From Clostridia bacterium (GTDB lineage: Bacteria; Bacillota; Clostridia; UMGS1810): a DNA stretch of 64,000 bases. The notes beneath the pieces were generated by a model. It worked only from the letters and a program-made list of their open reading frames with translations. It made no database searches and had not been told where the DNA came from. Location of the stretch: positions 1 to 64,000 of the forward strand of contig JAFQBA010000094.1 of assembly GCA_017416845.1 (NCBI GenBank), read 5' to 3'. The position numbers and the translations under genes are program-made. This document shows, one piece after another, positions 1 through 64,000 of this stretch (positions are counted from its first letter, which is position 1; every line of letters starts with the position of its first letter).

Positions 1-205
1 GCGTTGCCCTCCTTGCCTAAAGGAGGGGGGACCGCGTTAGCGGTGGGAGGATATATACACAAGCTTAGAACACTTGAAAATACAACGTTTGAGCGTTTTT
101 TGTATCCCACCACCAAGCAAAGCTTGGTCCCCCTCCCTTTAGGCAAGGGAGGCAACGCTCCGGTGCAAATTCCATCTTCAAACAACCCTATAAACTCCAA
201 TTTGA
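1..205. repeat. MITE-like inverted-repeat element, copy 1, left end outside the window
   Basis: Two arms of about 50 bp (1-53 and about 104-157) are near-perfect inverted repeats, and each holds a small internal hairpin. After the right arm comes a tail ending TAAACTCCAATTTGA at 205. The same architecture and tail occur at 45552-45792, where both ends are present. No transposase is encoded, so this is a non-autonomous repeat of the kind scattered in Clostridia genomes (family knowledge). An open reading frame through it is not a gene. The left terminus lies outside the window. Confidence 0.75.
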
Positions 206-282
206 AATTACGACTTCGACAATTAACAAGAAAAGTATCTTGACCGGTTGATTGTATTGTGCTAAAATTAATATATTATATT

Positions 283-310
283 AAAAAATCCGCCTGTTAG
301 CGGTTTTTTC
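283..310. terminator. Intrinsic terminator, bidirectional
   Basis: A short CCGC/GCGG stem is flanked by an A-run on the left and a T-run on the right, so it could work in both directions. It separates the repeat from the acetyltransferase gene. Confidence 0.6.
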
Positions 311-399
311 GAGGTGTGTGACAAGTTCATTATAGCATTAATTTTTAACATAGTTAATATTATGTTTAGATAGTATGATCTTAAAAGAGGTTTTTTATT

Positions 400-855
400 A
401 TGGCATATGAAATTTGCAAACTGGATATTTCGGATTTTGAAAAATGTTCAAACATCTGGAAAATCCATGAACACAAAGATAAGGCAGAAAAGTTTTTGCA
501 AGAGCTTAAAAGCGGAAACAGAATAACATATGTCTACAAAGACGACGGGGAGTTTTTAGGCGAAATATCCCTTGTTTTCGATGCTTGTGATACCGATTAC
601 ACCATAAATAATCAACGCATTTATCTTTCAAGACTTGTAGTGAAAAAACAGTTACGACGAATGGGAATCGGCAAAAAGCTTGTGAATTTTATCACGGAAC
701 TTGCAAAAAATATGGGTTATAAGGAGATTTCTGTAGGAGTTGACCTTGACAATTATCCGGCACTAAAGCTATACGCAGAGCAAGGTTTTGATAAAATTAT
801 TTTTGTTGGTGAAGACAAGGACGGCAAATACCTGAAGCTTTTAAGAACACTGTAA
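400..855 (+). CDS. GNAT-family N-acetyltransferase
   Basis: Predicted 151-aa cytoplasmic acetyltransferase that moves an acetyl group from acetyl-CoA to an unidentified amine. The acetyl-CoA pyrophosphate loop is visible as RRMGIGKKLV (about residues 87-96), after the beta-strand YLSRLVVKKQ, and the later NYPALKLYAEQGF segment is typical of GNAT motif B. The length is normal for a single-domain GNAT. The ATG at 400 follows an AGAGG ribosome site. The gene stands alone between two terminators and has no obvious link to the sugar genes. The substrate cannot be inferred. Confidence 0.85.
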   Translation: MAYEICKLDISDFEKCSNIWKIHEHKDKAEKFLQELKSGNRITYVYKDDGEFLGEISLVFDACDTDYTINNQRIYLSRLVVKKQLRRMGIGKKLVNFITELAKNMGYKEISVGVDLDNYPALKLYAEQGFDKIIFVGEDKDGKYLKLLRTL

Positions 856-904
856 AAACAGAACTCTGTAAAACCGAATAATGAATTTGAATTTAATAAC
901 CGTG

Positions 905-939
905 AAAGCCGTGAAGAGCCCAAACTTCATGGCTTTTTT
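905..939 (+). terminator. Intrinsic terminator of the GNAT gene
   Basis: A stem of about 12 bp (AAAGCCGTGAAG with CTTCATGGCTTT, one G-T pair) is followed by a T-run. Confidence 0.75.
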
Positions 940-1295
940 GATATACAAAACTGTTTGACACATATATCTGTATTATCATACTAATGCTTTTTCATATATA
1001 TGAAAATATATAACTCATTATTCTGAAAATAATATATTCTTGATTTCGGAAAATCGAAGCTAAGTGTTTCGAAAAACAGATATAATACTTCGGTAAAACA
1101 GAACCTAATTATAATAATATAATAAAATTAAATATAATTAAAATAATATTTAATTAAACTAACTTCATTCCATCAATAACTCGGATTGAAGGAAGGACAG
1201 AAAAAAACATATATTACGTATTTTTTAACGAAAAAACTTTTAAAAGCTTCTTGATTACTGCGTTTGAGATGGTTTCGTTTTTTTAATTTAAGCTA
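940..1295. other. AT-rich intergenic stretch without a recognisable gene
   Basis: About 355 bp of very AT-rich DNA with no coding potential on either strand. A TATAAT at 1081-1086 lacks a convincing -35 box. No riboswitch or tRNA pattern was recognised. Confidence 0.5.
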
Positions 1296-1324
1296 TTGTA
1301 AAATTTTTTGAAATATAGTATAAT
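1296..1324 (+). promoter_or_regulatory. Sigma-A-type promoter of the first lyase gene
   Basis: TTGTAA at 1296-1301 and TATAAT at 1319-1324 with a 17-bp spacer. A strong ribosome site (AAGGAGG) follows just before the ATG at 1358. Confidence 0.75.
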
Positions 1325-1357
1325 TAAAGCAAATAATCAACCAAGGAGGCAGAATTT

Positions 1358-4300
1358 ATGAAAAAAGTTATTTCACTTCTTTTGTCATTTTGCATGATGC
1401 TCGGCTGTGTTTCGGCATTTGCATTTGACAGTGAAGCACTTTTAAAGGTGAGTGAAAACATCACCAATGATTTTTCAAACGACGGTGCATCGCCCGACGA
1501 CTATGTGTCAAGAGCGGCAATGGCAGAATATGCCGTGAAGCTTTTGGACAAAAACGATGTCGGTTCAACCGTTAGTGTATTTGATGATGTTAATGAAGAC
1601 GCACTGTATGTTAACCGTGCCGCTGAGCTTGGCATTGTAAACGGTGACGGAATATCTTTCTATCCCGAAAGATATGTCACATTTGCAGAAAGCTGCAAAA
1701 TGCTTGTGGCAGCATTGGATTATAACTTATATGCCGATGTAAAGGGCGGATATTATCCCGGTTTTGTTGAAGCCGCCAAAGCTCTTGGTATTACAGATGG
1801 TATTGAGCTTGAACCCGATGCATATATTACTGCATCACAGGCAGTAAAAATGCTTGCAAATGCTCTTTTGGCAAAACCCTCATTCGATGCTCCCGAAGGC
1901 AGAGTTGATGTTCCCGAGTATACCTTCGATTACCCCGAAGTAACTGCCGAAACCTTTAAAAAAGACATTTCTGCAGCTGTTGAAAAGGGTCACCCCTACA
2001 TTTTCGCAGACAAAGAAGACTTCGAAAAGGTTAAAGCAAACGCATTTGGTCAGAACAAATATCTCACAAAAATCTATGCTGATGTTAAAGCCCAGGCAGA
2101 CACCTATGTTGACCGTCAGGTAACAACCCTCGGTCAGGTTCTCTCCGGCAGTGGCTACAACGGCAGAGCAGGGGAGTGCCTCTCGGCAATTTCAACCTGC
2201 GCTCTTGTCTACATGGTTGAGGGCGATGAAAGATATGCTCAAAGAGCCTACGATGAAGCCGCCGCATGGGCAGAGCTCGAATCGTGGGGAACCTATCAGT
2301 ACATAGACAACAACTTCCCCGTGTTCTCACTTGCCATTTGCTATGACTGGCTCTATGACTGGATGAATCAGGAGCAGAGAGACAAAATCTTCACTGCCTT
2401 AAAAGAAAAACACTTCGACACCATGTATGACATGGCAACACGCACCGAAGAAAACAAACCCACATCGGGCTTTATAATGTTTTACTATAACTCCAACAAC
2501 CATGCAGTTCTCGACAACACAGCAACCTTTGTTGCGGCAATGGCTCTTGCCGACAGAGAAATAGACTATGCAACAAAGATTATGGAATGGACTTTCAAAA
2601 ACATGGAAGCTTCCGTAAAACGCTATTTCCCCGATTCTGCATGGTATGAAGGCACAGGCTACTGGGGCTACACAGGTCCTTTTATGGCTCGTTGGCTCAT
2701 TTCAATGCAAACAGCTCTCGGAACAACTTACGGACTTGCCGAAACCGAATGGCTAAAGGGCATTGGATATTTCCCGATTTATGACGGAACAGTAGACAAC
2801 CGTTTTGTTATAAACGATTCTTCCGTTGCACCCAGAAGTGACGACTATGTATACCTTCTTTCAATCCTCAGCGGAAACAAGGATTTCGAAAATTATGCCG
2901 TTCACTACACCAACACTTCAAATCCTTTCACATGTCTCGGATTTAACGTGAACGGTGACTATGATGCTCCCATCAATGTGGACACATTCTCCCTTGACAA
3001 ACATTTCAGAAACACCGATGAGGTTACCATGAGAAGCACATGGGACGGTGACACCCCTGTTTTTGCAGGAATGTTTGTTCAGGATGCAAACCTCACTCAC
3101 GGCACCATGAACTCCGGCACGCTCACTCTGCAGGCTCTTGGAAATCTTTGGGTTTCAAACCCCGGAAGGGATGATTATGGTCTCGCAGGTTACTGGAAAA
3201 GCGGACAAGATGGTCAGCGCTGGACATATTATTTTGGCAGAGCCGAAGCAAACTCCTGTCTTGTTATTAACCCCGATGAGGGCGGCGGTCAGATTGTAAA
3301 TTCCCACGATGTGGTCAACATTTTCAAATCTTCACCACGCGGTGCATATGCAATTTCCGATCTCACCAAAACCTATGCACCTTATGCCAAATCCTACAGA
3401 CGAGGCATAGCTCTCACAGAAGACAGAAGCGTATTTGTTGTTCAGGATGAACTTGAGCTTCTTGAAGCAGGCGAGGTTTATTCCTTTGTGAATATCTATG
3501 ACAGCGAAATCAAAATTGCTCCCGATTCAAAGAGTGTTGTTCTTAAAAAAGGCAATAAGTATGTTAAAATAGACATACTCTGCGATGCTCCCTATGAGCT
3601 CAGTGTTATGCGCTGTGAACCTCTGCCAACATCACCAAACCCCGACGGTCAGAAGGTTATCAACAACATTTCAAAGCTTGCATTCCACTTCCCGTCAACC
3701 AAAGGCTACAACATGCGCCTTGAAATGCGTCCCTATCTTCTTGAAGAAGAGCTTACTCCCGCATCCGATTCCATCACACCATTTGAGCAGTGGACAGTTG
3801 CCGAGGGTGAATATGTAACAGACGGTGCAACATCAATTATTGCAGACGATGCACCCATTGCAGACTTCAATCCTGCAACCCGTTGCTATGAACTCGACAT
3901 CATGCCCGAAAAACTTGAATGCATTGCTGACACTGCAAAATATGATGTTTCCTACAAAGACAGTGCAGACGGCAGTGCAAAATATGTGATTCTTAAAAAC
4001 AAACAAACGGGTAAGATTGTTACCTATATCATCGAAGAAAAAGAACCTGTTCCTGTGTATGTCGCACCCGATATCACGGGTCTTGAAGAGGTCAAAGTGC
4101 TTTCGACCGTTGCAACAGCCGACGACGGTAACGCCGCCGAAAACACAATAGACGGTGACATGGTTTCCCGTTGGTCTGCCGCAGGAAAGCAGTCAATAAC
4201 CTACACTCTCGAAAATGTTACCGATGTTAAAGGTCTTGGAATTGCTTTCTATTCAGGTGACAAGAGAAGCACCTATTTTGATATTCTTGTTTCCGAAGAC

Positions 4301-4477
4301 GGTGAGTCTTGGGAAAATGTTCAGATTTGTCAGTCCAGCGGACTTACACTCGAATTTGAATATTTCCTCTTTGATACAGCAAAAAAAGCAAAATACATTC
4401 GTCTTGACTGCCGTGGCAATAGCTCTGTTTCATCCGCAAAATGGAACAGTATCACGGAATTTAAAGTTTTGAAATAA
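1358..4477 (+). CDS. Secreted heparinase II/III-like polysaccharide lyase with SLH-like and F5/8C domains
   Basis: A 1039-aa secreted protein. A signal peptide ends near ALA-type residues at about 22. An SLH-like region follows (about 45-185, with FDDV and ELGIVNGDG patterns). Next comes an alpha-toroid plus beta-sandwich lyase module (about 210-790), and a discoidin/F5-8 type C carbohydrate-binding domain ends the protein (about 905-1039). By position, candidate catalytic residues of this superfamily are His382 in NNHAVLDN, Tyr430 in WYEGTGY and His581 in THGTMNSG. The family cleaves uronic-acid polysaccharides by beta-elimination. It resembles the catalytic and C-terminal parts of the two giant lyases in this window but lacks their DNRLRE and Ig-like front. 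It has its own promoter and terminator. The exact substrate and PL family are unknown. Confidence 0.85.
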   Translation: MKKVISLLLSFCMMLGCVSAFAFDSEALLKVSENITNDFSNDGASPDDYVSRAAMAEYAVKLLDKNDVGSTVSVFDDVNEDALYVNRAAELGIVNGDGISFYPERYVTFAESCKMLVAALDYNLYADVKGGYYPGFVEAAKALGITDGIELEPDAYITASQAVKMLANALLAKPSFDAPEGRVDVPEYTFDYPEVTAETFKKDISAAVEKGHPYIFADKEDFEKVKANAFGQNKYLTKIYADVKAQADTYVDRQVTTLGQVLSGSGYNGRAGECLSAISTCALVYMVEGDERYAQRAYDEAAAWAELESWGTYQYIDNNFPVFSLAICYDWLYDWMNQEQRDKIFTALKEKHFDTMYDMATRTEENKPTSGFIMFYYNSNNHAVLDNTATFVAAMALADREIDYATKIMEWTFKNMEASVKRYFPDSAWYEGTGYWGYTGPFMARWLISMQTALGTTYGLAETEWLKGIGYFPIYDGTVDNRFVINDSSVAPRSDDYVYLLSILSGNKDFENYAVHYTNTSNPFTCLGFNVNGDYDAPINVDTFSLDKHFRNTDEVTMRSTWDGDTPVFAGMFVQDANLTHGTMNSGTLTLQALGNLWVSNPGRDDYGLAGYWKSGQDGQRWTYYFGRAEANSCLVINPDEGGGQIVNSHDVVNIFKSSPRGAYAISDLTKTYAPYAKSYRRGIALTEDRSVFVVQDELELLEAGEVYSFVNIYDSEIKIAPDSKSVVLKKGNKYVKIDILCDAPYELSVMRCEPLPTSPNPDGQKVINNISKLAFHFPSTKGYNMRLEMRPYLLEEELTPASDSITPFEQWTVAEGEYVTDGATSIIADDAPIADFNPATRCYELDIMPEKLECIADTAKYDVSYKDSADGSAKYVILKNKQTGKIVTYIIEEKEPVPVYVAPDITGLEEVKVLSTVATADDGNAAENTIDGDMVSRWSAAGKQSITYTLENVTDVKGLGIAFYSGDKRSTYFDILVSEDGESWENVQICQSSGLTLEFEYFLFDTAKKAKYIRLDCRGNSSVSSAKWNSITEFKVLK

Positions 4478-4496
4478 AGCTTAATATTCTGAAACA

Positions 4497-4545
4497 AATC
4501 CCCTGCAAATCGCTAAAAGCGTTTCTTGCGGGGGATGCTTTTGAT
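4497..4545 (+). terminator. Terminator after the first lyase gene
   Basis: The long stem ATCCCCTGCAA with TTGCGGGGGAT contains an inner CGCT/AGCG helix and is followed by a short T-run. Confidence 0.65.
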
Positions 4546-4546
4546 A

Positions 4547-4575
4547 TTGATTTTCTGATGAAAAAAGGATATAAT
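4547..4575 (+). promoter_or_regulatory. Promoter of the aldo/keto reductase gene
   Basis: TTGATT at 4547-4552 and TATAAT at 4570-4575, 17-bp spacer, immediately after the preceding terminator. Confidence 0.7.
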
Positions 4576-4635
4576 GAAATAAATCATAATATTAAAAGTT
4601 GTTCGGGTAATATAGAACAGAAATGAGGTTTTAGC

Positions 4636-5574
4636 ATGAGGTATTCACATTGCTTTGGCAAAAAAAGCTCACGAATCCTTTTGGGAACGGCATATTTTGG
4701 CGACACAATAAGCAAGGAAACTGCTTTTGAAATGATGGACAAATTCCGTGAGATGGGCGGAACTCACATCGACACCGCAAGATATTATGCAGATGGTGCC
4801 TCGGAAGCGGTTGTGGGCGAATGGCTTTCTTTGAGAGGTGCAAATGAAATGCTTGTTTCCACAAAAGGCGGATATTATGATCCCGACAGCGGTGAAAAGG
4901 GGAGAATCAATGTAGCGGATGTTTCAAGCGATTTGGAAAAAAGCTTGAAAGCTTTGAATGTAGAAACAATTGATTTTTATTGGCTTCATCGTGATGACGA
5001 AACAAAGCCTGTTGAGGAAATTATTGATTTTATGAACCGATTTGTTAAAGAAGGAAAGATAAAAAAATTCGGCGCTTCAAACTGGACATCTCAAAGAATT
5101 TCCGAAGCAAACGAATATGCACATAAAAACGGACTCATGGGTTTTGCGGCAAGTCAGATTCGTTTTAACCCTGCATATTGCCTTGGCGAAAGAGGCGGAC
5201 TTGTCGGAATGGACGAAAAGGAGTTTATGTTTTACAAAAATAGCAACATGCCGGTTGTTGCATATTCATCTCAGGCAAAAGGCTTTTTTTCAAAAATGTC
5301 CGAGTCGGGAGCAGATTCTCTTTCCGAAAAGGCAAAAAAACGTTATCTTTGCGACGAAAATCTGAGCCGTCTTAAAGTTTTGGAAAGGCTTTCAAAAAAA
5401 TATGATGCAAGCATTGCCGCAGTCATTTGCGGTGCAATGTCAAGCTTTGATATTCCCGAGGTTTTTCCGGTTATAGGAGGAAGCCGCCTCGGTCAGATTG
5501 CAGATTCATTAAATGGCTCAGATGTTATAATAGAAAAAAATGAGCTTGAAGAAATTTTTAAATTTGAATTATAA
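4636..5574 (+). CDS. Aldo/keto reductase
   Basis: A 312-aa cytoplasmic NAD(P)H-dependent oxidoreductase of the aldo/keto reductase superfamily. The catalytic tetrad can be placed: Asp46 and Tyr50/51 in HIDTARYYADG, Lys77 in VSTKGG, His118 in FYWLHRDD. The strand-5 motif FGASNW is also typical. Length fits a single TIM barrel. It has its own promoter and sits between the lyase and a broken esterase gene, so a role in reducing a released sugar or aldehyde is plausible but only inferred from context. Confidence 0.9.
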   Translation: MRYSHCFGKKSSRILLGTAYFGDTISKETAFEMMDKFREMGGTHIDTARYYADGASEAVVGEWLSLRGANEMLVSTKGGYYDPDSGEKGRINVADVSSDLEKSLKALNVETIDFYWLHRDDETKPVEEIIDFMNRFVKEGKIKKFGASNWTSQRISEANEYAHKNGLMGFAASQIRFNPAYCLGERGGLVGMDEKEFMFYKNSNMPVVAYSSQAKGFFSKMSESGADSLSEKAKKRYLCDENLSRLKVLERLSKKYDASIAAVICGAMSSFDIPEVFPVIGGSRLGQIADSLNGSDVIIEKNELEEIFKFEL

Positions 5575-5579
5575 TACTA

Positions 5580-5608
5580 TTGATTTGTCGGATAAAATAA
5601 GCTATAAT
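5580..5608 (+). promoter_or_regulatory. Promoter upstream of the SGNH relic and kinase genes
   Basis: TTGATT at 5580-5585 and TATAAT at 5603-5608 with a 17-bp spacer. A GAAAGGG ribosome-site-like stretch follows at 5639-5645. It likely now drives the ribokinase-like and AllA-like genes. Confidence 0.65.
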
Positions 5609-5657
5609 TAAACGCGATAATTAAACATATTCATTTTGAAAGGGTGAATCCGCTTTC

Positions 5658-6052
5658 ATGCCGCTTCTCGGTCAGGAAGGCATCATGAATCCCGACCGTG
5701 TTCACCCAACAGAAAAGGTCATCACATAATGGCTCAAACATTTTTGCATGATTTGGGTGAGATTGATTCTGTTGATTTTGAAACTCCTTTTGAGTTTGAA
5801 GAATGGAACAAAAAACGCTACGAAACAGAACATAAGCTTCACGAAATAAACTTTGTGGAATATGCGGCACTTTTTGATGTTGGTTGGTCACAGGGCAAAA
5901 CCTTTGAAGAGAAAAAGCAGATTGCCAAAGAGCGTTACGATGAAGCTGAAGACAAATCCCTGTTCATTCCTTCAGCATATCTTTCGTACATAGAAAATTT
6001 CGATAACCGATTCAGAATGAAAGGCGATATTGCAAAACTTACAATTTTTTAA
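5658..6052 (+). pseudogene. C-terminal remnant of an SGNH/GDSL hydrolase
   Basis: Two adjoining reading frames together read like the end of an SGNH/GDSL esterase. Frame 1 (5658-5729) gives a segment ending NPDRVHPTEKVIT, containing the DxVHP block that carries the catalytic Asp-His, and then stops. Frame 2 (5729-6052, 107 aa) begins MAQTFLHDLG and continues with an EEWNKKRYETEHKLHEINFVEY helix, matching the tail of this family in Firmicutes as I remember it. The Gly-Asp-Ser block and about 200 N-terminal residues are missing, although a promoter is intact upstream. I read it as a deleted and frameshifted gene. The alternative is a genuine small unknown 107-aa protein. Confidence 0.6.
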
Positions 6053-6070
6053 ACAGCGTTGGAGGATTAA

Positions 6071-6964
6071 ATGAAAATTCTTAATTTTGGTTCGTGTAAT
6101 GTTGATTATGTATATTCACTTGACCACATTACCATGCCCGGCGAAACGCAAAACTCAAATTCATTAAAGCTTTTTCCGGGTGGCAAAGGTCTTAATCAGG
6201 CAATTGCCATAGCACGAGCCGGCTCAAATGTGCATTTTGCCGGTTGTCTTGGTGATGGTGGAGAAATGCTTAAAGATATTCTTTCCGAAAGTGGTGTGGA
6301 TTTGTCGCTTGTGAAAACCGTGACCGAAAAAAACGGTCATGCCATAATTTCGGTCAGCAAGGACGGTGAAAACTCAATAATTCTTTATCAGGGCTCAAAT
6401 GCCATGGTTACAAAGGATTATGTCGATGAGGTTCTTGAGAATTTTGAAAAAGATGACATTATTCTTTTGCAAAACGAAATCAGCAATGTGGATTACATAA
6501 TAGAAAAAGCTTATAAAAAGGGTATGTGCATAATTTTTAATCCGTCACCATTTAACGACGAAATAAAAAAAGTGGATTTTTCACATATTTCCTTTCTTGT
6601 GTTAAACGAAGTCGAAGCAAAAGCCGTTTCCTCGTCTGATGGCGTTGATGAGGGCATAGCTTATCTGCAGTGTACATATCCAAGTCTCAAAATTATGCTG
6701 ACTCTCGGGTCAAAGGGGTCTGTGTTCATAGACGGCGAAACAAAAATATATCAGGATATTTTTCCTGTTAAAGCCGTAGACACCACCGGCGCGGGGGACA
6801 CCTTTACCGGGTATTTTGTTTCAGGCATTTCAAAGGGGGATGATGTTTCAACTGTTTTAAAGCGATCGTCTGTTGCATCGGGTATTTCAGTGTCACGAAA
6901 TGGTGCGGCAACATCAATTCCCTGCATTGCCGAAGTTGACAAAATTATTCAAAATAATAAATAA
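6071..6964 (+). CDS. PfkB-family carbohydrate kinase, ribokinase-like
   Basis: A 297-aa cytoplasmic sugar kinase. The N-terminal substrate-binding signature GGKGLNQAIA (about residues 38-47) and the C-terminal DTTGAGDTFTG motif (anion hole and catalytic Asp) place it in the ribokinase branch of PfkB. It would phosphorylate a pentose or related sugar with ATP. The ribosome site GGAGG precedes the ATG at 6071, and only 17 bp separate it from the next gene, so the two are probably co-transcribed. In this locus it could also act on a ketodeoxy sugar acid; sequence alone does not separate RbsK from KdgK. Confidence 0.85.
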   Translation: MKILNFGSCNVDYVYSLDHITMPGETQNSNSLKLFPGGKGLNQAIAIARAGSNVHFAGCLGDGGEMLKDILSESGVDLSLVKTVTEKNGHAIISVSKDGENSIILYQGSNAMVTKDYVDEVLENFEKDDIILLQNEISNVDYIIEKAYKKGMCIIFNPSPFNDEIKKVDFSHISFLVLNEVEAKAVSSSDGVDEGIAYLQCTYPSLKIMLTLGSKGSVFIDGETKIYQDIFPVKAVDTTGAGDTFTGYFVSGISKGDDVSTVLKRSSVASGISVSRNGAATSIPCIAEVDKIIQNNK

Positions 6965-6981
6965 AGCGAGGAGAACACAAA

Positions 6982-7473
6982 ATGAAAACAATAAAGGCAA
7001 TACCTCTAACACACAAAGACTTTGCACCTTTTGGTCAGTTCTATCAGATGGACAAACCTGACGGTTATCCTCTTTGCGGTGAAATTCACAAATTTTTCCC
7101 CGATCGCATGATTGCCGACAGCAATCACAGAGTAGGCTATTCACCTATTGTTGTAAAAAGACCCGATAAGATGATAATCACACAGCAGGAATATCACACA
7201 ACCACATGGGAAATGATTCTTCCTCTCGATGATGATATGCTTCTCCATGTTGCACCGCCGTCAGCGGGAACACCGGTTACGCAATTTGGCAAGGTTTTCA
7301 TTGTTCCAAAGCACACCCTCATCAAAATGAATGCCGGAGTGTGGCATCTTGCACCGCTTCCTGCAAATAACGATTTACTTACAGCAATGATTATTCTTCC
7401 CGAATGCACCTATGCTAACGACTGCACTGTTGTTGATTTGCCGGAAGATCAGCAGTTTGAAATTGTTAAATGA
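6982..7473 (+). CDS. Ureidoglycolate lyase family protein (AllA-like cupin)
   Basis: A 163-aa cytoplasmic beta-barrel protein resembling ureidoglycolate lyase: an N-terminal PLTHKDFAPFGQ block, a central VAPPSAG segment, and NAGVWHLAPLP where the family has a conserved W-H-x-P pattern. The typical enzyme splits ureidoglycolate into urea and glyoxylate, but there are no other allantoin genes here and it is coupled to a sugar kinase (17-bp gap). It may therefore act on, or bind, a sugar-derived acid; this is inference. A terminator follows directly. Confidence 0.75.
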   Translation: MKTIKAIPLTHKDFAPFGQFYQMDKPDGYPLCGEIHKFFPDRMIADSNHRVGYSPIVVKRPDKMIITQQEYHTTTWEMILPLDDDMLLHVAPPSAGTPVTQFGKVFIVPKHTLIKMNAGVWHLAPLPANNDLLTAMIILPECTYANDCTVVDLPEDQQFEIVK

Positions 7474-7497
7474 TTAAATATACAAAAGAACACAACG

Positions 7498-7538
7498 AAA
7501 AAAACTCCCATCCGACGTGTGAACGGATGGGGGTTTTT
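7498..7538. terminator. Bidirectional intrinsic terminator between convergent genes
   Basis: An A-run, a stem ACTCCCATCCG/CGGATGGGGGT around a short loop, then a T-run. Almost the same hairpin appears at 17134-17174. Confidence 0.85.
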
Positions 7539-7585
7539 GTGTGAATTCACTGTATTCTAATTTATTAATCTGTTCAATTTGAAAA

Positions 7586-8455
7586 TCACTTGTATTTTTC
7601 ACGGTACTCTGTCGGTGTGCATGAAAATCTGTTTTGAAAAGCTCTGTAAAATGCTTGAGCTGAATTGTAGCCGACTTTTTGATATATTTCGGTGATGGAA
7701 TAGTCGGTTGAGCGCAAAAGCTCTGCTGCTGCATTCATGCGTGAAATTACCAGATATTCCTTGAACGAGCAACCAAAATACATTTTGAAAATTCGGTTTA
7801 TTTGTCTTGTTGAAAGAAAAACGCTGTTTGCAATTGTTTCAATTCGAATATCTTCTGTAATGTTTCGCGAAATATATTGTTGAATTTTATACAGCCTTTT
7901 CATATTGGTGTCCGTTGAATTTCTCACAGAATCATTTTTTGTCTGCCCGGATAATTCGATTATAAGCAGAATCAGTTGATGAAACAAAATGCTTATCTGA
8001 GAATAGTTACCCGATTCAATATTGTAATGAAGTTTTTGCGTAATGTCGACAATTTTCTCCCCCTCAAAAACACTGAAAGGAGATGTCAAAGCCTTCGCAA
8101 GCTTGTTATAAAGAGGAAAAGACGATTTAAGCTTGTTTGACATAAAGATGAAATCGATAGCTTCACTTTTTACATCAACAGCCAAAGGCTTAATTGCATG
8201 AAACTCCATTGGTGGAACCAATACAATTGAGTTTTTGCTCAAAGTCACCGAAGTATTTTCAAAATTAAGAGAAGCACTCCCTTCTGTCAGATGGAATATT
8301 TCATAATAAATGTGATTGTGAAGAGGAATGGTTTTTTTCATAGCGTTTTTTCTATATGCCTTGCTTATTTCATCAGGAGGATTGTCACACAAAATTTCAA
8401 CGGTAATATCTTCAATGTTAATTTTGAATTCACTTATATAATTAAAATTGTCCAA
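7586..8455 (-). CDS. AraC-family transcriptional regulator
   Basis: A regulator of about 289 aa with an N-terminal cupin sensor (HNHIYYEIFHL, about residues 45-55) and a C-terminal double helix-turn-helix (STRQINRIFKMYFG and YQKVGYNSAQAFYRAFQNRFSCTP). Start choice: the SD AAAGAGG directly abuts a GTG at 8464, too close to serve it, but lies 8 nt from a TTG at 8455 followed by GAC. The AraC gene at 50466-51332 has the same arrangement. It is transcribed from a consensus promoter divergent from the secreted-protein genes at 8645 onward, which are its likely targets. Confidence 0.88.
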   Translation of the reverse strand: MDNFNYISEFKINIEDITVEILCDNPPDEISKAYRKNAMKKTIPLHNHIYYEIFHLTEGSASLNFENTSVTLSKNSIVLVPPMEFHAIKPLAVDVKSEAIDFIFMSNKLKSSFPLYNKLAKALTSPFSVFEGEKIVDITQKLHYNIESGNYSQISILFHQLILLIIELSGQTKNDSVRNSTDTNMKRLYKIQQYISRNITEDIRIETIANSVFLSTRQINRIFKMYFGCSFKEYLVISRMNAAAELLRSTDYSITEIYQKVGYNSAQAFYRAFQNRFSCTPTEYREKYK

Positions 8456-8493
8456 AACCTTCACCTCTTTTTATCATGCTTTTCAGTGATTTT

Positions 8494-8522
8494 ATTATAT
8501 TATCATTCTGAATAATTGTCAA
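8494..8522 (-). promoter_or_regulatory. Consensus promoter of the AraC gene (minus strand)
   Basis: On the minus strand TTGACA (8517-8522) and TATAAT (8494-8499) are separated by exactly 17 bp. Confidence 0.8.
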
Positions 8523-8572
8523 TACGATTCAAAAAATCGGACATCTGCTATGCATTATGTCATAATTCATTA

Positions 8573-8601
8573 TTGTTTCGAAAATTTTTTTGTGATAAAA
8601 T
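8573..8601 (+). promoter_or_regulatory. Promoter of the 8645-14782 secreted-protein operon
   Basis: TTGTTT at 8573-8578 and TAAAAT at 8596-8601 with a 17-bp spacer. It lies back to back with the AraC promoter, about 50 bp away. Confidence 0.6.
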
Positions 8602-8644
8602 AACAGTACCGTAAGTTTTATAAACAATGAAAGGGGAAACGACA

Positions 8645-11434
8645 ATGAAACTACGAAAAATTCTCTCGTTAATACTTTGCATCTCGCTTTTGACAAGCGT
8701 ATTATCCGTGGGAACTTATGCACAAAGCGATACGGTAAATGACCACAGCGAAGCCGTCGAAGTGCTTGAAAGGCTTTCGATGTTGCCCGGGGATTTTGAT
8801 GCAGAAAAAAACATCGGTTTTGCCGGGTTTGTATCTATGGCAATGAAACTTACCGGAATGTCTTACAATGCGGCAGAAGGAGAAAAGTCACCGTTTAAAG
8901 ATGTCGACACCTATGATGAGCACTACGGTGCAATAAAACTTGCGTGGCAAATGGGCATACTTTCGGGATATGGTGACGGAACGGTTGGTTATGATGAAAA
9001 AGTAACCCTTGACCGCGGAGCAAAGATTCTTTTATCAATGCTTGGATATGATGTTAAAGCTCAGGCAAAAGGCGGTTATCCTGCAGGCTACATCATCGTG
9101 GCAGGGGAGCTTGATATGCTCACCAATCTTGGTGATGCCTCATCATACCTTACCTGTGGTCAGGCAGCTCAGCTCATATATAACTGTCTTGAAACAGATA
9201 TTCTTCAGCAGGAAAGCTATCCTGACGGGAATTATATAACAGTCGATGGCGAAAATCCGCTCACAAAATGGCTAAAATTCTCAAAAACAGAAGGCACAGT
9301 CACTGCAAACTCTTTCACTTCTCTTTCGGTCGGAGGGGAACTTGAAGAAGGCTTTGTAGCAATTGACGGTGAAAGCTATGTTGAAAACGGAACAGAAATT
9401 TCCTCATTTATAGGATGCAGGGTTGAAGCATGGTACAGAGAAGACGGTGCCAAAAAGATTCTGATGCATGCCAAACCCATTGACGATACCAAAACCTATG
9501 TGGTTTCTTCGTCAGACATTGCACCGGAGACAAACGGAAATCTTTTTTACTATTATGAAGACGAAACAAATGATGTTAAAAAGCTTAAAATATCAGATGA
9601 TGCCATCTGGCTTTATAACTTCAAAACCTGCACTTCCGATTTTGGTATTGCTCACTTAAAACCCGAAAACGGCACAGTGATTCTCACTTGCACAGAGGGC
9701 GGAAACACAGCGGATGTTGTGAGCATAAAAGAAAGCGTTACATATGTTGTTAAAGAGGCAAATGTCCATAATCTCGTTATCACCGATACGTATGATATGG
9801 ATGACTTGAGACTTGGCGATGACGATGTACGCTATGTTATAACAAAAGAAAATGCTCCCATTACTTTTGAAGAAATTATGCCAAACAATGTTTTGACAGT
9901 AACCAAAACAAGTGATGCATCCTACATTGAAATAAATGTGTCGGCAAAAAAGATTAAGGGTGCCATTGAAGAAATGGGAGATGACTCCATCACTGTTAAC
10001 GGCAGAAGATTCGGCATTCTTTCTCAGAACAAAGGAGAAATTAAAAAGCTAAAACCCGGTGAAAGCGTTACTCTTCTTTTTGATACAAATCTTGAAGCAT
10101 CGGGCTTTGTAAGAGGAACAATGGGCGAAACAGTTTACGGTTATCTTATAACTGCAATGTCAAAGGTTACCGGGCTTTCCGAAAAAACAGCATTTAAAAT
10201 TTTCACCACAGACAGCGGTGTTCAGACCTTTGAAGTGTCAGACAAAATTTCTTTAAACGGACAAAGACGCAACTCACAAGGTGCAGAATACACCGGAGAA
10301 AAGCTCATAGAAGAATTTAAAGACGGCGACACCTTTGTTCATCAGCTCATAAAGTATGAGATTGACGATGACGGCAAGATTTCAAAAATTCTCACAGCCA
10401 AAGAAAACCGCCATCAATATGAAGGTACAGGACAGTATGATGAAGATTTTTCTCATGACTATTCCTATCGCAAAGGTGACACACGTGCTAACTATGTATT
10501 TTTCAAAACCGGAGGACTTCTTGGCAATGAATACAGTCTGAATGGTTCTTTGGGAATCACGGTTCCCTCCGAGGATGTGTGGGCAGGCGGCAATATGACC
10601 GAGATTGAAAAATCCTTTGGGGTTTTCGATCCCATGATTACATGGCCGGCAGACAAAAGAGTTACCATGGTTGACCTCTATGATGTTTCCGAAATAAAAC
10701 GTCCTGCAATTGTTCTTGAATACGGTGTTGGCGGTTCGCCTATGTGCGGACCTGAGTTTATGCTTGTTGAAGAAGTTACTCAAGGGCTTGACGAAGACGG
10801 AATGAGTGCAACTTTTGTAAAAGGTATGTATGACGGAGAATATCAGAAGCTTCAGCTTAAAACAGATTCCGATAACTTTATTGCCGATCCTTCGCTTCTG
10901 AAACTCCAAAGCGGTGATGTAATAAGAGTTGCAAAAGATGCTATGGGAAGAGTGATAAACCTCATCAAGGTGTTCACACTCTACCGTGAAAAAGCTGCCG
11001 GAAAATATGCACTCTACGGAGACTGCTTCGATGCCCTCTCGGGTGGTGAAAATTCCGCAGATGTTACCTCCTACAAGCAAAACGATTTTTGTAACTTCGA
11101 TGCATCTGCAATGTATGCGGTTCATGCAACAGCCACCTACAATGATACCGATGCCGTGTGGGGTACACACATTTCGGTTAATCTTGGCAGACGTGACGAA
11201 AACAGCAGAGATCTTCCGCTCAAGCTCATGAGAATCGATGATAAAAAAGGTCGGATTTATCTCTATGATGAAAAGACCGAAACGGTTCGTCTTGCAACCG
11301 AAGATGAACTCTACAAAGACGAAAAGAAAACTGTTATCATAAGATCCCGCTATGCAGTAGCAATGGACACAATCATCATCAACTGGGAAGATGCAAAGAC
11401 CGGAGTATATTGGGATGGCGGATTCGATAAATAA
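8645..11434 (+). CDS. Secreted SLH-like domain protein, beta-rich, paralogue A
   Basis: A protein of about 929 aa with a signal peptide (hydrophobic SLILCISLLTSVLS) and a divergent SLH-like region (about 40-190; FKDVDTYDEHYGAIKLAWQMGILSGYGDGT), then a long segment of repeated short beta-domains without recognised catalytic motifs. It is the more distant relative of the proteins at 25173-27746 and 60513-63035, sharing SGDVIRV-type turns and general length. It starts at the ATG at 8645 after AAAGGGGA; an earlier in-frame ATG at 8627 lies inside that ribosome site. It is the first gene of a run of secreted proteins. Role unknown; cell-wall scaffold or glycan binding is an inference. Confidence 0.75.
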   Translation: MKLRKILSLILCISLLTSVLSVGTYAQSDTVNDHSEAVEVLERLSMLPGDFDAEKNIGFAGFVSMAMKLTGMSYNAAEGEKSPFKDVDTYDEHYGAIKLAWQMGILSGYGDGTVGYDEKVTLDRGAKILLSMLGYDVKAQAKGGYPAGYIIVAGELDMLTNLGDASSYLTCGQAAQLIYNCLETDILQQESYPDGNYITVDGENPLTKWLKFSKTEGTVTANSFTSLSVGGELEEGFVAIDGESYVENGTEISSFIGCRVEAWYREDGAKKILMHAKPIDDTKTYVVSSSDIAPETNGNLFYYYEDETNDVKKLKISDDAIWLYNFKTCTSDFGIAHLKPENGTVILTCTEGGNTADVVSIKESVTYVVKEANVHNLVITDTYDMDDLRLGDDDVRYVITKENAPITFEEIMPNNVLTVTKTSDASYIEINVSAKKIKGAIEEMGDDSITVNGRRFGILSQNKGEIKKLKPGESVTLLFDTNLEASGFVRGTMGETVYGYLITAMSKVTGLSEKTAFKIFTTDSGVQTFEVSDKISLNGQRRNSQGAEYTGEKLIEEFKDGDTFVHQLIKYEIDDDGKISKILTAKENRHQYEGTGQYDEDFSHDYSYRKGDTRANYVFFKTGGLLGNEYSLNGSLGITVPSEDVWAGGNMTEIEKSFGVFDPMITWPADKRVTMVDLYDVSEIKRPAIVLEYGVGGSPMCGPEFMLVEEVTQGLDEDGMSATFVKGMYDGEYQKLQLKTDSDNFIADPSLLKLQSGDVIRVAKDAMGRVINLIKVFTLYREKAAGKYALYGDCFDALSGGENSADVTSYKQNDFCNFDASAMYAVHATATYNDTDAVWGTHISVNLGRRDENSRDLPLKLMRIDDKKGRIYLYDEKTETVRLATEDELYKDEKKTVIIRSRYAVAMDTIIINWEDAKTGVYWDGGFDK

Positions 11435-11452
11435 TATAAGGAGAGATGTATA

Positions 11453-12523
11453 ATGTTTAAAAAAGTATTATGTTTGGTTATGGCAATGCTTGTTGCACTT
11501 CCTATTGCAGCTTTTGCCGGTGGCGATGTAACATCAGACGGAATGAAATTCTACAAAGAATATCCTCAGACCGACGCAGAAACTCTCTACAGAGAGCTTT
11601 CAACCTTTGAAAGCGGAAATATGTGCGCCGGTGCAAACGTTACAAACACTGCAGATGAAGCAAAAACCGTAAAAGTTCTTTTTGCAACCTATACTGACTC
11701 TGCAAAATCAGAGCTTGAATCAGTAACAGTAAAATCGGTTACTCTTGGTGCAGGCGAACAAAAAGAAGTAAAATCCGACGCACTTAAAATAGACGACGGT
11801 GAAACCGTGAGAGCATTTCTCTGGGCAGATTCTGTAACTCCTGTTATTTCAAGCTCAGCTCCTGCTCCGAAAACTGAAAGAGTTTTTGCAGATTTTGAAG
11901 ATGCAACTCACGTGGTAGGTTATGAACCTGCCGCAAACAATTCAAAGCCAACACGTCTTGCTCCAAAAAATGTTGTTGTTGCAACCGACCCCGAAGAAAA
12001 CGGCACAAGAGGCAAGGTTTTGGAATATAACGTATCAAAAGGTTCTTCCGTTCAGTTTAACGGATTCCTCAATGCAAATGTTGGCATTTCAAGCCTCCCT
12101 GCAAACTACACTTCCTCAATGGAATTTGACATTTTCTTCCCGACTGCTCCCGAATCAACTTTTTACATCGATCTCAATCCCAATGACGGTGGCGGTGTAA
12201 TGAAGGCAAGATTAGCCGTAACTGTTTCGGGTAGTAACGCAAGAGTTGTTTCCTACTACGGTTCAAGCAACAAATATGACAAGGATTATTATGCTCCTGC
12301 CGATGAATTCTGGGGCAAATGGCACCATGTGAAGATTGAATATTCTTCAGCGCAAAATGCGGCTCTTGCAGAAACTGCAATCTATTTTGACGGCAATGAA
12401 ATTCAAAGAGCAATCGGAGTTTTCGGCCAAGCGGCTCCCTCCGGCAACAGATTTTCTATCGGTGCATTGGCAAGCACTGTTGACTACACATTTTATGTTG
12501 ATAATGTAAAGCTTTGTGCTTAA
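11453..12523 (+). CDS. Secreted LamG-like protein with a beta-sandwich repeat domain
   Basis: A 356-aa secreted protein with signal peptide (to about residue 22). It has an N-terminal beta-sandwich of about 110 aa ending in VRAFLWADSVTP (a module seen in at least five other proteins here) and a C-terminal concanavalin A/LamG-like lectin domain (about 145-356; YTSSMEFDIFFP, GKWHHVKIEYS, FYVDNVKLC). No catalytic motif was seen. It is 18 bp downstream of the SLH protein and 18 bp upstream of the next start, so part of one operon. Likely a glycan-binding accessory protein; this is inference from the fold. Confidence 0.75.
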   Translation: MFKKVLCLVMAMLVALPIAAFAGGDVTSDGMKFYKEYPQTDAETLYRELSTFESGNMCAGANVTNTADEAKTVKVLFATYTDSAKSELESVTVKSVTLGAGEQKEVKSDALKIDDGETVRAFLWADSVTPVISSSAPAPKTERVFADFEDATHVVGYEPAANNSKPTRLAPKNVVVATDPEENGTRGKVLEYNVSKGSSVQFNGFLNANVGISSLPANYTSSMEFDIFFPTAPESTFYIDLNPNDGGGVMKARLAVTVSGSNARVVSYYGSSNKYDKDYYAPADEFWGKWHHVKIEYSSAQNAALAETAIYFDGNEIQRAIGVFGQAAPSGNRFSIGALASTVDYTFYVDNVKLCA

Positions 12524-12541
12524 CTACAAACGGTGATTAAT

Positions 12542-14782
12542 ATGAAAACTAAAATTTTAACGCTCCTCGTTGCAATGCTTCTTGTTTTTCAGATTGTTCC
12601 TGCAGCATCTGCCGAAAGTGCAGATACCTCTCTTGCGGTATATGTCTATGGCAACAAGCTTGAATTTGACCAAAATCCGGTTATCGAAAACGGCAGAACC
12701 CTTGTTCCCATGCGAGGTATTTTTGAAGCTCTGGGCATGGCTGTACAATGGGATGAAAATACAAGAAAAGTCACTGCAACAAATGATGAAACCACAATTG
12801 AACTTGTTGTTGGTGAAAACTTGGCAAAGGTAAACGGCGAAGAGGTTGTTCTTGATGTTCCTGCAAAAATAATGTCCGACAGAACAATGGTTCCTTTAAG
12901 ATTTGTTGGTGAATCAACAGGAAATCATGTGTGGTGGAACGACACTATGAACAAGGTGAGACCTCGCATAGTAATTTCACCTGCACATTCCGATGAACTG
13001 ACAGAGGCACTCGAAAATTTTGATAAAACGCTCTACAGCGAATCTCTTTTAAACTGGCTTGCAAATCTCTATGATCCCGAGATTGGCGGATTCTATTTTA
13101 AAACCAGTGCAAAAGAAACCGAAGGTTTTTTGCCCGATAAAGAAAGCACTGCAAAACAGCTTGGCACAGCTGCAAAAATGCTTGGTTGTACAACTCAGGA
13201 TATCATCAATGAGATGACTCCCGAAATGAGAGAAAAAATGCTTAAGTTTGCTCAAACCTATCAGAGCGACGAAGACGGCTATTGGTATGAAGAGCCTTGG
13301 GGACCCTATATTTCCGAAAGCAAAAAGTTATATCAGACATCTTCGGCAACCCAGCTCATAACTTTCCTTGGCGGCAAACCCCTTTATCCAACTGCACAGG
13401 AACGCCTTGCACAGTCTAAGGCAGGCACGGAAACAATGAGCACAAGCGCATCGGGTGACAACAGATATGCTTCAAAAGCTGATTTTAAGGCTTGGTTTGA
13501 TTCCCTTACATGGGACACTTCTCTCTACGGAGCAGGCTCTCTCATGCTTTCCAATATGGGTGACATAATCTCCGCAGGTTATTATGATTATGCAGTTGAG
13601 CTTATTTCATCAAAAATAGATCCTGAAACAGGTATGCTCGGCAAACCCGACAAAGAAACCGGAAAATTCACAAACCACGAAGTAAGTCAGGATGCCATGA
13701 GCGGAACATACAAGATTTTAGGATATTGGGGTCAGAGCTACTATCCCAGCATGAAAGGTCTTGACCTTGACTATCCCTATACAGAAGCTCTCATCGACAG
13801 TGTTATCGAAATTGTTATGAGTGATGATGTTGAATATACCAATGCGTGTCATGTCAGCAATGCAATTTCTTTAATCAGTCTCTATACTTCGCAGACTACA
13901 GATTCCGCAGCATACAACAAGCTTCGCAAAAAGCTTCCCGAACTAATTAACATGACAACTATGAAGGCACAGCGTCATATGACTTCCGACGGTTCCTATA
14001 CCTATTCACCGGGAATTGGTGCAGGCGGAAATCAGGGCAGTGTACATGCATATTGTCTTGCCGACGGCGAAACATCGGGTGCATCCATGATGCTGGCACT
14101 TCGTGAAAATGTGTATAATGCGGTTGGAATGGAAATGCCTCCGCTCTTTGACGGAAAATACACTGCAAAAGATTTTGTGGAAATGTTAAAAAAGGTTGAA
14201 CCTACACAAAAGATAAACTTCGCAACGGATATATCATATAATTTCAACGATTTTGAGCTTGGTGCTCTCCCTCAGGGCGAAGGTTTCAGAAGCACAGGTG
14301 ATATCAGTGTTGTTGAAGATCCCGAATACATTGGCGAATACTCGATTAAAATTTCAAGCCCGGGCGGAGAAAGACCTGTACTTTTGATTGATGCAGGAAC
14401 AAGAAGCGGAAAGGGCTTTGTATGTGAGTTTGACCTGAGGGTTACAAGTCCAAAAGTTTATCTTCAGTTTGAATTCGGAAGCTATTTCAATTCCACAGCG
14501 CTCCATGTGAGTGATACCGCAGGGAAATATAGAATTGTAAATCAAACATATCCGAGCCTTGCCGAGTACAAGAGAATCAAAATCGAATATAATGTTGCAG
14601 ACGGAGTGGGAGAGAACAAGTTCTATGTGGACGGTCAGCTTATCAACACCACAACCCACAACACAAACGGTTATCCCAATATGCCTGCATTGGAAAACAT
14701 TCCTGCTCTTCAGATAAGACCCGGAACGGATGATGCATTTACAGCATATATAGATAACTTCGAGTTCCATGAAATAAAATAA
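12542..14782 (+). CDS. Secreted protein of unrecognised helical family with copper-amine-oxidase-N-like and LamG-like domains
   Basis: About 746 aa. Order: signal peptide (to about 25), a copper amine oxidase N-terminal-like domain (about 30-145; VPMRGIFEALGMAVQWD, MVPLRFVGESTG), a helical central region (about 150-555), and a LamG-like C-terminal domain (about 570-746; YIDNFEFHE at the end). The central region has aromatic- and Gly-rich blocks such as NLYDPEIGGFYF, DGYWYEEPWG, DTSLYGAGSLMLSN and SYSPGIGAGGNQG-like turns, as in alpha-toroid glycan enzymes, but I do not recognise a family. The gene at 14905 encodes the same central region behind a different front domain. Start at the ATG at 12542, preceded by CGGTGA. 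Confidence 0.7.
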   Translation: MKTKILTLLVAMLLVFQIVPAASAESADTSLAVYVYGNKLEFDQNPVIENGRTLVPMRGIFEALGMAVQWDENTRKVTATNDETTIELVVGENLAKVNGEEVVLDVPAKIMSDRTMVPLRFVGESTGNHVWWNDTMNKVRPRIVISPAHSDELTEALENFDKTLYSESLLNWLANLYDPEIGGFYFKTSAKETEGFLPDKESTAKQLGTAAKMLGCTTQDIINEMTPEMREKMLKFAQTYQSDEDGYWYEEPWGPYISESKKLYQTSSATQLITFLGGKPLYPTAQERLAQSKAGTETMSTSASGDNRYASKADFKAWFDSLTWDTSLYGAGSLMLSNMGDIISAGYYDYAVELISSKIDPETGMLGKPDKETGKFTNHEVSQDAMSGTYKILGYWGQSYYPSMKGLDLDYPYTEALIDSVIEIVMSDDVEYTNACHVSNAISLISLYTSQTTDSAAYNKLRKKLPELINMTTMKAQRHMTSDGSYTYSPGIGAGGNQGSVHAYCLADGETSGASMMLALRENVYNAVGMEMPPLFDGKYTAKDFVEMLKKVEPTQKINFATDISYNFNDFELGALPQGEGFRSTGDISVVEDPEYIGEYSIKISSPGGERPVLLIDAGTRSGKGFVCEFDLRVTSPKVYLQFEFGSYFNSTALHVSDTAGKYRIVNQTYPSLAEYKRIKIEYNVADGVGENKFYVDGQLINTTTHNTNGYPNMPALENIPALQIRPGTDDAFTAYIDNFEFHEIK

Positions 14783-14802
14783 CGAAAAGCTTAAATAAAA
14801 AT

Positions 14803-14846
14803 AAATCCCGGCAAAATATTCCTCTCTTATTTAGCCGGGATTTTTG
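14803..14846 (+). terminator. Terminator closing the 8645-14782 operon
   Basis: AAATCCCGGC pairs with GCCGGGATTT, followed by T residues. The last T residues begin the next -35 box. Confidence 0.8.
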
Positions 14847-14872
14847 ACAAATGCCATATATCGTATTATAAT
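14844..14872 (+). promoter_or_regulatory. Consensus promoter of the 14905 gene
   Basis: TTGACA at 14844-14849 and TATAAT at 14867-14872, spacer 17 bp. The -35 box starts within the T-run of the preceding terminator. Confidence 0.85.
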
Positions 14873-14904
14873 AAAGAGTGACACAATAAAGAAGGTGAGT
14901 TAAT

Positions 14905-17118
14905 ATGTGCAAAAGACTTGTTGCATTTTGGCTTTTGTTCTTAATGATGTTTTACGGTTTAAATGTCAATGTACATGCTGCAGAGCGGGTTGAGGATGTT
15001 TTGATTGTAGATTCACTAAAGTTCTGCAAAGAGTTCAAGCCCTCCAAAACAGAGGTAGTTTATAACGAAATTTCAATTATGGATAACGGCAACATATGTG
15101 CGGGTGCAACTTTGTCAAATAACGGCACCAACACCGAAAATGTGACAATAGCCATTGTTGCCTATGAAGATAACAGCAAAATGAATATCAAAGATATTTC
15201 GCTTAAAAACTATGAAATATCACCGGGAGAAACGTTGGAAATCAAAAGCGGTTCTCTGATGCTTGACGGAGACGAATTTGTTTGTGCTTATTTGTGGAAG
15301 GACTTCCTTGTACCAATAACAAAATGCGTAGCATTACCCGAAAATCCTGTGCGACTTGCCACTCTTACCGCCCTTGAAAACTTTGATGACACACTCTATA
15401 GCGAAGAACTGCTTCTTTGGCTTGCCAATCTCTATGATCCCGAAAGCGGAGGATTCTATTTTAAAACTAATGCCAAATACACCGAGGGTTTTTTGCCCGA
15501 TAAGGAAAGCACGGCAAAACAAATCGGAACAGCCGCCAAAATGCTTGGATGTTCGTCAAAGGACATTGTCAATGCCTTCACTCCCGAAATGAAGCAAAAG
15601 CTTCTTGATTTTGCAAGGGAATATCAAAGTGACGAAGACGGCTACTGGTATGAAGCTCCTTGGGGAGAATATATTTCCGAGAGCAAAAAACTGTATCAGA
15701 CATCTGCGGCTACTCAGCTTATTTCCATGGTTGGAGGAAAACCCCTCTATCTCACCCCCTCACAGCGTCTTGAGCAAACAGAAAGTGTAGCAAATCTCAC
15801 ATCGACTGATAACCGCTACAATTCCAAAGAAGACTTTAAAGAGTGGTTTGATTCTCTCAGCTGGGATACTTCTCTCTATGGTGCAGGTTCGCTGATGCTC
15901 TCCAACATGGGCAACATCATTGCCGCAGGTTATTTTGACTATGCCCTTGAGCTTATCACAGAGCGTATTGATCCCGAAACAGGTCTCCTTGGCAAACTTA
16001 ACCCCGAAACAGGCACCTTTGACAATCACGAAATATCTCAGGATGCAATGAGCGGAACATACAAGGTGATAAGCTATTGGGGTCAGGCATACAGCTTCAG
16101 ACCCAAATATCCCGACTATCCGGGAATTGATAATCTTATCTACAGTGTCACATCAATCGTACTCAGCGACAATCAGGAATACACCAATGCGTGTCACGTG
16201 AGCAATGCAATTTCAATTCTTGCTCATCCATGCACACAATTTGCATCCGATGAAGCACAGAACTATCTCAAAGAAAAAATGCCCGATATCATCAATACCA
16301 CTGTCACAAAAGCAATGAGACATAAAACCGCCGACGGTTCTTACACCTATTCTCCGGGAATTGGAGCAGGTGGCAATCAGGGCAGTGTTCATGCCTATTG
16401 TATTGCAGACGGTGAAACCTCCGGCTCATCAATGATGCTTGCTCTTCGTCAGAATATGTATAACATGGTTGGTGTGGAAATGCCGCCGCTTTTTGGCGGT
16501 AAATACAGCGCATCCGATTTTGCAGATATGCTAAAGGCTGTCGAACCCACAGAGAAGATTTGTTTTGCAACGGATGCTTCATATTCTTTTGATGATATAG
16601 CTGTTGGTAGCATACCGCAAAATAACGGCTTTCGAAGCTCGGGGGACATTTCGATTGTGTCTGAATCATCAACAGATAATGCAATTTGTATGTCGAGCCC
16701 CGGCGGTGACAGACCTGTAATCCTTTTTGATGTTGGCACAACAAACGGTAAAGGCTTTGTTTGTGAGTTTGATATTAAAGTCACAAGTCCCATGGTTTGT
16801 TTGCAATTTGAATTTGGAAGTTACTTCAATGCAAGCACCTTGCTCATAAATGATTACAACGGTTCATACAGAATAGCCGGCAAATCATTTTCATCTCTTG
16901 CAGATTATAAAAGAATGAAAATTGATTACACTGTTTCAAACGGAGTGGGAGAGAACAAATACTATATTGACGGTCAGCTTGTTTATTCCTCAACCCACAA
17001 CACCAACGGTTACCCTGATATGCCGGCAGTGGAAAATATTCCTGCACTTCAAGTAAGAGCGGGAAATGACAGCCCATTCGTAGCATATATAGATAACTTT
17101 GAATTTCATCAGAAATAA
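14905..17118 (+). CDS. Secreted protein of unrecognised helical family, tandem paralogue with a different N-terminal domain
   Basis: A 737-aa secreted protein. Its central helical region (about 145-545) and LamG-like C-terminus are clear paralogues of the 12542 protein: shared NLYDPESGGFYFKT, DTSLYGAGSLMLSNMGN, ISQDAMSGTYKV and GIGAGGNQGSVHAYC. The front is not the amine-oxidase-N-like domain but the beta-sandwich module also found in the 11453 protein (FVCAYLWKDFLVP). It has its own consensus promoter and terminator, so it is regulated separately from its twin. Function unknown; an alpha-toroid glycan-active enzyme is the best guess. Confidence 0.72.
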   Translation: MCKRLVAFWLLFLMMFYGLNVNVHAAERVEDVLIVDSLKFCKEFKPSKTEVVYNEISIMDNGNICAGATLSNNGTNTENVTIAIVAYEDNSKMNIKDISLKNYEISPGETLEIKSGSLMLDGDEFVCAYLWKDFLVPITKCVALPENPVRLATLTALENFDDTLYSEELLLWLANLYDPESGGFYFKTNAKYTEGFLPDKESTAKQIGTAAKMLGCSSKDIVNAFTPEMKQKLLDFAREYQSDEDGYWYEAPWGEYISESKKLYQTSAATQLISMVGGKPLYLTPSQRLEQTESVANLTSTDNRYNSKEDFKEWFDSLSWDTSLYGAGSLMLSNMGNIIAAGYFDYALELITERIDPETGLLGKLNPETGTFDNHEISQDAMSGTYKVISYWGQAYSFRPKYPDYPGIDNLIYSVTSIVLSDNQEYTNACHVSNAISILAHPCTQFASDEAQNYLKEKMPDIINTTVTKAMRHKTADGSYTYSPGIGAGGNQGSVHAYCIADGETSGSSMMLALRQNMYNMVGVEMPPLFGGKYSASDFADMLKAVEPTEKICFATDASYSFDDIAVGSIPQNNGFRSSGDISIVSESSTDNAICMSSPGGDRPVILFDVGTTNGKGFVCEFDIKVTSPMVCLQFEFGSYFNASTLLINDYNGSYRIAGKSFSSLADYKRMKIDYTVSNGVGENKYYIDGQLVYSSTHNTNGYPDMPAVENIPALQVRAGNDSPFVAYIDNFEFHQK

Positions 17119-17133
17119 CTATTTGCAGAACAC

Positions 17134-17174
17134 AAAAAACTCCCATCCGACGTGTGAACGGATGGGAGTTTTTG
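17134..17174. terminator. Bidirectional intrinsic terminator between convergent genes
   Basis: The hairpin ACTCCCATCCG/CGGATGGGAGT with the same loop as at 7498-7538, flanked by A- and T-runs. It ends both the 14905 gene and fucI. Confidence 0.85.
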
Positions 17175-17183
17175 TTATATATC

Positions 17184-18986
17184 TTATCTAATGTTTCTGT
17201 ACATAGGTCCGTATGCAGAGCATGCTCTGTAGTCCTGACCTTCTTTATCCATACCAAAAGCATTCCATGAAGACGGTCTGAAGATTTTTTCTTCGGGAAC
17301 GTTGTGCATGCAAACGGGGATTCTGAGGATTGAGCAAAGTGTGATAACATCAGCACCAATGTGACCATAGCTGATTGCACCGTGGTTTGCACCCCAGTTG
17401 TTCATAACATCATAAGCGGATTTGAAAGCACCTTCGCCTGTGATTCTGGGAGCGAACCATGTGCAGGGCCATGTGTAGTCGGTTCTCTTCCAGAGCACAT
17501 CGGAAACCTCATCGGGGAGATTGATTGTCCAGCCTTCTGCAATCTGCATTACGGGTCCGAGACCTTTAACCATGTTAAGTCTCATCATTGTAACGGGCAT
17601 TTCGGCTCTTGTGAGGAATCTTGAAGAATATCCGCCGCCTCTGAAATAGCCAAGGTCTGCAGCATTCCATGTGGTAGCCTCGAGACATGCCTTCTGATCT
17701 TTTTCGGTCATTTCCCAGAAAGGTTTGATGATTCCGTTGCCGTTTTCGTCTTTAACTTCACCGCATGCATCAATACAAGCCGCACCGGAGTTGATGAGGT
17801 GAATAAAGCCGTCAGCTTCTTTTGCTTTGCCTTCAATGTCATAGCCTGTAGCTTTTTTAACTGCATCGCCGCTCCAGTATGTACGAACATCGGCAAAAAT
17901 CTGAGCTGTGTTTGTGAGGAGCTTACCAAAGAGCATACAAACACCGTTTAATGTGTCATTTTCTGTTGCAAGAATGTAGGGTTCTCTTGCGCCTTCCCAG
18001 TCGAAGGAAGAGTTGAGCATTGATTCGGGGAAGTCACAGTTGGGATAAAAATCTGTCCACTGTCTCTGACCCTGGAACCCGCCGGCAATGGCGTTGTGAC
18101 CAACCATTTCTTCTTCGCAGCCTTCGGGAAGATTTTTGTTACCATTGTAAAGGTCTTTGATGATGCACATCATTTTAACAACAAATTCCCACTCTTCCGC
18201 TTTCTTTTCGGGAGATTTCTGCATATTTTCAGGGTTCTTGTCAAAGCCTTCGGGGCAGTTAGCCTTTGTCCATGCAAGAGCTTTTTCAAATTCGGCTTTG
18301 TCATAGATACCCTCTGTCATTCTTCTGATGATTTCTACCTCATCAACCGATTCAACTCTCATGCCGAGATAGTCTTCAAAAAGCTCGGTGTTGATGATTG
18401 AACCGCCGATACCCATGCAGATTGAACCAATCTGGAGATAAGATTTTCCTCTCATTGTTGCAACGGCAACAGCTGCTTTTGCAAAACGGAGAATTTTTTC
18501 CTGAACATCTGCAGGAATAGATTTATCATCGGCATCCTGAACATCGTGACCGTAGATGCCAAATGCAGGAAGACCTTTTTGAGTGTGTGATGCAAGAACA
18601 GATGCAAGATAAACCGCACCGGGTCTTTCGGTTCCGTTGAAGCCCCAAACACCTTTAATTGTCATGGGATCCATATCCATTGTTTCGGAGCCGTAGCACC
18701 AACATGGTGTAACGGTAAGGGTAATATCGACACCGTTTTTCTTGAATTTGTCTGCACATGCAGCAGCTTCGGCAACTCTGCCGATGGTGGTGTCTGCAAT
18801 AATAACCTTCACGGGTTCACCGTTTGAATAGCAAAGGTTTTCTTCAATAAGTTTTTTGGCAGCCATAGCCATACCCATGGTCTGATCTTCAAGGGATTCT
18901 CTAACCTTGAGAGGACCTCTTCTGCCGTCAATGGTGGGGCGGATACCGATTACCGGATAATCGCCGATAAGTCTTGATTTAGCCAT
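17184..18986 (-). CDS. fucI: L-fucose isomerase
   Basis: A cytoplasmic isomerase of about 600 aa converting L-fucose to L-fuculose (also D-arabinose to D-ribulose). Very close to the E. coli enzyme over its whole length: [11 protein letters not shown] near the N-terminus, [14 protein letters not shown], the catalytic Glu in ATENDTLNG, Asp in FADVRTYW and the His in [17 protein letters not shown]. Start: the SD AAGGAGG is 2 nt from one ATG (18992) and 8 nt from the next (18986), so the second is preferred. Standing alone on the minus strand, it is convergent with the secreted-protein gene and divergent from an AraC gene that probably controls it. No fuculokinase or aldolase lies in the window. 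Confidence 0.97.
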
Positions 18987-19052
18987 TTTCATTTCCTCCT
19001 TGATATTAAAAATATAAAAATTATAATTCTACCGAATAATATAATTATATAC

Positions 19053-19082
19053 TTGAAATCGTGTTAATACTTGTGTTATAAT
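19053..19082 (+). promoter_or_regulatory. Promoter of the AraC gene next to fucI
   Basis: TTGAAA at 19053-19058 and TATAAT at 19077-19082 with an 18-bp spacer and a TGT extended -10. Confidence 0.65.
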
Positions 19083-19121
19083 AGAAAAAAGTGTAAATAT
19101 ATTCACATTGCAGGTGATATT

Positions 19122-19955
19122 ATGAGCTATAATGAAGTAAAGGTGCACGGTACACTTGAATTTCCTCTCGAATTTTATCATGTGGACTCTTCACATCCCC
19201 GTTATGAAATGGCATTTCACTGGCACACCAACCTTGAACTCATAAGGGTTTTGGAGGGTGAGCTTTTAATCACACTCAACAAAAAAGAAATCAAAGCCAA
19301 AAAAGGCGATGTGGTTTTTGTGAATTCCGAAGTTGTTCACGGTGCGCTTCCCAACGCTTGCGTGTATGAGTGCATCGTATATAACCCGTTTTTTATTCCC
19401 GGTGTCACAGATAACGGTTTTTCTTTTTCCGAAAGCGTTGCTTCGGGGGCGGTTGTTGTGAACGATATTTTTTCGAAAGATGATGAGCTGTATGCATGTG
19501 TAAACAAAATATTTGACACCTTCTCCAAGGCGGGTGATGGCTCAAAATACATAATTCTCGGGCTTTTTTGTCAGATGTACGGTCTGATTATCAAAAGCGG
19601 AAAATACCGAAGCGGCGAGATAGATTCCGCTTCTGCCGACAGTGTCATAAAACTGAAAAATGTTTTGCGTTATATCCGTGATTTCTACGACTCTCCCATA
19701 ACCCTTGAAGACATGGCGCAGACCGTTGGAATGTCAACAAAATATTTTTGTTCATTCTTCAAATCCATGACACACAAAACCCCTGTGGAATATCTCATTT
19801 CCTATCGCATTGACCGTGCAGTCCAAAAACTCACCAAAACCGACAAATCCATAACAGAAATTGCTTTTGAATGCGGCTTCAATGACCTGAGCTATTTCAT
19901 AAAAACCTTCAAACGCATAAACAACACCACTCCTGCGGCATTCAGAAAACAGTAA
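19122..19955 (+). CDS. AraC-family transcriptional regulator, likely of fucI
   Basis: A 277-aa regulator: an N-terminal cupin sensor (FHWHTNLELIRVLEGEL, about residues 30-46) and a C-terminal AraC double HTH (DMAQTVGMSTKYFCSFFKSMTHKTP, ITEIAFECGFNDLSYFIKTFKR). The ATG at 19122 follows AGGTGAT; longer in-frame openings upstream have no ribosome site. It is divergent from fucI with about 135 bp between starts, the usual arrangement for a local activator (inference). Confidence 0.9.
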   Translation: MSYNEVKVHGTLEFPLEFYHVDSSHPRYEMAFHWHTNLELIRVLEGELLITLNKKEIKAKKGDVVFVNSEVVHGALPNACVYECIVYNPFFIPGVTDNGFSFSESVASGAVVVNDIFSKDDELYACVNKIFDTFSKAGDGSKYIILGLFCQMYGLIIKSGKYRSGEIDSASADSVIKLKNVLRYIRDFYDSPITLEDMAQTVGMSTKYFCSFFKSMTHKTPVEYLISYRIDRAVQKLTKTDKSITEIAFECGFNDLSYFIKTFKRINNTTPAAFRKQ

Positions 19956-19966
19956 TAAAGCATGAA

Positions 19967-20007
19967 AACCCCTCATATATTGTATAAAAAATAATATATG
20001 AGGGGTT
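19967..20007 (+). terminator. Perfect 15-bp hairpin: AraC terminator that also holds the SPOCS gene ribosome site
   Basis: The arms AACCCCTCATATATT (19967-19981) and AATATATGAGGGGTT (19993-20007) are perfectly complementary with an 11-nt loop. The 3' arm includes GAGGGG, the only SD-like sequence before the ATG at 20016. Confidence 0.7.
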
Positions 20008-20015
20008 GATATTTT

Positions 20016-21554
20016 ATGGATTTAAATTATAAAACAATATCAGTATGTAAGTTTTACCGACAGATTAAAACAGAAATGAATGCACACTCAGATGTAATTG
20101 TACCGGATACCTGTCCCGACATAAGCCGGATTCTTTCGGTTAATGCTGTTTGTGATGTTACAGACACTTCAATCAGAAAGGACAAGGTTATTTTTTCGGG
20201 TAATGTAAAGTATAATATTTTATATTCGGGAGATACTGATTCATCAAAAATATGTACAATCGAACATGTTCTGCCGTTTAGTCATCAGGCAGATTTGCCG
20301 GGCATGGAGGAGGGATATGATTCGTGTGTCAGCTGTCTTGTATCCAAGACTGTATTTGATGTTAAAAATTCCCGAAAGCTTTCTGTAGGGGCAATGATTG
20401 ATTTTATACTTCAGATTCAGCATAAGGGAGAGAGCGATGTACTTTGTGATTGCGAAGAAATTAAAAATACTCCATATAAAAGTAAAGACTATGAATATGA
20501 CTCAATGATAGGCTGTGAAGATATCAATTTTGAGATTGAAGATACAATAACTTTTGCATCATGCAGTGGTGAGTATTCGGTACTTGATATAAATGTTCGT
20601 CTTGATATATCAGATATAAAAGCAGTAAATAGCAAGGCTGTAATAAAGGGTCAGGCTGATATTGAGCTGTTATACAGCGATGGTGATGAAATATCCACAT
20701 ATAACACCGAGACCGGATTTACCGAGGTTGCAGATATGGAGAAGCTCACGTCTGATTGCAGAATTGTTTCTCACTTTGAAGTGGCGGATGTTACTTATAA
20801 TCCTCAAAAGAGTGATTCTGACAGCGGTTTGGAATTGAAGGTCAAGGTAAGAGGATATATATGTGCTTTTGAACACAATTTATTTAACGCAGTATCCGAT
20901 ATTTACAGTCCGGATTATTTATATGATAAGCAATGCGAAAAATTGTGTGTTTCGACACTGTCTGAAACATTTAAAACCCAGGATACGGTTAAGGATGCTG
21001 TGGATATTTCCGACAGCGATTCCGTGATATCAAAAATATATCACATGAATTATTTTAACCGTCGGGGAGATTCGCTTTTAGAAGACGGAATGCTTAAACT
21101 TTCGGGAAATCTTGAATCGGTAATTATATATGCTGACGAAGAAAACCGTCTTTGCCGTGCATTTAAATCGACACCATATAAATTTGAATTTCCTTGCGAT
21201 ATTCATAATGATGACTATTACATAATGTCTGATGTGTGCTGTATTAATTCGGGTTATATTATGGGATCTCAGTCCGAAATACAAATAAGAACTGTTATGC
21301 GCGCCGAAGCAACGGTTGTTTCGATGAAAAATCACAGTATTGTAACAGGCTTTAGCATAGATATGAACTCTCCTATATCAAAAGACGATCAGCCGAGTAT
21401 AGTTGTATTTTATCCCGATAGCTCGTCAGATTTATGGGAGATAGCCAAAAAGTATAACACAACCTGTGAGGAAATAGAATCTGTTAATTCCTTAGATCAT
21501 GCATCAAGGCTTTCCTATGACAAACCGTTGCTTATTCCCAAAAGAAAAAAATAA
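20016..21554 (+). CDS. SPOCS (DUF3794)-LysM protein, spore-coat associated
   Basis: A 512-aa protein without a signal peptide. Beta-rich SPOCS/DUF3794 repeats fill about residues 1-450 (VIVPDTCPDISRILSVNA near the N-terminus is a hallmark), and a LysM peptidoglycan/chitin-binding domain ends it (about 462-510; DLWEIAKKYNTTCEEIESVN). Proteins of this design are sporulation-associated in Clostridia. It converges on sigG with one base between the two stop codons, so a terminator for either gene is not visible. Its ribosome site lies in the hairpin described separately. Confidence 0.88.
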   Translation: MDLNYKTISVCKFYRQIKTEMNAHSDVIVPDTCPDISRILSVNAVCDVTDTSIRKDKVIFSGNVKYNILYSGDTDSSKICTIEHVLPFSHQADLPGMEEGYDSCVSCLVSKTVFDVKNSRKLSVGAMIDFILQIQHKGESDVLCDCEEIKNTPYKSKDYEYDSMIGCEDINFEIEDTITFASCSGEYSVLDINVRLDISDIKAVNSKAVIKGQADIELLYSDGDEISTYNTETGFTEVADMEKLTSDCRIVSHFEVADVTYNPQKSDSDSGLELKVKVRGYICAFEHNLFNAVSDIYSPDYLYDKQCEKLCVSTLSETFKTQDTVKDAVDISDSDSVISKIYHMNYFNRRGDSLLEDGMLKLSGNLESVIIYADEENRLCRAFKSTPYKFEFPCDIHNDDYYIMSDVCCINSGYIMGSQSEIQIRTVMRAEATVVSMKNHSIVTGFSIDMNSPISKDDQPSIVVFYPDSSSDLWEIAKKYNTTCEEIESVNSLDHASRLSYDKPLLIPKRKK

Positions 21555-21555
21555 A

Positions 21556-22326
21556 TCACATGTGTTTTTTCATATGTCCCAACGCACTTTTTTCCAGACG
21601 TGATACCTGAGCTTGGCTTATGCCAAGCTCTTTTGCTACTTCCATTTGAGTTCGTCCTTTGTAAAAGCGCAGATCGATGATGTGCTTTTCACGTTCTCCG
21701 AGCTTTTTCATGGCTTCCTTGAGCGAAATTTCATCAAGCCAGTTTTCATCATGGCTCTTTTCATCACTCAGCTGATCCATAACAAAAATAGCATCTGCTC
21801 CGTCATTATATACGGGTTCAAAAAGGGACACCGGCTCCTGTATTGCATCGAGAGCAAAGACCACATCCTCTTTTTCCATACCAAGCTCTTTTGCTATTTC
21901 TTCTACTGTCGGTTCGTTTTCGTTTTTTGCCATAAGCTTTTCTCTTGCGCCCAGTGCTTTGTATGCCGTGTCACGAAGTGAACGGCTTACTCTTATGGAA
22001 TTGTTATCCCGAAGATATCTTCTTATTTCACCGATTATCATAGGTACGGCATAGGTTGAAAATTGAACATTCTGACTGAGGTCAAAATTATCCACAGATT
22101 TCATGAGTCCTATGCATCCTACCTGAAAGAGGTCATCAGCATTTTCACCTCTTCCCGAAAATTTTTGAATCACCGAAAGTACAAGTCTCAAATTCCCCCT
22201 GATAAATTCCTCTCGAGCATCCTTGTCTCCTTTTTTTATTTTATCAAACAGTGATTTTTTTTCCGCGGCTGAAAGCACCGGAAGTTTAGCTGTGTTTACT
22301 CCGCAAATTTCTACCTTGTTTATCAT
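21556..22326 (-). CDS. sigG: RNA polymerase sporulation sigma factor SigG
   Basis: A 256-aa sigma-70 family factor that directs late forespore transcription. The N-terminus MINKVEICGVNTAKLPVLS is the classic SigG signature; region 2 (DDLFQVGCIGLMKSVDNFDL) and the region 4 helix-turn-helix (TQMEVAKELGISQAQVSRLEKSAL) are intact. The start at 22326 has SD CGGAGG 7 nt upstream; a longer frame opening at 22380 lies in the leader and is not conserved. Usual neighbours such as spoIIGA, sigE or ylmC-like genes are not in view; instead it sits after a sugar operon. The leader folds over the SD (see 22333-22377). Confidence 0.96.
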   Translation of the reverse strand: MINKVEICGVNTAKLPVLSAAEKKSLFDKIKKGDKDAREEFIRGNLRLVLSVIQKFSGRGENADDLFQVGCIGLMKSVDNFDLSQNVQFSTYAVPMIIGEIRRYLRDNNSIRVSRSLRDTAYKALGAREKLMAKNENEPTVEEIAKELGMEKEDVVFALDAIQEPVSLFEPVYNDGADAIFVMDQLSDEKSHDENWLDEISLKEAMKKLGEREKHIIDLRFYKGRTQMEVAKELGISQAQVSRLEKSALGHMKKHM

Positions 22327-22332
22327 AAAAAA

Positions 22333-22377
22333 CCTCCGGAAATCAATTTTAATTAACATTAAAATCTTTCCCGGAGG
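22333..22377 (-). promoter_or_regulatory. Leader hairpin covering the sigG ribosome site
   Basis: In the mRNA, CCTCCGGGAAA pairs with TTTCCGGAGG (one bulged G) and ATTTTAAT pairs with ATTAAAAT around a 4-nt loop. The 3' arm contains the SD of sigG. A stem-loop limiting sigG translation is known in Bacillus subtilis (recalled literature); here it is predicted from sequence. Confidence 0.7.
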
Positions 22378-22438
22378 CATTGATTTATATACTGTTTTAA
22401 ACTGTCGGAAAATGTCGCTTGGGTTTAAACGTCATATT

Positions 22439-23500
22439 TTAAAACTTAAACTCTACACCTTTTTTAATCACAGACACAATGTTCATGTCATCATCCGTAA
22501 CAATGAAATCGGCACTGTAGCCTTTTTCAATTTTGCCTCTCTTTTTAATTCCCATCATGTTATATGGCGTTTCGGAAGCCATTTTAAAAGCATCTACTTC
22601 GGGGATGCCGAACTCTATTGCTTTTTTTACCATATCAATAAGAAAATGGGTGCTTCCCGCAAGATTACCTTCTTTGAGTCTTGCCTCGCCGTTTTTTACA
22701 TAGGCTTTAATTCCGCAAAAATCATATTCTCCGTCACCGAGTCCCGTGGGACTTACAGAATCACTTATGAGAATCATTTTGTCTGCACCAAAGATTTTAT
22801 AGAGCATAAGAACCGATGCTTTGTGAATATGAACACCGTCGCAGATGACCTGCGCATAAATCCCTTTTTCAGCCGCCGCACCAATGGGACCGGGATTTCG
22901 GTGATGAATTGGCGGCATTGCATTGAATGTGTGAGTAAGGCAAATAGCGCCGTTTTCAATTGCTTCAACGGCAATGGCGTAGTCACAGTCGGTGTGACCT
23001 ATGAAAACTCTGCAATCACATTCTTTTATAAAATCCATTGCACCATCAATTTCCGGAGCAAGAGTTATTGCGATAACATTTTTAATCTCCGAAAACTCTT
23101 TAAGGTCAGGTTTTTTTAGATTTCTCGGATCCAATGCGCCCTTATATTTTTCATTCATATATGGACCTTCGAGATGATATCCGATAATTTCGCAACCGTT
23201 TTCAACAACCGGCAATGTTTGTGTAACTTGTTTTAATTGTTCAATTGAGATTGATGCCGTTGTGGGACACCAGCTCACAACCCCTTGCGAAAGCATAACG
23301 GGTGCCATTTTTTCAGCTTCTCCCGGCACACACGAATCCATCCCCATCATGCCGTGAGCATGGACGTCAAAAAGTCCGGGATATACTTTCATTTTTGCGG
23401 GTTTTGCGTCATTACTTTCGTTAACCGAAACAATAACACCGTTTTCATATTCGATATCACATTTTTTTCCATACAAGTTGACATTTTTTAAAACATCCAT
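22439..23500 (-). CDS. nagA: N-acetylglucosamine-6-phosphate deacetylase, copy 1
   Basis: A 353-aa cytoplasmic amidohydrolase turning GlcNAc-6-P into glucosamine-6-P and acetate. Visible: PGLFDVHAHG, the metal-ligand block HLEGPYMNEKYKGA, IGHTDCDY, LTHTFNAMPPIHHRNPG and the catalytic Asp in ISDSVSPTG. Start at the ATG at 23500, one base after the stop of the GH3 gene, with SD AGAGAGG; a longer frame would run into GH3. It is the last gene of the long minus-strand series, so it likely deacetylates the product of that GH3. Near-identical in protein to the copy at 38523-39584. Confidence 0.95.
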   Translation of the reverse strand: MDVLKNVNLYGKKCDIEYENGVIVSVNESNDAKPAKMKVYPGLFDVHAHGMMGMDSCVPGEAEKMAPVMLSQGVVSWCPTTASISIEQLKQVTQTLPVVENGCEIIGYHLEGPYMNEKYKGALDPRNLKKPDLKEFSEIKNVIAITLAPEIDGAMDFIKECDCRVFIGHTDCDYAIAVEAIENGAICLTHTFNAMPPIHHRNPGPIGAAAEKGIYAQVICDGVHIHKASVLMLYKIFGADKMILISDSVSPTGLGDGEYDFCGIKAYVKNGEARLKEGNLAGSTHFLIDMVKKAIEFGIPEVDAFKMASETPYNMMGIKKRGKIEKGYSADFIVTDDDMNIVSVIKKGVEFKF

Positions 23501-23501
23501 T

Positions 23502-25145
23502 TTAAAAACCTCTCTTTTTGTCCCAAGGTTTTTCAAACTGATATACACCGTCAAAAGAAAGTTCACCAAAAAGTGCCTTCACAAATGCTATCTGTGATTC
23601 TTTTCGGTTGCTGAGGGCATGAACAAAAGTGTCCATACCGATAAAATAATCGTAATATACATATGGTGAACCCATTGACACTCCGACTGATTTTGATTTT
23701 CCCGAGGTAAATGCATAAAATAATGCTTTGCATTCGTCACAGAAAAGCCCGGAACCGCCCATGGGAGAGTGGGGGACTACATATGATGCATAAATAATCA
23801 CATCATTTTCTTCGCTGATTTCATGCATCTGCTCGTAAGACTCAATACGCCTTTGGAGTCTGACATTTATGCCTCTTTGTTCAAATTCCTCTTTCATTGC
23901 TTCAAGGTCGACGTGAAAGCTTTCCGAATGGGAAAACGCAAGAATAGCCACGTTTTTAACTTTGTTTTTATCAAGGGGAAGCTGATTGTTTTTGTCACAT
24001 TGCAAAATGATTGAATGCTCGCTTGCCGATGTGTTAAATATGGCAATTTTATTTTTTAATTCATCACTCATTTCAACTTCACAAACATCATCAAAAAGAC
24101 CAATTTTTCTCTTTACATTCAAAATACGCTCGCAGGCATCATCAATTCTTGCCTCTGATATTCTTCCGTCCTTAACCGCTTTTTCAATTATGTCAACATA
24201 ATCAAGTCGGCTCACTCCGAGAAGAACATCATTTCCTGCATTGAGAAGGGCTACATACAAATCTTCGGCTTTTGGATAAATTGCCTTGAGTGCTCCCATT
24301 TCAATTCCGTCGGTCACAACAACACCGTCAAATCCCATTTCCTCTTTCAAAAGACCGGTTATTATTTTATGTGAAAGAGTTGTGGGGATATAATCTCCGT
24401 TAATCTCAGTGTCATCAACTGCAGGGAAACTCTGATGCCCTGTCATTACGGAATATACACCTGAGTCAATCATATCCTGAAAGACCTTGCCTTGTCCTTC
24501 TTTCCATTCTTTGAGACTAAGATTGTTACAAGTATTCACAAAATGGGAATCTCTGTATTCTTCTTTATCCATACCCGGGAAATGCTTTGCTGTCATGGCA
24601 ACATTATTCTCCTGACACCCATTTACAATACACTTTGAAAGTGCCGAAAGAGTATCACGGTCAGATGAAACCTGCCTGTGTATGCAAACACCGTTAAATC
24701 TTGAAGGAATATCCACATTCAATGCCCAAACCCAGTTTGCACCAAGAGCACGTGCACAAAGAGCCTGATATTTTCCGTAATCTTCTGCTACTTTCTTGCT
24801 GTTTGAAGCACCGACAACCGGCGGATTAACGAGGTCAGCCATATCTGTTGCATAAGCGGAATTCGGAGGATCAAGTGCGATAAATGGCGGCACATTCATA
24901 CATTTTGCAACACGCTTAGTCCAGTTGCGATAGAATGCAGAATCTTCATATTTATCTCCGGTGACATTTTCAAGATTTGCCATTTGCATTGCAACATTGC
25001 ACACATGCCACACGCCAACCGGATTGTGTTGAAGATATTCGTCCATTTTATTGTTAAATTCCATATTGATTAAAGTTGATGACTGCACAACGGCTGTCTG
25101 ACCAATCTTTTCTCTCAATGTTAAATCTGATAATGATATATTCAC
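23502..25145 (-). CDS. GH3 beta-N-acetylhexosaminidase (NagZ-type)
   Basis: About 547 aa, no signal peptide, so cytoplasmic. The signature of GH3 hexosaminidases is present: AKHFPGMDKEEYRDSH, where the Asp-Ser-His supplies the acid/base, and the nucleophile Asp in VVTDGIEMGAL. It would remove terminal GlcNAc from oligosaccharides. The second half (about 370-547) is a smaller alpha/beta domain. Start: the ATG at 25169 lies upstream of the SD AAAGGAG, while a GTG at 25145 sits 8 nt after it, so GTG is preferred. Downstream nagA follows with a 1-bp gap, supporting coupled GlcNAc release and deacetylation (a GlcNAc kinase would be needed). Confidence 0.88.
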   Translation of the reverse strand: MNISLSDLTLREKIGQTAVVQSSTLINMEFNNKMDEYLQHNPVGVWHVCNVAMQMANLENVTGDKYEDSAFYRNWTKRVAKCMNVPPFIALDPPNSAYATDMADLVNPPVVGASNSKKVAEDYGKYQALCARALGANWVWALNVDIPSRFNGVCIHRQVSSDRDTLSALSKCIVNGCQENNVAMTAKHFPGMDKEEYRDSHFVNTCNNLSLKEWKEGQGKVFQDMIDSGVYSVMTGHQSFPAVDDTEINGDYIPTTLSHKIITGLLKEEMGFDGVVVTDGIEMGALKAIYPKAEDLYVALLNAGNDVLLGVSRLDYVDIIEKAVKDGRISEARIDDACERILNVKRKIGLFDDVCEVEMSDELKNKIAIFNTSASEHSIILQCDKNNQLPLDKNKVKNVAILAFSHSESFHVDLEAMKEEFEQRGINVRLQRRIESYEQMHEISEENDVIIYASYVVPHSPMGGSGLFCDECKALFYAFTSGKSKSVGVSMGSPYVYYDYFIGMDTFVHALSNRKESQIAFVKALFGELSFDGVYQFEKPWDKKRGF

Positions 25146-25172
25146 TGAAAACTTCTCCTTTATGTGCATTTA

Positions 25173-27746
25173 TCACTTAACTACAAACATTGACATTGGG
25201 TCATAGTAGCGCATTTCATATATGATTTCAGAAGCATCTTCACCTGCCACCTCATATGCCATTATATCTCTATAGTTTAATGTCTCTACTTTGCCAAGTT
25301 TTTTGTTATATTTGAAAATCATATACAAATCTGTTCTTACAGGTTTTGCATCTTTTGAAGATACAGTTGCAAGGTCTGTATTTTTCGGGAAAACATCTGA
25401 AACCACACCCCAGTTTTTGTAAACCTTACAAAAACGTACATCACAAATAGAACCGTCCGAACCAAATGTGTAAGTTCCGTTTGCGAGTGTTTCCGATTCG
25501 TTTTCCCATATAACTTCAACAGCATTTACTGTTTTTGTTTCGCCGCTGTAATCAACACGGATTATATCACCGCTCTCTATTCCGAGATTGGTAAAATAAT
25601 TATCGTTTTTACCATACACCGTTGTTCCCGAAACGCTTCTGCTGTTATAAATGGTAACGGCTTCAACATACTCATCACGCCACACACATTTTTTGACTTC
25701 GCCAACCATTGCAATTCGTGTATCACCGCCGACTGTGTTTCCGGCTCCTGTTTCCGCTTCGTATTCAACAGTTATATATCGTGCAACTTTTGAATTCGGA
25801 TCTATGCTGTAGCCGGTTATTGTGCAATTTTGGAATGAACTTCCGCTCACAACGGAATTAAGGCTTGTGACAGAATACAGGTCTTCTTCATCGTGCAATT
25901 CTCCGTTTGCACTCTGAATTGGATACTTAAACATGAGTGTCTGACCGGGTTCAACAAAAATATTTGGTCCGAAATATTTTGAATAACGTTTATATGTTCC
26001 TGTGTATGCATTTGATTTTTCGGTTTTCCCCACAAGATAGAGTTTTGATTCTGAATCCAAATCCATAATTTCATCGCTCGAATATTCTATGGATATAATT
26101 TTATCGTTTTCATCAAGCTTATAGAGAATCATGGTTTGTCTGAGCACATCGGAATTTGCAATTTTGGGAAGATTACTGATTATTTCATCATAGCTCTTGC
26201 ATCTTTTTCCGTTTATAACAGCATTTTCACGAACTTCATATGCAGAAAACATTTCGTTTGTGTCATAAATTCTGATGGCAAAACTTTCGGAAAGACCGCT
26301 GTTTTTGTGAGAATATTGCATCAATATACCACATAAATCACCGGATGAAATATCTTCTGTCAAATCAGCAACCTGACCATAAACGTTAATAACTGCATAA
26401 ACCGATTTCCCCGGCTCCACACCATTGGAAATAACAGATTTTCTTGATGAAGATAGTGTATATTTCTGAGTGTCAATCAAAAAGCTGTCTGAAGAAACTT
26501 CGGTAATTGTGCCGGTTACACTGTTGGTACAAAGCACAGCTTTCCAAAGAGTTCCGTCGGATTTTTCCCAAACAGAAAGGATATCTCCTGATGTGAGAGA
26601 TTCAAAATCTGCACCGGCACCGTCAATCGATTCCAATGATACATTATCGTCAATTATGTAGCTTAGCGCACCTTCGCAATATACTTTTTGAGTTTCTTTT
26701 TTGATTGATTCTATTTTAACATCGGTCACACTTTCAATTATAACCACATCTGCACCATCGGAATATATTCCGTTATCAATGAGAGTGAGAGTTCCGCACT
26801 CGGGCAAAAGTTTGTCTTCATCGTATACAACTTTTTCACCGTTACGGAATATCTGTGCATACACAGATATTCCTTTGGTTTTAAGTTTTCCGTCTTCATT
26901 GTAATAAGACACTTTATCATTCTGAATAGAAGCTCCGTTTTCAGAGGTGATTTCAATTACTTTTGAACGGCTGTCTTCAACGAGTGCAATAATCTCGTTG
27001 GAATTTTTATAATCACGGATGTATGCTGTTACATATTTTGCAAAGTAATCATCCGAATTGTAACGGCTATTTTTACATTTCATTCCTTCAAGTGTTAAAA
27101 ATCCTTCTCCATCTCCTTCATCAGAGCTAAGGGAGTAGCTTTCGGAGGAGGTTATCTGTCCGAAAACGGTTGTAATGTTGTATTTGCTTTCCAAAATGCT
27201 TTTTCCGCTGTCTTTAACATAAACAGAGTCTGTACTGATGTTAAGCTCGGCAGTATTTGCATTAAGGAAGTTAAAAAGAAGGATATATGCCATTTCATAG
27301 GTAACATACTCATCAAAAGATGCATTGATACCGTTGTCTATGTCAAGTCTCACCGCAGTATTGAGATATACTGACTTGTTGTATTCAACACCCGGCATAA
27401 ATCCGAGCAACTTAACCAGCATTGTTGCCGCATCACCGAGGGTTATGTTTTCATCGGGATGGAAATAGTAATTGGTTTCGGAATAGATTCCGGATGTTGC
27501 AAGTGTCGCCTTATCAACTCCATCATAATAGGAGTGATCAAGCATAAGATTTAGCCATGCATCACGTGTGATGGTCTGATCTTTCTTTGCACTTACATCT
27601 ACACATCCAATTCCCGAAAGCACTTGTGATGCTTCGTTAAAAAGAGCTTCATCGCACTTTGCTTCGGTGTTTGCCGACACCGACAAAACCGAAATTGCCG
27701 AAATTACAATTACAGATATTAAGATTAAAGATATAATTTTTCTCAT
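25173..27746 (-). CDS. Secreted SLH-like domain protein, beta-rich, paralogue B
   Basis: An 857-aa secreted protein: signal peptide (to about 26), divergent SLH-like region (about 28-175), then short beta-domains. It is a close paralogue of the 60513-63035 protein: shared core blocks DNGIYSDGADVVII, SGDILSVW, SVTGTIT and SGDIIRVDY, and a common end (FKYNKKLG then DIMAYEVAGED). No catalytic motifs recognised. Its SD (AGGAGG) overlaps the stop codon of the giant lyase upstream, so the two are translationally coupled. Role unknown; a wall-anchored partner of the lyase is the working inference. Confidence 0.78.
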   Translation of the reverse strand: MRKIISLILISVIVISAISVLSVSANTEAKCDEALFNEASQVLSGIGCVDVSAKKDQTITRDAWLNLMLDHSYYDGVDKATLATSGIYSETNYYFHPDENITLGDAATMLVKLLGFMPGVEYNKSVYLNTAVRLDIDNGINASFDEYVTYEMAYILLFNFLNANTAELNISTDSVYVKDSGKSILESKYNITTVFGQITSSESYSLSSDEGDGEGFLTLEGMKCKNSRYNSDDYFAKYVTAYIRDYKNSNEIIALVEDSRSKVIEITSENGASIQNDKVSYYNEDGKLKTKGISVYAQIFRNGEKVVYDEDKLLPECGTLTLIDNGIYSDGADVVIIESVTDVKIESIKKETQKVYCEGALSYIIDDNVSLESIDGAGADFESLTSGDILSVWEKSDGTLWKAVLCTNSVTGTITEVSSDSFLIDTQKYTLSSSRKSVISNGVEPGKSVYAVINVYGQVADLTEDISSGDLCGILMQYSHKNSGLSESFAIRIYDTNEMFSAYEVRENAVINGKRCKSYDEIISNLPKIANSDVLRQTMILYKLDENDKIISIEYSSDEIMDLDSESKLYLVGKTEKSNAYTGTYKRYSKYFGPNIFVEPGQTLMFKYPIQSANGELHDEEDLYSVTSLNSVVSGSSFQNCTITGYSIDPNSKVARYITVEYEAETGAGNTVGGDTRIAMVGEVKKCVWRDEYVEAVTIYNSRSVSGTTVYGKNDNYFTNLGIESGDIIRVDYSGETKTVNAVEVIWENESETLANGTYTFGSDGSICDVRFCKVYKNWGVVSDVFPKNTDLATVSSKDAKPVRTDLYMIFKYNKKLGKVETLNYRDIMAYEVAGEDASEIIYEMRYYDPMSMFVVK

Positions 27747-27757
27747 GTAATTTCCTC

Positions 27758-30700
27758 CTACTGTGCATACACAGTCATTTCAGTCACGCTGTTCCAGTGA
27801 TTCTGACTGTTTTGCTGTCCAACATATCTTACATACCTTGCACTTACATTATTAAGCTCGAAATACTCAAAATCACTATCTTTACCCGACGATTCTCCAA
27901 GCTCAATCTGCTTTGTCCATTTTTTGCCGTCAACAGATGTTTCGATTTCGAAGTATGTTTTTCTCGATGAACCGCTGTAGAATGCAATTCCGAGAGCTTT
28001 GATTTTTTGTTCCGAACCAAGATCAAGATCAAGTGTCACGTCACCGTTTTCACCGCTTGCAGACCATCTTGTTGAAAGCGAGCCGTCTATTGCATTTTCG
28101 GGCACGTTACCGTCATTGTCGGAAGCTTTAATCTTGCTTACGGTGAGCTTTGTAAGCTTGGAAATATCAATTGCTTTTTTCTCTGCTCTCACTCCAACGG
28201 TATAGTAATTTAAGTTTCCTTCACCGTCTGACACTTCAATGTCAATGTTTCCGGGAAGCTCATCGGGATATATTACTTCAGCGTATATGCTGTCAGTCTT
28301 ATCAACGGTGATTTCGGGCATTTTACCGTCTGCACCCACTTCAAATTCATAGAAGAAATTCTTGGAATTAAAGTTAGTAATTTTTGTACCGTTAATATAA
28401 ATTCTGTCAAGCTCGGGGATAGGTCTTGACTGTTCAGTTGCGGTCCAGTTTTCAAGATCAATCCACTCTGAAATTTCATTGGGCATCTGACGGTCACATA
28501 CAAAGGGTGTGATTTCTACCATGAGTTTAAGTTCTGTTACATCACTTGCCTTTATTGCAAGCTTTTGATATTCTCTGTGTATCTTCTGTCCGTCAGCTTT
28601 CGGAGATGTGGGAAGTGATTCCGCTTTCATTTTATAAAGTTCATAAGGTACATTTGCATATACTTTTACGGCAACTTTTTTATCACCGACAGAAAGAATT
28701 GCTGTATCATTGCTGACAATTTCAATATCTGCAGGGGTATTGAAAGACCAGAAGATTTCAGATGGCTTTTTCATAACGGCTTCGTCCTGAACAACAATTG
28801 CTGTTCTGTTGTTGTGAAGTTTAAGACCTCTCTGATATTTTTCAACCTGTTTGTGATATACAGGTTGGAGATCCGCAATTGCATATGCACATCCGTCCGA
28901 AGATTCCTGCTTTGTGATGGTGGCTGCTGTTGTAACATCCTGACCAACATCGAGACCGGGGTTAATTACAAGACAGTTTCCGCCCTCGGTTCTTCTTTCA
29001 TAATAAGTCCATCTCTGACCATTTTGTCCGTTATCCCAATATCCGGGAAGATTATAGTCGCCTGCACCCAGTGCTGTTATAAATCTTTCGCCATAAACAT
29101 CGAGGCAGAAAAGACCCGAAACCGGATCGGAGTGACCTGTTGCTGTTCCTTTGCCGGCATAAAGTCCGGTAAATATGTTGGTTTTGTCGTCGCCGTGATT
29201 TCTGAATACTGCAGTTGACTGAGCAGGCACAGAAAGAAGTCTGTCGAGAGGAATGGAAAGATTGGGCGTAATGTTATTGTGTTCGCCCTTATCATATGCC
29301 AAAAGGGCATCTATGGCACTTCCTGCATCAAGCTCTATGATTCGTTTCATCATGGATGTATTTCTTGCATATTTTGCAAGGAAATAGAGACTGTCGGTGT
29401 CGTATGAGGATTTTGCAGCTCCTGCATCACCAAATGTCATGGGTCCATACATATACAGACCGAACCAAGCAGTATTTTTAAATCCGGGACTCTTATCATA
29501 ACCATACATTGTTCCGAGAGCTGTTTGCAGTGAATTCATTGCAACCGAGGCTCTTCCGGTACAATAGTGATAATAGGTGGCAGGTTCTTCAAAACCTCCG
29601 TCTTTAACAAGCTCCCAATAGGGTTCTATGTTATAGAGTGCATTTGAAATGATAAATGCCGAGTAATCGGGGTCAGTTTTTGCAAGTGCAAGTGCGGCAA
29701 CAATAAGATTTGAATTGTTGTATACCGTATGGTTAAATGACCCCCTTGAAATTACTATGTTCATGTTTGCATGAGCCGCACGAAGAGAAGCCAATGCATC
29801 GGGATTTTTGTAATATTCATAGGCGATAGACAAACAGTTTTCTTTGATGTTTTTCTCTGCCCATTGCCTTTGCTCGGCACTGAGATGGTCATAGAGCCAG
29901 TCATAACAAAAAGCTATGGCTTCTGCTGTCATTGTGTTGTCAAGTTGTGCTCCTGAATTCCAGTTTTCAACGGTCCGGAGATTTTCAAATTCATCCATTG
30001 CTCTTTGGAGATATTTTTCATCGCCTTCAACATAATAGGTTGTCATAAGCACAAGAACGTTACATCTTATGCTGATACATCCCTGAGAAACTGCCTTGTT
30101 AAGCACAGTGGGATTGGTTGAAAGAAGTCTGTCGGCTTCTTTTTTTACCTGTGAATATTTTCGGGTGATATATTCATCATCGCCCGATACAACAGACTGT
30201 TTGATTTTTTTAAGTTTTTCGGCATCTGCAAACAAATAGGGATGGTTCTTTGAAGAAAGAACAGTTTCGATATCCGCTTTTATCTGAGCCTGGGTTGGGG
30301 TTGAGAATGAATAAACAGTATTGTTATCACTTGGGTCAGACGGTTCTTCTTTCCATATTGTGGATGCATAATTCTTTATGTGTTCGAGTGTTCTGTAGAT
30401 AATGCACGCTGTTTCTGCACGGGTTGCAGATTTTAACGGCAAGAACGTGCCATCGGGATTACCGCTTACAATACCGTGATGAGCAAGATATGCTACAGCA
30501 TCTTTTGCATAATCAGAGATGTTTGCGGAATCAGAAAAATTAACGGTTTCGGTTGCCTGAACCTGATAGCCCATTGCATCGAGAGCTCGAACTGTCATCA
30601 CACATATATCCTGTCTTGTTATGGGAGTGCCGCTTCCGAAATGAGTGTCTGAAATTCCCGAAACTATGTTTGCTTTAAGAGCGGATGACACGTAGTTATA

Positions 30701-33700
30701 ATACCATGAATCCTTTGGCACATCAGCAAATTTCACATCTTCCGATACACCTTTAAGTTCAGATGCTTCCATAATGAGTTTTACGAATTCTTCTCGCAAA
30801 ACATTGTCAGAAGGAGCATAAATGCGCTCTGAGCGTCCGTTGATGACACCCATACGATAAAGAAATTCTATTTCATCTTTTGCCCACAAAACAGAGTCAA
30901 GGTCTGTAAAATAGTTTTCTTCGGTTTTCAATACATTTTGATTATTTGTGTCAGATGTCATGTCTGACGGTATGGTGGTAACTCCAAATGCAACACCGTT
31001 GCCGTTACCGCCGCTGATTACGGTTCCGCCGCCAGCGCCACCTGACGGCTCATCTTTTGATTCAAGAGCTTTTTTGAATTGTTCCTGAAAATCATCGAGA
31101 CTGTCAAACTTTTTGCCCACAAGAGCGTTGTTAACCTTGGTTTTATTCTTTTTATATTTGGAAATATACGATGTAATTCCAAGGATTTCTGCATTTTCTT
31201 CATCGGTAAAAATTGCAGTAAGAGTTGACTGGTTTTTAGCATCGTCAATTGCTTTTAAAAGCGAATTAACTTTATTGAAATATGTGCATTTATCTGTCAA
31301 AAAGCTTTCAAAGTCGGCAATTGCTTTGTCGGAATATTCATCAGGGAAGTCATAATCCGAAACCGAAGCTGCCACATCATCTGATATTTGGGTTATATCA
31401 AAATCAATTTCGTCAAATTCAAATTTTTCTATTGTTTCACCAAGAACTTTTTTAATTCTTGTTTTGTCACCGGAGCTGATTTCCTCCCACAGATTTTTAT
31501 AATCAGAATAGGCTGTATAGTCAATGGGGTCAAGAGCAATTTTTGAGCCAAAGTGTACATCCGAATTTACATATGCAGTGTACTTTCCGGAATTATCGAA
31601 CATAACCGGGAAAGCAAAGTTACCTTCACTGTCAGAAACAACCTGATTGTAATGACAAATTTTATTGTTTTCGTCATATACGGTCAGAGATATATCAGTG
31701 TTTGGACTGTCAGAAAGATTTCCCTCAATTGTAATTTCACCGTAAAGCTTTCCTCTCATTGAGTCTGCTGATGCTTCATCACCGGATAAAACAACAGATT
31801 TTATAACCTTTTGATTGGATACATTGTCCCAAACAAAAGCTTTAACGTAACATTTTGAAACATCGGTTATGTTTTCGGGAACTGTAAGAGATGCTTCGAG
31901 AGTTTTTTCTTCATTTTCCGAAATAGATTCATCATCTCCTGCCACGGATGAATCGAGCATTTTTCCTTTGCCGTCATAAAGCACCGCAATTAGCGCAGGA
32001 CCAATCGAGGACACTTCGGTGTTATTGCTGATATCTACTGATGCAGTAATTATTGAACCTGAATCAATAGTTCCGGAAACAGTAACATCGGATATATCAA
32101 TTCTGCTTGCAGTTGAAAATCTGATTTTTTTATCTTTTACAACATTTTCTCCTGCAGTAATACCTGAAACAGTTAATTCATATGAAGTAAGTTCGTCCAG
32201 AGAATCCGGGAAACTTATTGTAACCGTATTTGTTGAATCATCATAGGTAATTTGAGAATCGTCTATTACAATCTCTTCATTTTTGTCAAGATTTTTAAGA
32301 ACAAAGTTTGAGCTGTCCGCTCCGTCAACAGAACCCGAAAATTCAATTACCACATCGGCATCAACAGAAAAACCTACTTCGTCATTTGCAGGAATTGTTG
32401 ATTTTACGCCCACATAGGAACTGTCGGTATATTCAATTGTAATTTTCGGACGGTTAGAGTTTGATGCGAAATCACTGTAGAGCTTTGTTGTGGAAGCTCC
32501 GGGTTTTAATGCAAAACGTATGTATGGATCGCTCTCGGAAAGGGTTTTCAACTTTTCGTTAACAAATGATGTGAGGTCAAAATCCACATACGTACCACTG
32601 TTAATGCCGACAAATCTTGAGAAAAGATGATCTCCGAGAGTCGGTGCAGTTGCATATGTTACGGTTTCGGGGTCAAAATCTTCGCTGACATCATAAAAAT
32701 ATACAGTAAAGTACTGATTTGCCGATTCAAACTTAATATCATAAGTTACACGACTTAAATTTTTGCCGATGTAATCGCTCATATCAAGTTCAACGTAATA
32801 TGGATAATAATTTCCTCCGGCATAAAAGTAAAACGGAGTGGTGGTCATACGAGTGTTATTTGGTGAAACCGGGTCAAGATGAGCAGATTGTATAATATCG
32901 GTTAACGTAACAGAAGAGTTAACCGGCATACATGAAAATGCAAAGCTCAAATCTAAGCCGAGACTATTACCATAGATATCGGAAACAAATTCTGAAATTA
33001 CAAGCTCGTAATCACAGTATGGCACTTTTTCTTTTGTTATTGTAAGCACATTTTCATTTATAACAAAATCTTCCTCGGTTAAATCAACCATTTCTCCGTC
33101 TTCAAACAGTGAAATTGTGTCAACCGATACAGTTGATGCATCGAGAATGTTGTTAAATTCAATTGCAACATCATCGGTAGAAAGCATTTCCTGTGCAGGC
33201 GAAGAAACCACCTCAAGAGGCTCAACCGGAGAGGTTGAAATTTCAAGAGTGGGTCGGATTTCTTCGTTTTCATTATCCTTTGATGCAATCATCATTGCAT
33301 AAGGTGAAGGATATGCAATAAAAGCAAAAGACATATCTGAATCTGATTTGAGATTGTATTTTTTCACAAGGTCTGTTAAATCAAATTCATAAAGCTTGAA
33401 ACCTGATGAAGAACCCACAAGATTGAAAGACGGCGAAACCAAATCAGGCTGTATTCTGCCTTCTATGTTTGTCCCTGTTACATCAATTGCAAGATCGCTG
33501 CCTTTTAAAGGAACAATCGGAGCTTCGACATTATATGTAAGCTTATCTTCAGACCAATTACTGTCGGTTTTAAAGAAATATAATTTCACACCGTTTTCAG
33601 GGTCTCTGCTGGAATGAGCATAGAGCTTAAGCTTTGCAGAGTCGATTTTTACATCGGTGTAATCTGACATATCAAATTTCATATAGGACATAGCCGAAGC

Positions 33701-33970
33701 ATATCTTGCAGTGTTTAGATCGCCGGCGGCAGATGCACCCATTGCACGAATGTGCTGATAGTCATTTGATGATGCTCCTTCCACTTGTACACCCTGAACC
33801 GAAACAACATATGCAGTTGCATCGCCTGTCCAGGTGTCATCAGTTGGGGTAAGCGCTATTATTTCATCGGAAGCATAGGCATTGTTTGTAAAAAATGCAC
33901 CGGGCACACATGGCAATGCAATGAGTGCGCAAAGCACCAATGAAATGATTTTCAAAAATGTTTTTTTCAT
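27758..33970 (-). CDS. Giant secreted heparinase II/III-like lyase with DNRLRE, SLH and F5/8C domains
   Basis: A 2070-aa surface protein. Order: signal peptide (to about 33), DNRLRE-type carbohydrate-binding domains (about 36-255 and 355-520), Big-like folds, a beta-sandwich with KAFVW (about 620-730), a transthyretin-like fold (about 735-815), a helical module ending ALVGKKFDSLDDF (about 820-1000), a Gly-rich linker, three SLH repeats (about 1020-1205), the lyase module (about 1240-1830) and an F5/8C domain (about 1925-2070). Candidate catalytic residues: His1414 (SFNHTVYNN), Tyr1466/1467 and His1613 (GHSDPVSG). SLH repeats would fix it to the cell wall. It is followed at once by SLH protein B and preceded by the GH2 gene. 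Confidence 0.85.
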   Translation of the reverse strand: MKKTFLKIISLVLCALIALPCVPGAFFTNNAYASDEIIALTPTDDTWTGDATAYVVSVQGVQVEGASSNDYQHIRAMGASAAGDLNTARYASAMSYMKFDMSDYTDVKIDSAKLKLYAHSSRDPENGVKLYFFKTDSNWSEDKLTYNVEAPIVPLKGSDLAIDVTGTNIEGRIQPDLVSPSFNLVGSSSGFKLYEFDLTDLVKKYNLKSDSDMSFAFIAYPSPYAMMIASKDNENEEIRPTLEISTSPVEPLEVVSSPAQEMLSTDDVAIEFNNILDASTVSVDTISLFEDGEMVDLTEEDFVINENVLTITKEKVPYCDYELVISEFVSDIYGNSLGLDLSFAFSCMPVNSSVTLTDIIQSAHLDPVSPNNTRMTTTPFYFYAGGNYYPYYVELDMSDYIGKNLSRVTYDIKFESANQYFTVYFYDVSEDFDPETVTYATAPTLGDHLFSRFVGINSGTYVDFDLTSFVNEKLKTLSESDPYIRFALKPGASTTKLYSDFASNSNRPKITIEYTDSSYVGVKSTIPANDEVGFSVDADVVIEFSGSVDGADSSNFVLKNLDKNEEIVIDDSQITYDDSTNTVTISFPDSLDELTSYELTVSGITAGENVVKDKKIRFSTASRIDISDVTVSGTIDSGSIITASVDISNNTEVSSIGPALIAVLYDGKGKMLDSSVAGDDESISENEEKTLEASLTVPENITDVSKCYVKAFVWDNVSNQKVIKSVVLSGDEASADSMRGKLYGEITIEGNLSDSPNTDISLTVYDENNKICHYNQVVSDSEGNFAFPVMFDNSGKYTAYVNSDVHFGSKIALDPIDYTAYSDYKNLWEEISSGDKTRIKKVLGETIEKFEFDEIDFDITQISDDVAASVSDYDFPDEYSDKAIADFESFLTDKCTYFNKVNSLLKAIDDAKNQSTLTAIFTDEENAEILGITSYISKYKKNKTKVNNALVGKKFDSLDDFQEQFKKALESKDEPSGGAGGGTVISGGNGNGVAFGVTTIPSDMTSDTNNQNVLKTEENYFTDLDSVLWAKDEIEFLYRMGVINGRSERIYAPSDNVLREEFVKLIMEASELKGVSEDVKFADVPKDSWYYNYVSSALKANIVSGISDTHFGSGTPITRQDICVMTVRALDAMGYQVQATETVNFSDSANISDYAKDAVAYLAHHGIVSGNPDGTFLPLKSATRAETACIIYRTLEHIKNYASTIWKEEPSDPSDNNTVYSFSTPTQAQIKADIETVLSSKNHPYLFADAEKLKKIKQSVVSGDDEYITRKYSQVKKEADRLLSTNPTVLNKAVSQGCISIRCNVLVLMTTYYVEGDEKYLQRAMDEFENLRTVENWNSGAQLDNTMTAEAIAFCYDWLYDHLSAEQRQWAEKNIKENCLSIAYEYYKNPDALASLRAAHANMNIVISRGSFNHTVYNNSNLIVAALALAKTDPDYSAFIISNALYNIEPYWELVKDGGFEEPATYYHYCTGRASVAMNSLQTALGTMYGYDKSPGFKNTAWFGLYMYGPMTFGDAGAAKSSYDTDSLYFLAKYARNTSMMKRIIELDAGSAIDALLAYDKGEHNNITPNLSIPLDRLLSVPAQSTAVFRNHGDDKTNIFTGLYAGKGTATGHSDPVSGLFCLDVYGERFITALGAGDYNLPGYWDNGQNGQRWTYYERRTEGGNCLVINPGLDVGQDVTTAATITKQESSDGCAYAIADLQPVYHKQVEKYQRGLKLHNNRTAIVVQDEAVMKKPSEIFWSFNTPADIEIVSNDTAILSVGDKKVAVKVYANVPYELYKMKAESLPTSPKADGQKIHREYQKLAIKASDVTELKLMVEITPFVCDRQMPNEISEWIDLENWTATEQSRPIPELDRIYINGTKITNFNSKNFFYEFEVGADGKMPEITVDKTDSIYAEVIYPDELPGNIDIEVSDGEGNLNYYTVGVRAEKKAIDISKLTKLTVSKIKASDNDGNVPENAIDGSLSTRWSASGENGDVTLDLDLGSEQKIKALGIAFYSGSSRKTYFEIETSVDGKKWTKQIELGESSGKDSDFEYFELNNVSARYVRYVGQQNSQNHWNSVTEMTVYAQ

Positions 33971-34026
33971 ATGAACGCTCCTTTGTTTTTAGTTTGCATT
34001 GTTATTTGGCTTAAACAGCCGGCACT

Positions 34027-35763
34027 TTAGCGTTGTTTATCGAGACTATACGCTTCCTTAAGTGCATAAAACGGAAGTTTAGTTTCCCTTTCATATGTAA
34101 GCATTCCTTTGAGGTTAAATCCGTTCCATCTGCCGTTCATAGGCTTTGAGGGGTCGTTATAATCGGTGAAAGCAAAAACATAGTATCCCGATACGGATTC
34201 GTGCTCTCTTCCTGCTTCAATATAGTTCTTTACAATTTCTGCGTGGAAGTTTTCGCTCCACAAATGGCACTTGTCCGAAATATATCCGGGTTCTGAGTCT
34301 GCACCAAATTCTGTGAGAAGCAAAACAGCATCCTCGGAAACTTCTTTTTCAACTCGTTCGATTATTTCGTGAACTGCCGACACGTCAGCTTTTCGAACCT
34401 CATTGCCAATGTCGTCATCTGTTGTAAAATTGTTTATTACGCCGTACCATCCGCAATAGGAATTGATGCCCATTACATCAACAGTGTGAGCTATTTTACC
34501 AACCAAACCATAAAGGGAGGCATATCCTACAAGTCTTGTGTTATCGCTTTTGCGAACAACGTCCGAAATTTTTTCAAAAAACGGTACTGTTTCGGGGTGC
34601 ATTGTGTTACATTCATTCCCGATTCCGTAGATTACAACAGAAGCAAATCTGCGAGCACCAAAAATCATTTCTTCGGTCATTGAAACTGCAACATCAATAA
34701 ATTCTTTCCGGGCAAACACTGTGTTGGTTTGTTCAACATCGGGTTTTGAACAATATATGTTAGGTTCAATCCAAACTGTTAAACCCATCTCATCGCAAAG
34801 CTCATAAAAACTGTCGGGCATGGGATAATGCGTGCGGACTGAATTTACGTTGGCTTCTTTCATTTTTAAAAGGTCAAATCGAATTTCTTCTTTTGTTACC
34901 GCAAGACCTGATTTCGGAGTGTCGGTTAAATAACAAGCACCTTTGGCTTCAAAGGGTTTGCCGTTTAACATAAGCTTTCTGTTTTTGCGGGAAATATTTC
35001 TGAATCCCACATTATAGCTTGCGTACACATCATTTTTAACGAATATTTCAATAGGGTAGAGCTTGGGGTTTGCGGGACTCCATGGTGTAATATCCGAAAG
35101 TCTGAATTGACCGCTGAATACACCTGCTTCGGAACACATTTCAAACTCGGCTCCGTCAATTTTAATCGTCATTTTGGGTGCATTTCCTTTTGCACAGACA
35201 TTAAGGATTCCTTCGTTTGAAGCTATGTCAAAATCGGGAGTAAGCTCAATGTCATAGAGACTGTCTTTGTCGAAAACTTCAATATACACATCTCTGTGAA
35301 TGCCACCAAACACACCATATCCCCAGTCATTTGGCCATTTAACCTCCGTGGGTCTGTTGTCCACCTGAACAGCAATGTAGTTTTTACCTTGTTTCAAAAA
35401 TTTTGAGATATCAAAAGAAAATTCTGTGTAAGCAGATTCATGTACTCCTACAAGTTCACCGTTTACATAGACATCAGCTTTGTAGTTTACACCTTTGAAT
35501 ACCAAGTTTGCAAAAAAGTCTTTATCAAAGAAATCTACTTCAAACTCACGGTAAAACCAACATACCCCTTCGAACACACTGTATTTTTCACCGTATCTTT
35601 GCCAAACTCCGGGAACTTCAACATCTTCCCAGTGTTTTCGGCAAAGCTCATCACTGGCATATATGGGTATTCTTGCAAAGGATACATTGTGATTGTTTGT
35701 TGGTTTCTGGTCATAGGTTGGGGCAAATTTCCAAATCCCGTTTAAATTAATTGTATTTTTCAT
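34027..35763 (-). CDS. GH2 glycosidase, beta-glucuronidase-like
   Basis: A 578-aa cytoplasmic enzyme (no signal peptide) with the sugar-binding, Ig-like and TIM-barrel domains of GH2. The acid/base Glu384 lies in YGIGNEC and the nucleophile Glu485 in LLLTEFGADS. Near the C-terminus, N550-L-K552 in GFNLKGMLTYERETK matches the N-x-K motif that contacts the carboxylate in beta-glucuronidases, which favours glucuronides over galactosides. Length is close to bacterial beta-glucuronidases (about 600). SD AGGAG precedes the ATG at 35763; the giant lyase starts 56 bp downstream. Activity not proven. Confidence 0.82.
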   Translation of the reverse strand: MKNTINLNGIWKFAPTYDQKPTNNHNVSFARIPIYASDELCRKHWEDVEVPGVWQRYGEKYSVFEGVCWFYREFEVDFFDKDFFANLVFKGVNYKADVYVNGELVGVHESAYTEFSFDISKFLKQGKNYIAVQVDNRPTEVKWPNDWGYGVFGGIHRDVYIEVFDKDSLYDIELTPDFDIASNEGILNVCAKGNAPKMTIKIDGAEFEMCSEAGVFSGQFRLSDITPWSPANPKLYPIEIFVKNDVYASYNVGFRNISRKNRKLMLNGKPFEAKGACYLTDTPKSGLAVTKEEIRFDLLKMKEANVNSVRTHYPMPDSFYELCDEMGLTVWIEPNIYCSKPDVEQTNTVFARKEFIDVAVSMTEEMIFGARRFASVVIYGIGNECNTMHPETVPFFEKISDVVRKSDNTRLVGYASLYGLVGKIAHTVDVMGINSYCGWYGVINNFTTDDDIGNEVRKADVSAVHEIIERVEKEVSEDAVLLLTEFGADSEPGYISDKCHLWSENFHAEIVKNYIEAGREHESVSGYYVFAFTDYNDPSKPMNGRWNGFNLKGMLTYERETKLPFYALKEAYSLDKQR

Positions 35764-35782
35764 TGTTATCTCCTAACTTGTC

Positions 35783-35826
35783 AAAAGGCTGCCGGGTCCC
35801 GATTAAATCAGGTCACACAGCAGCCT
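35783..35826 (-). terminator. Terminator after the DNRLRE-repeat gene (minus strand)
   Basis: Read on the minus strand, AGGCTGC pairs with GCAGCCT and is followed by TTTT. It lies between the DNRLRE gene and the GH2 gene. Confidence 0.65.
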
Positions 35827-35903
35827 CCGATTGTCACAGTCAAAACCCGAAAGTTTTTGATGTAATTATATGTTTTGTTATTCGTTATTTAATACTACTT
35901 TAA

Positions 35904-37361
35904 TTATTCTGCAGCTGCAACCTGTGCTGAAACACATGTTGCAAGCGGATCAGCATCAGCTGCTCCCCAAATGAATGCTTTAACCAATGTTGCTTCTTCG
36001 CTAATCTGAAGCGGAATTGTGGAAATAATTTCGCTTTCGGTTTTTCCGGCAACTGTTTTAGCTTCAAAAGGAGTGAGTGCCACAAGTTCGTTGATGCCGT
36101 CAACGGATTTGTACTGAGCAATAAGAATTATTACTTCACCGTCTTTTGAAAGAGCATTTTTTACATCACTCATTGCAACATAAGAAGTTCCGGCTTTAAC
36201 TTCATTTAACGAGGTTAATTCGTCATAGTTTATGACAGGTGTTGTTTTTACAGTTGCTGTTGTATAAGGTCTTGTGTAGCCTGTTGAGGAAAAACCAAGT
36301 GTAATCTGTTCTGTACCGCTGGGAATGGTAAGCGCTATATACATTTTGGGTTCTTTGGCTAAAATAAGCTCATTTGCATATTCTGTAACATCAGCTATGA
36401 ACCAGCCGTCTGCCTTTGAAACGCAATCTTTAATACCGTATGTGTCATAATCATTCATAATCGCTTCTGCGTCTGCGTATTTAGTCCAGTTTGCAGCATC
36501 GGAACCTGCTTTGTAAATATTCGAAGTATGACCTGTAACCAATTTATAATAAACGTTACATGAATCAAGTGTCTGATTGTTTTCGAGTGTAGGCAAAGTA
36601 ACTTCAAAGAGAGCCATCTCTGATGCACCTTTTCTGATGTAATGGACTCCGTTTGCAACCGATGTTTTGCTTGACCCGTTAATTGCATATGTTGATGTTG
36701 AGAATTTACTGTCTTCGTATGTAGGCGCCTGATACTGTGCAATTTTCACACTTGATGCCTCTGCACCGTTGGAAGTGTGTACAATTGCTTTTGTATATGG
36801 TCTTGTGTAACCTGTTGAACCGAAACCAAGTGACAACTGTTCTGTACCACTGGGAACTGTAATTGCAACATACATTTTAGGTTCTTTTGCTAAAGCAAGC
36901 TCGTTTGCATATGCTGTAACATCAGCTTTGAACCAACCGTCTGAACTTGTAACACAGTTTTTGATGCCGTATGTGTCATAATCATTCATGATTGTTGCAG
37001 CATCTGCGAACTTTGTCCAATTAGCTGCATCGGAACCTGCTTTGTAAACTTCTACATCATAACCGGTTGCTAATTTATAAAACAAATTAACATCTCTGAG
37101 TGTCTGTCCTTCTTCAAGAGTTGGCAAGGTTACTTCAAAAAGAGCCATCTCCGATTTACCTTTTCTGATGTAATGAACAGAGTTAGCAACGGATGCTGTT
37201 TTACCCGAAGCGGTAATTATATGTGTTGCTGTTGAAAGAGACACCTCTGCATCATTCTTTCCGTAAAGTGTCGCTTCATCTGCAAAGGCACTGAATGTCA
37301 TCATCGAAAAAGATAATGCAACTACCAACACCAATGACAAAAGGATTTTGATTTTTCTCAT
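35904..37361 (-). CDS. Secreted protein with two tandem DNRLRE-type domains
   Basis: A 485-aa secreted protein: signal peptide (to about 27), two DNRLRE-type carbohydrate-binding domains that repeat one another (about 30-200 and 205-375; each with HYIRKG.SEMALFEVTLP and AGSDAANWTK.AD), and a C-terminal beta-sandwich with KAFIWG. No enzyme motif. The repeated domains suggest a recent internal duplication. It has its own promoter (37386-37414) and terminator, and faces an AraC gene divergently. Probably a free or wall-associated glycan-binding protein (inference). Confidence 0.78.
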   Translation of the reverse strand: MRKIKILLSLVLVVALSFSMMTFSAFADEATLYGKNDAEVSLSTATHIITASGKTASVANSVHYIRKGKSEMALFEVTLPTLEEGQTLRDVNLFYKLATGYDVEVYKAGSDAANWTKFADAATIMNDYDTYGIKNCVTSSDGWFKADVTAYANELALAKEPKMYVAITVPSGTEQLSLGFGSTGYTRPYTKAIVHTSNGAEASSVKIAQYQAPTYEDSKFSTSTYAINGSSKTSVANGVHYIRKGASEMALFEVTLPTLENNQTLDSCNVYYKLVTGHTSNIYKAGSDAANWTKYADAEAIMNDYDTYGIKDCVSKADGWFIADVTEYANELILAKEPKMYIALTIPSGTEQITLGFSSTGYTRPYTTATVKTTPVINYDELTSLNEVKAGTSYVAMSDVKNALSKDGEVIILIAQYKSVDGINELVALTPFEAKTVAGKTESEIISTIPLQISEEATLVKAFIWGAADADPLATCVSAQVAAAE

Positions 37362-37385
37362 TTTCTTTCGCTCCTTATAATCTCA

Positions 37386-37414
37386 TTTATATGAATATTT
37401 TATCATTTACTCAA
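37386..37414 (-). promoter_or_regulatory. Promoter of the DNRLRE-repeat gene (minus strand)
   Basis: On the minus strand TTGAGT (37409-37414) and TATAAA (37386-37391), 17-bp spacer. Confidence 0.6.
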
Positions 37415-37509
37415 AAAATATACTATATCGTTTTTTTACATACACATTATTATCAACCACAGTTTTTTTACTTTTTATCTGATTGCATTTTATTACCGGT
37501 TTATTTTTG

Positions 37510-37538
37510 TTGATTTTTATTGGAATTAATGATAAAAT
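37510..37538 (+). promoter_or_regulatory. Promoter of the AraC gene at 37569
   Basis: TTGATT at 37510-37515 and TAAAAT at 37533-37538, 17-bp spacer. Confidence 0.6.
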
Positions 37539-37568
37539 AAAATCAAATAAGACAGGGGGTGTGATGGG

Positions 37569-38456
37569 ATGAGAGTATACGGTTCTGACGAATTGTTTAA
37601 TACAAATGAATATGTATCAATAATACTTCAGAAGGCAAATTATCACATTGAACCTCACAAACACAATTTTATTGAAATCATTTTTATAAAATCGGGAAAA
37701 GGAATTCACTGCATAAACGGAGTTAATTATTCAATAAACCGCGGCAGTCTTCTTATTGCTAACAATGAAAGCATCCATTCCATAACTCCCGACGGAGATA
37801 TGGAATATTACAACATCTTTGTTAAGCCTGAGTATTTTTCCAACGAAATAAACGATAACTCATCACTTTTGGATACTGTGTTTATTGCATTGTATGAAGA
37901 ATTCACAATAAATGAGTTTACGGACAGGTCATTTATCGAATTTAAAAAAGAAGAAATTCAGATTTTGGAAAACTATATCAGTGCAATGCACAGAGAGTAT
38001 ATAGAAAAAAAGCCGGGATACGAAAAAATAACGGAGTCGCTGTTGAATATTATCCTAACGCACATTATGCGTAAAATGATGATACCTCTTGAAACCGAAT
38101 CGGAGAAAAAACAATTTTCAAAAGATATTCTCGGTTATATCGAAAAGAATTATAACAAAAAAATTACCGCAAAAGAACTTGCAGAAAAGTGTTTTTACAA
38201 CCCATCATATTTCAGCCGGATTTTCAAAGAGTTTACAGGTAAAACCATGCTTGAATATATTCAGGAACTGAGAATTAAAAATTCATGTGTGTTGCTTGAA
38301 AGCTCCAACAAAACAATTGATGAAATATCTGCCGAGGTAGGGTACAATAATTCTACAAGATTTTATGAAATATTTAAGCGAACAATGGGAATGACCCCTC
38401 AAAAATACAGAGAGGAACTCTTAAAAGGAAAGCTTATCAATGATATAGAAAACTAA
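37569..38456 (+). CDS. AraC-family transcriptional regulator
   Basis: A 295-aa regulator with an N-terminal cupin sensor (HIEPHKHNFIEIIFIKSG) and a C-terminal AraC double HTH (ELAEKCFYNPSYFSRIFKEFTGKT, ISAEVGYNNSTRFYEIFKRTMGMTP). ATG at 37569 after an AGGGGGTG-type site. It is divergent from the DNRLRE-repeat gene and the minus-strand glycan operon behind it, which are probable targets, and convergent with the second nagA operon. Confidence 0.9.
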   Translation: MRVYGSDELFNTNEYVSIILQKANYHIEPHKHNFIEIIFIKSGKGIHCINGVNYSINRGSLLIANNESIHSITPDGDMEYYNIFVKPEYFSNEINDNSSLLDTVFIALYEEFTINEFTDRSFIEFKKEEIQILENYISAMHREYIEKKPGYEKITESLLNIILTHIMRKMMIPLETESEKKQFSKDILGYIEKNYNKKITAKELAEKCFYNPSYFSRIFKEFTGKTMLEYIQELRIKNSCVLLESSNKTIDEISAEVGYNNSTRFYEIFKRTMGMTPQKYREELLKGKLINDIEN

Positions 38457-38479
38457 AGTGTAATGTGTATGATTCAAAA

Positions 38480-38519
38480 CAAAAGCTGTGTTTCCGAAAA
38501 ATCGGATACACAGCTTTTC
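38480..38519. terminator. Bidirectional terminator between AraC and nagA copy 2
   Basis: AAAAGCTGTGT pairs with ACACAGCTTTT around a short inner CCGA/TCGG helix; A- and T-runs on both sides. Confidence 0.8.
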
Positions 38520-38522
38520 TGC

Positions 38523-39584
38523 TTAAAACTTAAATTCTTTACCTTTTTTAATAACAGACACAATATTCATGTCATCATCCGTAACAATGAAATCGGCACT
38601 GTAGCCTTCGGCTATTTTGCCTCTGTTTTTAATTCCCATCATGTTATATGGCGTTTCGGAAGCCATCTTAAAAGCGTCATATTCGCAAATGCCGAATTCC
38701 ATTGCCTTTTTAACCATGTCAAAAAGGAAGGTAGTTGAACCTGCAAGGTTGCCTTCTTTGAGCCTTGCCTCGCCGTTTTTAACATATGTCATAAGACCGC
38801 CAAGCTCATATTCACCGTCTGCAAGACCTGCCGGGCGAACAGAGTCGCTTATGAGAATCATTTTGTCTGCGCCAAAAAGTTTATAAAGCATCAGAACACA
38901 TGCTTTGTGAATGTGAACACCGTCGCAAATGACCTGCGCATAAATTCCTTTTTCAGCCGCCGCACCAATGGGACCGGGGTTGCGGTGATGAATAGGGGGC
39001 ATGGCATTAAAGGTGTGGGTCAGGCATGATGCACCGTTTTTGATTGCTTCAATGGCAGTGTCATAGTCGCAGTCGGTGTGACCGAGACAAACGGGAACTC
39101 CGCAGTTTTTAATAAATTCCATTGCACCGTCGCTTTCGGGGGCAACGGTGATTGTTGCAACATTTTTAATTGCTGAAAATTCTTCGAGATTTGGCTTTTT
39201 AATGTATTCGGGGTTTTGCGCACCCTTATACTTTTCATTAATATACGGACCTTCAAGATGATATCCTATGATTTCGCATCCGTCGGGCACTTCGGGCTTT
39301 GTGTCGGTTATTTTCTTTACCTGTTCAAGGTCAATTGTCATGGTTGTGGGGCACCAGCTCACAACACCGTGAGAAAGCATGATTTTGCTCATTTTTTCCA
39401 CGCTTCCCACGTCACAGGTGTCCATTCCCATCATACCGTGGGAGTGGATGTCAAAAAGACCGGGGTAAACTCTTAATCCGCTTGGGGTGCCGTCTTTATT
39501 TTCATTAACCGAAACAATAACACCGTTTTCATAGCAAACATCGCAATTCACGCCATAGAGACGGACATTTTTTAATATATCCAT
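38523..39584 (-). CDS. nagA: N-acetylglucosamine-6-phosphate deacetylase, copy 2
   Basis: A 353-aa amidohydrolase closely similar to the copy at 22439-23500, with the same HLEGPYINEKYKGA metal block, LGHTDCDY, LTHTFNAMPPIHHRNPG and ISDSVRPAG. Third gene of a minus-strand operon after a nucleotidyltransferase and a NahK-like kinase, with 12 bp to the preceding stop. Here it may remove the acetyl group from a GlcNAc-6-P formed after the NahK route. The ends (KKG.EFKF) are almost identical in both copies, while the SD and leaders differ. Confidence 0.94.
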   Translation of the reverse strand: MDILKNVRLYGVNCDVCYENGVIVSVNENKDGTPSGLRVYPGLFDIHSHGMMGMDTCDVGSVEKMSKIMLSHGVVSWCPTTMTIDLEQVKKITDTKPEVPDGCEIIGYHLEGPYINEKYKGAQNPEYIKKPNLEEFSAIKNVATITVAPESDGAMEFIKNCGVPVCLGHTDCDYDTAIEAIKNGASCLTHTFNAMPPIHHRNPGPIGAAAEKGIYAQVICDGVHIHKACVLMLYKLFGADKMILISDSVRPAGLADGEYELGGLMTYVKNGEARLKEGNLAGSTTFLFDMVKKAMEFGICEYDAFKMASETPYNMMGIKNRGKIAEGYSADFIVTDDDMNIVSVIKKGKEFKF

Positions 39585-39596
39585 TTTATAATCTCC

Positions 39597-40682
39597 TTAT
39601 TTTGCGTATTTTGCAACAATTTTTTTCATTTCGTCAAACTTTGCGGTAATATCCTGACAAAGTTTAAGTTGATTCTTTGCTCTCACAAGATTCTGTTCGG
39701 GATAGTGGATTCTGAAATATGTATCACCGTTCAAATAGTCTGTGAGAAAACGTATACCGCATTCATATGTGAGAGTGAGCGCACTGAGGGGCAAAAGTTC
39801 AACCTCTCTTTTGGTGATTTTGTCGCCAAGCTCCGAAAGGAAGCCTTTTGTGTAGCTTTCAAAATAATCAAGATCAAACCACACCTTTTCCAAATCTGCC
39901 TCATCTTCAACAGCGGTGGAAGCACCAAAACGAAGTGAATCGCCGTAGTCAAAAAGAAGTGATCCTGGCATAACAGTGTCAAGATCGATAACACAAAGAC
40001 CTTTGCCTGTGTCTTTGTCAAACAAAACATTGTTAAGCTTTGTGTCGTTGTGGGTAACCCTTGTTGGGATGGCGCCGCTTTGCAGATCCTTTGTAATGAT
40101 GTGACAGTCACTTTCAAATACTGCATAGCCTTCAAAAACATCTGTTACTTCGTCTTTTCTTCCGGCAATATTCTCATTCATTGCGTTTTTAAGATTTTCG
40201 GTTCTCTTGATTGTGTTATGAAAATCCGGAATTGTTTCATAAAGAGTGGATGCATCAAACTCTGCAAGCTGATTCTGAAAATGCCCGAAAGCCTTTGCGG
40301 AAGATTCAAACTGTTCGGGGTTTTCGGGGAGATTGAGAGAAATTGTGTTTTCAATAAATTTATACACTCTGTAGCATCCGCCGTCTGAAGCCTCATAGAA
40401 AAGCCTACCGTCTTTTGTTTTTATAACAGTGAGGGTTTCTCTGTCGGGATCGCCGCCGTTTTTGGTTATGATATCTCTGAGATAAGTGGTAACCGCATCA
40501 ATATTTTCCATGAGTTTTTGAGGATTTGTGAATATTGATGTGTTAATCTTTTGAAGAATATATTTTGGTGATGAGTCTGCAACATATGTCTCATTAATAT
40601 GTCCGTCGCCATAGGGTGAAATGTTGAGATTAATGTCGAATGCATCAATAATTTCGTTAAGAGTTTTATTATATGCCATCAT
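39597..40682 (-). CDS. N-acetylhexosamine 1-kinase-like phosphotransferase (NahK/LnpB-like)
   Basis: A 361-aa cytoplasmic kinase of the APH (aminoglycoside phosphotransferase) fold. Features: GHINETYVAD and YILQKINTSIFTNPQKLMENI near the N-terminus, as in NahK of bifidobacteria; catalytic loop THNDTKLNNVLFD; metal Asp in VIDLDTVMPG. NahK makes GlcNAc-1-P or GalNAc-1-P, and the length (about 360) fits. The upstream nucleotidyltransferase overlaps it by 14 bp and nagA follows, matching the lacto-N-biose-type route (kinase, uridylyltransferase). Alternative: another aminosugar kinase of the same fold. Confidence 0.8.
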   Translation of the reverse strand: MMAYNKTLNEIIDAFDINLNISPYGDGHINETYVADSSPKYILQKINTSIFTNPQKLMENIDAVTTYLRDIITKNGGDPDRETLTVIKTKDGRLFYEASDGGCYRVYKFIENTISLNLPENPEQFESSAKAFGHFQNQLAEFDASTLYETIPDFHNTIKRTENLKNAMNENIAGRKDEVTDVFEGYAVFESDCHIITKDLQSGAIPTRVTHNDTKLNNVLFDKDTGKGLCVIDLDTVMPGSLLFDYGDSLRFGASTAVEDEADLEKVWFDLDYFESYTKGFLSELGDKITKREVELLPLSALTLTYECGIRFLTDYLNGDTYFRIHYPEQNLVRAKNQLKLCQDITAKFDEMKKIVAKYAK

Positions 40683-41514
40683 AGTGTCCTTCTTTCATTA
40701 GATTTTGAAGTGCCGACTGCACAGCGGGGGTGTCGTCTTTGTAGGTCACGCCATACCATTTGTCGTTCGATATGTATGCATCAACCTTTGTTCCGTTGTT
40801 TTTGATGAGCTCATCAACCACAAAGGGGAGGAAGAATTCATCCTTGCAAGGATTTGTCATGTTTTTCAAAAATTCAGCAAATCTTGTTTCAAGCTCTGCA
40901 AAAATATCTGTCTTAAATCCCCACATATTCATTGATACCGGTGTATCCATGGGGATGGGTGAATTTTTGTCAAGAGCAGTGTGTTCAACAACCGATTTTA
41001 AAAGTCCGTCTTCAATGTCGCACACTCCGCGGCTGACAGTGCCGTTTTCGGTCAGAGTATTTCCCAAACGAAATGCCGCAAGGCAAATTTCAGAACCGCT
41101 TGTAAGACCGTCGTGAACAAGCTTGAATGCACTTTTTCCGTAATAGTCATCGGCATTTATTGCGGCAAAAGGCGTTGTAACCGCATTTTTTGCGCAAAGT
41201 ATTGCATGACCTGTTCCCCATGGCTTTGCTCGGTCAGCAGGAACCGAAAAACCTTCGGGGAGCATGGTGTCTGTGTGCTGAAAAACATATTCGGTGTCAA
41301 TCATTTTTTCAATACGTTTTCCGGCAACCTCTCTGAAATCATGTTCGATTTCTTTTTTTATTATAAAAACTGCTTTGTTAAAACCTGCTTTTACAGCATC
41401 ATAAACCGAAAAATCAAGAATTATTTCTCCGTTTGTACCCATTGGTGCAATCTGTTTTAATCCGCCAAATCTTGACCCCATTCCGGCAGCCATAACTACG
41501 AGTGTAGTATCCAT
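40669..41514 (-). CDS. Sugar nucleotidyltransferase
   Basis: A 281-aa GT-A-fold enzyme. The N-terminal nucleotide-binding signature AAGMGSRFGGLKQIAP (about residues 9-24) and the metal-binding INADDYYGK are clear. It would join an NTP and a hexose-1-phosphate, plausibly making UDP-GlcNAc/GalNAc from the product of the overlapping NahK-like kinase (inference). The stop overlaps the kinase start by 14 bp. It is the first gene of the operon and is divergent from an AraC gene. Confidence 0.82.
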   Translation of the reverse strand: MDTTLVVMAAGMGSRFGGLKQIAPMGTNGEIILDFSVYDAVKAGFNKAVFIIKKEIEHDFREVAGKRIEKMIDTEYVFQHTDTMLPEGFSVPADRAKPWGTGHAILCAKNAVTTPFAAINADDYYGKSAFKLVHDGLTSGSEICLAAFRLGNTLTENGTVSRGVCDIEDGLLKSVVEHTALDKNSPIPMDTPVSMNMWGFKTDIFAELETRFAEFLKNMTNPCKDEFFLPFVVDELIKNNGTKVDAYISNDKWYGVTYKDDTPAVQSALQNLMKEGHYDGI

Positions 41515-41550
41515 TTTTCAACATCTCCTGTTATTTTATAGTTAATAATA

Positions 41551-41598
41551 TTGACATGTATACTAAAATATATTATCATTATAATATAATAAAGTCAA
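41551..41598. promoter_or_regulatory. Overlapping face-to-face divergent promoters
   Basis: Plus strand: TTGACA (41551-41556) with a TATCAT-type -10 about 17 bp downstream (41574-41579). Minus strand: TTGACT (41593-41598) with TAATAT (41570-41575), 17-bp spacer. The two -10 regions overlap. Confidence 0.55.
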
Positions 41599-41653
41599 GA
41601 GTGTAAATATAAAATCAGATACAAAATCTTTTAATTCGGATATAGGTGATAAA

Positions 41654-42475
41654 ATGCTGAAAGGATATAAAATTCAAACAGTAATCGGTATTGATGCAAT
41701 TCACACATTTTTCAGACAAAAGTTTTGCAAAGGCTATGTTTTCAACGGTGAGTCTCACAATTTTTGGGAAATGGTCTTTGTTTTAGACGGCAGTGTGGGT
41801 ATCACAGCCGACAGTGATGTGTATGTCCTGGAAAAAGGGCAGGGGGTGATACACCGTCCAAATGAGTTTCATAAAATCTGGTCGGAGTTCGACACAGATC
41901 CTACAGTTATCATAGTCTCATTCTCCGCCAATGCATTTCCTGATTTTGACGGCAGAATTGTCAGCCTCGACACCTCTCAAATAAAAAAGATAGAACATCT
42001 ATACACTTATTCGGATATTTGCTTTGAAAGAGACGGTTCATCAATAATAAACATAAAACCCGACACTGCCTATGAAATGAATCTTTTAAGGCTCGAACTT
42101 GAGCTTTTGATTCTTTCTGTTCTCAAGAAAAAAACCGACACGGTTTCAAGCGGTCTTAAAAGCGCCGAAATTTATTCTGCCGCCGTAAAAATAATGGAAG
42201 AAAATATCGGCTCCGGACTTGGCATTGACGAAATAGCCAAACGCTGTTCCATAAGCCCGGCATATTTAAAAAAGATATTTGCAAAATATTCGGGCTCCGG
42301 TGTAATTCAATATTATAACCGTTTGAGAGCGCGCATAGCCTGTGTTCATCTCGATAACGGCAAAAGTGTCAAAGAAACGGCGCTCCTGCTCGGCTTTGCC
42401 GATCAGAACTATTTCAGCACATTTTTCAAGCGTGTTATGGGTGTCAGTCCCACCAGCTTCAGGAATAAAAAATAA
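41654..42475 (+). CDS. AraC-family transcriptional regulator
   Basis: A 273-aa regulator: a cupin sensor (ESHNFWEMVFVLDGSVGI) and a C-terminal double HTH (EIAKRCSISPAYLKKIFAKYSGSG, ALLLGFADQNYFSTFFKRVMGVSP). ATG at 41654 after AGGTGAT. Divergent from the nucleotidyltransferase operon with overlapping promoters, and upstream of the tandem GH32-like genes; either could be its target. Confidence 0.9.
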   Translation: MLKGYKIQTVIGIDAIHTFFRQKFCKGYVFNGESHNFWEMVFVLDGSVGITADSDVYVLEKGQGVIHRPNEFHKIWSEFDTDPTVIIVSFSANAFPDFDGRIVSLDTSQIKKIEHLYTYSDICFERDGSSIINIKPDTAYEMNLLRLELELLILSVLKKKTDTVSSGLKSAEIYSAAVKIMEENIGSGLGIDEIAKRCSISPAYLKKIFAKYSGSGVIQYYNRLRARIACVHLDNGKSVKETALLLGFADQNYFSTFFKRVMGVSPTSFRNKK

Positions 42476-42484
42476 TCATTTTAC

Positions 42485-42518
42485 CAAGGGACACTGCTTT
42501 TTGTTGGTGTCCCTTTTA
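42485..42518 (+). terminator. Terminator of the AraC gene
   Basis: AAGGGACAC pairs with GTGTCCCTT followed by a T-run. Confidence 0.8.
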
Positions 42519-42587
42519 TTCATTGACTGCAAATATTAAATTTGGTAATATTCAAGTATAATTAATAATAACAGCGGAGGTAATAAA

Positions 42588-44054
42588 ATGATTAACATAG
42601 GTTCAAGAAGAGAATGTTTTTTCGATACATTCATTGTTGATAAAGACAAAACAAGTGCAAATATTTTGCTTCACAAACCCGAAATAAAAAATATAACCAT
42701 GACTTGTGATGAGCCATGGGAAGGAGACTGCAGTGATTTCTTCAACTTTTTCTTCGATGATGAAGCAGGGATCTACCGTATGTACTATCTTGGCTGGGCA
42801 TATCAAAGAGAAAATCCGGAAGAGATGGCAATCAGGGTTTGCTATGCCGAAAGCAAAGATGGCATAACATACACCAAACCAAATCTTGGGATTTGCAAAT
42901 TCAGAGGTTCAAAAGAGAATAACATCATTTTCGACGAAAAGACAATGCAGTTTGATAACTTCTATGTTTTTAAAGACAAAAATCCCGAATGCAAAAGCGG
43001 TCAGAAATACAAGGCAATTGCTCTTGATCTTTCACAAAATGCTCTTGTTGCATTTTACAGTAACGACGGAATTCATTTTGAAAAAGGAAATGTTCTCACC
43101 GACAAAGGAGCATTTGACACTCTAAATGTTGCATTTTGGGATGAAGATGCAAAAATGTACCGATGCTACATAAGAGGCTTTCACGTTTCCGGTGACCTTG
43201 AATACAAAGACCCCGAGGACGAAAGACCGCTCTATCTTTCTCCTTCCGACCGTAATGTGAGGGTGCGTGACATAAGATATATGGAGTCCGAAGATTTCGA
43301 AAGTTGGACAAGACCCGTACATATTGATTTTGGAGACAAGCCGGATGTTCCGCTCTACACCAATGTGGTTTCAAAATATTACAGAGCACCTCACATCTTT
43401 GTCGGCTTCCCCACAAGATATATGGAAAGGGAAGAGTGGACTCCTTGTTATGATGTTCTTTGCGGACTTGAAGGAAGAAAGAAACGCTTTGAAAAGGGCA
43501 GACGCCAAGGACTTACCGTCACCGACTGTGTGTTTATGACATCACGTGACGGTGTTAAATTTACCCGCTATGACGAATCATTCATCCGCCCGGGTGCAGA
43601 ACACGAAACCAACTGGGTTTACGGAAGCTGTTATCCGTCGGTTGGTTTTGTTGAAACTCCGTCTCACATCAATCCCGACTGCGACAATGAGCTTTCAATG
43701 TTTTGCTATGAAAATCATATGTCGGGAAAACCTGCCGCACTCAGACGTTACACACTCCGTCTCGACGGTTTCGCCTCCATGCACGCAGGCGAAAATGAAG
43801 AAATTCTCACCACAAAGCCCTTTGTTTTTGAAGGCTCAAAGCTTTTTGCCAATATTTCTACCTCGGCATGGGGATATATGTATTTTGAACTCACCTGTGG
43901 CGGAAAAACCGTTAAAAGCTGTGAGATGTTTGGTGATTCGGTTAACAAACCAATTTGTTTTGAGGATGATATTTCAAAGCATTCGGGCAAAGAGGTTGTT
44001 CTCAAAATCCGTATGAGAGATGCGGATATCTATAGTTTTAAATTTGAAAAGTAA
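42588..44054 (+). CDS. GH32/GH43-like beta-propeller glycosidase-family protein, copy 1
   Basis: A 488-aa protein without a signal peptide, predicted five-bladed beta-propeller with a C-terminal beta-sandwich. It belongs to a family often annotated as GH32-like: RRECFFDTFIVDK at the N-terminus, PWEGD, CYAESKDGITYTKPNLG, GSKENNI and FVGFPTRYM. No CAZy family can be assigned from memory and the catalytic acids are not certain. The paralogue starts 24 bp downstream. SD GGAGG before the ATG at 42588. Probably an intracellular oligosaccharide-processing enzyme. Confidence 0.7.
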   Translation: MINIGSRRECFFDTFIVDKDKTSANILLHKPEIKNITMTCDEPWEGDCSDFFNFFFDDEAGIYRMYYLGWAYQRENPEEMAIRVCYAESKDGITYTKPNLGICKFRGSKENNIIFDEKTMQFDNFYVFKDKNPECKSGQKYKAIALDLSQNALVAFYSNDGIHFEKGNVLTDKGAFDTLNVAFWDEDAKMYRCYIRGFHVSGDLEYKDPEDERPLYLSPSDRNVRVRDIRYMESEDFESWTRPVHIDFGDKPDVPLYTNVVSKYYRAPHIFVGFPTRYMEREEWTPCYDVLCGLEGRKKRFEKGRRQGLTVTDCVFMTSRDGVKFTRYDESFIRPGAEHETNWVYGSCYPSVGFVETPSHINPDCDNELSMFCYENHMSGKPAALRRYTLRLDGFASMHAGENEEILTTKPFVFEGSKLFANISTSAWGYMYFELTCGGKTVKSCEMFGDSVNKPICFEDDISKHSGKEVVLKIRMRDADIYSFKFEK

Positions 44055-44078
44055 AGTTGAAAAAGGAGGATACGTTAA

Positions 44079-45548
44079 ATGATCAATATAGGTACAAGAA
44101 GAGAGTGTTTTTTTGATGATTTTCTGATAGATACACAAAACACCACATCATTCAGACAAATTCACAACCCTGTTCCAAAGGAGATTGTTATGGTGTTTGA
44201 TGAAGAGTGGGAAGGAGATTCCGCTTGTTATTTTTCTATAATCCGTGAAAAAGACTTTTACAGATTGTATTATATAGCTCAGGATTCCAACCACAGAGAT
44301 GAACCGGACCGTTGTATTCAGCGCGCATGTTATGCTGAAAGCAAAGATGGCATAAATTGGATTAAACCTAAACTCGGACTCAGGGAATTTCGCGGTTCAA
44401 AGGAAAATAACATTGTCATGGATGATTCCGATCTTGTTTTCATGGATAATATGTATTTCTTCCGTGATGAAAACCCCGATTGCGATTCTGACAAAAAATA
44501 TAAAGCTATCGGTATGGATCTCCACGGCAAGTGTCTTTGCTGTTTCAACAGTGAGGACGGATTAAACTTTGTCAGAGGTGATGATATCACCGATATGGGT
44601 GCGTTTGACTCCATGAACATTGCTTTCTGGGACAAAGATGCAAAGCTATATCGTTGCTACATAAGAGGGTTCCATGTTAAGGGTGATTTTGAACACAATG
44701 ACGAGTTTGACCAGTATCCTCTTTTGATTTCCGATGCTGAAAGGGGCAAGCGAATCAGAGATATCCGCTACATTGAGTCGAAAGATTTTAAAACATGGAC
44801 AGAGCCTGTGCATCTGAATTTTGGCGAAAACAAACCCGAAGTGCAGTTATACACCAACTGCATCACACCTTATCCGAGAGCCCCTCATATTTTTGTCGGA
44901 TTTCCGACAAGATACAATGTGAGACAGTGGTCTCCGTGCTTTGATAACCTTTGTGGTCTTGAAAGACGAATATACCACAGAGATAACATCTCCAAATGTA
45001 CCGCTACAACACTGACCGACAGCATTTTTATTTGTTCTCACAACGGAACAGAGTTTACACGTTATGACGAAGCGTTCATGAGACCGGGTGCAGAACATAA
45101 AATAAACTGGATATACGGTAGTTGTTATCCTGCGGCAGGTTTTGTTGAAACTGCTTCGGCAACAAGACCCGATTGTGACAATGAACTTTCAATGTATTGC
45201 GGTGACGGAAATTATTCGGTGGTGCCCGCCGAACTCACACGTTACACACTTCGTCTTGATGGCTTTGCTTCGATGCACGCAGGTGAAAACGAAGAAATTC
45301 TCACCACAAAGCCCTTTGTTTTTGAAGGCTCAAAGCTTTTTGCCAACATTTCAACCTCTGCATGGGGATATATGTATTTTGAACTCACCTGTGGCGGAAA
45401 AACCGTTAAAAGCTGCGAAATGTTTGGAGACTCGGTTAATAAACAAATATGTTTTGAAGATGATATTTCTCAGTTTGCAGGTAAAGAAACCATTCTTACA
45501 ATCCGTATGAGAGATGCAGATATATATAGTTTTAAGTTTGAGAAATAA
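44079..45548 (+). CDS. GH32/GH43-like beta-propeller glycosidase-family protein, copy 2
   Basis: A 489-aa tandem paralogue of the preceding gene, with the same N-terminal RRECFFDDFLID, EEWEGD, CYAESKDGINWIKPKLG and FVGFPTRYN motifs. The N-terminal two thirds are diverged, whereas the C-terminal about 95 residues are nearly identical, and at DNA level 45291-45415 matches 43797-43921 with only a few changes. SD AAGGAGG precedes the ATG at 44079. A MITE-like element follows directly after its stop codon. Confidence 0.7.
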   Translation: MINIGTRRECFFDDFLIDTQNTTSFRQIHNPVPKEIVMVFDEEWEGDSACYFSIIREKDFYRLYYIAQDSNHRDEPDRCIQRACYAESKDGINWIKPKLGLREFRGSKENNIVMDDSDLVFMDNMYFFRDENPDCDSDKKYKAIGMDLHGKCLCCFNSEDGLNFVRGDDITDMGAFDSMNIAFWDKDAKLYRCYIRGFHVKGDFEHNDEFDQYPLLISDAERGKRIRDIRYIESKDFKTWTEPVHLNFGENKPEVQLYTNCITPYPRAPHIFVGFPTRYNVRQWSPCFDNLCGLERRIYHRDNISKCTATTLTDSIFICSHNGTEFTRYDEAFMRPGAEHKINWIYGSCYPAAGFVETASATRPDCDNELSMYCGDGNYSVVPAELTRYTLRLDGFASMHAGENEEILTTKPFVFEGSKLFANISTSAWGYMYFELTCGGKTVKSCEMFGDSVNKQICFEDDISQFAGKETILTIRMRDADIYSFKFEK

Positions 45549-45551
45549 TGG

Positions 45552-45792
45552 TCAAATTGGGGTTTGTAGAGCTGTTTGAAGATGGAATTTGCACTAGTGC
45601 GCTGCCTCCTTTGTGTAAAGGGAGGGGGACCGCGTAAGCGGTGGAGGGATTGTAACAAACTGCCTCAATTGCAGTATTTGTGATTGTTTGAGAGTTTATT
45701 ATTTAACAATCCCTCAGTCACTTCGTGACAGCTCCCTTTACACAAGGGAGCCTTTCGCCCTTGTGTTAAACTCCCCTACAAACTCCATTTTG
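45552..45792. repeat. MITE-like inverted-repeat element, copy 2 (complete)
   Basis: Terminal inverted repeats of about 20 bp (TCAAATTGGGGTTTGTAGAG and the complement of CCCTACAAACTCCATTTTGA), then inner arms that hold AAGGGAGGGGGACC-type hairpins. The layout is shared with the element at 1-205. No target-site duplication is obvious and no transposase is present. It begins 4 bp after the stop of the propeller gene. Confidence 0.75.
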
Positions 45793-45826
45793 ATTTTAAT
45801 ATACAATTTTATGCCTGCTTTATGTA

Positions 45827-45855
45827 TTGACATGAAACGTTTTAAATTGTATAAT
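45827..45855 (+). promoter_or_regulatory. Consensus promoter of the GH78 gene
   Basis: TTGACA at 45827-45832 and TATAAT at 45850-45855, 17-bp spacer. The -10 box lies inside the palindrome at 45842-45877. Confidence 0.85.
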
Positions 45856-45877
45856 TTATATACATTATACAATTTAA
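45842..45877. promoter_or_regulatory. Perfect 14-8-14 palindromic operator over the GH78 promoter
   Basis: TTAAATTGTATAAT (45842-45855), an 8-bp spacer, then ATTATACAATTTAA (45864-45877), exact complements. It covers the -10 box and expected start point, so a dimeric regulator bound here would block or shape transcription. The protein that binds it is unknown. Confidence 0.75.
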
Positions 45878-45890
45878 GGAGTATTTTAGT

Positions 45891-48089
45891 ATGCCATTTG
45901 ATTACGGTGTTTTCATAAAGCCTGATATAGAATTCAAAAGGGAATTTTCTTTCGAAAACAACGCTCCGATGTTCAGGAAAAAATTTATTCTTGATCCTTT
46001 TGATAAAGCAAAGCTTCGCATATGCGGTCTTGGAATTGCATATTGCCGGATAAACGGCAAAAAGGTTACAGAGGACCTTTTCACAGCTCCCGTGAGCGAT
46101 TACGGCAAAACCTTATGGTACAATGAATATGATGTCACTTCGCTTCTTTGTGAGGGTGAAAACACAATTGCAGTTATCTGCGGTAACGGTTGGTACAATG
46201 AAACAATCCGTACCGGATGGAACTTTGACCGAGCACCATGGAGAGATTTGCCCAAATTTATTGCACGTCTCGAAACTGATGGGAAAACTGCGCTTGTCAC
46301 CGATTCAAGCTGGAAATGTAAGCCCGACAGTGCCATTGTTTTCAACCAGATACGAAGCGGTGAATATTTTGATGCAAACCTTTGGGATGAAACTTGGGTT
46401 AATCCGGACTTTGACGATTCATCTTGGGAAAATGCCGTAAGAGATGTTATTCCGCCAACGGGCACATTCAGACTTTGTGAGTGTGAACCCATAAGAGAAC
46501 ATGAAATATATTCTCCCGTCAACTCATGGCAGGTGGGGGAGAAAAAATTTATTTTTGATTTCGGTCACAATGTTTCGGGATATATTCGTCTTACCGCAAA
46601 AGGCAAAAAGGGCGATGTGATTACGGTTCGTTACTGCGAAAACGTGTCGGATTCAGGTCAGCTTGAATACAATGGAATGGATGAATATTGCACCAAACTC
46701 GGCGAGCATCTTTTTGCCACTGACAAATTCATATGCTCCGGAAAAGAATTTACTCATTCCCCGATTTTTGCATACCACGGCTTCCGTTATGTTGAATTAG
46801 ACGGCATAGAAAGTGCCGATGAAGTCGATGTAAAATCGGTGTTTGTGCATCAGGCAATAGATCGTAGAACAAACTTTAAATGTTCAGATGATTTTTTGAA
46901 CAAAATGTTTGAGTTTGGAATTGGCTCATCGTGGTCAAATATGTTCTATGCTTTAACCGATTGCCCCACCCGTGAAAAACTTGGCTGGTGCAACGATGCG
47001 CAAAGCTCTGCCGAACAGCTTATAACCAATTTTAAAATAGAAAAACTTTATGAAAAATGGCACCGCGACATAAAGGATGCAATGCTTTCAGACGGTGCCC
47101 TTCCGGGAGTTATTCCAACAGGCGGTTATGGCTATCACTGGGGTAATGGTCCCGTATCTGACGGTATAATGTTTGAGCTTCCCTACAGAGTGTATCTTCA
47201 TACGGGAGATTCGTCTCTTCTTGTGTCATCACTTGGCTACTTTGACAAATATTTCGGCAATCTTGACAGAAACAAAAACAGTGAGGGCTTTGTAAGCTTC
47301 GGACTTGACGACTGGGCAGCACCGGGTAATATCCACATTGTAGAGCCCGAATTTATCAACGCAGTTCTGGAGTATAACTTTGCAAACATCGCCCTTCTTG
47401 CCTCGGAATGTGCAAATAACGGAGATGGCGAAAAATATAAAATCAGATCCAAGACGCTTGAAAAGCTCATAAAAGAAAAATACATTGCCCCTGACGGCAG
47501 ATGCACCATAAACGAACAATGCTCCGTGGCAATGCTTGTGTACTACGGACTTTATGACGACCTTGACCCCCTTGCAAAACAGCTTGCAGAGACCGTTGAA
47601 AGCACCGACTACCACATTAAATGCGGCATGGTGGGAATAAGAAGACTTCTTCACGCCCTTTCCATGGTGGGTAAAAGCGAGCTTGCCTATAAGCTTCTTA
47701 CACAAAGCGGTTACCCCGGCTACAGACATTGGTATGACCTTGGTGCTGTCAGCCTTTGGGAAAAATGGGATGCGAATGTGAACTCCGATTCGAAAAATCA
47801 CCATATGTATTCGGATTATATGTCATGGCTAATTAAAACTTTGGCAGGAATCAAAATTAATGAAAACAAATGCGGTGAGCTTGAATTTTTGCTTGAACCT
47901 CATTTCATTCCGCAGATTGATTGGGTTGATTTTGATTATGACACCGTTTGCGGAAAAATCGGTGTTAAATGGAAACGTGAAAACGGAATAATAACCCTTA
48001 ATGTATATCACGACAGCGATGTAAAGCTCATTTACAATGGTGAGCTTCTTAAGGAAAAAGAAAACAAATTTATAATACAAGGAGAATGA
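45891..48089 (+). CDS. GH78 family alpha-L-rhamnosidase-like protein
   Basis: A 732-aa protein without a signal peptide. A beta-sandwich front (CGLGIAYCRINGKKVTEDLF, YDVTSLLCEGENTIAVICGNGWY) is followed by an alpha-toroid with the GH78 block TDCPTREKLGWCNDAQ, where the usual R-D-E-R-L-G-W is one residue shorter. Shorter than typical GH78 (about 900), so a front domain is reduced. Activity on rhamnosides is plausible but not certain. SD AAGGAG before the ATG at 45891. Its 3' end overlaps or abuts the RpiB gene. Confidence 0.82.
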   Translation: MPFDYGVFIKPDIEFKREFSFENNAPMFRKKFILDPFDKAKLRICGLGIAYCRINGKKVTEDLFTAPVSDYGKTLWYNEYDVTSLLCEGENTIAVICGNGWYNETIRTGWNFDRAPWRDLPKFIARLETDGKTALVTDSSWKCKPDSAIVFNQIRSGEYFDANLWDETWVNPDFDDSSWENAVRDVIPPTGTFRLCECEPIREHEIYSPVNSWQVGEKKFIFDFGHNVSGYIRLTAKGKKGDVITVRYCENVSDSGQLEYNGMDEYCTKLGEHLFATDKFICSGKEFTHSPIFAYHGFRYVELDGIESADEVDVKSVFVHQAIDRRTNFKCSDDFLNKMFEFGIGSSWSNMFYALTDCPTREKLGWCNDAQSSAEQLITNFKIEKLYEKWHRDIKDAMLSDGALPGVIPTGGYGYHWGNGPVSDGIMFELPYRVYLHTGDSSLLVSSLGYFDKYFGNLDRNKNSEGFVSFGLDDWAAPGNIHIVEPEFINAVLEYNFANIALLASECANNGDGEKYKIRSKTLEKLIKEKYIAPDGRCTINEQCSVAMLVYYGLYDDLDPLAKQLAETVESTDYHIKCGMVGIRRLLHALSMVGKSELAYKLLTQSGYPGYRHWYDLGAVSLWEKWDANVNSDSKNHHMYSDYMSWLIKTLAGIKINENKCGELEFLLEPHFIPQIDWVDFDYDTVCGKIGVKWKRENGIITLNVYHDSDVKLIYNGELLKEKENKFIIQGE

Positions 48090-48094
48090 AGAAA

Positions 48095-48667
48095 ATGAAA
48101 ACAGTAAAAGACAAACAAATTTTGGTTGGAGCAGACTTTGCGGGATATCCTCTTAAGGAAGCAGTTGTTGCTCACCTCAAGGCTAAAGGCTGGACAGTTA
48201 CCGATGTTGGCGTTAAAGCAGATTCCGACCCCGATGACACAGACCTCATGTTCCATCGTGTAGGCCTCAGAGCAGGTTCTCTCATTTCCGAAGGTGAATT
48301 TGAAAGAGCACTTCTTTTCTGCGGCACAGGTATGGGTATCCACATTGCCGCTTCAAAATGCCCCCACGTTCATGCAGGTGTTGTTGAAAGCGTTCCTGCA
48401 GCTCTTCGTGCAATCACGGGTAACGGTGTAAATGTTCTTGCAATGGGCGCGTTTTATGTTGCTCCCGCAATGGGCTGTGACATTGCCGATGCATATCTTA
48501 ATGCAGAGCTTGGCTCGGGATATGAATGGTGGAAAAATTTCTATGAATTCCACAAGCTTGCCATTGATGAGCTTGAAGCCTTTGACTATGAAGAATACAA
48601 GGCAAACGGCTTTAAAGTAAACAAGCTTGGCGATTTCCCGTTAAAGCTTGAAACAAAACCCGAATAA
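48095..48667 (+). CDS. RpiB/LacAB-family sugar-phosphate isomerase
   Basis: A cytoplasmic isomerase of 190 aa: GADFAGYPLKEAVVAHLKAK at the N-terminus and the phosphate/active-site loop FCGTGMGIHIAASK. Length is above the usual 145-150 because of a C-terminal extension of about 50 residues. Could interconvert ribose-5-P/ribulose-5-P or a related sugar phosphate. An ATG at 48086 overlaps the GH78 stop but is 1 nt from the SD; the ATG at 48095 is better spaced. A 139-bp copy of its 3' end lies at 50286-50424. Confidence 0.85.
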   Translation: MKTVKDKQILVGADFAGYPLKEAVVAHLKAKGWTVTDVGVKADSDPDDTDLMFHRVGLRAGSLISEGEFERALLFCGTGMGIHIAASKCPHVHAGVVESVPAALRAITGNGVNVLAMGAFYVAPAMGCDIADAYLNAELGSGYEWWKNFYEFHKLAIDELEAFDYEEYKANGFKVNKLGDFPLKLETKPE

Positions 48668-48669
48668 TT
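48531..48669 (+). repeat. Direct repeat, copy in the rpiB-like gene
   Basis: The last 139 bp of the rpiB-like gene (from GGAAAAATTTC to the stop and ATT). The other copy is at 50286-50424, with five base differences, all synonymous. Confidence 0.9.
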
Positions 48670-48703
48670 TAATTGAAAGGGACAGTAAAAAAAGTCTCAC
48701 TTA

Positions 48704-48733
48704 AAAATCGAGGATGAAAGTCCTCGATTTTTT
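48704..48733 (+). terminator. Terminator of the rpiB-like gene
   Basis: AAATCGAGGA pairs with TCCTCGATTT followed by a T-run. Confidence 0.85.
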
Positions 48734-48759
48734 GTGCACAAAAATAGCCGAAACATTTT

Positions 48760-48800
48760 ATTTAGTCAAGTGTAAATTACTCATTTATACTTGACTAAAT
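48760..48800. promoter_or_regulatory. 18-bp inverted repeat at the ATPase promoter
   Basis: ATTTAGTCAAGTGTAAAT (48760-48777) and ATTTATACTTGACTAAAT (48783-48800) are complementary but for one base. The right arm contains the -35 box. Confidence 0.65.
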
Positions 48801-48819
48801 AATTTTTGCGTGTTATAAT
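48791..48819 (+). promoter_or_regulatory. Promoter of the ATPase gene
   Basis: TTGACT at 48791-48796 and TATAAT at 48814-48819, 17-bp spacer, with a TGT extended -10. Confidence 0.75.
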
Positions 48820-48848
48820 GTATGTAACCTGAAATGGAGGTCGTATAT

Positions 48849-50246
48849 ATGTTTATAGGCAGAGAACGTGAACTTGATGCTCTTAATAAACTTTATAAAT
48901 CAAATAAATTTGAATTTGCGGTTATCTATGGCAGACGCCGTGTTGGTAAAACTGCCCTCATAAATGAGTTTATCGGCGACAAAAAAGCTATTTACTTTAT
49001 GGGGGTTGAAAGTAACGCAAAGCAGAATCTTGAAAACTTTTCAAAAAGTATTATGGAGTTTGCAAGCGGTATTGAAACGGAGTCCTCTTTCCTTTCATTC
49101 CAGGCTGCACTTGAATATGTATTCAAGCTTGCAGAGAACGAAAGAATTATTCTCGCTATCGACGAATATCCATATGTGGCTCGTTCATCAAAAAGCCTTG
49201 CATCGACTCTTCAACTTTTGATTGATAAATATAAAGATACATCAAAATTGATGCTTATTCTCTGCGGGTCTTCTATGTCATATATGGAAGATCATGTACT
49301 TGCATATAAAGCACCTTTATATGGGCGTAGAACGGCTCAAATAAAGCTTTTGCCGTTTGACTTTGAAGAAACCTGCAGATACTTTAAAAATCTGTCTGAC
49401 GAGGATAAAGCACTTATATATGGTGTCGCAGGCGGTACGCCACAGTACCTTTTGCAAATGGATGATAAGTTAAGTGTTGAGGATAATATCAAAAACACAT
49501 ACTTAAATCCGATTTCGTTCCTCTACGAAGAACCAACTAACCTTTTGAAACAAGAGGTTCGTGAGCCTGCCATTTACACGGCTATTATTACTGCGATTGC
49601 AACGGGGTCTTCAAGAATGTCGGAGATTTCAAGCAAGGTTGGCGAAGATACCAATGTTTGCACGAACTACATCAAGAACCTTATGAATCTTGGAATCGTA
49701 CAAAAAGAAGCACCATACGGTGAAAAAGCTTCTCGTAAATCGATTTACTCTATCGAGGATAATATGTTCCGTTTCTGGTATCGTTTTGTGCTTGATAATA
49801 ATTCTATCATCGCCCGTGGTGCTGCAGATTTGGTTTATAAACGAATAGAACCTCAACTTTCAGACTATATGGGTAAGGTGTTTGAAGAAATCTGTAAACA
49901 GTACCTATGGAAACAGCTTCTTTCCGGTAACTGCCCGGTAGAGTTCTCTTCCCTTGGTCGTTGGTGGGGCAATGATCCAAAAGAAAAGAGCCAGACTGAA
50001 ATTGATATTATGGGCGAACAGGATAAAAACACAGCTCTCTTTGCTGAATGTAAATGGACAAACGAAAAGGTCGACCTTGGCGTTTTAGAAACACTTATAA
50101 AACGTAGTAACTTGTTCTCGTATAAAACAAAGCATTACTATCTGTTCTCAAAATCAGGCTTCACAAAAGGTTGTATTGATAAGGCGAATGAGATGGGTAA
50201 TGTGAGTTTGGTAGAGTTTGCGGATATGATGAAAGGAGCACAATAA
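48849..50246 (+). CDS. AAA+ ATPase with DUF234/PD-(D/E)XK-like C-terminus
   Basis: A 465-aa ATPase of the 'archaeal ATPase' type. Walker A is YGRRRVGKTALI (about residues 27-38) and Walker B is LAIDEYPYV. The middle has a winged-helix segment (SRMSEISSKVGEDTNVCTNYIKNL), and the C-terminus has E-I-D...E-C-K residues (QTEIDIMGEQ, FAECKW) as in PD-(D/E)XK nuclease folds. Such genes are mobile accessory genes of uncertain role. Start at 48849 after GGAGG; an ATG at 48834 lies in the ribosome site. Codon use and function differ from neighbours, and it is flanked by 139-bp direct repeats, which suggests insertion. Confidence 0.85.
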   Translation: MFIGRERELDALNKLYKSNKFEFAVIYGRRRVGKTALINEFIGDKKAIYFMGVESNAKQNLENFSKSIMEFASGIETESSFLSFQAALEYVFKLAENERIILAIDEYPYVARSSKSLASTLQLLIDKYKDTSKLMLILCGSSMSYMEDHVLAYKAPLYGRRTAQIKLLPFDFEETCRYFKNLSDEDKALIYGVAGGTPQYLLQMDDKLSVEDNIKNTYLNPISFLYEEPTNLLKQEVREPAIYTAIITAIATGSSRMSEISSKVGEDTNVCTNYIKNLMNLGIVQKEAPYGEKASRKSIYSIEDNMFRFWYRFVLDNNSIIARGAADLVYKRIEPQLSDYMGKVFEEICKQYLWKQLLSGNCPVEFSSLGRWWGNDPKEKSQTEIDIMGEQDKNTALFAECKWTNEKVDLGVLETLIKRSNLFSYKTKHYYLFSKSGFTKGCIDKANEMGNVSLVEFADMMKGAQ

Positions 50247-50247
50247 G

Positions 50248-50301
50248 ATGGCTGATATAAAATTATTTAATATAAAAGGTAAGGCGGAAAAATTTCTATG
50301 A
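50248..50301 (+). pseudogene. Truncated start of a DUF5655-type gene
   Basis: A good ribosome site (GAAAGGAG) precedes an ATG and MADIKLFNIKGKAEKFL, then a stop. The opening matches DUF5655-type nuclease-like proteins as remembered. The frame is cut where the rpiB fragment begins at 50286. It starts one base after the ATPase stop, so it was probably an operon partner. Confidence 0.5.
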
Positions 50302-50424
50302 ATTCCACAAGCTTGCCATTGATGAGCTTGAGGCCTTTGACTATGAAGAATACAAGGCAAACGGATTTAAAGTAAACAAGCTTGGCGATTTCCCCCTTAA
50401 GCTTGAAACAAAACCCGAATAATT
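50286..50424 (+). pseudogene. 3' fragment of a second rpiB-like gene
   Basis: Encodes the last 45 residues of the RpiB-like protein in frame to its stop, without any difference in amino acids, although four codons differ (GAA/GAG, GGC/GGA, CCG/CCC, TTA/CTT). No start codon or ribosome site in frame. Looks like the end of a former full-length paralogue whose front was replaced by the ATPase cassette. Confidence 0.8.
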
Positions 50425-50426
50425 AC

Positions 50427-50461
50427 AAACCCCATCAGACATAGCCGTTTGATGGGGTTGT
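50427..50461. terminator. Terminator between rpiB fragment and AraC gene
   Basis: AACCCCATCA pairs with TGATGGGGTT; T-run on the plus side, A residues on the other. Confidence 0.75.
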
Positions 50462-50465
50462 ATTT

Positions 50466-51332
50466 TTATTCATCCTTTTTTCGGATTGTTCCCGGATTTT
50501 CACCAAAATATTTTGTGAATGCACTATAGAATCCACGGGTGGAATCATATCCCACATATTCAGAAATCTCTTCGATTGTCATATCCGAATTTTCTAAAAG
50601 ATCACGGGCAAGAGTCATTCTTTTTTGCGTAAGAAGCTCACTCCAGGTGCAGTTAAAATGTGTTTTTATAATTCGGTTCACCTGTTTGGTGCTGAGTGAC
50701 AACATTTTTGCAATGTCATCAACACTTATCTCATTATCGCAATATACATTTGCAAGAGTGTTTATACGGTGAAGTCTGCCCATAAGAGAATCAGACACGG
50801 TCTGGTCATACTTTTCATTTATTTCAACCGATTTATTGCTCATAATCAGAGCTACAAGGTATTCGTGAAACGAAAGGCTTACATTATATTTGTTTTTTTC
50901 TATATATGACTCAAAAACTCTTTTTATCGACTGATGAAGCTTGTCTTTTTTTTGAAAACGGTATCCGGCAGAGGGAATTATTCCGCATATTCTTTTGTAA
51001 AGGTTGTTGCCGTCAGTTAATACGTTTTTTGAAAAAGTAAATCCGATGCAAAACACCTTGGTTTCTGAGTTCTGAAATCGTATTATGTGATTTACATTGG
51101 GAGCGACAATAAGCGAATCTCCTTCTTCCATAACAAGAGTATTGTCTTCCAGTTTTGCCTCAAGACTCCCTTTTTCAACAAAAATCAAAGCATGGAACGA
51201 ATGTGAGTAGGGCATAACATGCCTTCCCTTCGGCACGACACTGTTTGCGAAAAGCGTGATGTTGCAGTTTTCAATATTAAAAACAAAAACTTCCTGGGGA
51301 TTATTTTTTATTGTTTCGAAATAACTGTCCAA
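50466..51332 (-). CDS. AraC-family transcriptional regulator
   Basis: About 288 aa with a cupin sensor (MPYSHSFHALIFVEKGSL) and a C-terminal AraC double HTH (DIAKMLSLSTKQVNRIIKTHFNCTW, ISEYVGYDSTRGFYSAFTKYFGENP). As in the AraC gene at 7586, the SD AAAGAGG abuts a GTG (51344), whereas a TTG-GAC at 51332 is better spaced, so TTG is my choice. Upstream of it on the same strand is an SGNH hydrolase gene, which may be its operon partner. Confidence 0.87.
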   Translation of the reverse strand: MDSYFETIKNNPQEVFVFNIENCNITLFANSVVPKGRHVMPYSHSFHALIFVEKGSLEAKLEDNTLVMEEGDSLIVAPNVNHIIRFQNSETKVFCIGFTFSKNVLTDGNNLYKRICGIIPSAGYRFQKKDKLHQSIKRVFESYIEKNKYNVSLSFHEYLVALIMSNKSVEINEKYDQTVSDSLMGRLHRINTLANVYCDNEISVDDIAKMLSLSTKQVNRIIKTHFNCTWSELLTQKRMTLARDLLENSDMTIEEISEYVGYDSTRGFYSAFTKYFGENPGTIRKKDE

Positions 51333-51375
51333 TATAAAATTCACCTCTTTTTATTGTTTCACCAAATTACATTCA

Positions 51376-52104
51376 TCAGTTATTGAATATTATTTCAACA
51401 AGGGAAACCGCAAACAGCAAGTGCATCTCTCTGTCGGGGTGGTTTATGTTGTTGGAAAGCAATCTGTCAATATCAACTCCCGATTCAAAAAGCTTTTCCC
51501 ATTTTCTGTAACAATCACAAAAAACAACGCCCGAATCTATCGCAGCTTTACCCATAATATCCGAAAACTTTTTAAGTCTTCCGGAAGTTTGCATTTCTCT
51601 CACACTGTGAGCTATTTTTATAAAACCATCATCTTTAATTTCGGGATTTATTTTTGTGCAGTTCATTGCCGTTGACATAAAAATAACTTCGCTGCCGTTT
51701 TCTTTGAGCTTTTTTGCAATTTCCATTAGTGAATTATAAAAATCTTCTTCTCTTGTTCCGCCGTCGCAGTGTGCATCATTTGCACCAAAGGAAACTACGC
51801 AAAGGTCCGGCTTATGTATCAAAACATCTCTTTCAAGTCGTTCAAGAGATTCCCAACTTGTAGTACCGCTGATCCCTGCGTTGATTATGCTCATGGGCAC
51901 ATCAGGGTACAACTTTTCAAATATTTTTTTGAATTTAGCATGATACACATTTTCATAATCATTTGTTGTTTTTAGCTTTCCTTCACTGTCTCTGCCTATT
52001 TCAAAACACCCCTGAGTTATGCTGTCGCCAAGAAATGCAACAGTTACGCAAGGTGCACTGCTGGGATTTTTCTGTTTTTCTTTCAGTTTATTTATAATGT
52101 CCAT
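51376..52104 (-). CDS. SGNH/GDSL hydrolase
   Basis: A 242-aa cytoplasmic esterase-type enzyme. SGNH blocks: FLGDSITQG (Ser), GISGTTS (Gly), SFGANDAHCD (Asn) and near the C-terminus NHPDREMH (Asp-His). Probably a carbohydrate O-deacetylase, but substrate unknown. ATG at 52104 after CGGAGG; a longer frame upstream crosses the promoter. It is complete, unlike the SGNH relic at 5658. Divergent from the creatininase-family gene. Confidence 0.85.
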   Translation of the reverse strand: MDIINKLKEKQKNPSSAPCVTVAFLGDSITQGCFEIGRDSEGKLKTTNDYENVYHAKFKKIFEKLYPDVPMSIINAGISGTTSWESLERLERDVLIHKPDLCVVSFGANDAHCDGGTREEDFYNSLMEIAKKLKENGSEVIFMSTAMNCTKINPEIKDDGFIKIAHSVREMQTSGRLKKFSDIMGKAAIDSGVVFCDCYRKWEKLFESGVDIDRLLSNNINHPDREMHLLFAVSLVEIIFNN

Positions 52105-52134
52105 AAAAGCCTCCGATAATATATGTTTAATGGA

Positions 52135-52164
52135 ATTATAACACGTTGTAATAATTTTGTCTAT
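52135..52164 (-). promoter_or_regulatory. Promoter of the SGNH hydrolase gene (minus strand)
   Basis: TAGACA (52159-52164) and TATAAT (52135-52140) on the minus strand, 18-bp spacer. Confidence 0.6.
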
Positions 52165-52207
52165 GTTTATGAGAGACACAAATTGAGAATTGTGTCCCTG
52201 CGAATCA

Positions 52208-52235
52208 TTGAATTGGTCTGTAATTATGGTAAAAT
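52208..52235 (+). promoter_or_regulatory. Promoter of the creatininase-family gene
   Basis: TTGAAT at 52208-52213 and TAAAAT at 52230-52235, 16-bp spacer. Confidence 0.5.
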
Positions 52236-52273
52236 TAAATCAGATTAATAAAACGAAAAAAGGAGCGATACCA

Positions 52274-53113
52274 ATGCTTTGGGAAAATTTAAGAGAAGAA
52301 GAATTTAAAGACGCCATAAAAAAGTCAAACGGTGTTTGCATTTTGCCGATAGGCTGTCTTGAAAAACACGGTCAGCATATGCCTGTAGGAACCGATGCAA
52401 TTCAGGCTGCCGAGTTTGCACGCATAGCTGCAGACAAAGAATATGCCGTTGTTTTCCCTACAATGTATTTCGGCGAAAAAACAGGTGCCGGAGAATTTGC
52501 GGGAACAGTAATGTTTTCTGCAAAGCTTCGCTTTGACATCTTAACCGAAACCTGCAGAGAAATAGCAAGAAACGGATTCAAAAAAATTCTCATCTACAAC
52601 TGTCATGGCGGAAACCACAGTATGATTGGAGATTTTACACGTTCTGTGCTTTTTGAAAAGAATGATTATATGGTATTCAATTCAACGCTCTACACCGACT
52701 GTATTGCACAAATTCTTGAAATCGGTTATGATTTTCTCACCGATGAAGACACAAAAATCATGCAGGATTTTGTTGATCAGAAAATTCCTCACGGACATGC
52801 CTGCTTTGTTGAAACAGGATTTATATATTCTGTACGTCCCGAAACAATCCGTCTCGACAAGATGAATCAGGAGGACGGTCTTTCAAACGGACGTTTTGAC
52901 GATTTCGGAAAATACGGCATAGGAACTCCATTTGCATGGATGGCAAACTATCCAAACTCCTATTCGGGTGGCTATTTCCCCGGACTTAACGAAAGAATCG
53001 CAAAAGCTATTATGGAGTATCAGACAGATCTTTTGGCAGAACGCATTAAATTCCTTAAAACAGAAACAATCTCCGATGAATATCACAAGGAATGGCTTTC
53101 GAAACAAAAATAA
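52274..53113 (+). CDS. Creatininase-family metal-dependent amidohydrolase
   Basis: A 279-aa cytoplasmic protein of the creatininase family. Metal-site motifs are intact: LPIGCLEKHGQHMPVGTD (Glu-His and Asp) and YNCHGGNHSM. The family includes creatininase and several amide or lactam hydrolases, so a role in opening a sugar-derived amide or in pterin/flavin side pathways is possible; nothing here points to creatine. Start at the ATG at 52274 after AAGGAG. The DNRLRE gene follows 28 bp later. Confidence 0.85.
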   Translation: MLWENLREEEFKDAIKKSNGVCILPIGCLEKHGQHMPVGTDAIQAAEFARIAADKEYAVVFPTMYFGEKTGAGEFAGTVMFSAKLRFDILTETCREIARNGFKKILIYNCHGGNHSMIGDFTRSVLFEKNDYMVFNSTLYTDCIAQILEIGYDFLTDEDTKIMQDFVDQKIPHGHACFVETGFIYSVRPETIRLDKMNQEDGLSNGRFDDFGKYGIGTPFAWMANYPNSYSGGYFPGLNERIAKAIMEYQTDLLAERIKFLKTETISDEYHKEWLSKQK

Positions 53114-53141
53114 AATTTTAAATATTGAAAGGATGATTTTA

Positions 53142-54875
53142 ATGAAAAAATTATTAGCAATTCTTCTTTGTTGCCTTATGGTAACAGGCATTGTTGCAGT
53201 ATCTCCAATGCAGAGTACAACTGCTTATGCAGAGGATGAAACAATTACTCTGGATTACAAAAACTTCACCACCTCAATGTACAACAGCTCCACCGGTGAA
53301 ATTGTTCGTGAAATGCGTTACAATTTTATGAGATGGCTTGGCGGACCGGCAAACAACGAGCTTGTGAATCATTGGTATATGTCTGTTGACATTTCAGCAC
53401 TTGCCGAAAAAAATATTTCAAAAGCTACTTTAAATATATTTTTCGGTGGTAGAGCGCTTGTAAATATCTATAAAGCTCCGGGAGATTTTGTTCCGGGTAC
53501 AACTCCTTATGAAGATCTTCCAAAGATTACAGAAGAAAATATGCCCGAGGAGCAGTTTGTTGCGTCATGTGATGCTGCAAATCAGAATAATTATGTTGAA
53601 TTTGATGTGACAGCCTATGCAAGAGAGCTTGTTAACTCAGGTAAAACAAAGATGAATCTTATGATGTATTCACGTTCATCTTCAACCTCTGGTGTATGTC
53701 CTGAATATGGTGATAGTTCGCACAGACCTTATATTACAGCTCTTTGCTCCGAGCCTGTTGCTCCCGAGATAATTGCCACATCTCCCGAAGCGGACGAGAC
53801 AAATGTTGATCCCGAATCAAACATAACCTTCACTCTTTCCGAAGCTCCCGTATCAGTTTCCAAAGATAATATTACTCTTATTAACTTTGAAAACGATGAG
53901 GAATATCAGCTTAAAGACTCTGAGGTAAGCTTTGATGCAGGAAATTGCATGATCACAGTAAACCCCGAAAAAATATTAAACGGCAGCAGCATTTATTATG
54001 TAAAGCTTTCAGGTCTCAAAAATTCCAAAGGCGAAGAATTCCCCGAAATATTTTTTAACTTCACCACTGCACCGAGCAAACCCGTAACAATAGATTACAC
54101 AAAAATACAAAGTGCTATGTATGACTATGTTGACGGAACCTTTGGTAAGGAATATGATAATTATAACCTTTTAAGATTCTACAAGGTTATTGACGGAAAA
54201 GTTGTTCTCCGAAACGACTATTATGTATCCATAGACATTTCGGAACTTGCAGGCAAAAAAATTGAGAATGCAACCTTCTCACTCTGGTGTAACGGAAGAG
54301 CTCTTATGACTTTCTACAAAGCAGACGCTAATTTTATCCCCGGTGAAACTCTCTATGAAGATATGCCGAAAATCACCGGCAATATGCCTGAAGAGTCACT
54401 TATCGGATTCTATGAACAGGCAAGCGGACGTGTATACGGCACAGTTGATATGACCTGGTATCTGAGAGAATGTCTTGCAAAAGGGAAAACCAAGCTCAAC
54501 TTTATGGTTCGTCAGGGCTCAACTTCAACCTTTGGTATTTCGGCTGAAAACGGCGATTCAGCCTATCGTCCGAGTTTAACAGTTACTTTTGATGATTCCT
54601 ATGATGAACCCGAAGCTCTTGAAATAGGTGATGTTAGCTTCGAAGATAATACTGCGAGCGTAACTATAATCAAAAACACTGTTGATGATATGGGCAAAGC
54701 AACTTTAATTGTCGCAGGTTATGCAGATGATGAAATGAAAGCTGTAAAATTTGTTGAAAAAGAGCTTCATTTTGGTGAAAACAGTTTCAATGTGACTTTG
54801 GATGAAACAAATGGTGCAACAAGCTTCAAAACATTCCTCTGGAATGGATTTGAGACAATGAAACCGTTAAAATAA
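53142..54875 (+). CDS. Secreted protein with two DNRLRE-type domains
   Basis: A 577-aa secreted protein. Signal peptide (to about 29), DNRLRE-type domain 1 (about 32-205), Big-like fold (about 205-310), DNRLRE-type domain 2 (about 310-480) and a C-terminal beta-sandwich ending FKTFLWNGFETMKPL. Domain 2 is nearly the same as the DNRLRE domain of the next gene at DNA level (54291-54376 with 55595-55680). No catalytic motifs. SD GAAAGGA before the ATG at 53142. Likely a glycan-binding partner of the giant lyase downstream. Confidence 0.8.
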   Translation: MKKLLAILLCCLMVTGIVAVSPMQSTTAYAEDETITLDYKNFTTSMYNSSTGEIVREMRYNFMRWLGGPANNELVNHWYMSVDISALAEKNISKATLNIFFGGRALVNIYKAPGDFVPGTTPYEDLPKITEENMPEEQFVASCDAANQNNYVEFDVTAYARELVNSGKTKMNLMMYSRSSSTSGVCPEYGDSSHRPYITALCSEPVAPEIIATSPEADETNVDPESNITFTLSEAPVSVSKDNITLINFENDEEYQLKDSEVSFDAGNCMITVNPEKILNGSSIYYVKLSGLKNSKGEEFPEIFFNFTTAPSKPVTIDYTKIQSAMYDYVDGTFGKEYDNYNLLRFYKVIDGKVVLRNDYYVSIDISELAGKKIENATFSLWCNGRALMTFYKADANFIPGETLYEDMPKITGNMPEESLIGFYEQASGRVYGTVDMTWYLRECLAKGKTKLNFMVRQGSTSTFGISAENGDSAYRPSLTVTFDDSYDEPEALEIGDVSFEDNTASVTIIKNTVDDMGKATLIVAGYADDEMKAVKFVEKELHFGENSFNVTLDETNGATSFKTFLWNGFETMKPLK

Positions 54876-54886
54876 TTTGAAATATT

Positions 54887-54934
54887 AAACAGGCAAAACA
54901 TTGTACTCAAAGATATACTGTTTTGCCTGTTTGT
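54887..54934 (+). terminator. Terminator of the DNRLRE gene
   Basis: AAACAGGCAAAACA pairs perfectly with TGTTTTGCCTGTTT. Confidence 0.75.
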
Positions 54935-54942
54935 GTTATAAT
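54934..54942 (+). promoter_or_regulatory. Extended -10 promoter of the giant lyase operon
   Basis: TGTTATAAT at 54934-54942 without a good -35 box, right behind the terminator stem. Confidence 0.45.
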
Positions 54943-54991
54943 TACGAACAATATAGGTTGTATACATATTTTATCATGAAAGGATGATTAT

Positions 54992-57900
54992 ATGAAAAAG
55001 GTTTTATCTCTTGTTTTGTGTATACTTCTTATACTGCCTGTTTTTCCTGCAAATATTTCCTTTGCAGAAGATGCAGATGCATTTGAAGTAACAACCACAA
55101 AAGATAATATTATTTCATATTCCAAAAAGCTTACAGTTTCTTTTTCGAACGAAATTGACTCTTCAACAGTTTCGCCCGAAACAGTTAAGCTCTATGCAGA
55201 CGGTGTTGAAACAAATCTTTCACCGGAGGACATCTCTGTTTCGGCAAACACCGTAACAATTAACATTCAAAAATATCCTTATGTGAAGTATAAGGCAGAA
55301 TTTTTGTCGGAAATTTGTGATGTCAATGAAACAAAGCTCGGAAAAGATGTTCTCATTAATTTTGAAACCAACGCTCCTGAAAAAACAGGAACAATTCCAT
55401 ATTCAAGCATAAAATCTGCAATGTATGATTTTGTTGACGGCTCTGTAACAACCGAAATGGATAAGTATGGGATGCTTCGTTTTTACAAGGTGATTGACGG
55501 CAAGGTGGTTCTTCGAAATCACTATTATGTTTCCGTTGATATTTCTTCCTTTGCAGGAAAAACTGTTACCGATGCAAAATTCAACATTCATGTAAACGGA
55601 AGAGCTCTTATGACCTTTTACAAAGCAGACGCTAATTTTATCCCCGGTGAAACAGCTTATGAAGATATGCCGAAAATCACAGACAACATGAGTGAAGATG
55701 ATGTTATCTGTTCCTACAGTCAGTCAAGCGGTAATCTCAATACCCTCCTTGATATGACTGCATATATGAATGAGTGTCTCGATGACGGAAAAACCCATAT
55801 GAATTTTATGGTGGATCAGGGATCGACCTCAACCTTTGGTGTTGCACCCGAGCAGGGGGATTCATCCTACCGCCCCTTTATGAATATATCATATGCTGAA
55901 AGTGAGTTCCCGGTTGTGACATCGACCACGCCTGCAGCGTGGGAAACAAGTATGCCTTGTGAGGGCGAAATTATGTTTTCTCTGTCTGATTGTGCAATTG
56001 ATGTTTCAAGTGAAAACATTATTCTTTTAAATAACGAAAACAATGAACAGTTAATTTTGGAAGAAGAATCAGTAGCATATGATTCCGAAAAGAAAACCGT
56101 AACACTATCCGCTTTCGAGCCGCTAAGTCCTCAAACTGTGTATACCCTTGAGATTTCAGGGCTTAAAACGGATTTGGGAAAGAGCTTTGCAGACAAAAAG
56201 GTTAAATTTAAAACAGGCGGCACAAGAGAAGAGCTTTATTATTCAAAGCCGTCTGAAACATCATTTGTAAAGGTTAATATTGCAGACGATTATTCCGGTG
56301 CAGTTGTGATTTCAGGTAAATTTTTTGCTCTTTCAGATGCTCCTGTTTCTATTGATGTTGTAAATGCAGAGGGCGAATCAATATACTTTGAAAATGTAAC
56401 CTGCGATGAATACGGATATTTTTCCTTTGATGTTTCAAGTGATTACTCGGGTATTTGTAAAGCATATGTTTCATCAGAAAAAAATCTCGGAAACAACATT
56501 GAGACCGATGAATTTGAAATATATTCGGTTTCAGAGTTTATGAGCGTATGGGAAAATCTCGGAAGTGGAGATAAAATAAAAATTGCAGATTCCATTGAAA
56601 GTGCATTTTCACTTTTTGAAATAGGAAACGGCAAGAAAACCGTTTTTGAAAAAGGAGATGCCCTTGTTGAAGTTATTGCCGATAGCGGTTCCTTTGGTGA
56701 ATATAATTACGAAAACATTATTGCGATGAAGGACTTCGTTTTCGAAAATTATATTATCTGCGGTTTTGCATCGGAGGTTGATGAAAAGCTTGTCAGAGAA
56801 GCCATTGAAGAATATGCATCTGAAATGGATTTTGCATCTCTCGAAAATTTTGGTAAATACAAAGTAATGGATGATAATTCTAAAGAGGCCACAGCCAAAA
56901 TATTTTCAGAGGCAAAAAGCTCCGACAAGGACACAAAGGAAAAGATCAGAAAACTCCTTGGTGAATGCATAACTCAAAAAGAACTTCTTAATGTGTTTGA
57001 AAAAATCGAAAATGCATCTAACCACACAGAGGTCAGCAAAATTATTCTTGATGAATATTATGCAAATCTTCTCGGGCTTTCAGATGATAATATTTCCGAC
57101 TACAAAGCCAACAAAAAGAATGCCGGCAAAGCTCTTGTAGGCAAATCCTTCGATTCAAAAGAAGATTTCAAAAAAGCCTTTAATAAAGCAGTGGAAGCCG
57201 AGAATCCAAGAGAAACCGGCGGCGGTGGCGGAGGTGGTTCTTCTTTCGGAGGAAGCTCTGTTGTAATTAAAGTCGATTCTGAAAGTAAGCCTCAACCCGA
57301 ACAAAATCCCGTTGTTACAACAGGGGACAATGACGAAAAGGTTCAACCCTCATCCTATTCATTCACCGACATTGCCCACTATCCCTGGGCGGTATATGAA
57401 ATAGAGTTTCTTGCACGAATGAATGTTATAAACGGTGTCGGCGAGGGCATTTATGCTCCTTCGGGCAACGTAACAAGAGAACAGAGTGCAAAACTTCTGG
57501 TTCAAGCTATGGAATTTGAAACAATAAATCATAATCCCGGATTTTCCGATGCAGACCCGGATGCATGGTATTACCCCTACATTTCCACAGCATCAAGCCG
57601 GGGAATTGTCAAAGGAAAAGGTGACATTTTCGGAATAGGTGAAAACGTAACCCGTGAAGACCTTTGCACAATGGCGGCAAGAACCCTTGAGGCGGCAGGC
57701 TATAAAATTGATGAATGCCACCTTTCTTTCACCGATTCATCCGAAGTTTCAGACTATGCCAAAAACGCAGTTGCATTTCTTGCCAATGCAGGCATAATCA
57801 AAGGCATGCCAGACGGTTCATTTATGCCTAAAAACAACACCACAAGAGCAGAAGCGGCAGTTTTCATCTACCGATTCTGCGAATATGTCAAAACCTATAG

Positions 57901-60502
57901 CGCTACCATCTGGGAAAAGCCCCTTGAAGCTGTTAAAAAAATTGAAGCTCCAAGCGAAGAGCAAATACTTTCAGATATAAAATCAAAGTTTAACAAAAAA
58001 GAAGTTAATCATCCCTTTATTTTCGGGAATGACCAAAAAATCGAAGAAATAAAAACCAATCTTTCATCAGGCGATTCCTACACCAAGATTATGTACGGTC
58101 AGGTAAAGAAATATGCAGACAATTTCCTTAACGTACCTCCGGTTGTACACAACGGCAGTGTGACTCAGGTTTACAACTATGTTGACGACCGTATTATGAA
58201 TCTTATGATTGCCTATCATATTGAAGGCGACGAAAAATATTTAAACAGAGCCAAGGAAGAATTTGAAAACTTCAAAAAAATCACCCGTTGGGACGGCGGT
58301 GCTCAGCTTGAAAATTCTCAGACCGGCTATGCCTTAGCGGTATGCTATGACTGGCTCTACGACTATCTCACAGCCGAAGACAGAGCGTGGGCTGAGGAAA
58401 CAATCAAGGTAAAAATGCTTGAAATAGCATACAAATACTATCAAAATCCCGATTCATATAATGAGCTTCGCTCGCAGTATGCAAGTATGAATATTCAGTG
58501 CGGAAATTCAACCTACAATCACTCAACATACAATAATTCAAATTTGTTTGTTGCGGCTCTCGCTCTTGCCCCGATATATCCGGAATATTCGGCATATATA
58601 ATGGCAAATAATATGAAAAACGTTCAGCCATACATAGAACTCATCGGACCTGACGGCGGTTTTGATGAACCTGTCGGATATTATTCTTACAAGTCTCCAA
58701 AGATAATGCAAATGCTTCAGGCTTGCCAGAGTGTACTTGGAACGTCCTATGGCTACGACCGCTACGAAGGCTTCCGTTCAACCTCATACTATCCGCTCTT
58801 TATGTACGGCGCAGGTGCCTTTGCCTTTGGCGATTCAGGTCCCGGAATTGCAAGCTTTGATTCAAACTATATGTACTACACGGCAAAATACTCCAAGGAT
58901 TCCAAGCTTATGAGCCTTGTTGCCGAAAAGTTGTCGGAGGGTGACTGCGCAAAAGCACTGCTTTGCTATGAAAGCGGTGATATGAACAATGTGGACAAGG
59001 ACGCTTCGCTTCCTCTTGACAATGTAATTTATCCTTTAACCAAAGACCAGAACGTCATCTCAATGAGAAACAACTGGGACATTCAAAAGGGACTTTTCAC
59101 TGCAATGTATGCAGGCTGTGCAACTGCAAACGGTCACTCCGATGCTGTTTCGGGTGCATTTGGAATTGATGCCTTTGGTGAAATTTTTGTTACTGCTATA
59201 GGCAGAGGCGACTATGATTATCCCGGCTATTGGGATAATACCCAGAATGGCGGCAGATGGGACTGGTACGAAAAACGTCCCGAAGGGAGTAACTGTCTTG
59301 TTATCAATCCTTCCGAAAAGGTTGGTCAGGATGTTAGTGAAACAGCGGTTATTGATGTATATGAATCCGGTGAAGGTGCGGCATTTGGTGTTACTGACCT
59401 TTCGGGAGTTTACAAAGAATATGTAACCTCCTACAAACGAGGTCTCAAGCTTCACGATTCAAGAAGCAAAATTGTTGTTCAGGACGAAGCAACAATGAAA
59501 ACACCGTCAGAAATTTTCTGGTCCATCAACACTCCGGCTGACATTGAAATCATCGATGAAGATACCGTACTCCTTTCAATCGGTGCAAAAATGGTTGCAG
59601 TTAAATTCTATGCAAATGTTGATTTTGAGCTCTTTGAAATGGCGGCAGAAAAGCTTCCCACTTCACCCCAAAAAGCAGAGCAGCTCCGCTACAGAGATTA
59701 TCGCAAGATAGCTCTCAGGGCAAAAGATGTAACAGAGCTCAAACTTATGGTCGAATTTGTGCCTGTTGGTGCATATTCAGAGGCACTCCTCCCTATATCG
59801 GAATTTATTCCCATAGAAAACTGGAATGTTTCAGAACCAAAGAGAGAATTCCCGAAACTTAGTGCAATTACGGTTGACGGTGAAGCTATCGACGGTTTTG
59901 ACAAAGACATTCATTCATACCTTATTGAATTTGATACCTTGCCCGAAAAACTGCCTGAAATCAAAGCAACAGCTGAAAATGAAGCCGATGTAACCGTTAC
60001 ATATTCCGATGCTGAGAGAAAATCTGCCGAAATCAAGGTAGAAAAAGGTGATGAGGTTTCATGGTATGAAGTAATCTTCATCGAAGAAGAAAAGCCCTTT
60101 GATGTCAGCGGTATGAAAAAACTAAACATCACATCAGTCACTGCCACAACTCACGACGGAAATCTTCCTCAAAACACCATTGACGGAAATCTCAACACAC
60201 GCTGGTCGGCTGAGGGATTCGGACAGTATATTATCTTTGACCTCGGATCGGTAAAAGATATAAGTGCAATGGGAATTGCATATTATCAGGGCTCAAAGAG
60301 ATCGTCATATTATGACATCCTTGTGTCCGAAGATGGTGAAGAGTGGACAAAGCTTGTATCAGATGCTGAATCTTCAGGAAAGTCTGATGATCTCGAAAAC
60401 TTTGAGCTTGTTACAAAAGCGAGATATGTAAAATATTATGGCTACGGCAACTCCCAGGGTAAATGGAACAGCCTTTCGGAAGTAGCGATTTATTCAAAAT
60501 AA
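54992..60502 (+). CDS. Giant secreted heparinase II/III-like lyase with DNRLRE, SLH and F5/8C domains, copy 2
   Basis: A 1836-aa surface protein parallel to the one at 27758-33970. Signal peptide (to about 25), Big-like fold (about 30-130), DNRLRE-type domain (about 130-300), Big-like fold, transthyretin-like fold (about 420-510), helical module ending ALVGKSFDSKEDF (about 510-740), Gly-rich linker (about 741-750), three SLH repeats (about 790-965), lyase module (about 1005-1590) and F5/8C (about 1695-1836). Candidate catalytic residues: His1177 (STYNHSTYNN), Tyr1230/1231/1233 and His1382 (GHSDAVSG). SLH protein C follows at once (11 bp), then GH88, the natural next step for unsaturated products. 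Confidence 0.86.
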   Translation: MKKVLSLVLCILLILPVFPANISFAEDADAFEVTTTKDNIISYSKKLTVSFSNEIDSSTVSPETVKLYADGVETNLSPEDISVSANTVTINIQKYPYVKYKAEFLSEICDVNETKLGKDVLINFETNAPEKTGTIPYSSIKSAMYDFVDGSVTTEMDKYGMLRFYKVIDGKVVLRNHYYVSVDISSFAGKTVTDAKFNIHVNGRALMTFYKADANFIPGETAYEDMPKITDNMSEDDVICSYSQSSGNLNTLLDMTAYMNECLDDGKTHMNFMVDQGSTSTFGVAPEQGDSSYRPFMNISYAESEFPVVTSTTPAAWETSMPCEGEIMFSLSDCAIDVSSENIILLNNENNEQLILEEESVAYDSEKKTVTLSAFEPLSPQTVYTLEISGLKTDLGKSFADKKVKFKTGGTREELYYSKPSETSFVKVNIADDYSGAVVISGKFFALSDAPVSIDVVNAEGESIYFENVTCDEYGYFSFDVSSDYSGICKAYVSSEKNLGNNIETDEFEIYSVSEFMSVWENLGSGDKIKIADSIESAFSLFEIGNGKKTVFEKGDALVEVIADSGSFGEYNYENIIAMKDFVFENYIICGFASEVDEKLVREAIEEYASEMDFASLENFGKYKVMDDNSKEATAKIFSEAKSSDKDTKEKIRKLLGECITQKELLNVFEKIENASNHTEVSKIILDEYYANLLGLSDDNISDYKANKKNAGKALVGKSFDSKEDFKKAFNKAVEAENPRETGGGGGGGSSFGGSSVVIKVDSESKPQPEQNPVVTTGDNDEKVQPSSYSFTDIAHYPWAVYEIEFLARMNVINGVGEGIYAPSGNVTREQSAKLLVQAMEFETINHNPGFSDADPDAWYYPYISTASSRGIVKGKGDIFGIGENVTREDLCTMAARTLEAAGYKIDECHLSFTDSSEVSDYAKNAVAFLANAGIIKGMPDGSFMPKNNTTRAEAAVFIYRFCEYVKTYSATIWEKPLEAVKKIEAPSEEQILSDIKSKFNKKEVNHPFIFGNDQKIEEIKTNLSSGDSYTKIMYGQVKKYADNFLNVPPVVHNGSVTQVYNYVDDRIMNLMIAYHIEGDEKYLNRAKEEFENFKKITRWDGGAQLENSQTGYALAVCYDWLYDYLTAEDRAWAEETIKVKMLEIAYKYYQNPDSYNELRSQYASMNIQCGNSTYNHSTYNNSNLFVAALALAPIYPEYSAYIMANNMKNVQPYIELIGPDGGFDEPVGYYSYKSPKIMQMLQACQSVLGTSYGYDRYEGFRSTSYYPLFMYGAGAFAFGDSGPGIASFDSNYMYYTAKYSKDSKLMSLVAEKLSEGDCAKALLCYESGDMNNVDKDASLPLDNVIYPLTKDQNVISMRNNWDIQKGLFTAMYAGCATANGHSDAVSGAFGIDAFGEIFVTAIGRGDYDYPGYWDNTQNGGRWDWYEKRPEGSNCLVINPSEKVGQDVSETAVIDVYESGEGAAFGVTDLSGVYKEYVTSYKRGLKLHDSRSKIVVQDEATMKTPSEIFWSINTPADIEIIDEDTVLLSIGAKMVAVKFYANVDFELFEMAAEKLPTSPQKAEQLRYRDYRKIALRAKDVTELKLMVEFVPVGAYSEALLPISEFIPIENWNVSEPKREFPKLSAITVDGEAIDGFDKDIHSYLIEFDTLPEKLPEIKATAENEADVTVTYSDAERKSAEIKVEKGDEVSWYEVIFIEEEKPFDVSGMKKLNITSVTATTHDGNLPQNTIDGNLNTRWSAEGFGQYIIFDLGSVKDISAMGIAYYQGSKRSSYYDILVSEDGEEWTKLVSDAESSGKSDDLENFELVTKARYVKYYGYGNSQGKWNSLSEVAIYSK

Positions 60503-60512
60503 GGAGGATAAC

Positions 60513-63035
60513 ATGAAAAACAAAATATTTTCAATAATTTTAGCGCTCATATTTGTGTTTGCCTGTTATCCCACAGTAAATGCAAAAACTGACAATCAGT
60601 ATTTTAACGAAGCAAACACCCTTTTGGTGGGACTCGGATTTGAAGATGCCTCATCAAAGGCAAATGAAATTATTTCGCGGGAAGCTTTAATAGAGCTTCT
60701 CGTGGACAACTCCTTTTACGAAGGTATTGAGCTTGGCGACCTTGCAATGATGGGCATATATGCCGATGCAAACTACTATTTTCTCCCCGAAAATCAGATT
60801 TGTCTGAAAGATGCTCTCATAATCTGCATTAAGCTTCTCACTCTCGGTGCAGACGACATAACCGACCATGACCGTCTTACCATTTCGTGGGATCTTGACC
60901 TTAATGAAGGAATAGAGCTTGAACTCGACAAACCTCTCACATACTCCGATGCTTATATTCTTCTCTATAACTATCTTAATGCAGACATTTCTGTGTATAA
61001 CGGAAGATTTGCAATAGGTAATACCACAATCCTTGCCGACAAGCATCACATAGACATTGTTGAAGGATTTGTCGACAAGGCAGGACGCTATGCTATAGAT
61101 GGTGATGCGCTTGTAGGCGGAAAAATCTCCATTAACGGCAAGGTATATAAAAGTGAAAAATACGGCGAAGAGCTTTTCGGTAAAAATGTTGTTGCATACC
61201 TTAAAGATTCAAAAACTCTTATTGCCGCAAATGTAAGCTCTGATACCGAGGTTACGGAGATTTATTCTTATAACTCTCCTGAATTTAAGGATAACAGATA
61301 CAGCTATTATGATGACAATCTGAAAGAGCAATCGGTAAAAATTTCAAAAACCGCAGATATGTTTTATAACGGCTCGGAATTTAGCTTTGACAAAAATCTT
61401 GCTCTGCCGAAGAGCGGAAAAATCACTGTAATTGACAACAATATATATTCAGATGGTGCCGATGTGGTTATCATAGATTCTGCAAAGACGGTTAAGGCAG
61501 AATCCATTGACAAAACCAAACTGACAATTTATTCAGCAGGACAGTCTTTTATGCTGACTGATGAAACTGTCATTGTTGACGATTCCGCAAAAGTGCGGGA
61601 CATTTCAAAAATCAGTTCGGGCGACATCTTAAGTCTTTATGTTTCTCAAAACGGTATAGTTTCAAAATGTGTTAAGATAACAAAATCTGTTTCCGGAACG
61701 CTTGATTCTTTGGGTAACGATTTTGTTACGGTAAACGGTGAAAAATATGCGGTTGCAGAAAACAAAATGACAGATGCTAAAAATTATCTTGGAAAAAATA
61801 TCTCTGCATTCATTGATGAATACGGCACCATAGTTTATTTCACAACCGAAAAGGTTGCTGATATGAATGTGGGTATAACAAGAGCAGTAAAACTTTTAGA
61901 AAAAGGACTTTCTTCAAGTTTAAAAATCAAATTATACACTCCGTCAGGCAAGGAAGAAGAGTTTAGTTTTGCCGAAAATATAAGAATTAACGGACAACTT
62001 TTCAAAACCTATGCCGATGCATACCGTGCCATCCCGAAGGTTGGCTCAAACATAAAACAGTCTCTTGTTGCTTATGAATTAAATTCAGATAACGAAATAA
62101 CGGCAATTGATTTTCCGAGTGACAAAATTATGGATATTGCAGGCGATTCAAGACTTTACAAAAATTCTCACGATTCACTGTCTGCAATGTCTCATGTAAC
62201 CTACAACAAATGGAGAGAAGATTTTGGTGAAGGTGTGTTTATTACTCCCGAAACAAAGGTTTTCATTACACCAAAACAAAGTCCCGACGGAAAAATTGTT
62301 GATGATCTTATTTTCTTCACTGCAACCGAGTGTCAGCTTCTGACCACCGGTACAGCTTATCACAACCACACCTCCACAGGCTACGGTTTTGATCCCGAGA
62401 GCAAAATATCTTCGGTTGTCGTGCTTGAATATGAAGCGTCGGGTTCTTCGGGAGGAGTATTGCCGCCTCTTACATATATGTACCTTGTGGGAGAGATTTC
62501 ACAGACAATAGATTCTGAAGGCGAAGAAGTTGAAGGCATAAGAATATATGATAGTTCCAATCCCGAAGGTCTTCTTATCTACGGCGACTCCATCGACTAT
62601 TTCACATCAAGAAACATCGAACCCGGTGATCTCATAAGAATTGACTATGTTTCTCAGACCAAAAAAGCAAATTTGGTTGAGCTTGTCTACAAAAACGGTG
62701 CCGACACTTTAGAAAGCGGTGCATACGTGTATTCAGGCTCCGGCGGCGGTAAAGCAAAAGAATGTGACATAAGACTTTGCAGAGCCTACAAAAAATGGAG
62801 CGAAGTTCTTGACCTTGTGTATCTCAATCAGGATATGGAAAATGTTCTTGATTTCGATATCAAGCCCGTAAAGGTGTACGGATATTCCATATTCAGATAT
62901 AACAAAGAAAAAGGCAGAGTAGAACAGCTTACGGTTGATGATCTTCGCACCTATGAAATAAGCGGTGAAGAGTGTTCCAATGTAGTTATTCACGATGTTA
63001 ACCTCGGACCGAACACAATGGTAATTATCAACTGA
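60513..63035 (+). CDS. Secreted SLH-like domain protein, beta-rich, paralogue C
   Basis: An 840-aa secreted protein with signal peptide (to about 24), divergent SLH-like region (about 30-165) and short beta-domains. Close paralogue of the 25173-27746 protein: DNNIYSDGADVVII, SGDILSLY, SVSGTLDS, PGDLIRIDY and FRYNKEKGRVEQL. The SD (GGAGG) touches the stop of the giant lyase, the same arrangement as paralogue B. Function unknown. A hairpin at 63060 separates it from GH88. Confidence 0.78.
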   Translation: MKNKIFSIILALIFVFACYPTVNAKTDNQYFNEANTLLVGLGFEDASSKANEIISREALIELLVDNSFYEGIELGDLAMMGIYADANYYFLPENQICLKDALIICIKLLTLGADDITDHDRLTISWDLDLNEGIELELDKPLTYSDAYILLYNYLNADISVYNGRFAIGNTTILADKHHIDIVEGFVDKAGRYAIDGDALVGGKISINGKVYKSEKYGEELFGKNVVAYLKDSKTLIAANVSSDTEVTEIYSYNSPEFKDNRYSYYDDNLKEQSVKISKTADMFYNGSEFSFDKNLALPKSGKITVIDNNIYSDGADVVIIDSAKTVKAESIDKTKLTIYSAGQSFMLTDETVIVDDSAKVRDISKISSGDILSLYVSQNGIVSKCVKITKSVSGTLDSLGNDFVTVNGEKYAVAENKMTDAKNYLGKNISAFIDEYGTIVYFTTEKVADMNVGITRAVKLLEKGLSSSLKIKLYTPSGKEEEFSFAENIRINGQLFKTYADAYRAIPKVGSNIKQSLVAYELNSDNEITAIDFPSDKIMDIAGDSRLYKNSHDSLSAMSHVTYNKWREDFGEGVFITPETKVFITPKQSPDGKIVDDLIFFTATECQLLTTGTAYHNHTSTGYGFDPESKISSVVVLEYEASGSSGGVLPPLTYMYLVGEISQTIDSEGEEVEGIRIYDSSNPEGLLIYGDSIDYFTSRNIEPGDLIRIDYVSQTKKANLVELVYKNGADTLESGAYVYSGSGGGKAKECDIRLCRAYKKWSEVLDLVYLNQDMENVLDFDIKPVKVYGYSIFRYNKEKGRVEQLTVDDLRTYEISGEECSNVVIHDVNLGPNTMVIIN

Positions 63036-63059
63036 TGCATATTAGGACTTGAAAATATA

Positions 63060-63091
63060 TAAGAACCGCTTCAGCTTGAGGCGGTTCTTAT
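63060..63091 (+). terminator. Hairpin between SLH protein C and GH88
   Basis: AAGAACCGC pairs with GCGGTTCTT, but the T-run is poor, so it may be a partial terminator or a processing site. Confidence 0.5.
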
Positions 63092-63121
63092 GTTAAAGAT
63101 TGACTTAAGGAGAAAATATAA

Positions 63122-64000
63122 ATGACAAGAGGTAATATAGAATTAAGCAATATCAATCGATATAATGATGGGTTTGAAATTCCTGAAACAAAGTTAAACA
63201 CAACGATAAAAAAAGCGACCGATAAATGGCTTAAAAAGCTTGAAGAATTTGACGGTCAGTTTCCCGGAACAATGTCAAAAGATGATAAATATGTACTTGG
63301 CGAAAATAATTCGTGGACTCAGGGTATGCATACAGGATCTGCACTCCTTGCATATGAACTTACCGAAAACGAAAAATTTCTTGAATATGCAAAGCAGCAT
63401 ATCGAAAGCTATTACCGGCGTTACGAAAACAAAGTTGATATGTGGTGTCACGATGTAGGTTTTGCATTTTCGCCTTCTGTTATTGCCCTTTATAAATTAA
63501 CCGGAGATGAAGCAATGAAAGAACTTGCTTTAAAGGCTGCAGATCATTTCCGTACATATATTTATTCCGAAAAAGGCGGATTTATTCTTCGTTCATACAC
63601 AAGAAAAGATGTTCCCGACGGATGTCGCACAATGATGGATACTCTTATGAACATCCCTCTTCTTTTCTGGGCATATGAACAGACAGGCGAAGAAAGATAT
63701 GTTGAAGCTGCAAAATCACAGCTTGCCATCACCGAAAAATGTCTCATCAGAGAAGATGGATCATCATTTCATCATTATCAGTTTGATGTTGAAACACACG
63801 CACCCATAAGAGGTCTCACATTCCAGGGACACGCCGATGATTCATGCTGGGCAAGAGGGCATTCATGGGGGGTATACGGATTCCCTGTTGCGTATACATA
63901 TACCAAAGACGAAACACTTCTTCCTCTTCACAGAGACATTTCATATTTTATGCTTAATCATATGCCTGAGACTTTTGTTCCGTATTATGACTATGATTTT
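63122..64000 (+). CDS. GH88 unsaturated glucuronyl hydrolase, 3' end outside the window
   Basis: At least 293 aa, cut by the window end. An alpha-toroid enzyme that removes the delta-4,5-unsaturated uronic acid left by polysaccharide lyases. Family motifs: MWCHDVGFAF with Asp111, RTMMDTLMNIPLLFW with Asp173 (the positions of the two catalytic acids in the Bacillus enzyme, by alignment of motifs), and DDSCWARGHSWGVYGF. No signal peptide, so intracellular. ATG at 63122 follows AAGGAG. Its place after the giant lyase and SLH protein supports lyase chemistry in this operon. Confidence 0.92.
   Translation, partial: MTRGNIELSNINRYNDGFEIPETKLNTTIKKATDKWLKKLEEFDGQFPGTMSKDDKYVLGENNSWTQGMHTGSALLAYELTENEKFLEYAKQHIESYYRRYENKVDMWCHDVGFAFSPSVIALYKLTGDEAMKELALKAADHFRTYIYSEKGGFILRSYTRKDVPDGCRTMMDTLMNIPLLFWAYEQTGEERYVEAAKSQLAITEKCLIREDGSSFHHYQFDVETHAPIRGLTFQGHADDSCWARGHSWGVYGFPVAYTYTKDETLLPLHRDISYFMLNHMPETFVPYYDYDF

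Follow-up and report, generated by a model that had tools for sequence, protein, structure and literature searches.

Recurring gene pairs for an SLH wall anchor and a paralogue of a probable S-layer protein at polysaccharide loci of an uncultured Clostridia bacterium

The window, a 64,000-nucleotide stretch from a Clostridia bacterium (assembly GCA_017416845.1, contig JAFQBA010000094.1), contains two copies of a gene pair in which a giant wall-anchored fusion protein with a predicted lyase domain is followed by a second surface protein, here called the partner (Table 1). An earlier note had reported the pairs at both loci on opposite strands, with order and spacing alike, and its coordinates proved exact: the ORFs leave a lyase-to-partner gap of 11 nt in copy 1 and 10 nt in copy 2. 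As also claimed, each partner has a Shine-Dalgarno sequence that overlaps the stop codon of the lyase before it (TAGGAGG..ATG in copy 1 and TAAGGAGG..ATG in copy 2). Since the lyases are 41% identical across ~1400 aa and the partners 33% across 849 aa, their resemblance reflects an old duplication rather than chance. Pfam profiles detected three SLH domains (2.8e-31), CBM96, Big_5 and F5/8C on the copy 1 lyase, and its SLH trimer gave a fold match to Sap/SpaA. The copy 1 partner alone had no significant Pfam match.

Table 1. Features of the two anchor-lyase and partner loci and of the rest of the window
Feature	Position	Strand	Remarks
Third partner-family member	8627..11434	+	935 aa; no SLH anchor before it
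GH3-type protein	23502..25169	-	same strand, 3 nt past copy 1 partner
Copy 1 partner	25173..27746	-	857 aa; degenerate N-terminal SLH trimer and beta-rich body; S-layer-protein paralogue
Degenerate SLH trimer of copy 1 partner	27252..27653	-	~residues 32-165; deletion of SLH2 first helix and Gly29
AGGAGG Shine-Dalgarno of copy 1 partner	27754..27759	-	overlaps lyase stop codon
Copy 1 anchor-lyase fusion	27758..33970	-	2070 aa; signal peptide, CBM96, Big_5, Ig-like and helical module, SLH trimer, PL35-like lyase, F5/8C
F5/8 type C (CBM32-like) domain of copy 1 fusion	27776..28132	-	residues 1947-2065
PL35-like lyase domain (DUF4962/heparinase II-III type) of copy 1 fusion	28631..30256	-	residues 1239-1780; probable catalytic N1413, Y1466, H1613
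SLH trimer of copy 1 fusion	30398..30910	-	residues 1021-1191; every groove Gly and Arg retained
Ig-like and helical module of copy 1 fusion	31061..31753	-	~residues 740-970; common to short stand-alone anchors
GH2-type protein	34027..35763	-	immediately upstream of copy 1 lyase
Secreted CBM96/Big_5 protein	52932..54875	+	immediately upstream of copy 2; true start probably inside ORF
Copy 2 anchor-lyase fusion	54992..60502	+	1836 aa
AAGGAGG Shine-Dalgarno of copy 2 partner	60501..60507	+	overlaps lyase stop codon
Copy 2 partner	60513..63035	+	840 aa
GH88-like gene (unsaturated uronyl hydrolase type)	63122..64000	+	directly past copy 2; extends beyond window end, full length 397 aa

The copy 1 lyase (P0002) matched PL35 chains in the PDB at 1e-24 to 1e-30; its matches to DUF4962 and Hepar_II_III were weak (both ~5e-05), just short of the Pfam cut-offs. 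The catalytic Tyr and His and the Asn neutraliser of PL35, whose roles are taken from PMC12088678, correspond to Y1466, H1613 and N1413 in P0002. When 28 lyase domains of the genome are aligned, the Asn and the Tyr are present in all 28 and the His in 27. Judged by sequence, the window lyases are PL35-like, keep the catalytic Asn, Tyr and His and are predicted to be lyases. They resemble the PL35 glycosaminoglycan lyases (GAGase II, GAGase VII and a PL35 chondroitinase) in these three residues and apparently in domain layout, but identity is low and the window lyase also carries SLH, CBM96 and CBM32-like parts. At the neutraliser, the lyases here have FNH or YNH where the PL35 glycosaminoglycan lyases have Asn-Asn, and the substrate may therefore differ from theirs.

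The partner belongs to a large family, with about 37 full-length paralogues in the first search of its own genome and at least 46 after further regions were read. Among 44 anchor-type proteins of this genome (SLH trimer C-terminal, or with a fused lyase after the trimer), 32 are followed on the same strand by a partner at a spacing of -34 to +28 nt, whereas about 0.7 such adjacencies would be expected by chance; these counts, drawn from the genome stretches covered, are lower bounds. A partner never follows the N-terminal-SLH proteins of the genome. The fixed pairing proposed in the earlier note is thus borne out in both order and spacing. Its description of the pair as a lyase plus a partner is not, since the lyase is fused to the anchor in only 3 of the 32 pairs and solo members of the family also exist. 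A lyase is fused to, or at most two genes away from, 20 of the 32, and the majority of upstream proteins are short anchors of ~550 aa with Ig-like, helical and SLH parts. As most pairs lack a fused lyase, a role for the partner as a lyase-specific subunit was dropped.

The pairing extends to other genera and families, where it was seen for 24 of the 41 partners sampled, and a scan of named genomes yielded a single locus, in the goat caecum MAG RGIG1828, that carries the third lyase pair. Of 291 genomes sampled from the class, 85 have the partner family, and the presence of the pair among these was assessed on a sample. The complete genome G162, from another family, yielded only five full-length members, about one of them beside an anchor, so the arrangement is not universal. 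Searches of viral contigs gave no matches.

So tight a spacing suggests translational coupling, as would suit an export or folding helper for a giant upstream protein. We consider this highly improbable, given that most upstream proteins are only ~550 aa long and simple-looking, that the partner exceeds many of them in size, and that it is itself a surface protein of SLH layout with full-length S-layer-type homology, as described next.

The label 'SLH-like' given to the partner was right, because a search with the partner-family profile found the SLH trimer of SpaA (4.6e-13). The body matched nothing in Pfam, NCBIfam or PDB sequences, and the partner as an enzyme or a known binding module was dropped on this ground. 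A structure search with the body returned OB-fold-like and other beta proteins with low TM-scores, a hint of small beta-barrels on which we do not rely. One correction concerns the conserved blocks described earlier: DNGIYSDGADVVII is confined to the lyase-fused branch, and what is shared family-wide, among paralogues of great sequence diversity, is a turn of roughly LIDxx..YDxVxI.

The partner profile aligned over positions 1-874 of 875 (E 2e-117) with L135, a solitary acidic SLH protein. L135 has the highest codon adaptation of 429 genes (CAI 0.815, with ribosomal proteins at 0.63-0.79), and Nc is 29-36 for its relatives from seven further genomes, each value lying under those of all background genes compared from the same genome. 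Codon bias, the solitary gene and the SLH layout indicate that L135 is probably the main S-layer protein. It was chosen for its extreme codon bias over a conserved solo clade (L052 type), which was dropped since its bias is average (CAI 0.562). Given the full-length alignment with this probable S-layer protein, the partner is taken to be an S-layer-protein paralogue. The earlier note had held that a match to an S-layer protein would refute its proposal; the alignment provides one, with a protein whose own S-layer role is probable rather than established. The codon bias of the window partners is moderate (71st and 79th CAI percentile, expression being gauged by codon usage only), and they are therefore not bulk coat.

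The ligand-binding residues of SpaA are Gly29 and Arg43 (PMC6081394). All three groove glycines and all three arginines are invariant in 22 of 22 anchors. Among partners, SLH2 Gly29 is retained in 19/19 solo and 27/50 paired members, SLH2 Trp13 in 15/19 and 3/50, and SLH3 Arg43 in 15/19 and 7/50, respectively, counts that are non-independent because the sequences are related. The residues predicted to grip the wall are thus largely lost from paired partners and kept in anchors. The window partners lack SLH2 Gly29, SLH2 Trp13 and SLH3 Arg43, and for want of these wall-polymer-binding residues they are classed as S-layer-protein paralogues and not as S-layer proteins.

Distances among anchors and among partners are correlated (r = 0.79 across 59 pairs; the highest value in 2000 permutations was 0.21), a match also expected if both genes merely duplicate together. 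Natural anchor-partner fusions occur in two families (L082, 1438 aa, and L142, 1398 aa); both retain the SLH-like part of the partner, which may still bind something. The 'two-part surface machine' of the earlier note fits the fusions and the matched divergence, with the correction that what stays constant upstream is an SLH anchor module and not a lyase. Surface proteins are often grouped in operons, and the two genes could be merely co-expressed, their products attaching to the wall independently and forming no complex; the SLH1 arginine is retained in 48 of 50 paired partners, so that some wall binding might persist. We regard this as improbable in view of the constant order and near-overlapping spacing at 32 loci, the matched divergence, the fusions and the decay of wall-binding residues in partners while the anchors stay intact.

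We consider it probable that an anchor and a dedicated S-layer-type tile together make a polysaccharide-processing patch; contact, lattice and substrate are what we infer beyond the features read from sequence, namely gene order, homology of the second gene to L135, joint divergence, fusions and the lyase catalytic residues. The first gene encodes the wall anchor, in which an intact SLH trimer comes after an Ig-like and helical module; at both window loci and one more, the anchor is extended by a PL35-like lyase and a CBM32-like domain. The second encodes a paralogue of L135, the probable S-layer protein of the bacterium itself, and this paralogue, with its decayed SLH trimer, may hold the wall poorly alone, may be kept there by the first product and may form an S-layer-type tile around it. 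Each locus would then yield a coat patch that either bears its own enzyme or gives it entry. The substrate would be a uronic-acid polysaccharide, which the lyase would cleave by beta-elimination, leaving products for the neighbouring GH88-, GH2- and GH3-type enzymes to finish.

Alternatively, the partner may be a glycan-capture protein, SusD-like or of the surface glycan-binding kind, whose beta-rich body holds polysaccharide for the lyase and whose S-layer ancestry is mere history. The occurrence of pairs alongside lyases and glycosidases in polysaccharide operons would agree with such a role, as would CBM_4_9 domains fused to the partner in two relatives and a paralogue diversity suited to many ligands. 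However, the body has no carbohydrate-binding family match, the solitary relative L135, highly expressed by its codon bias, is a coat-type protein and no specialised binder, and the CBMs come as additional domains, suggesting that binding is not a function of the body. On balance, glycan capture appears unlikely, though less so than mere co-expression.

The cell wall proteins of Clostridioides difficile (SlpA paralogues), which have a CWB2 anchor in common and varied other domains, form a large family of S-layer paralogues that makes the surface diverse. The partner family is likewise a large family of S-layer paralogues, but it has no CWB2 match, its whole body is common and its anchor is a separate, paired protein. 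For SLH-anchored surface enzymes of Clostridia and Paenibacillus, we know of no described partner gene that is a dedicated S-layer paralogue. Such enzymes (e.g. Cel5I, PMC4976890) share with the window fusions an SLH-held catalytic protein on the wall. SLH-anchored S-layer proteins (P. alvei SpaA, B. anthracis Sap) resemble the partner in having a signal peptide, an N-terminal SLH trimer and a large body, but the partner body has no sequence match to theirs, and the partner family has dozens of paralogues linked to an anchor gene, with decayed wall-binding grooves in the paired members. In the searchable literature we found SLH enzymes and PULs but no description of such an anchor-partner pair. 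Among the Pfam matches listed for anchors, partners and downstream proteins, there was no cohesin or dockerin, as in a cellulosome, and no TonB-dependent transporter or SusD fold.

In Bacteroidota, polysaccharide loci are marked by SusC/SusD, a repeated two-gene surface unit with many expansions per genome. The anchor-partner pair is likewise a recurring two-gene surface unit at polysaccharide loci, by analogy only: the setting is Gram-positive and SLH-based, there is no outer membrane transporter and the proteins are unrelated. The repetition of the unit at least 32 times suggests a custom coat patch for each polysaccharide eaten by this uncultured gut bacterium. More tentatively, and with less confidence than in the patch itself, the whole coat might be a mosaic of substrate-specific ports, each polysaccharide locus encoding its own S-layer tile and anchor under a SusC/SusD-like logic built from duplicated S-layer proteins. 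How S-layered Gram-positive gut bacteria organise their coat and gain access to large polysaccharides is poorly known. If the proposal is true, S-layer proteins would be both armour and a gene pool for enzyme-bearing patches, made dozens of times, and the anchor-partner pair would offer a simple genomic marker of polysaccharide loci in those uncultured Clostridia that lack SusC/SusD markers.

The two lyase–partner pairs described in the earlier note were found exactly where it had placed them, with gaps of 11 and 10 nt, and in both the Shine-Dalgarno sequence overlaps the lyase stop codon. Their duplication is old, since the lyases are just 41% identical and the partners 33%.

Coordinates of the pairs and related genes (L-numbers are loci read from the bacterium's own genome or relatives)
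Feature	Location	Strand	Length	Description
Copy 1 lyase	27758-33970	-	2070 aa	CBM96, Big_5, Ig-like and helical stretch, three SLH domains, lyase domain, F5/8C domain
Copy 1 partner	25173-27746	-	857 aa	
Copy 2 lyase	54992-60502	+	1836 aa	
Copy 2 partner	60513-63035	+	840 aa	
Second operon type	8627-11434 with 11453-14782			
SLH lyase	1358-4477			N-terminal SLH domains, then PL35-like lyase and F5/8C; no partner gene adjoining
Solo member	L052:7346-9913			
CBM_4_9 partner homologue	L141:3181-7086			
CBM_4_9 partner homologue	L143:3270-7037			

The partner family is far larger than the original two-pair observation. A profile built from the two window partners found approximately 37 relatives in the bacterium's own genome (3.3 Mb, 142 contigs, 80% complete), and 46 members were counted once further regions were read; own-genome counts rest on the stretches read and are lower bounds. 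Among 44 anchor-type proteins (those whose SLH trimer is C-terminal or has a fused lyase after it), 32 directly precede a partner on the same strand at a spacing of -34 to +28 nt, against about 0.7 adjacencies expected by chance (assuming ~3000 genes), and two further anchors are separated from a partner by one extra gene. None of the proteins with N-terminal SLH domains in these stretches has a partner directly downstream. The recurrent pairing that had been proposed thus holds, but the partner's constant neighbour is an SLH protein and not a lyase.

In 54 of 59 pairs the upstream protein stops 5–15 residues past the third SLH domain, while the other five, all of the window type, continue with ~880 residues of lyase and a CBM32-like domain. 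The first gene of each pair thus encodes an anchor module, and the window 'lyase' is such an anchor joined to an enzyme that has a gene of its own elsewhere. In 17 additional own-genome pairs a lyase is no more than two genes away, and the third lyase pair (contig C142) is adjoined on its upstream side by a separate 1015-aa lyase gene. The stretches read contain at least 40 PL35-like lyase genes, an unusually large set for one genome. The most alike of the cassettes seen in this genome, at L068 and L070 (contigs C121 and C39), comprise two 2067-aa anchor proteins with partners, 65% and 58% identical.

Anchor and partner distances are correlated (r = 0.79 for 59 pairs, 0.78 for 31 own-genome pairs; best permuted values 0.21 and 0.18), and the paired state requires 6 changes on a tree of 78 partners versus 23 with shuffled labels. 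Two relatives from different families encode anchor module and partner as one protein. Anchors retain the groove Gly and Arg of all three SLH domains. Paired partners have often lost SLH2 Gly29 (23/50 versus 0/19 solo members), SLH2 Trp13 (47/50 versus 4/19) and SLH3 Arg43 (43/50 versus 4/19), counts that are not independent because the sequences are related; SLH1 Arg43 is retained in 48/50. The window partners rank among the most decayed. In SpaA, the S-layer protein of P. alvei, the equivalent residues make contact with the wall polymer, and anchoring depends on Gly29 (PMC6081394). On the simplest reading, the anchor would hold the pair on the wall, and the partner would have lost a good part of its own hold there.

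The partner-family profile matches the SLH trimer of SpaA and aligns from end to end of the profile with L135, a solitary acidic SLH protein of 914 aa in the same genome. L135 ranks top of 429 genes tested in codon adaptation, exceeding all reference ribosomal proteins. For relatives of L135 from seven further genomes, Nc is 29–36, in each case lower than for all background genes compared from the respective genome. This is the profile expected of a main S-layer protein, which L135 probably is, and given the full-length homology we term the partner an S-layer-protein paralogue. Codon bias of the partners is just moderate, so they are not the bulk coat.

Other arrangements occur. Solo partner-family genes of the type at L052 are present in nearly every sampled genome of the bacterium's family, with intact SLH grooves and, in its own genome, ordinary codon usage. 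In the second operon type in the window, an AraC-type gene lies divergently upstream of genes for a partner homologue, for a LamG-like protein of 356 aa and for a protein with a copper-amine-oxidase N-terminal domain; L044, L047 and L049 carry similar sets, while that at L043 is related. The homologues at L141 and L143 carry fused N-terminal CBM_4_9 carbohydrate-binding domains, each directly 3' of a protein with a C-terminal SLH trimer.

The window lyase matches PL35 structures (E 1e-30). The catalytic residues of this polysaccharide lyase family are Tyr, His and Asn (PMC12088678), corresponding to Y1466, H1613 and N1413, and across 28 lyase domains from the genome they are conserved in 28, 27 and 28, respectively; the enzyme should be functional. 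The Asn-His neutraliser region appears closer to alginate lyases than to glycosaminoglycan lyases, a substrate hint of little weight. Directly downstream of copy 2 lies a GH88-type gene. Enzymes of this kind remove unsaturated uronic acids.

Of 291 genomes sampled from the class, 85 carry the family (52 of 180 genera), and pairing is seen in several families. Not every genome shows the arrangement: in a complete one from another family there are just five full-length members, about one adjoining an anchor. The sole named record with a lyase pair is the goat caecum MAG RGIG1828, whose partner is nearly identical to the C142 copy. The earlier note knew of no such system, and the literature searched, which left most subscription journals outside its scope, likewise held no description of a repeated cassette of this kind.

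The components are of known kinds (SLH enzymes, S-layer proteins, PL35 lyases), and the repeated cassette pairing a wall anchor with an S-layer-protein paralogue would be a novel variation on them. The main rival to a structural role is that the partner captures glycan. In the structural model that we consider most likely, the anchor would fix a two-protein unit to the wall and the partner, derived from a duplicated coat protein, would sit beside it as an S-layer-type tile, while the enzyme would ride on the anchor or come from a neighbouring gene. We infer that anchor and partner would be in contact, and that the partner may insert into the lattice, where the unit may function as a port.
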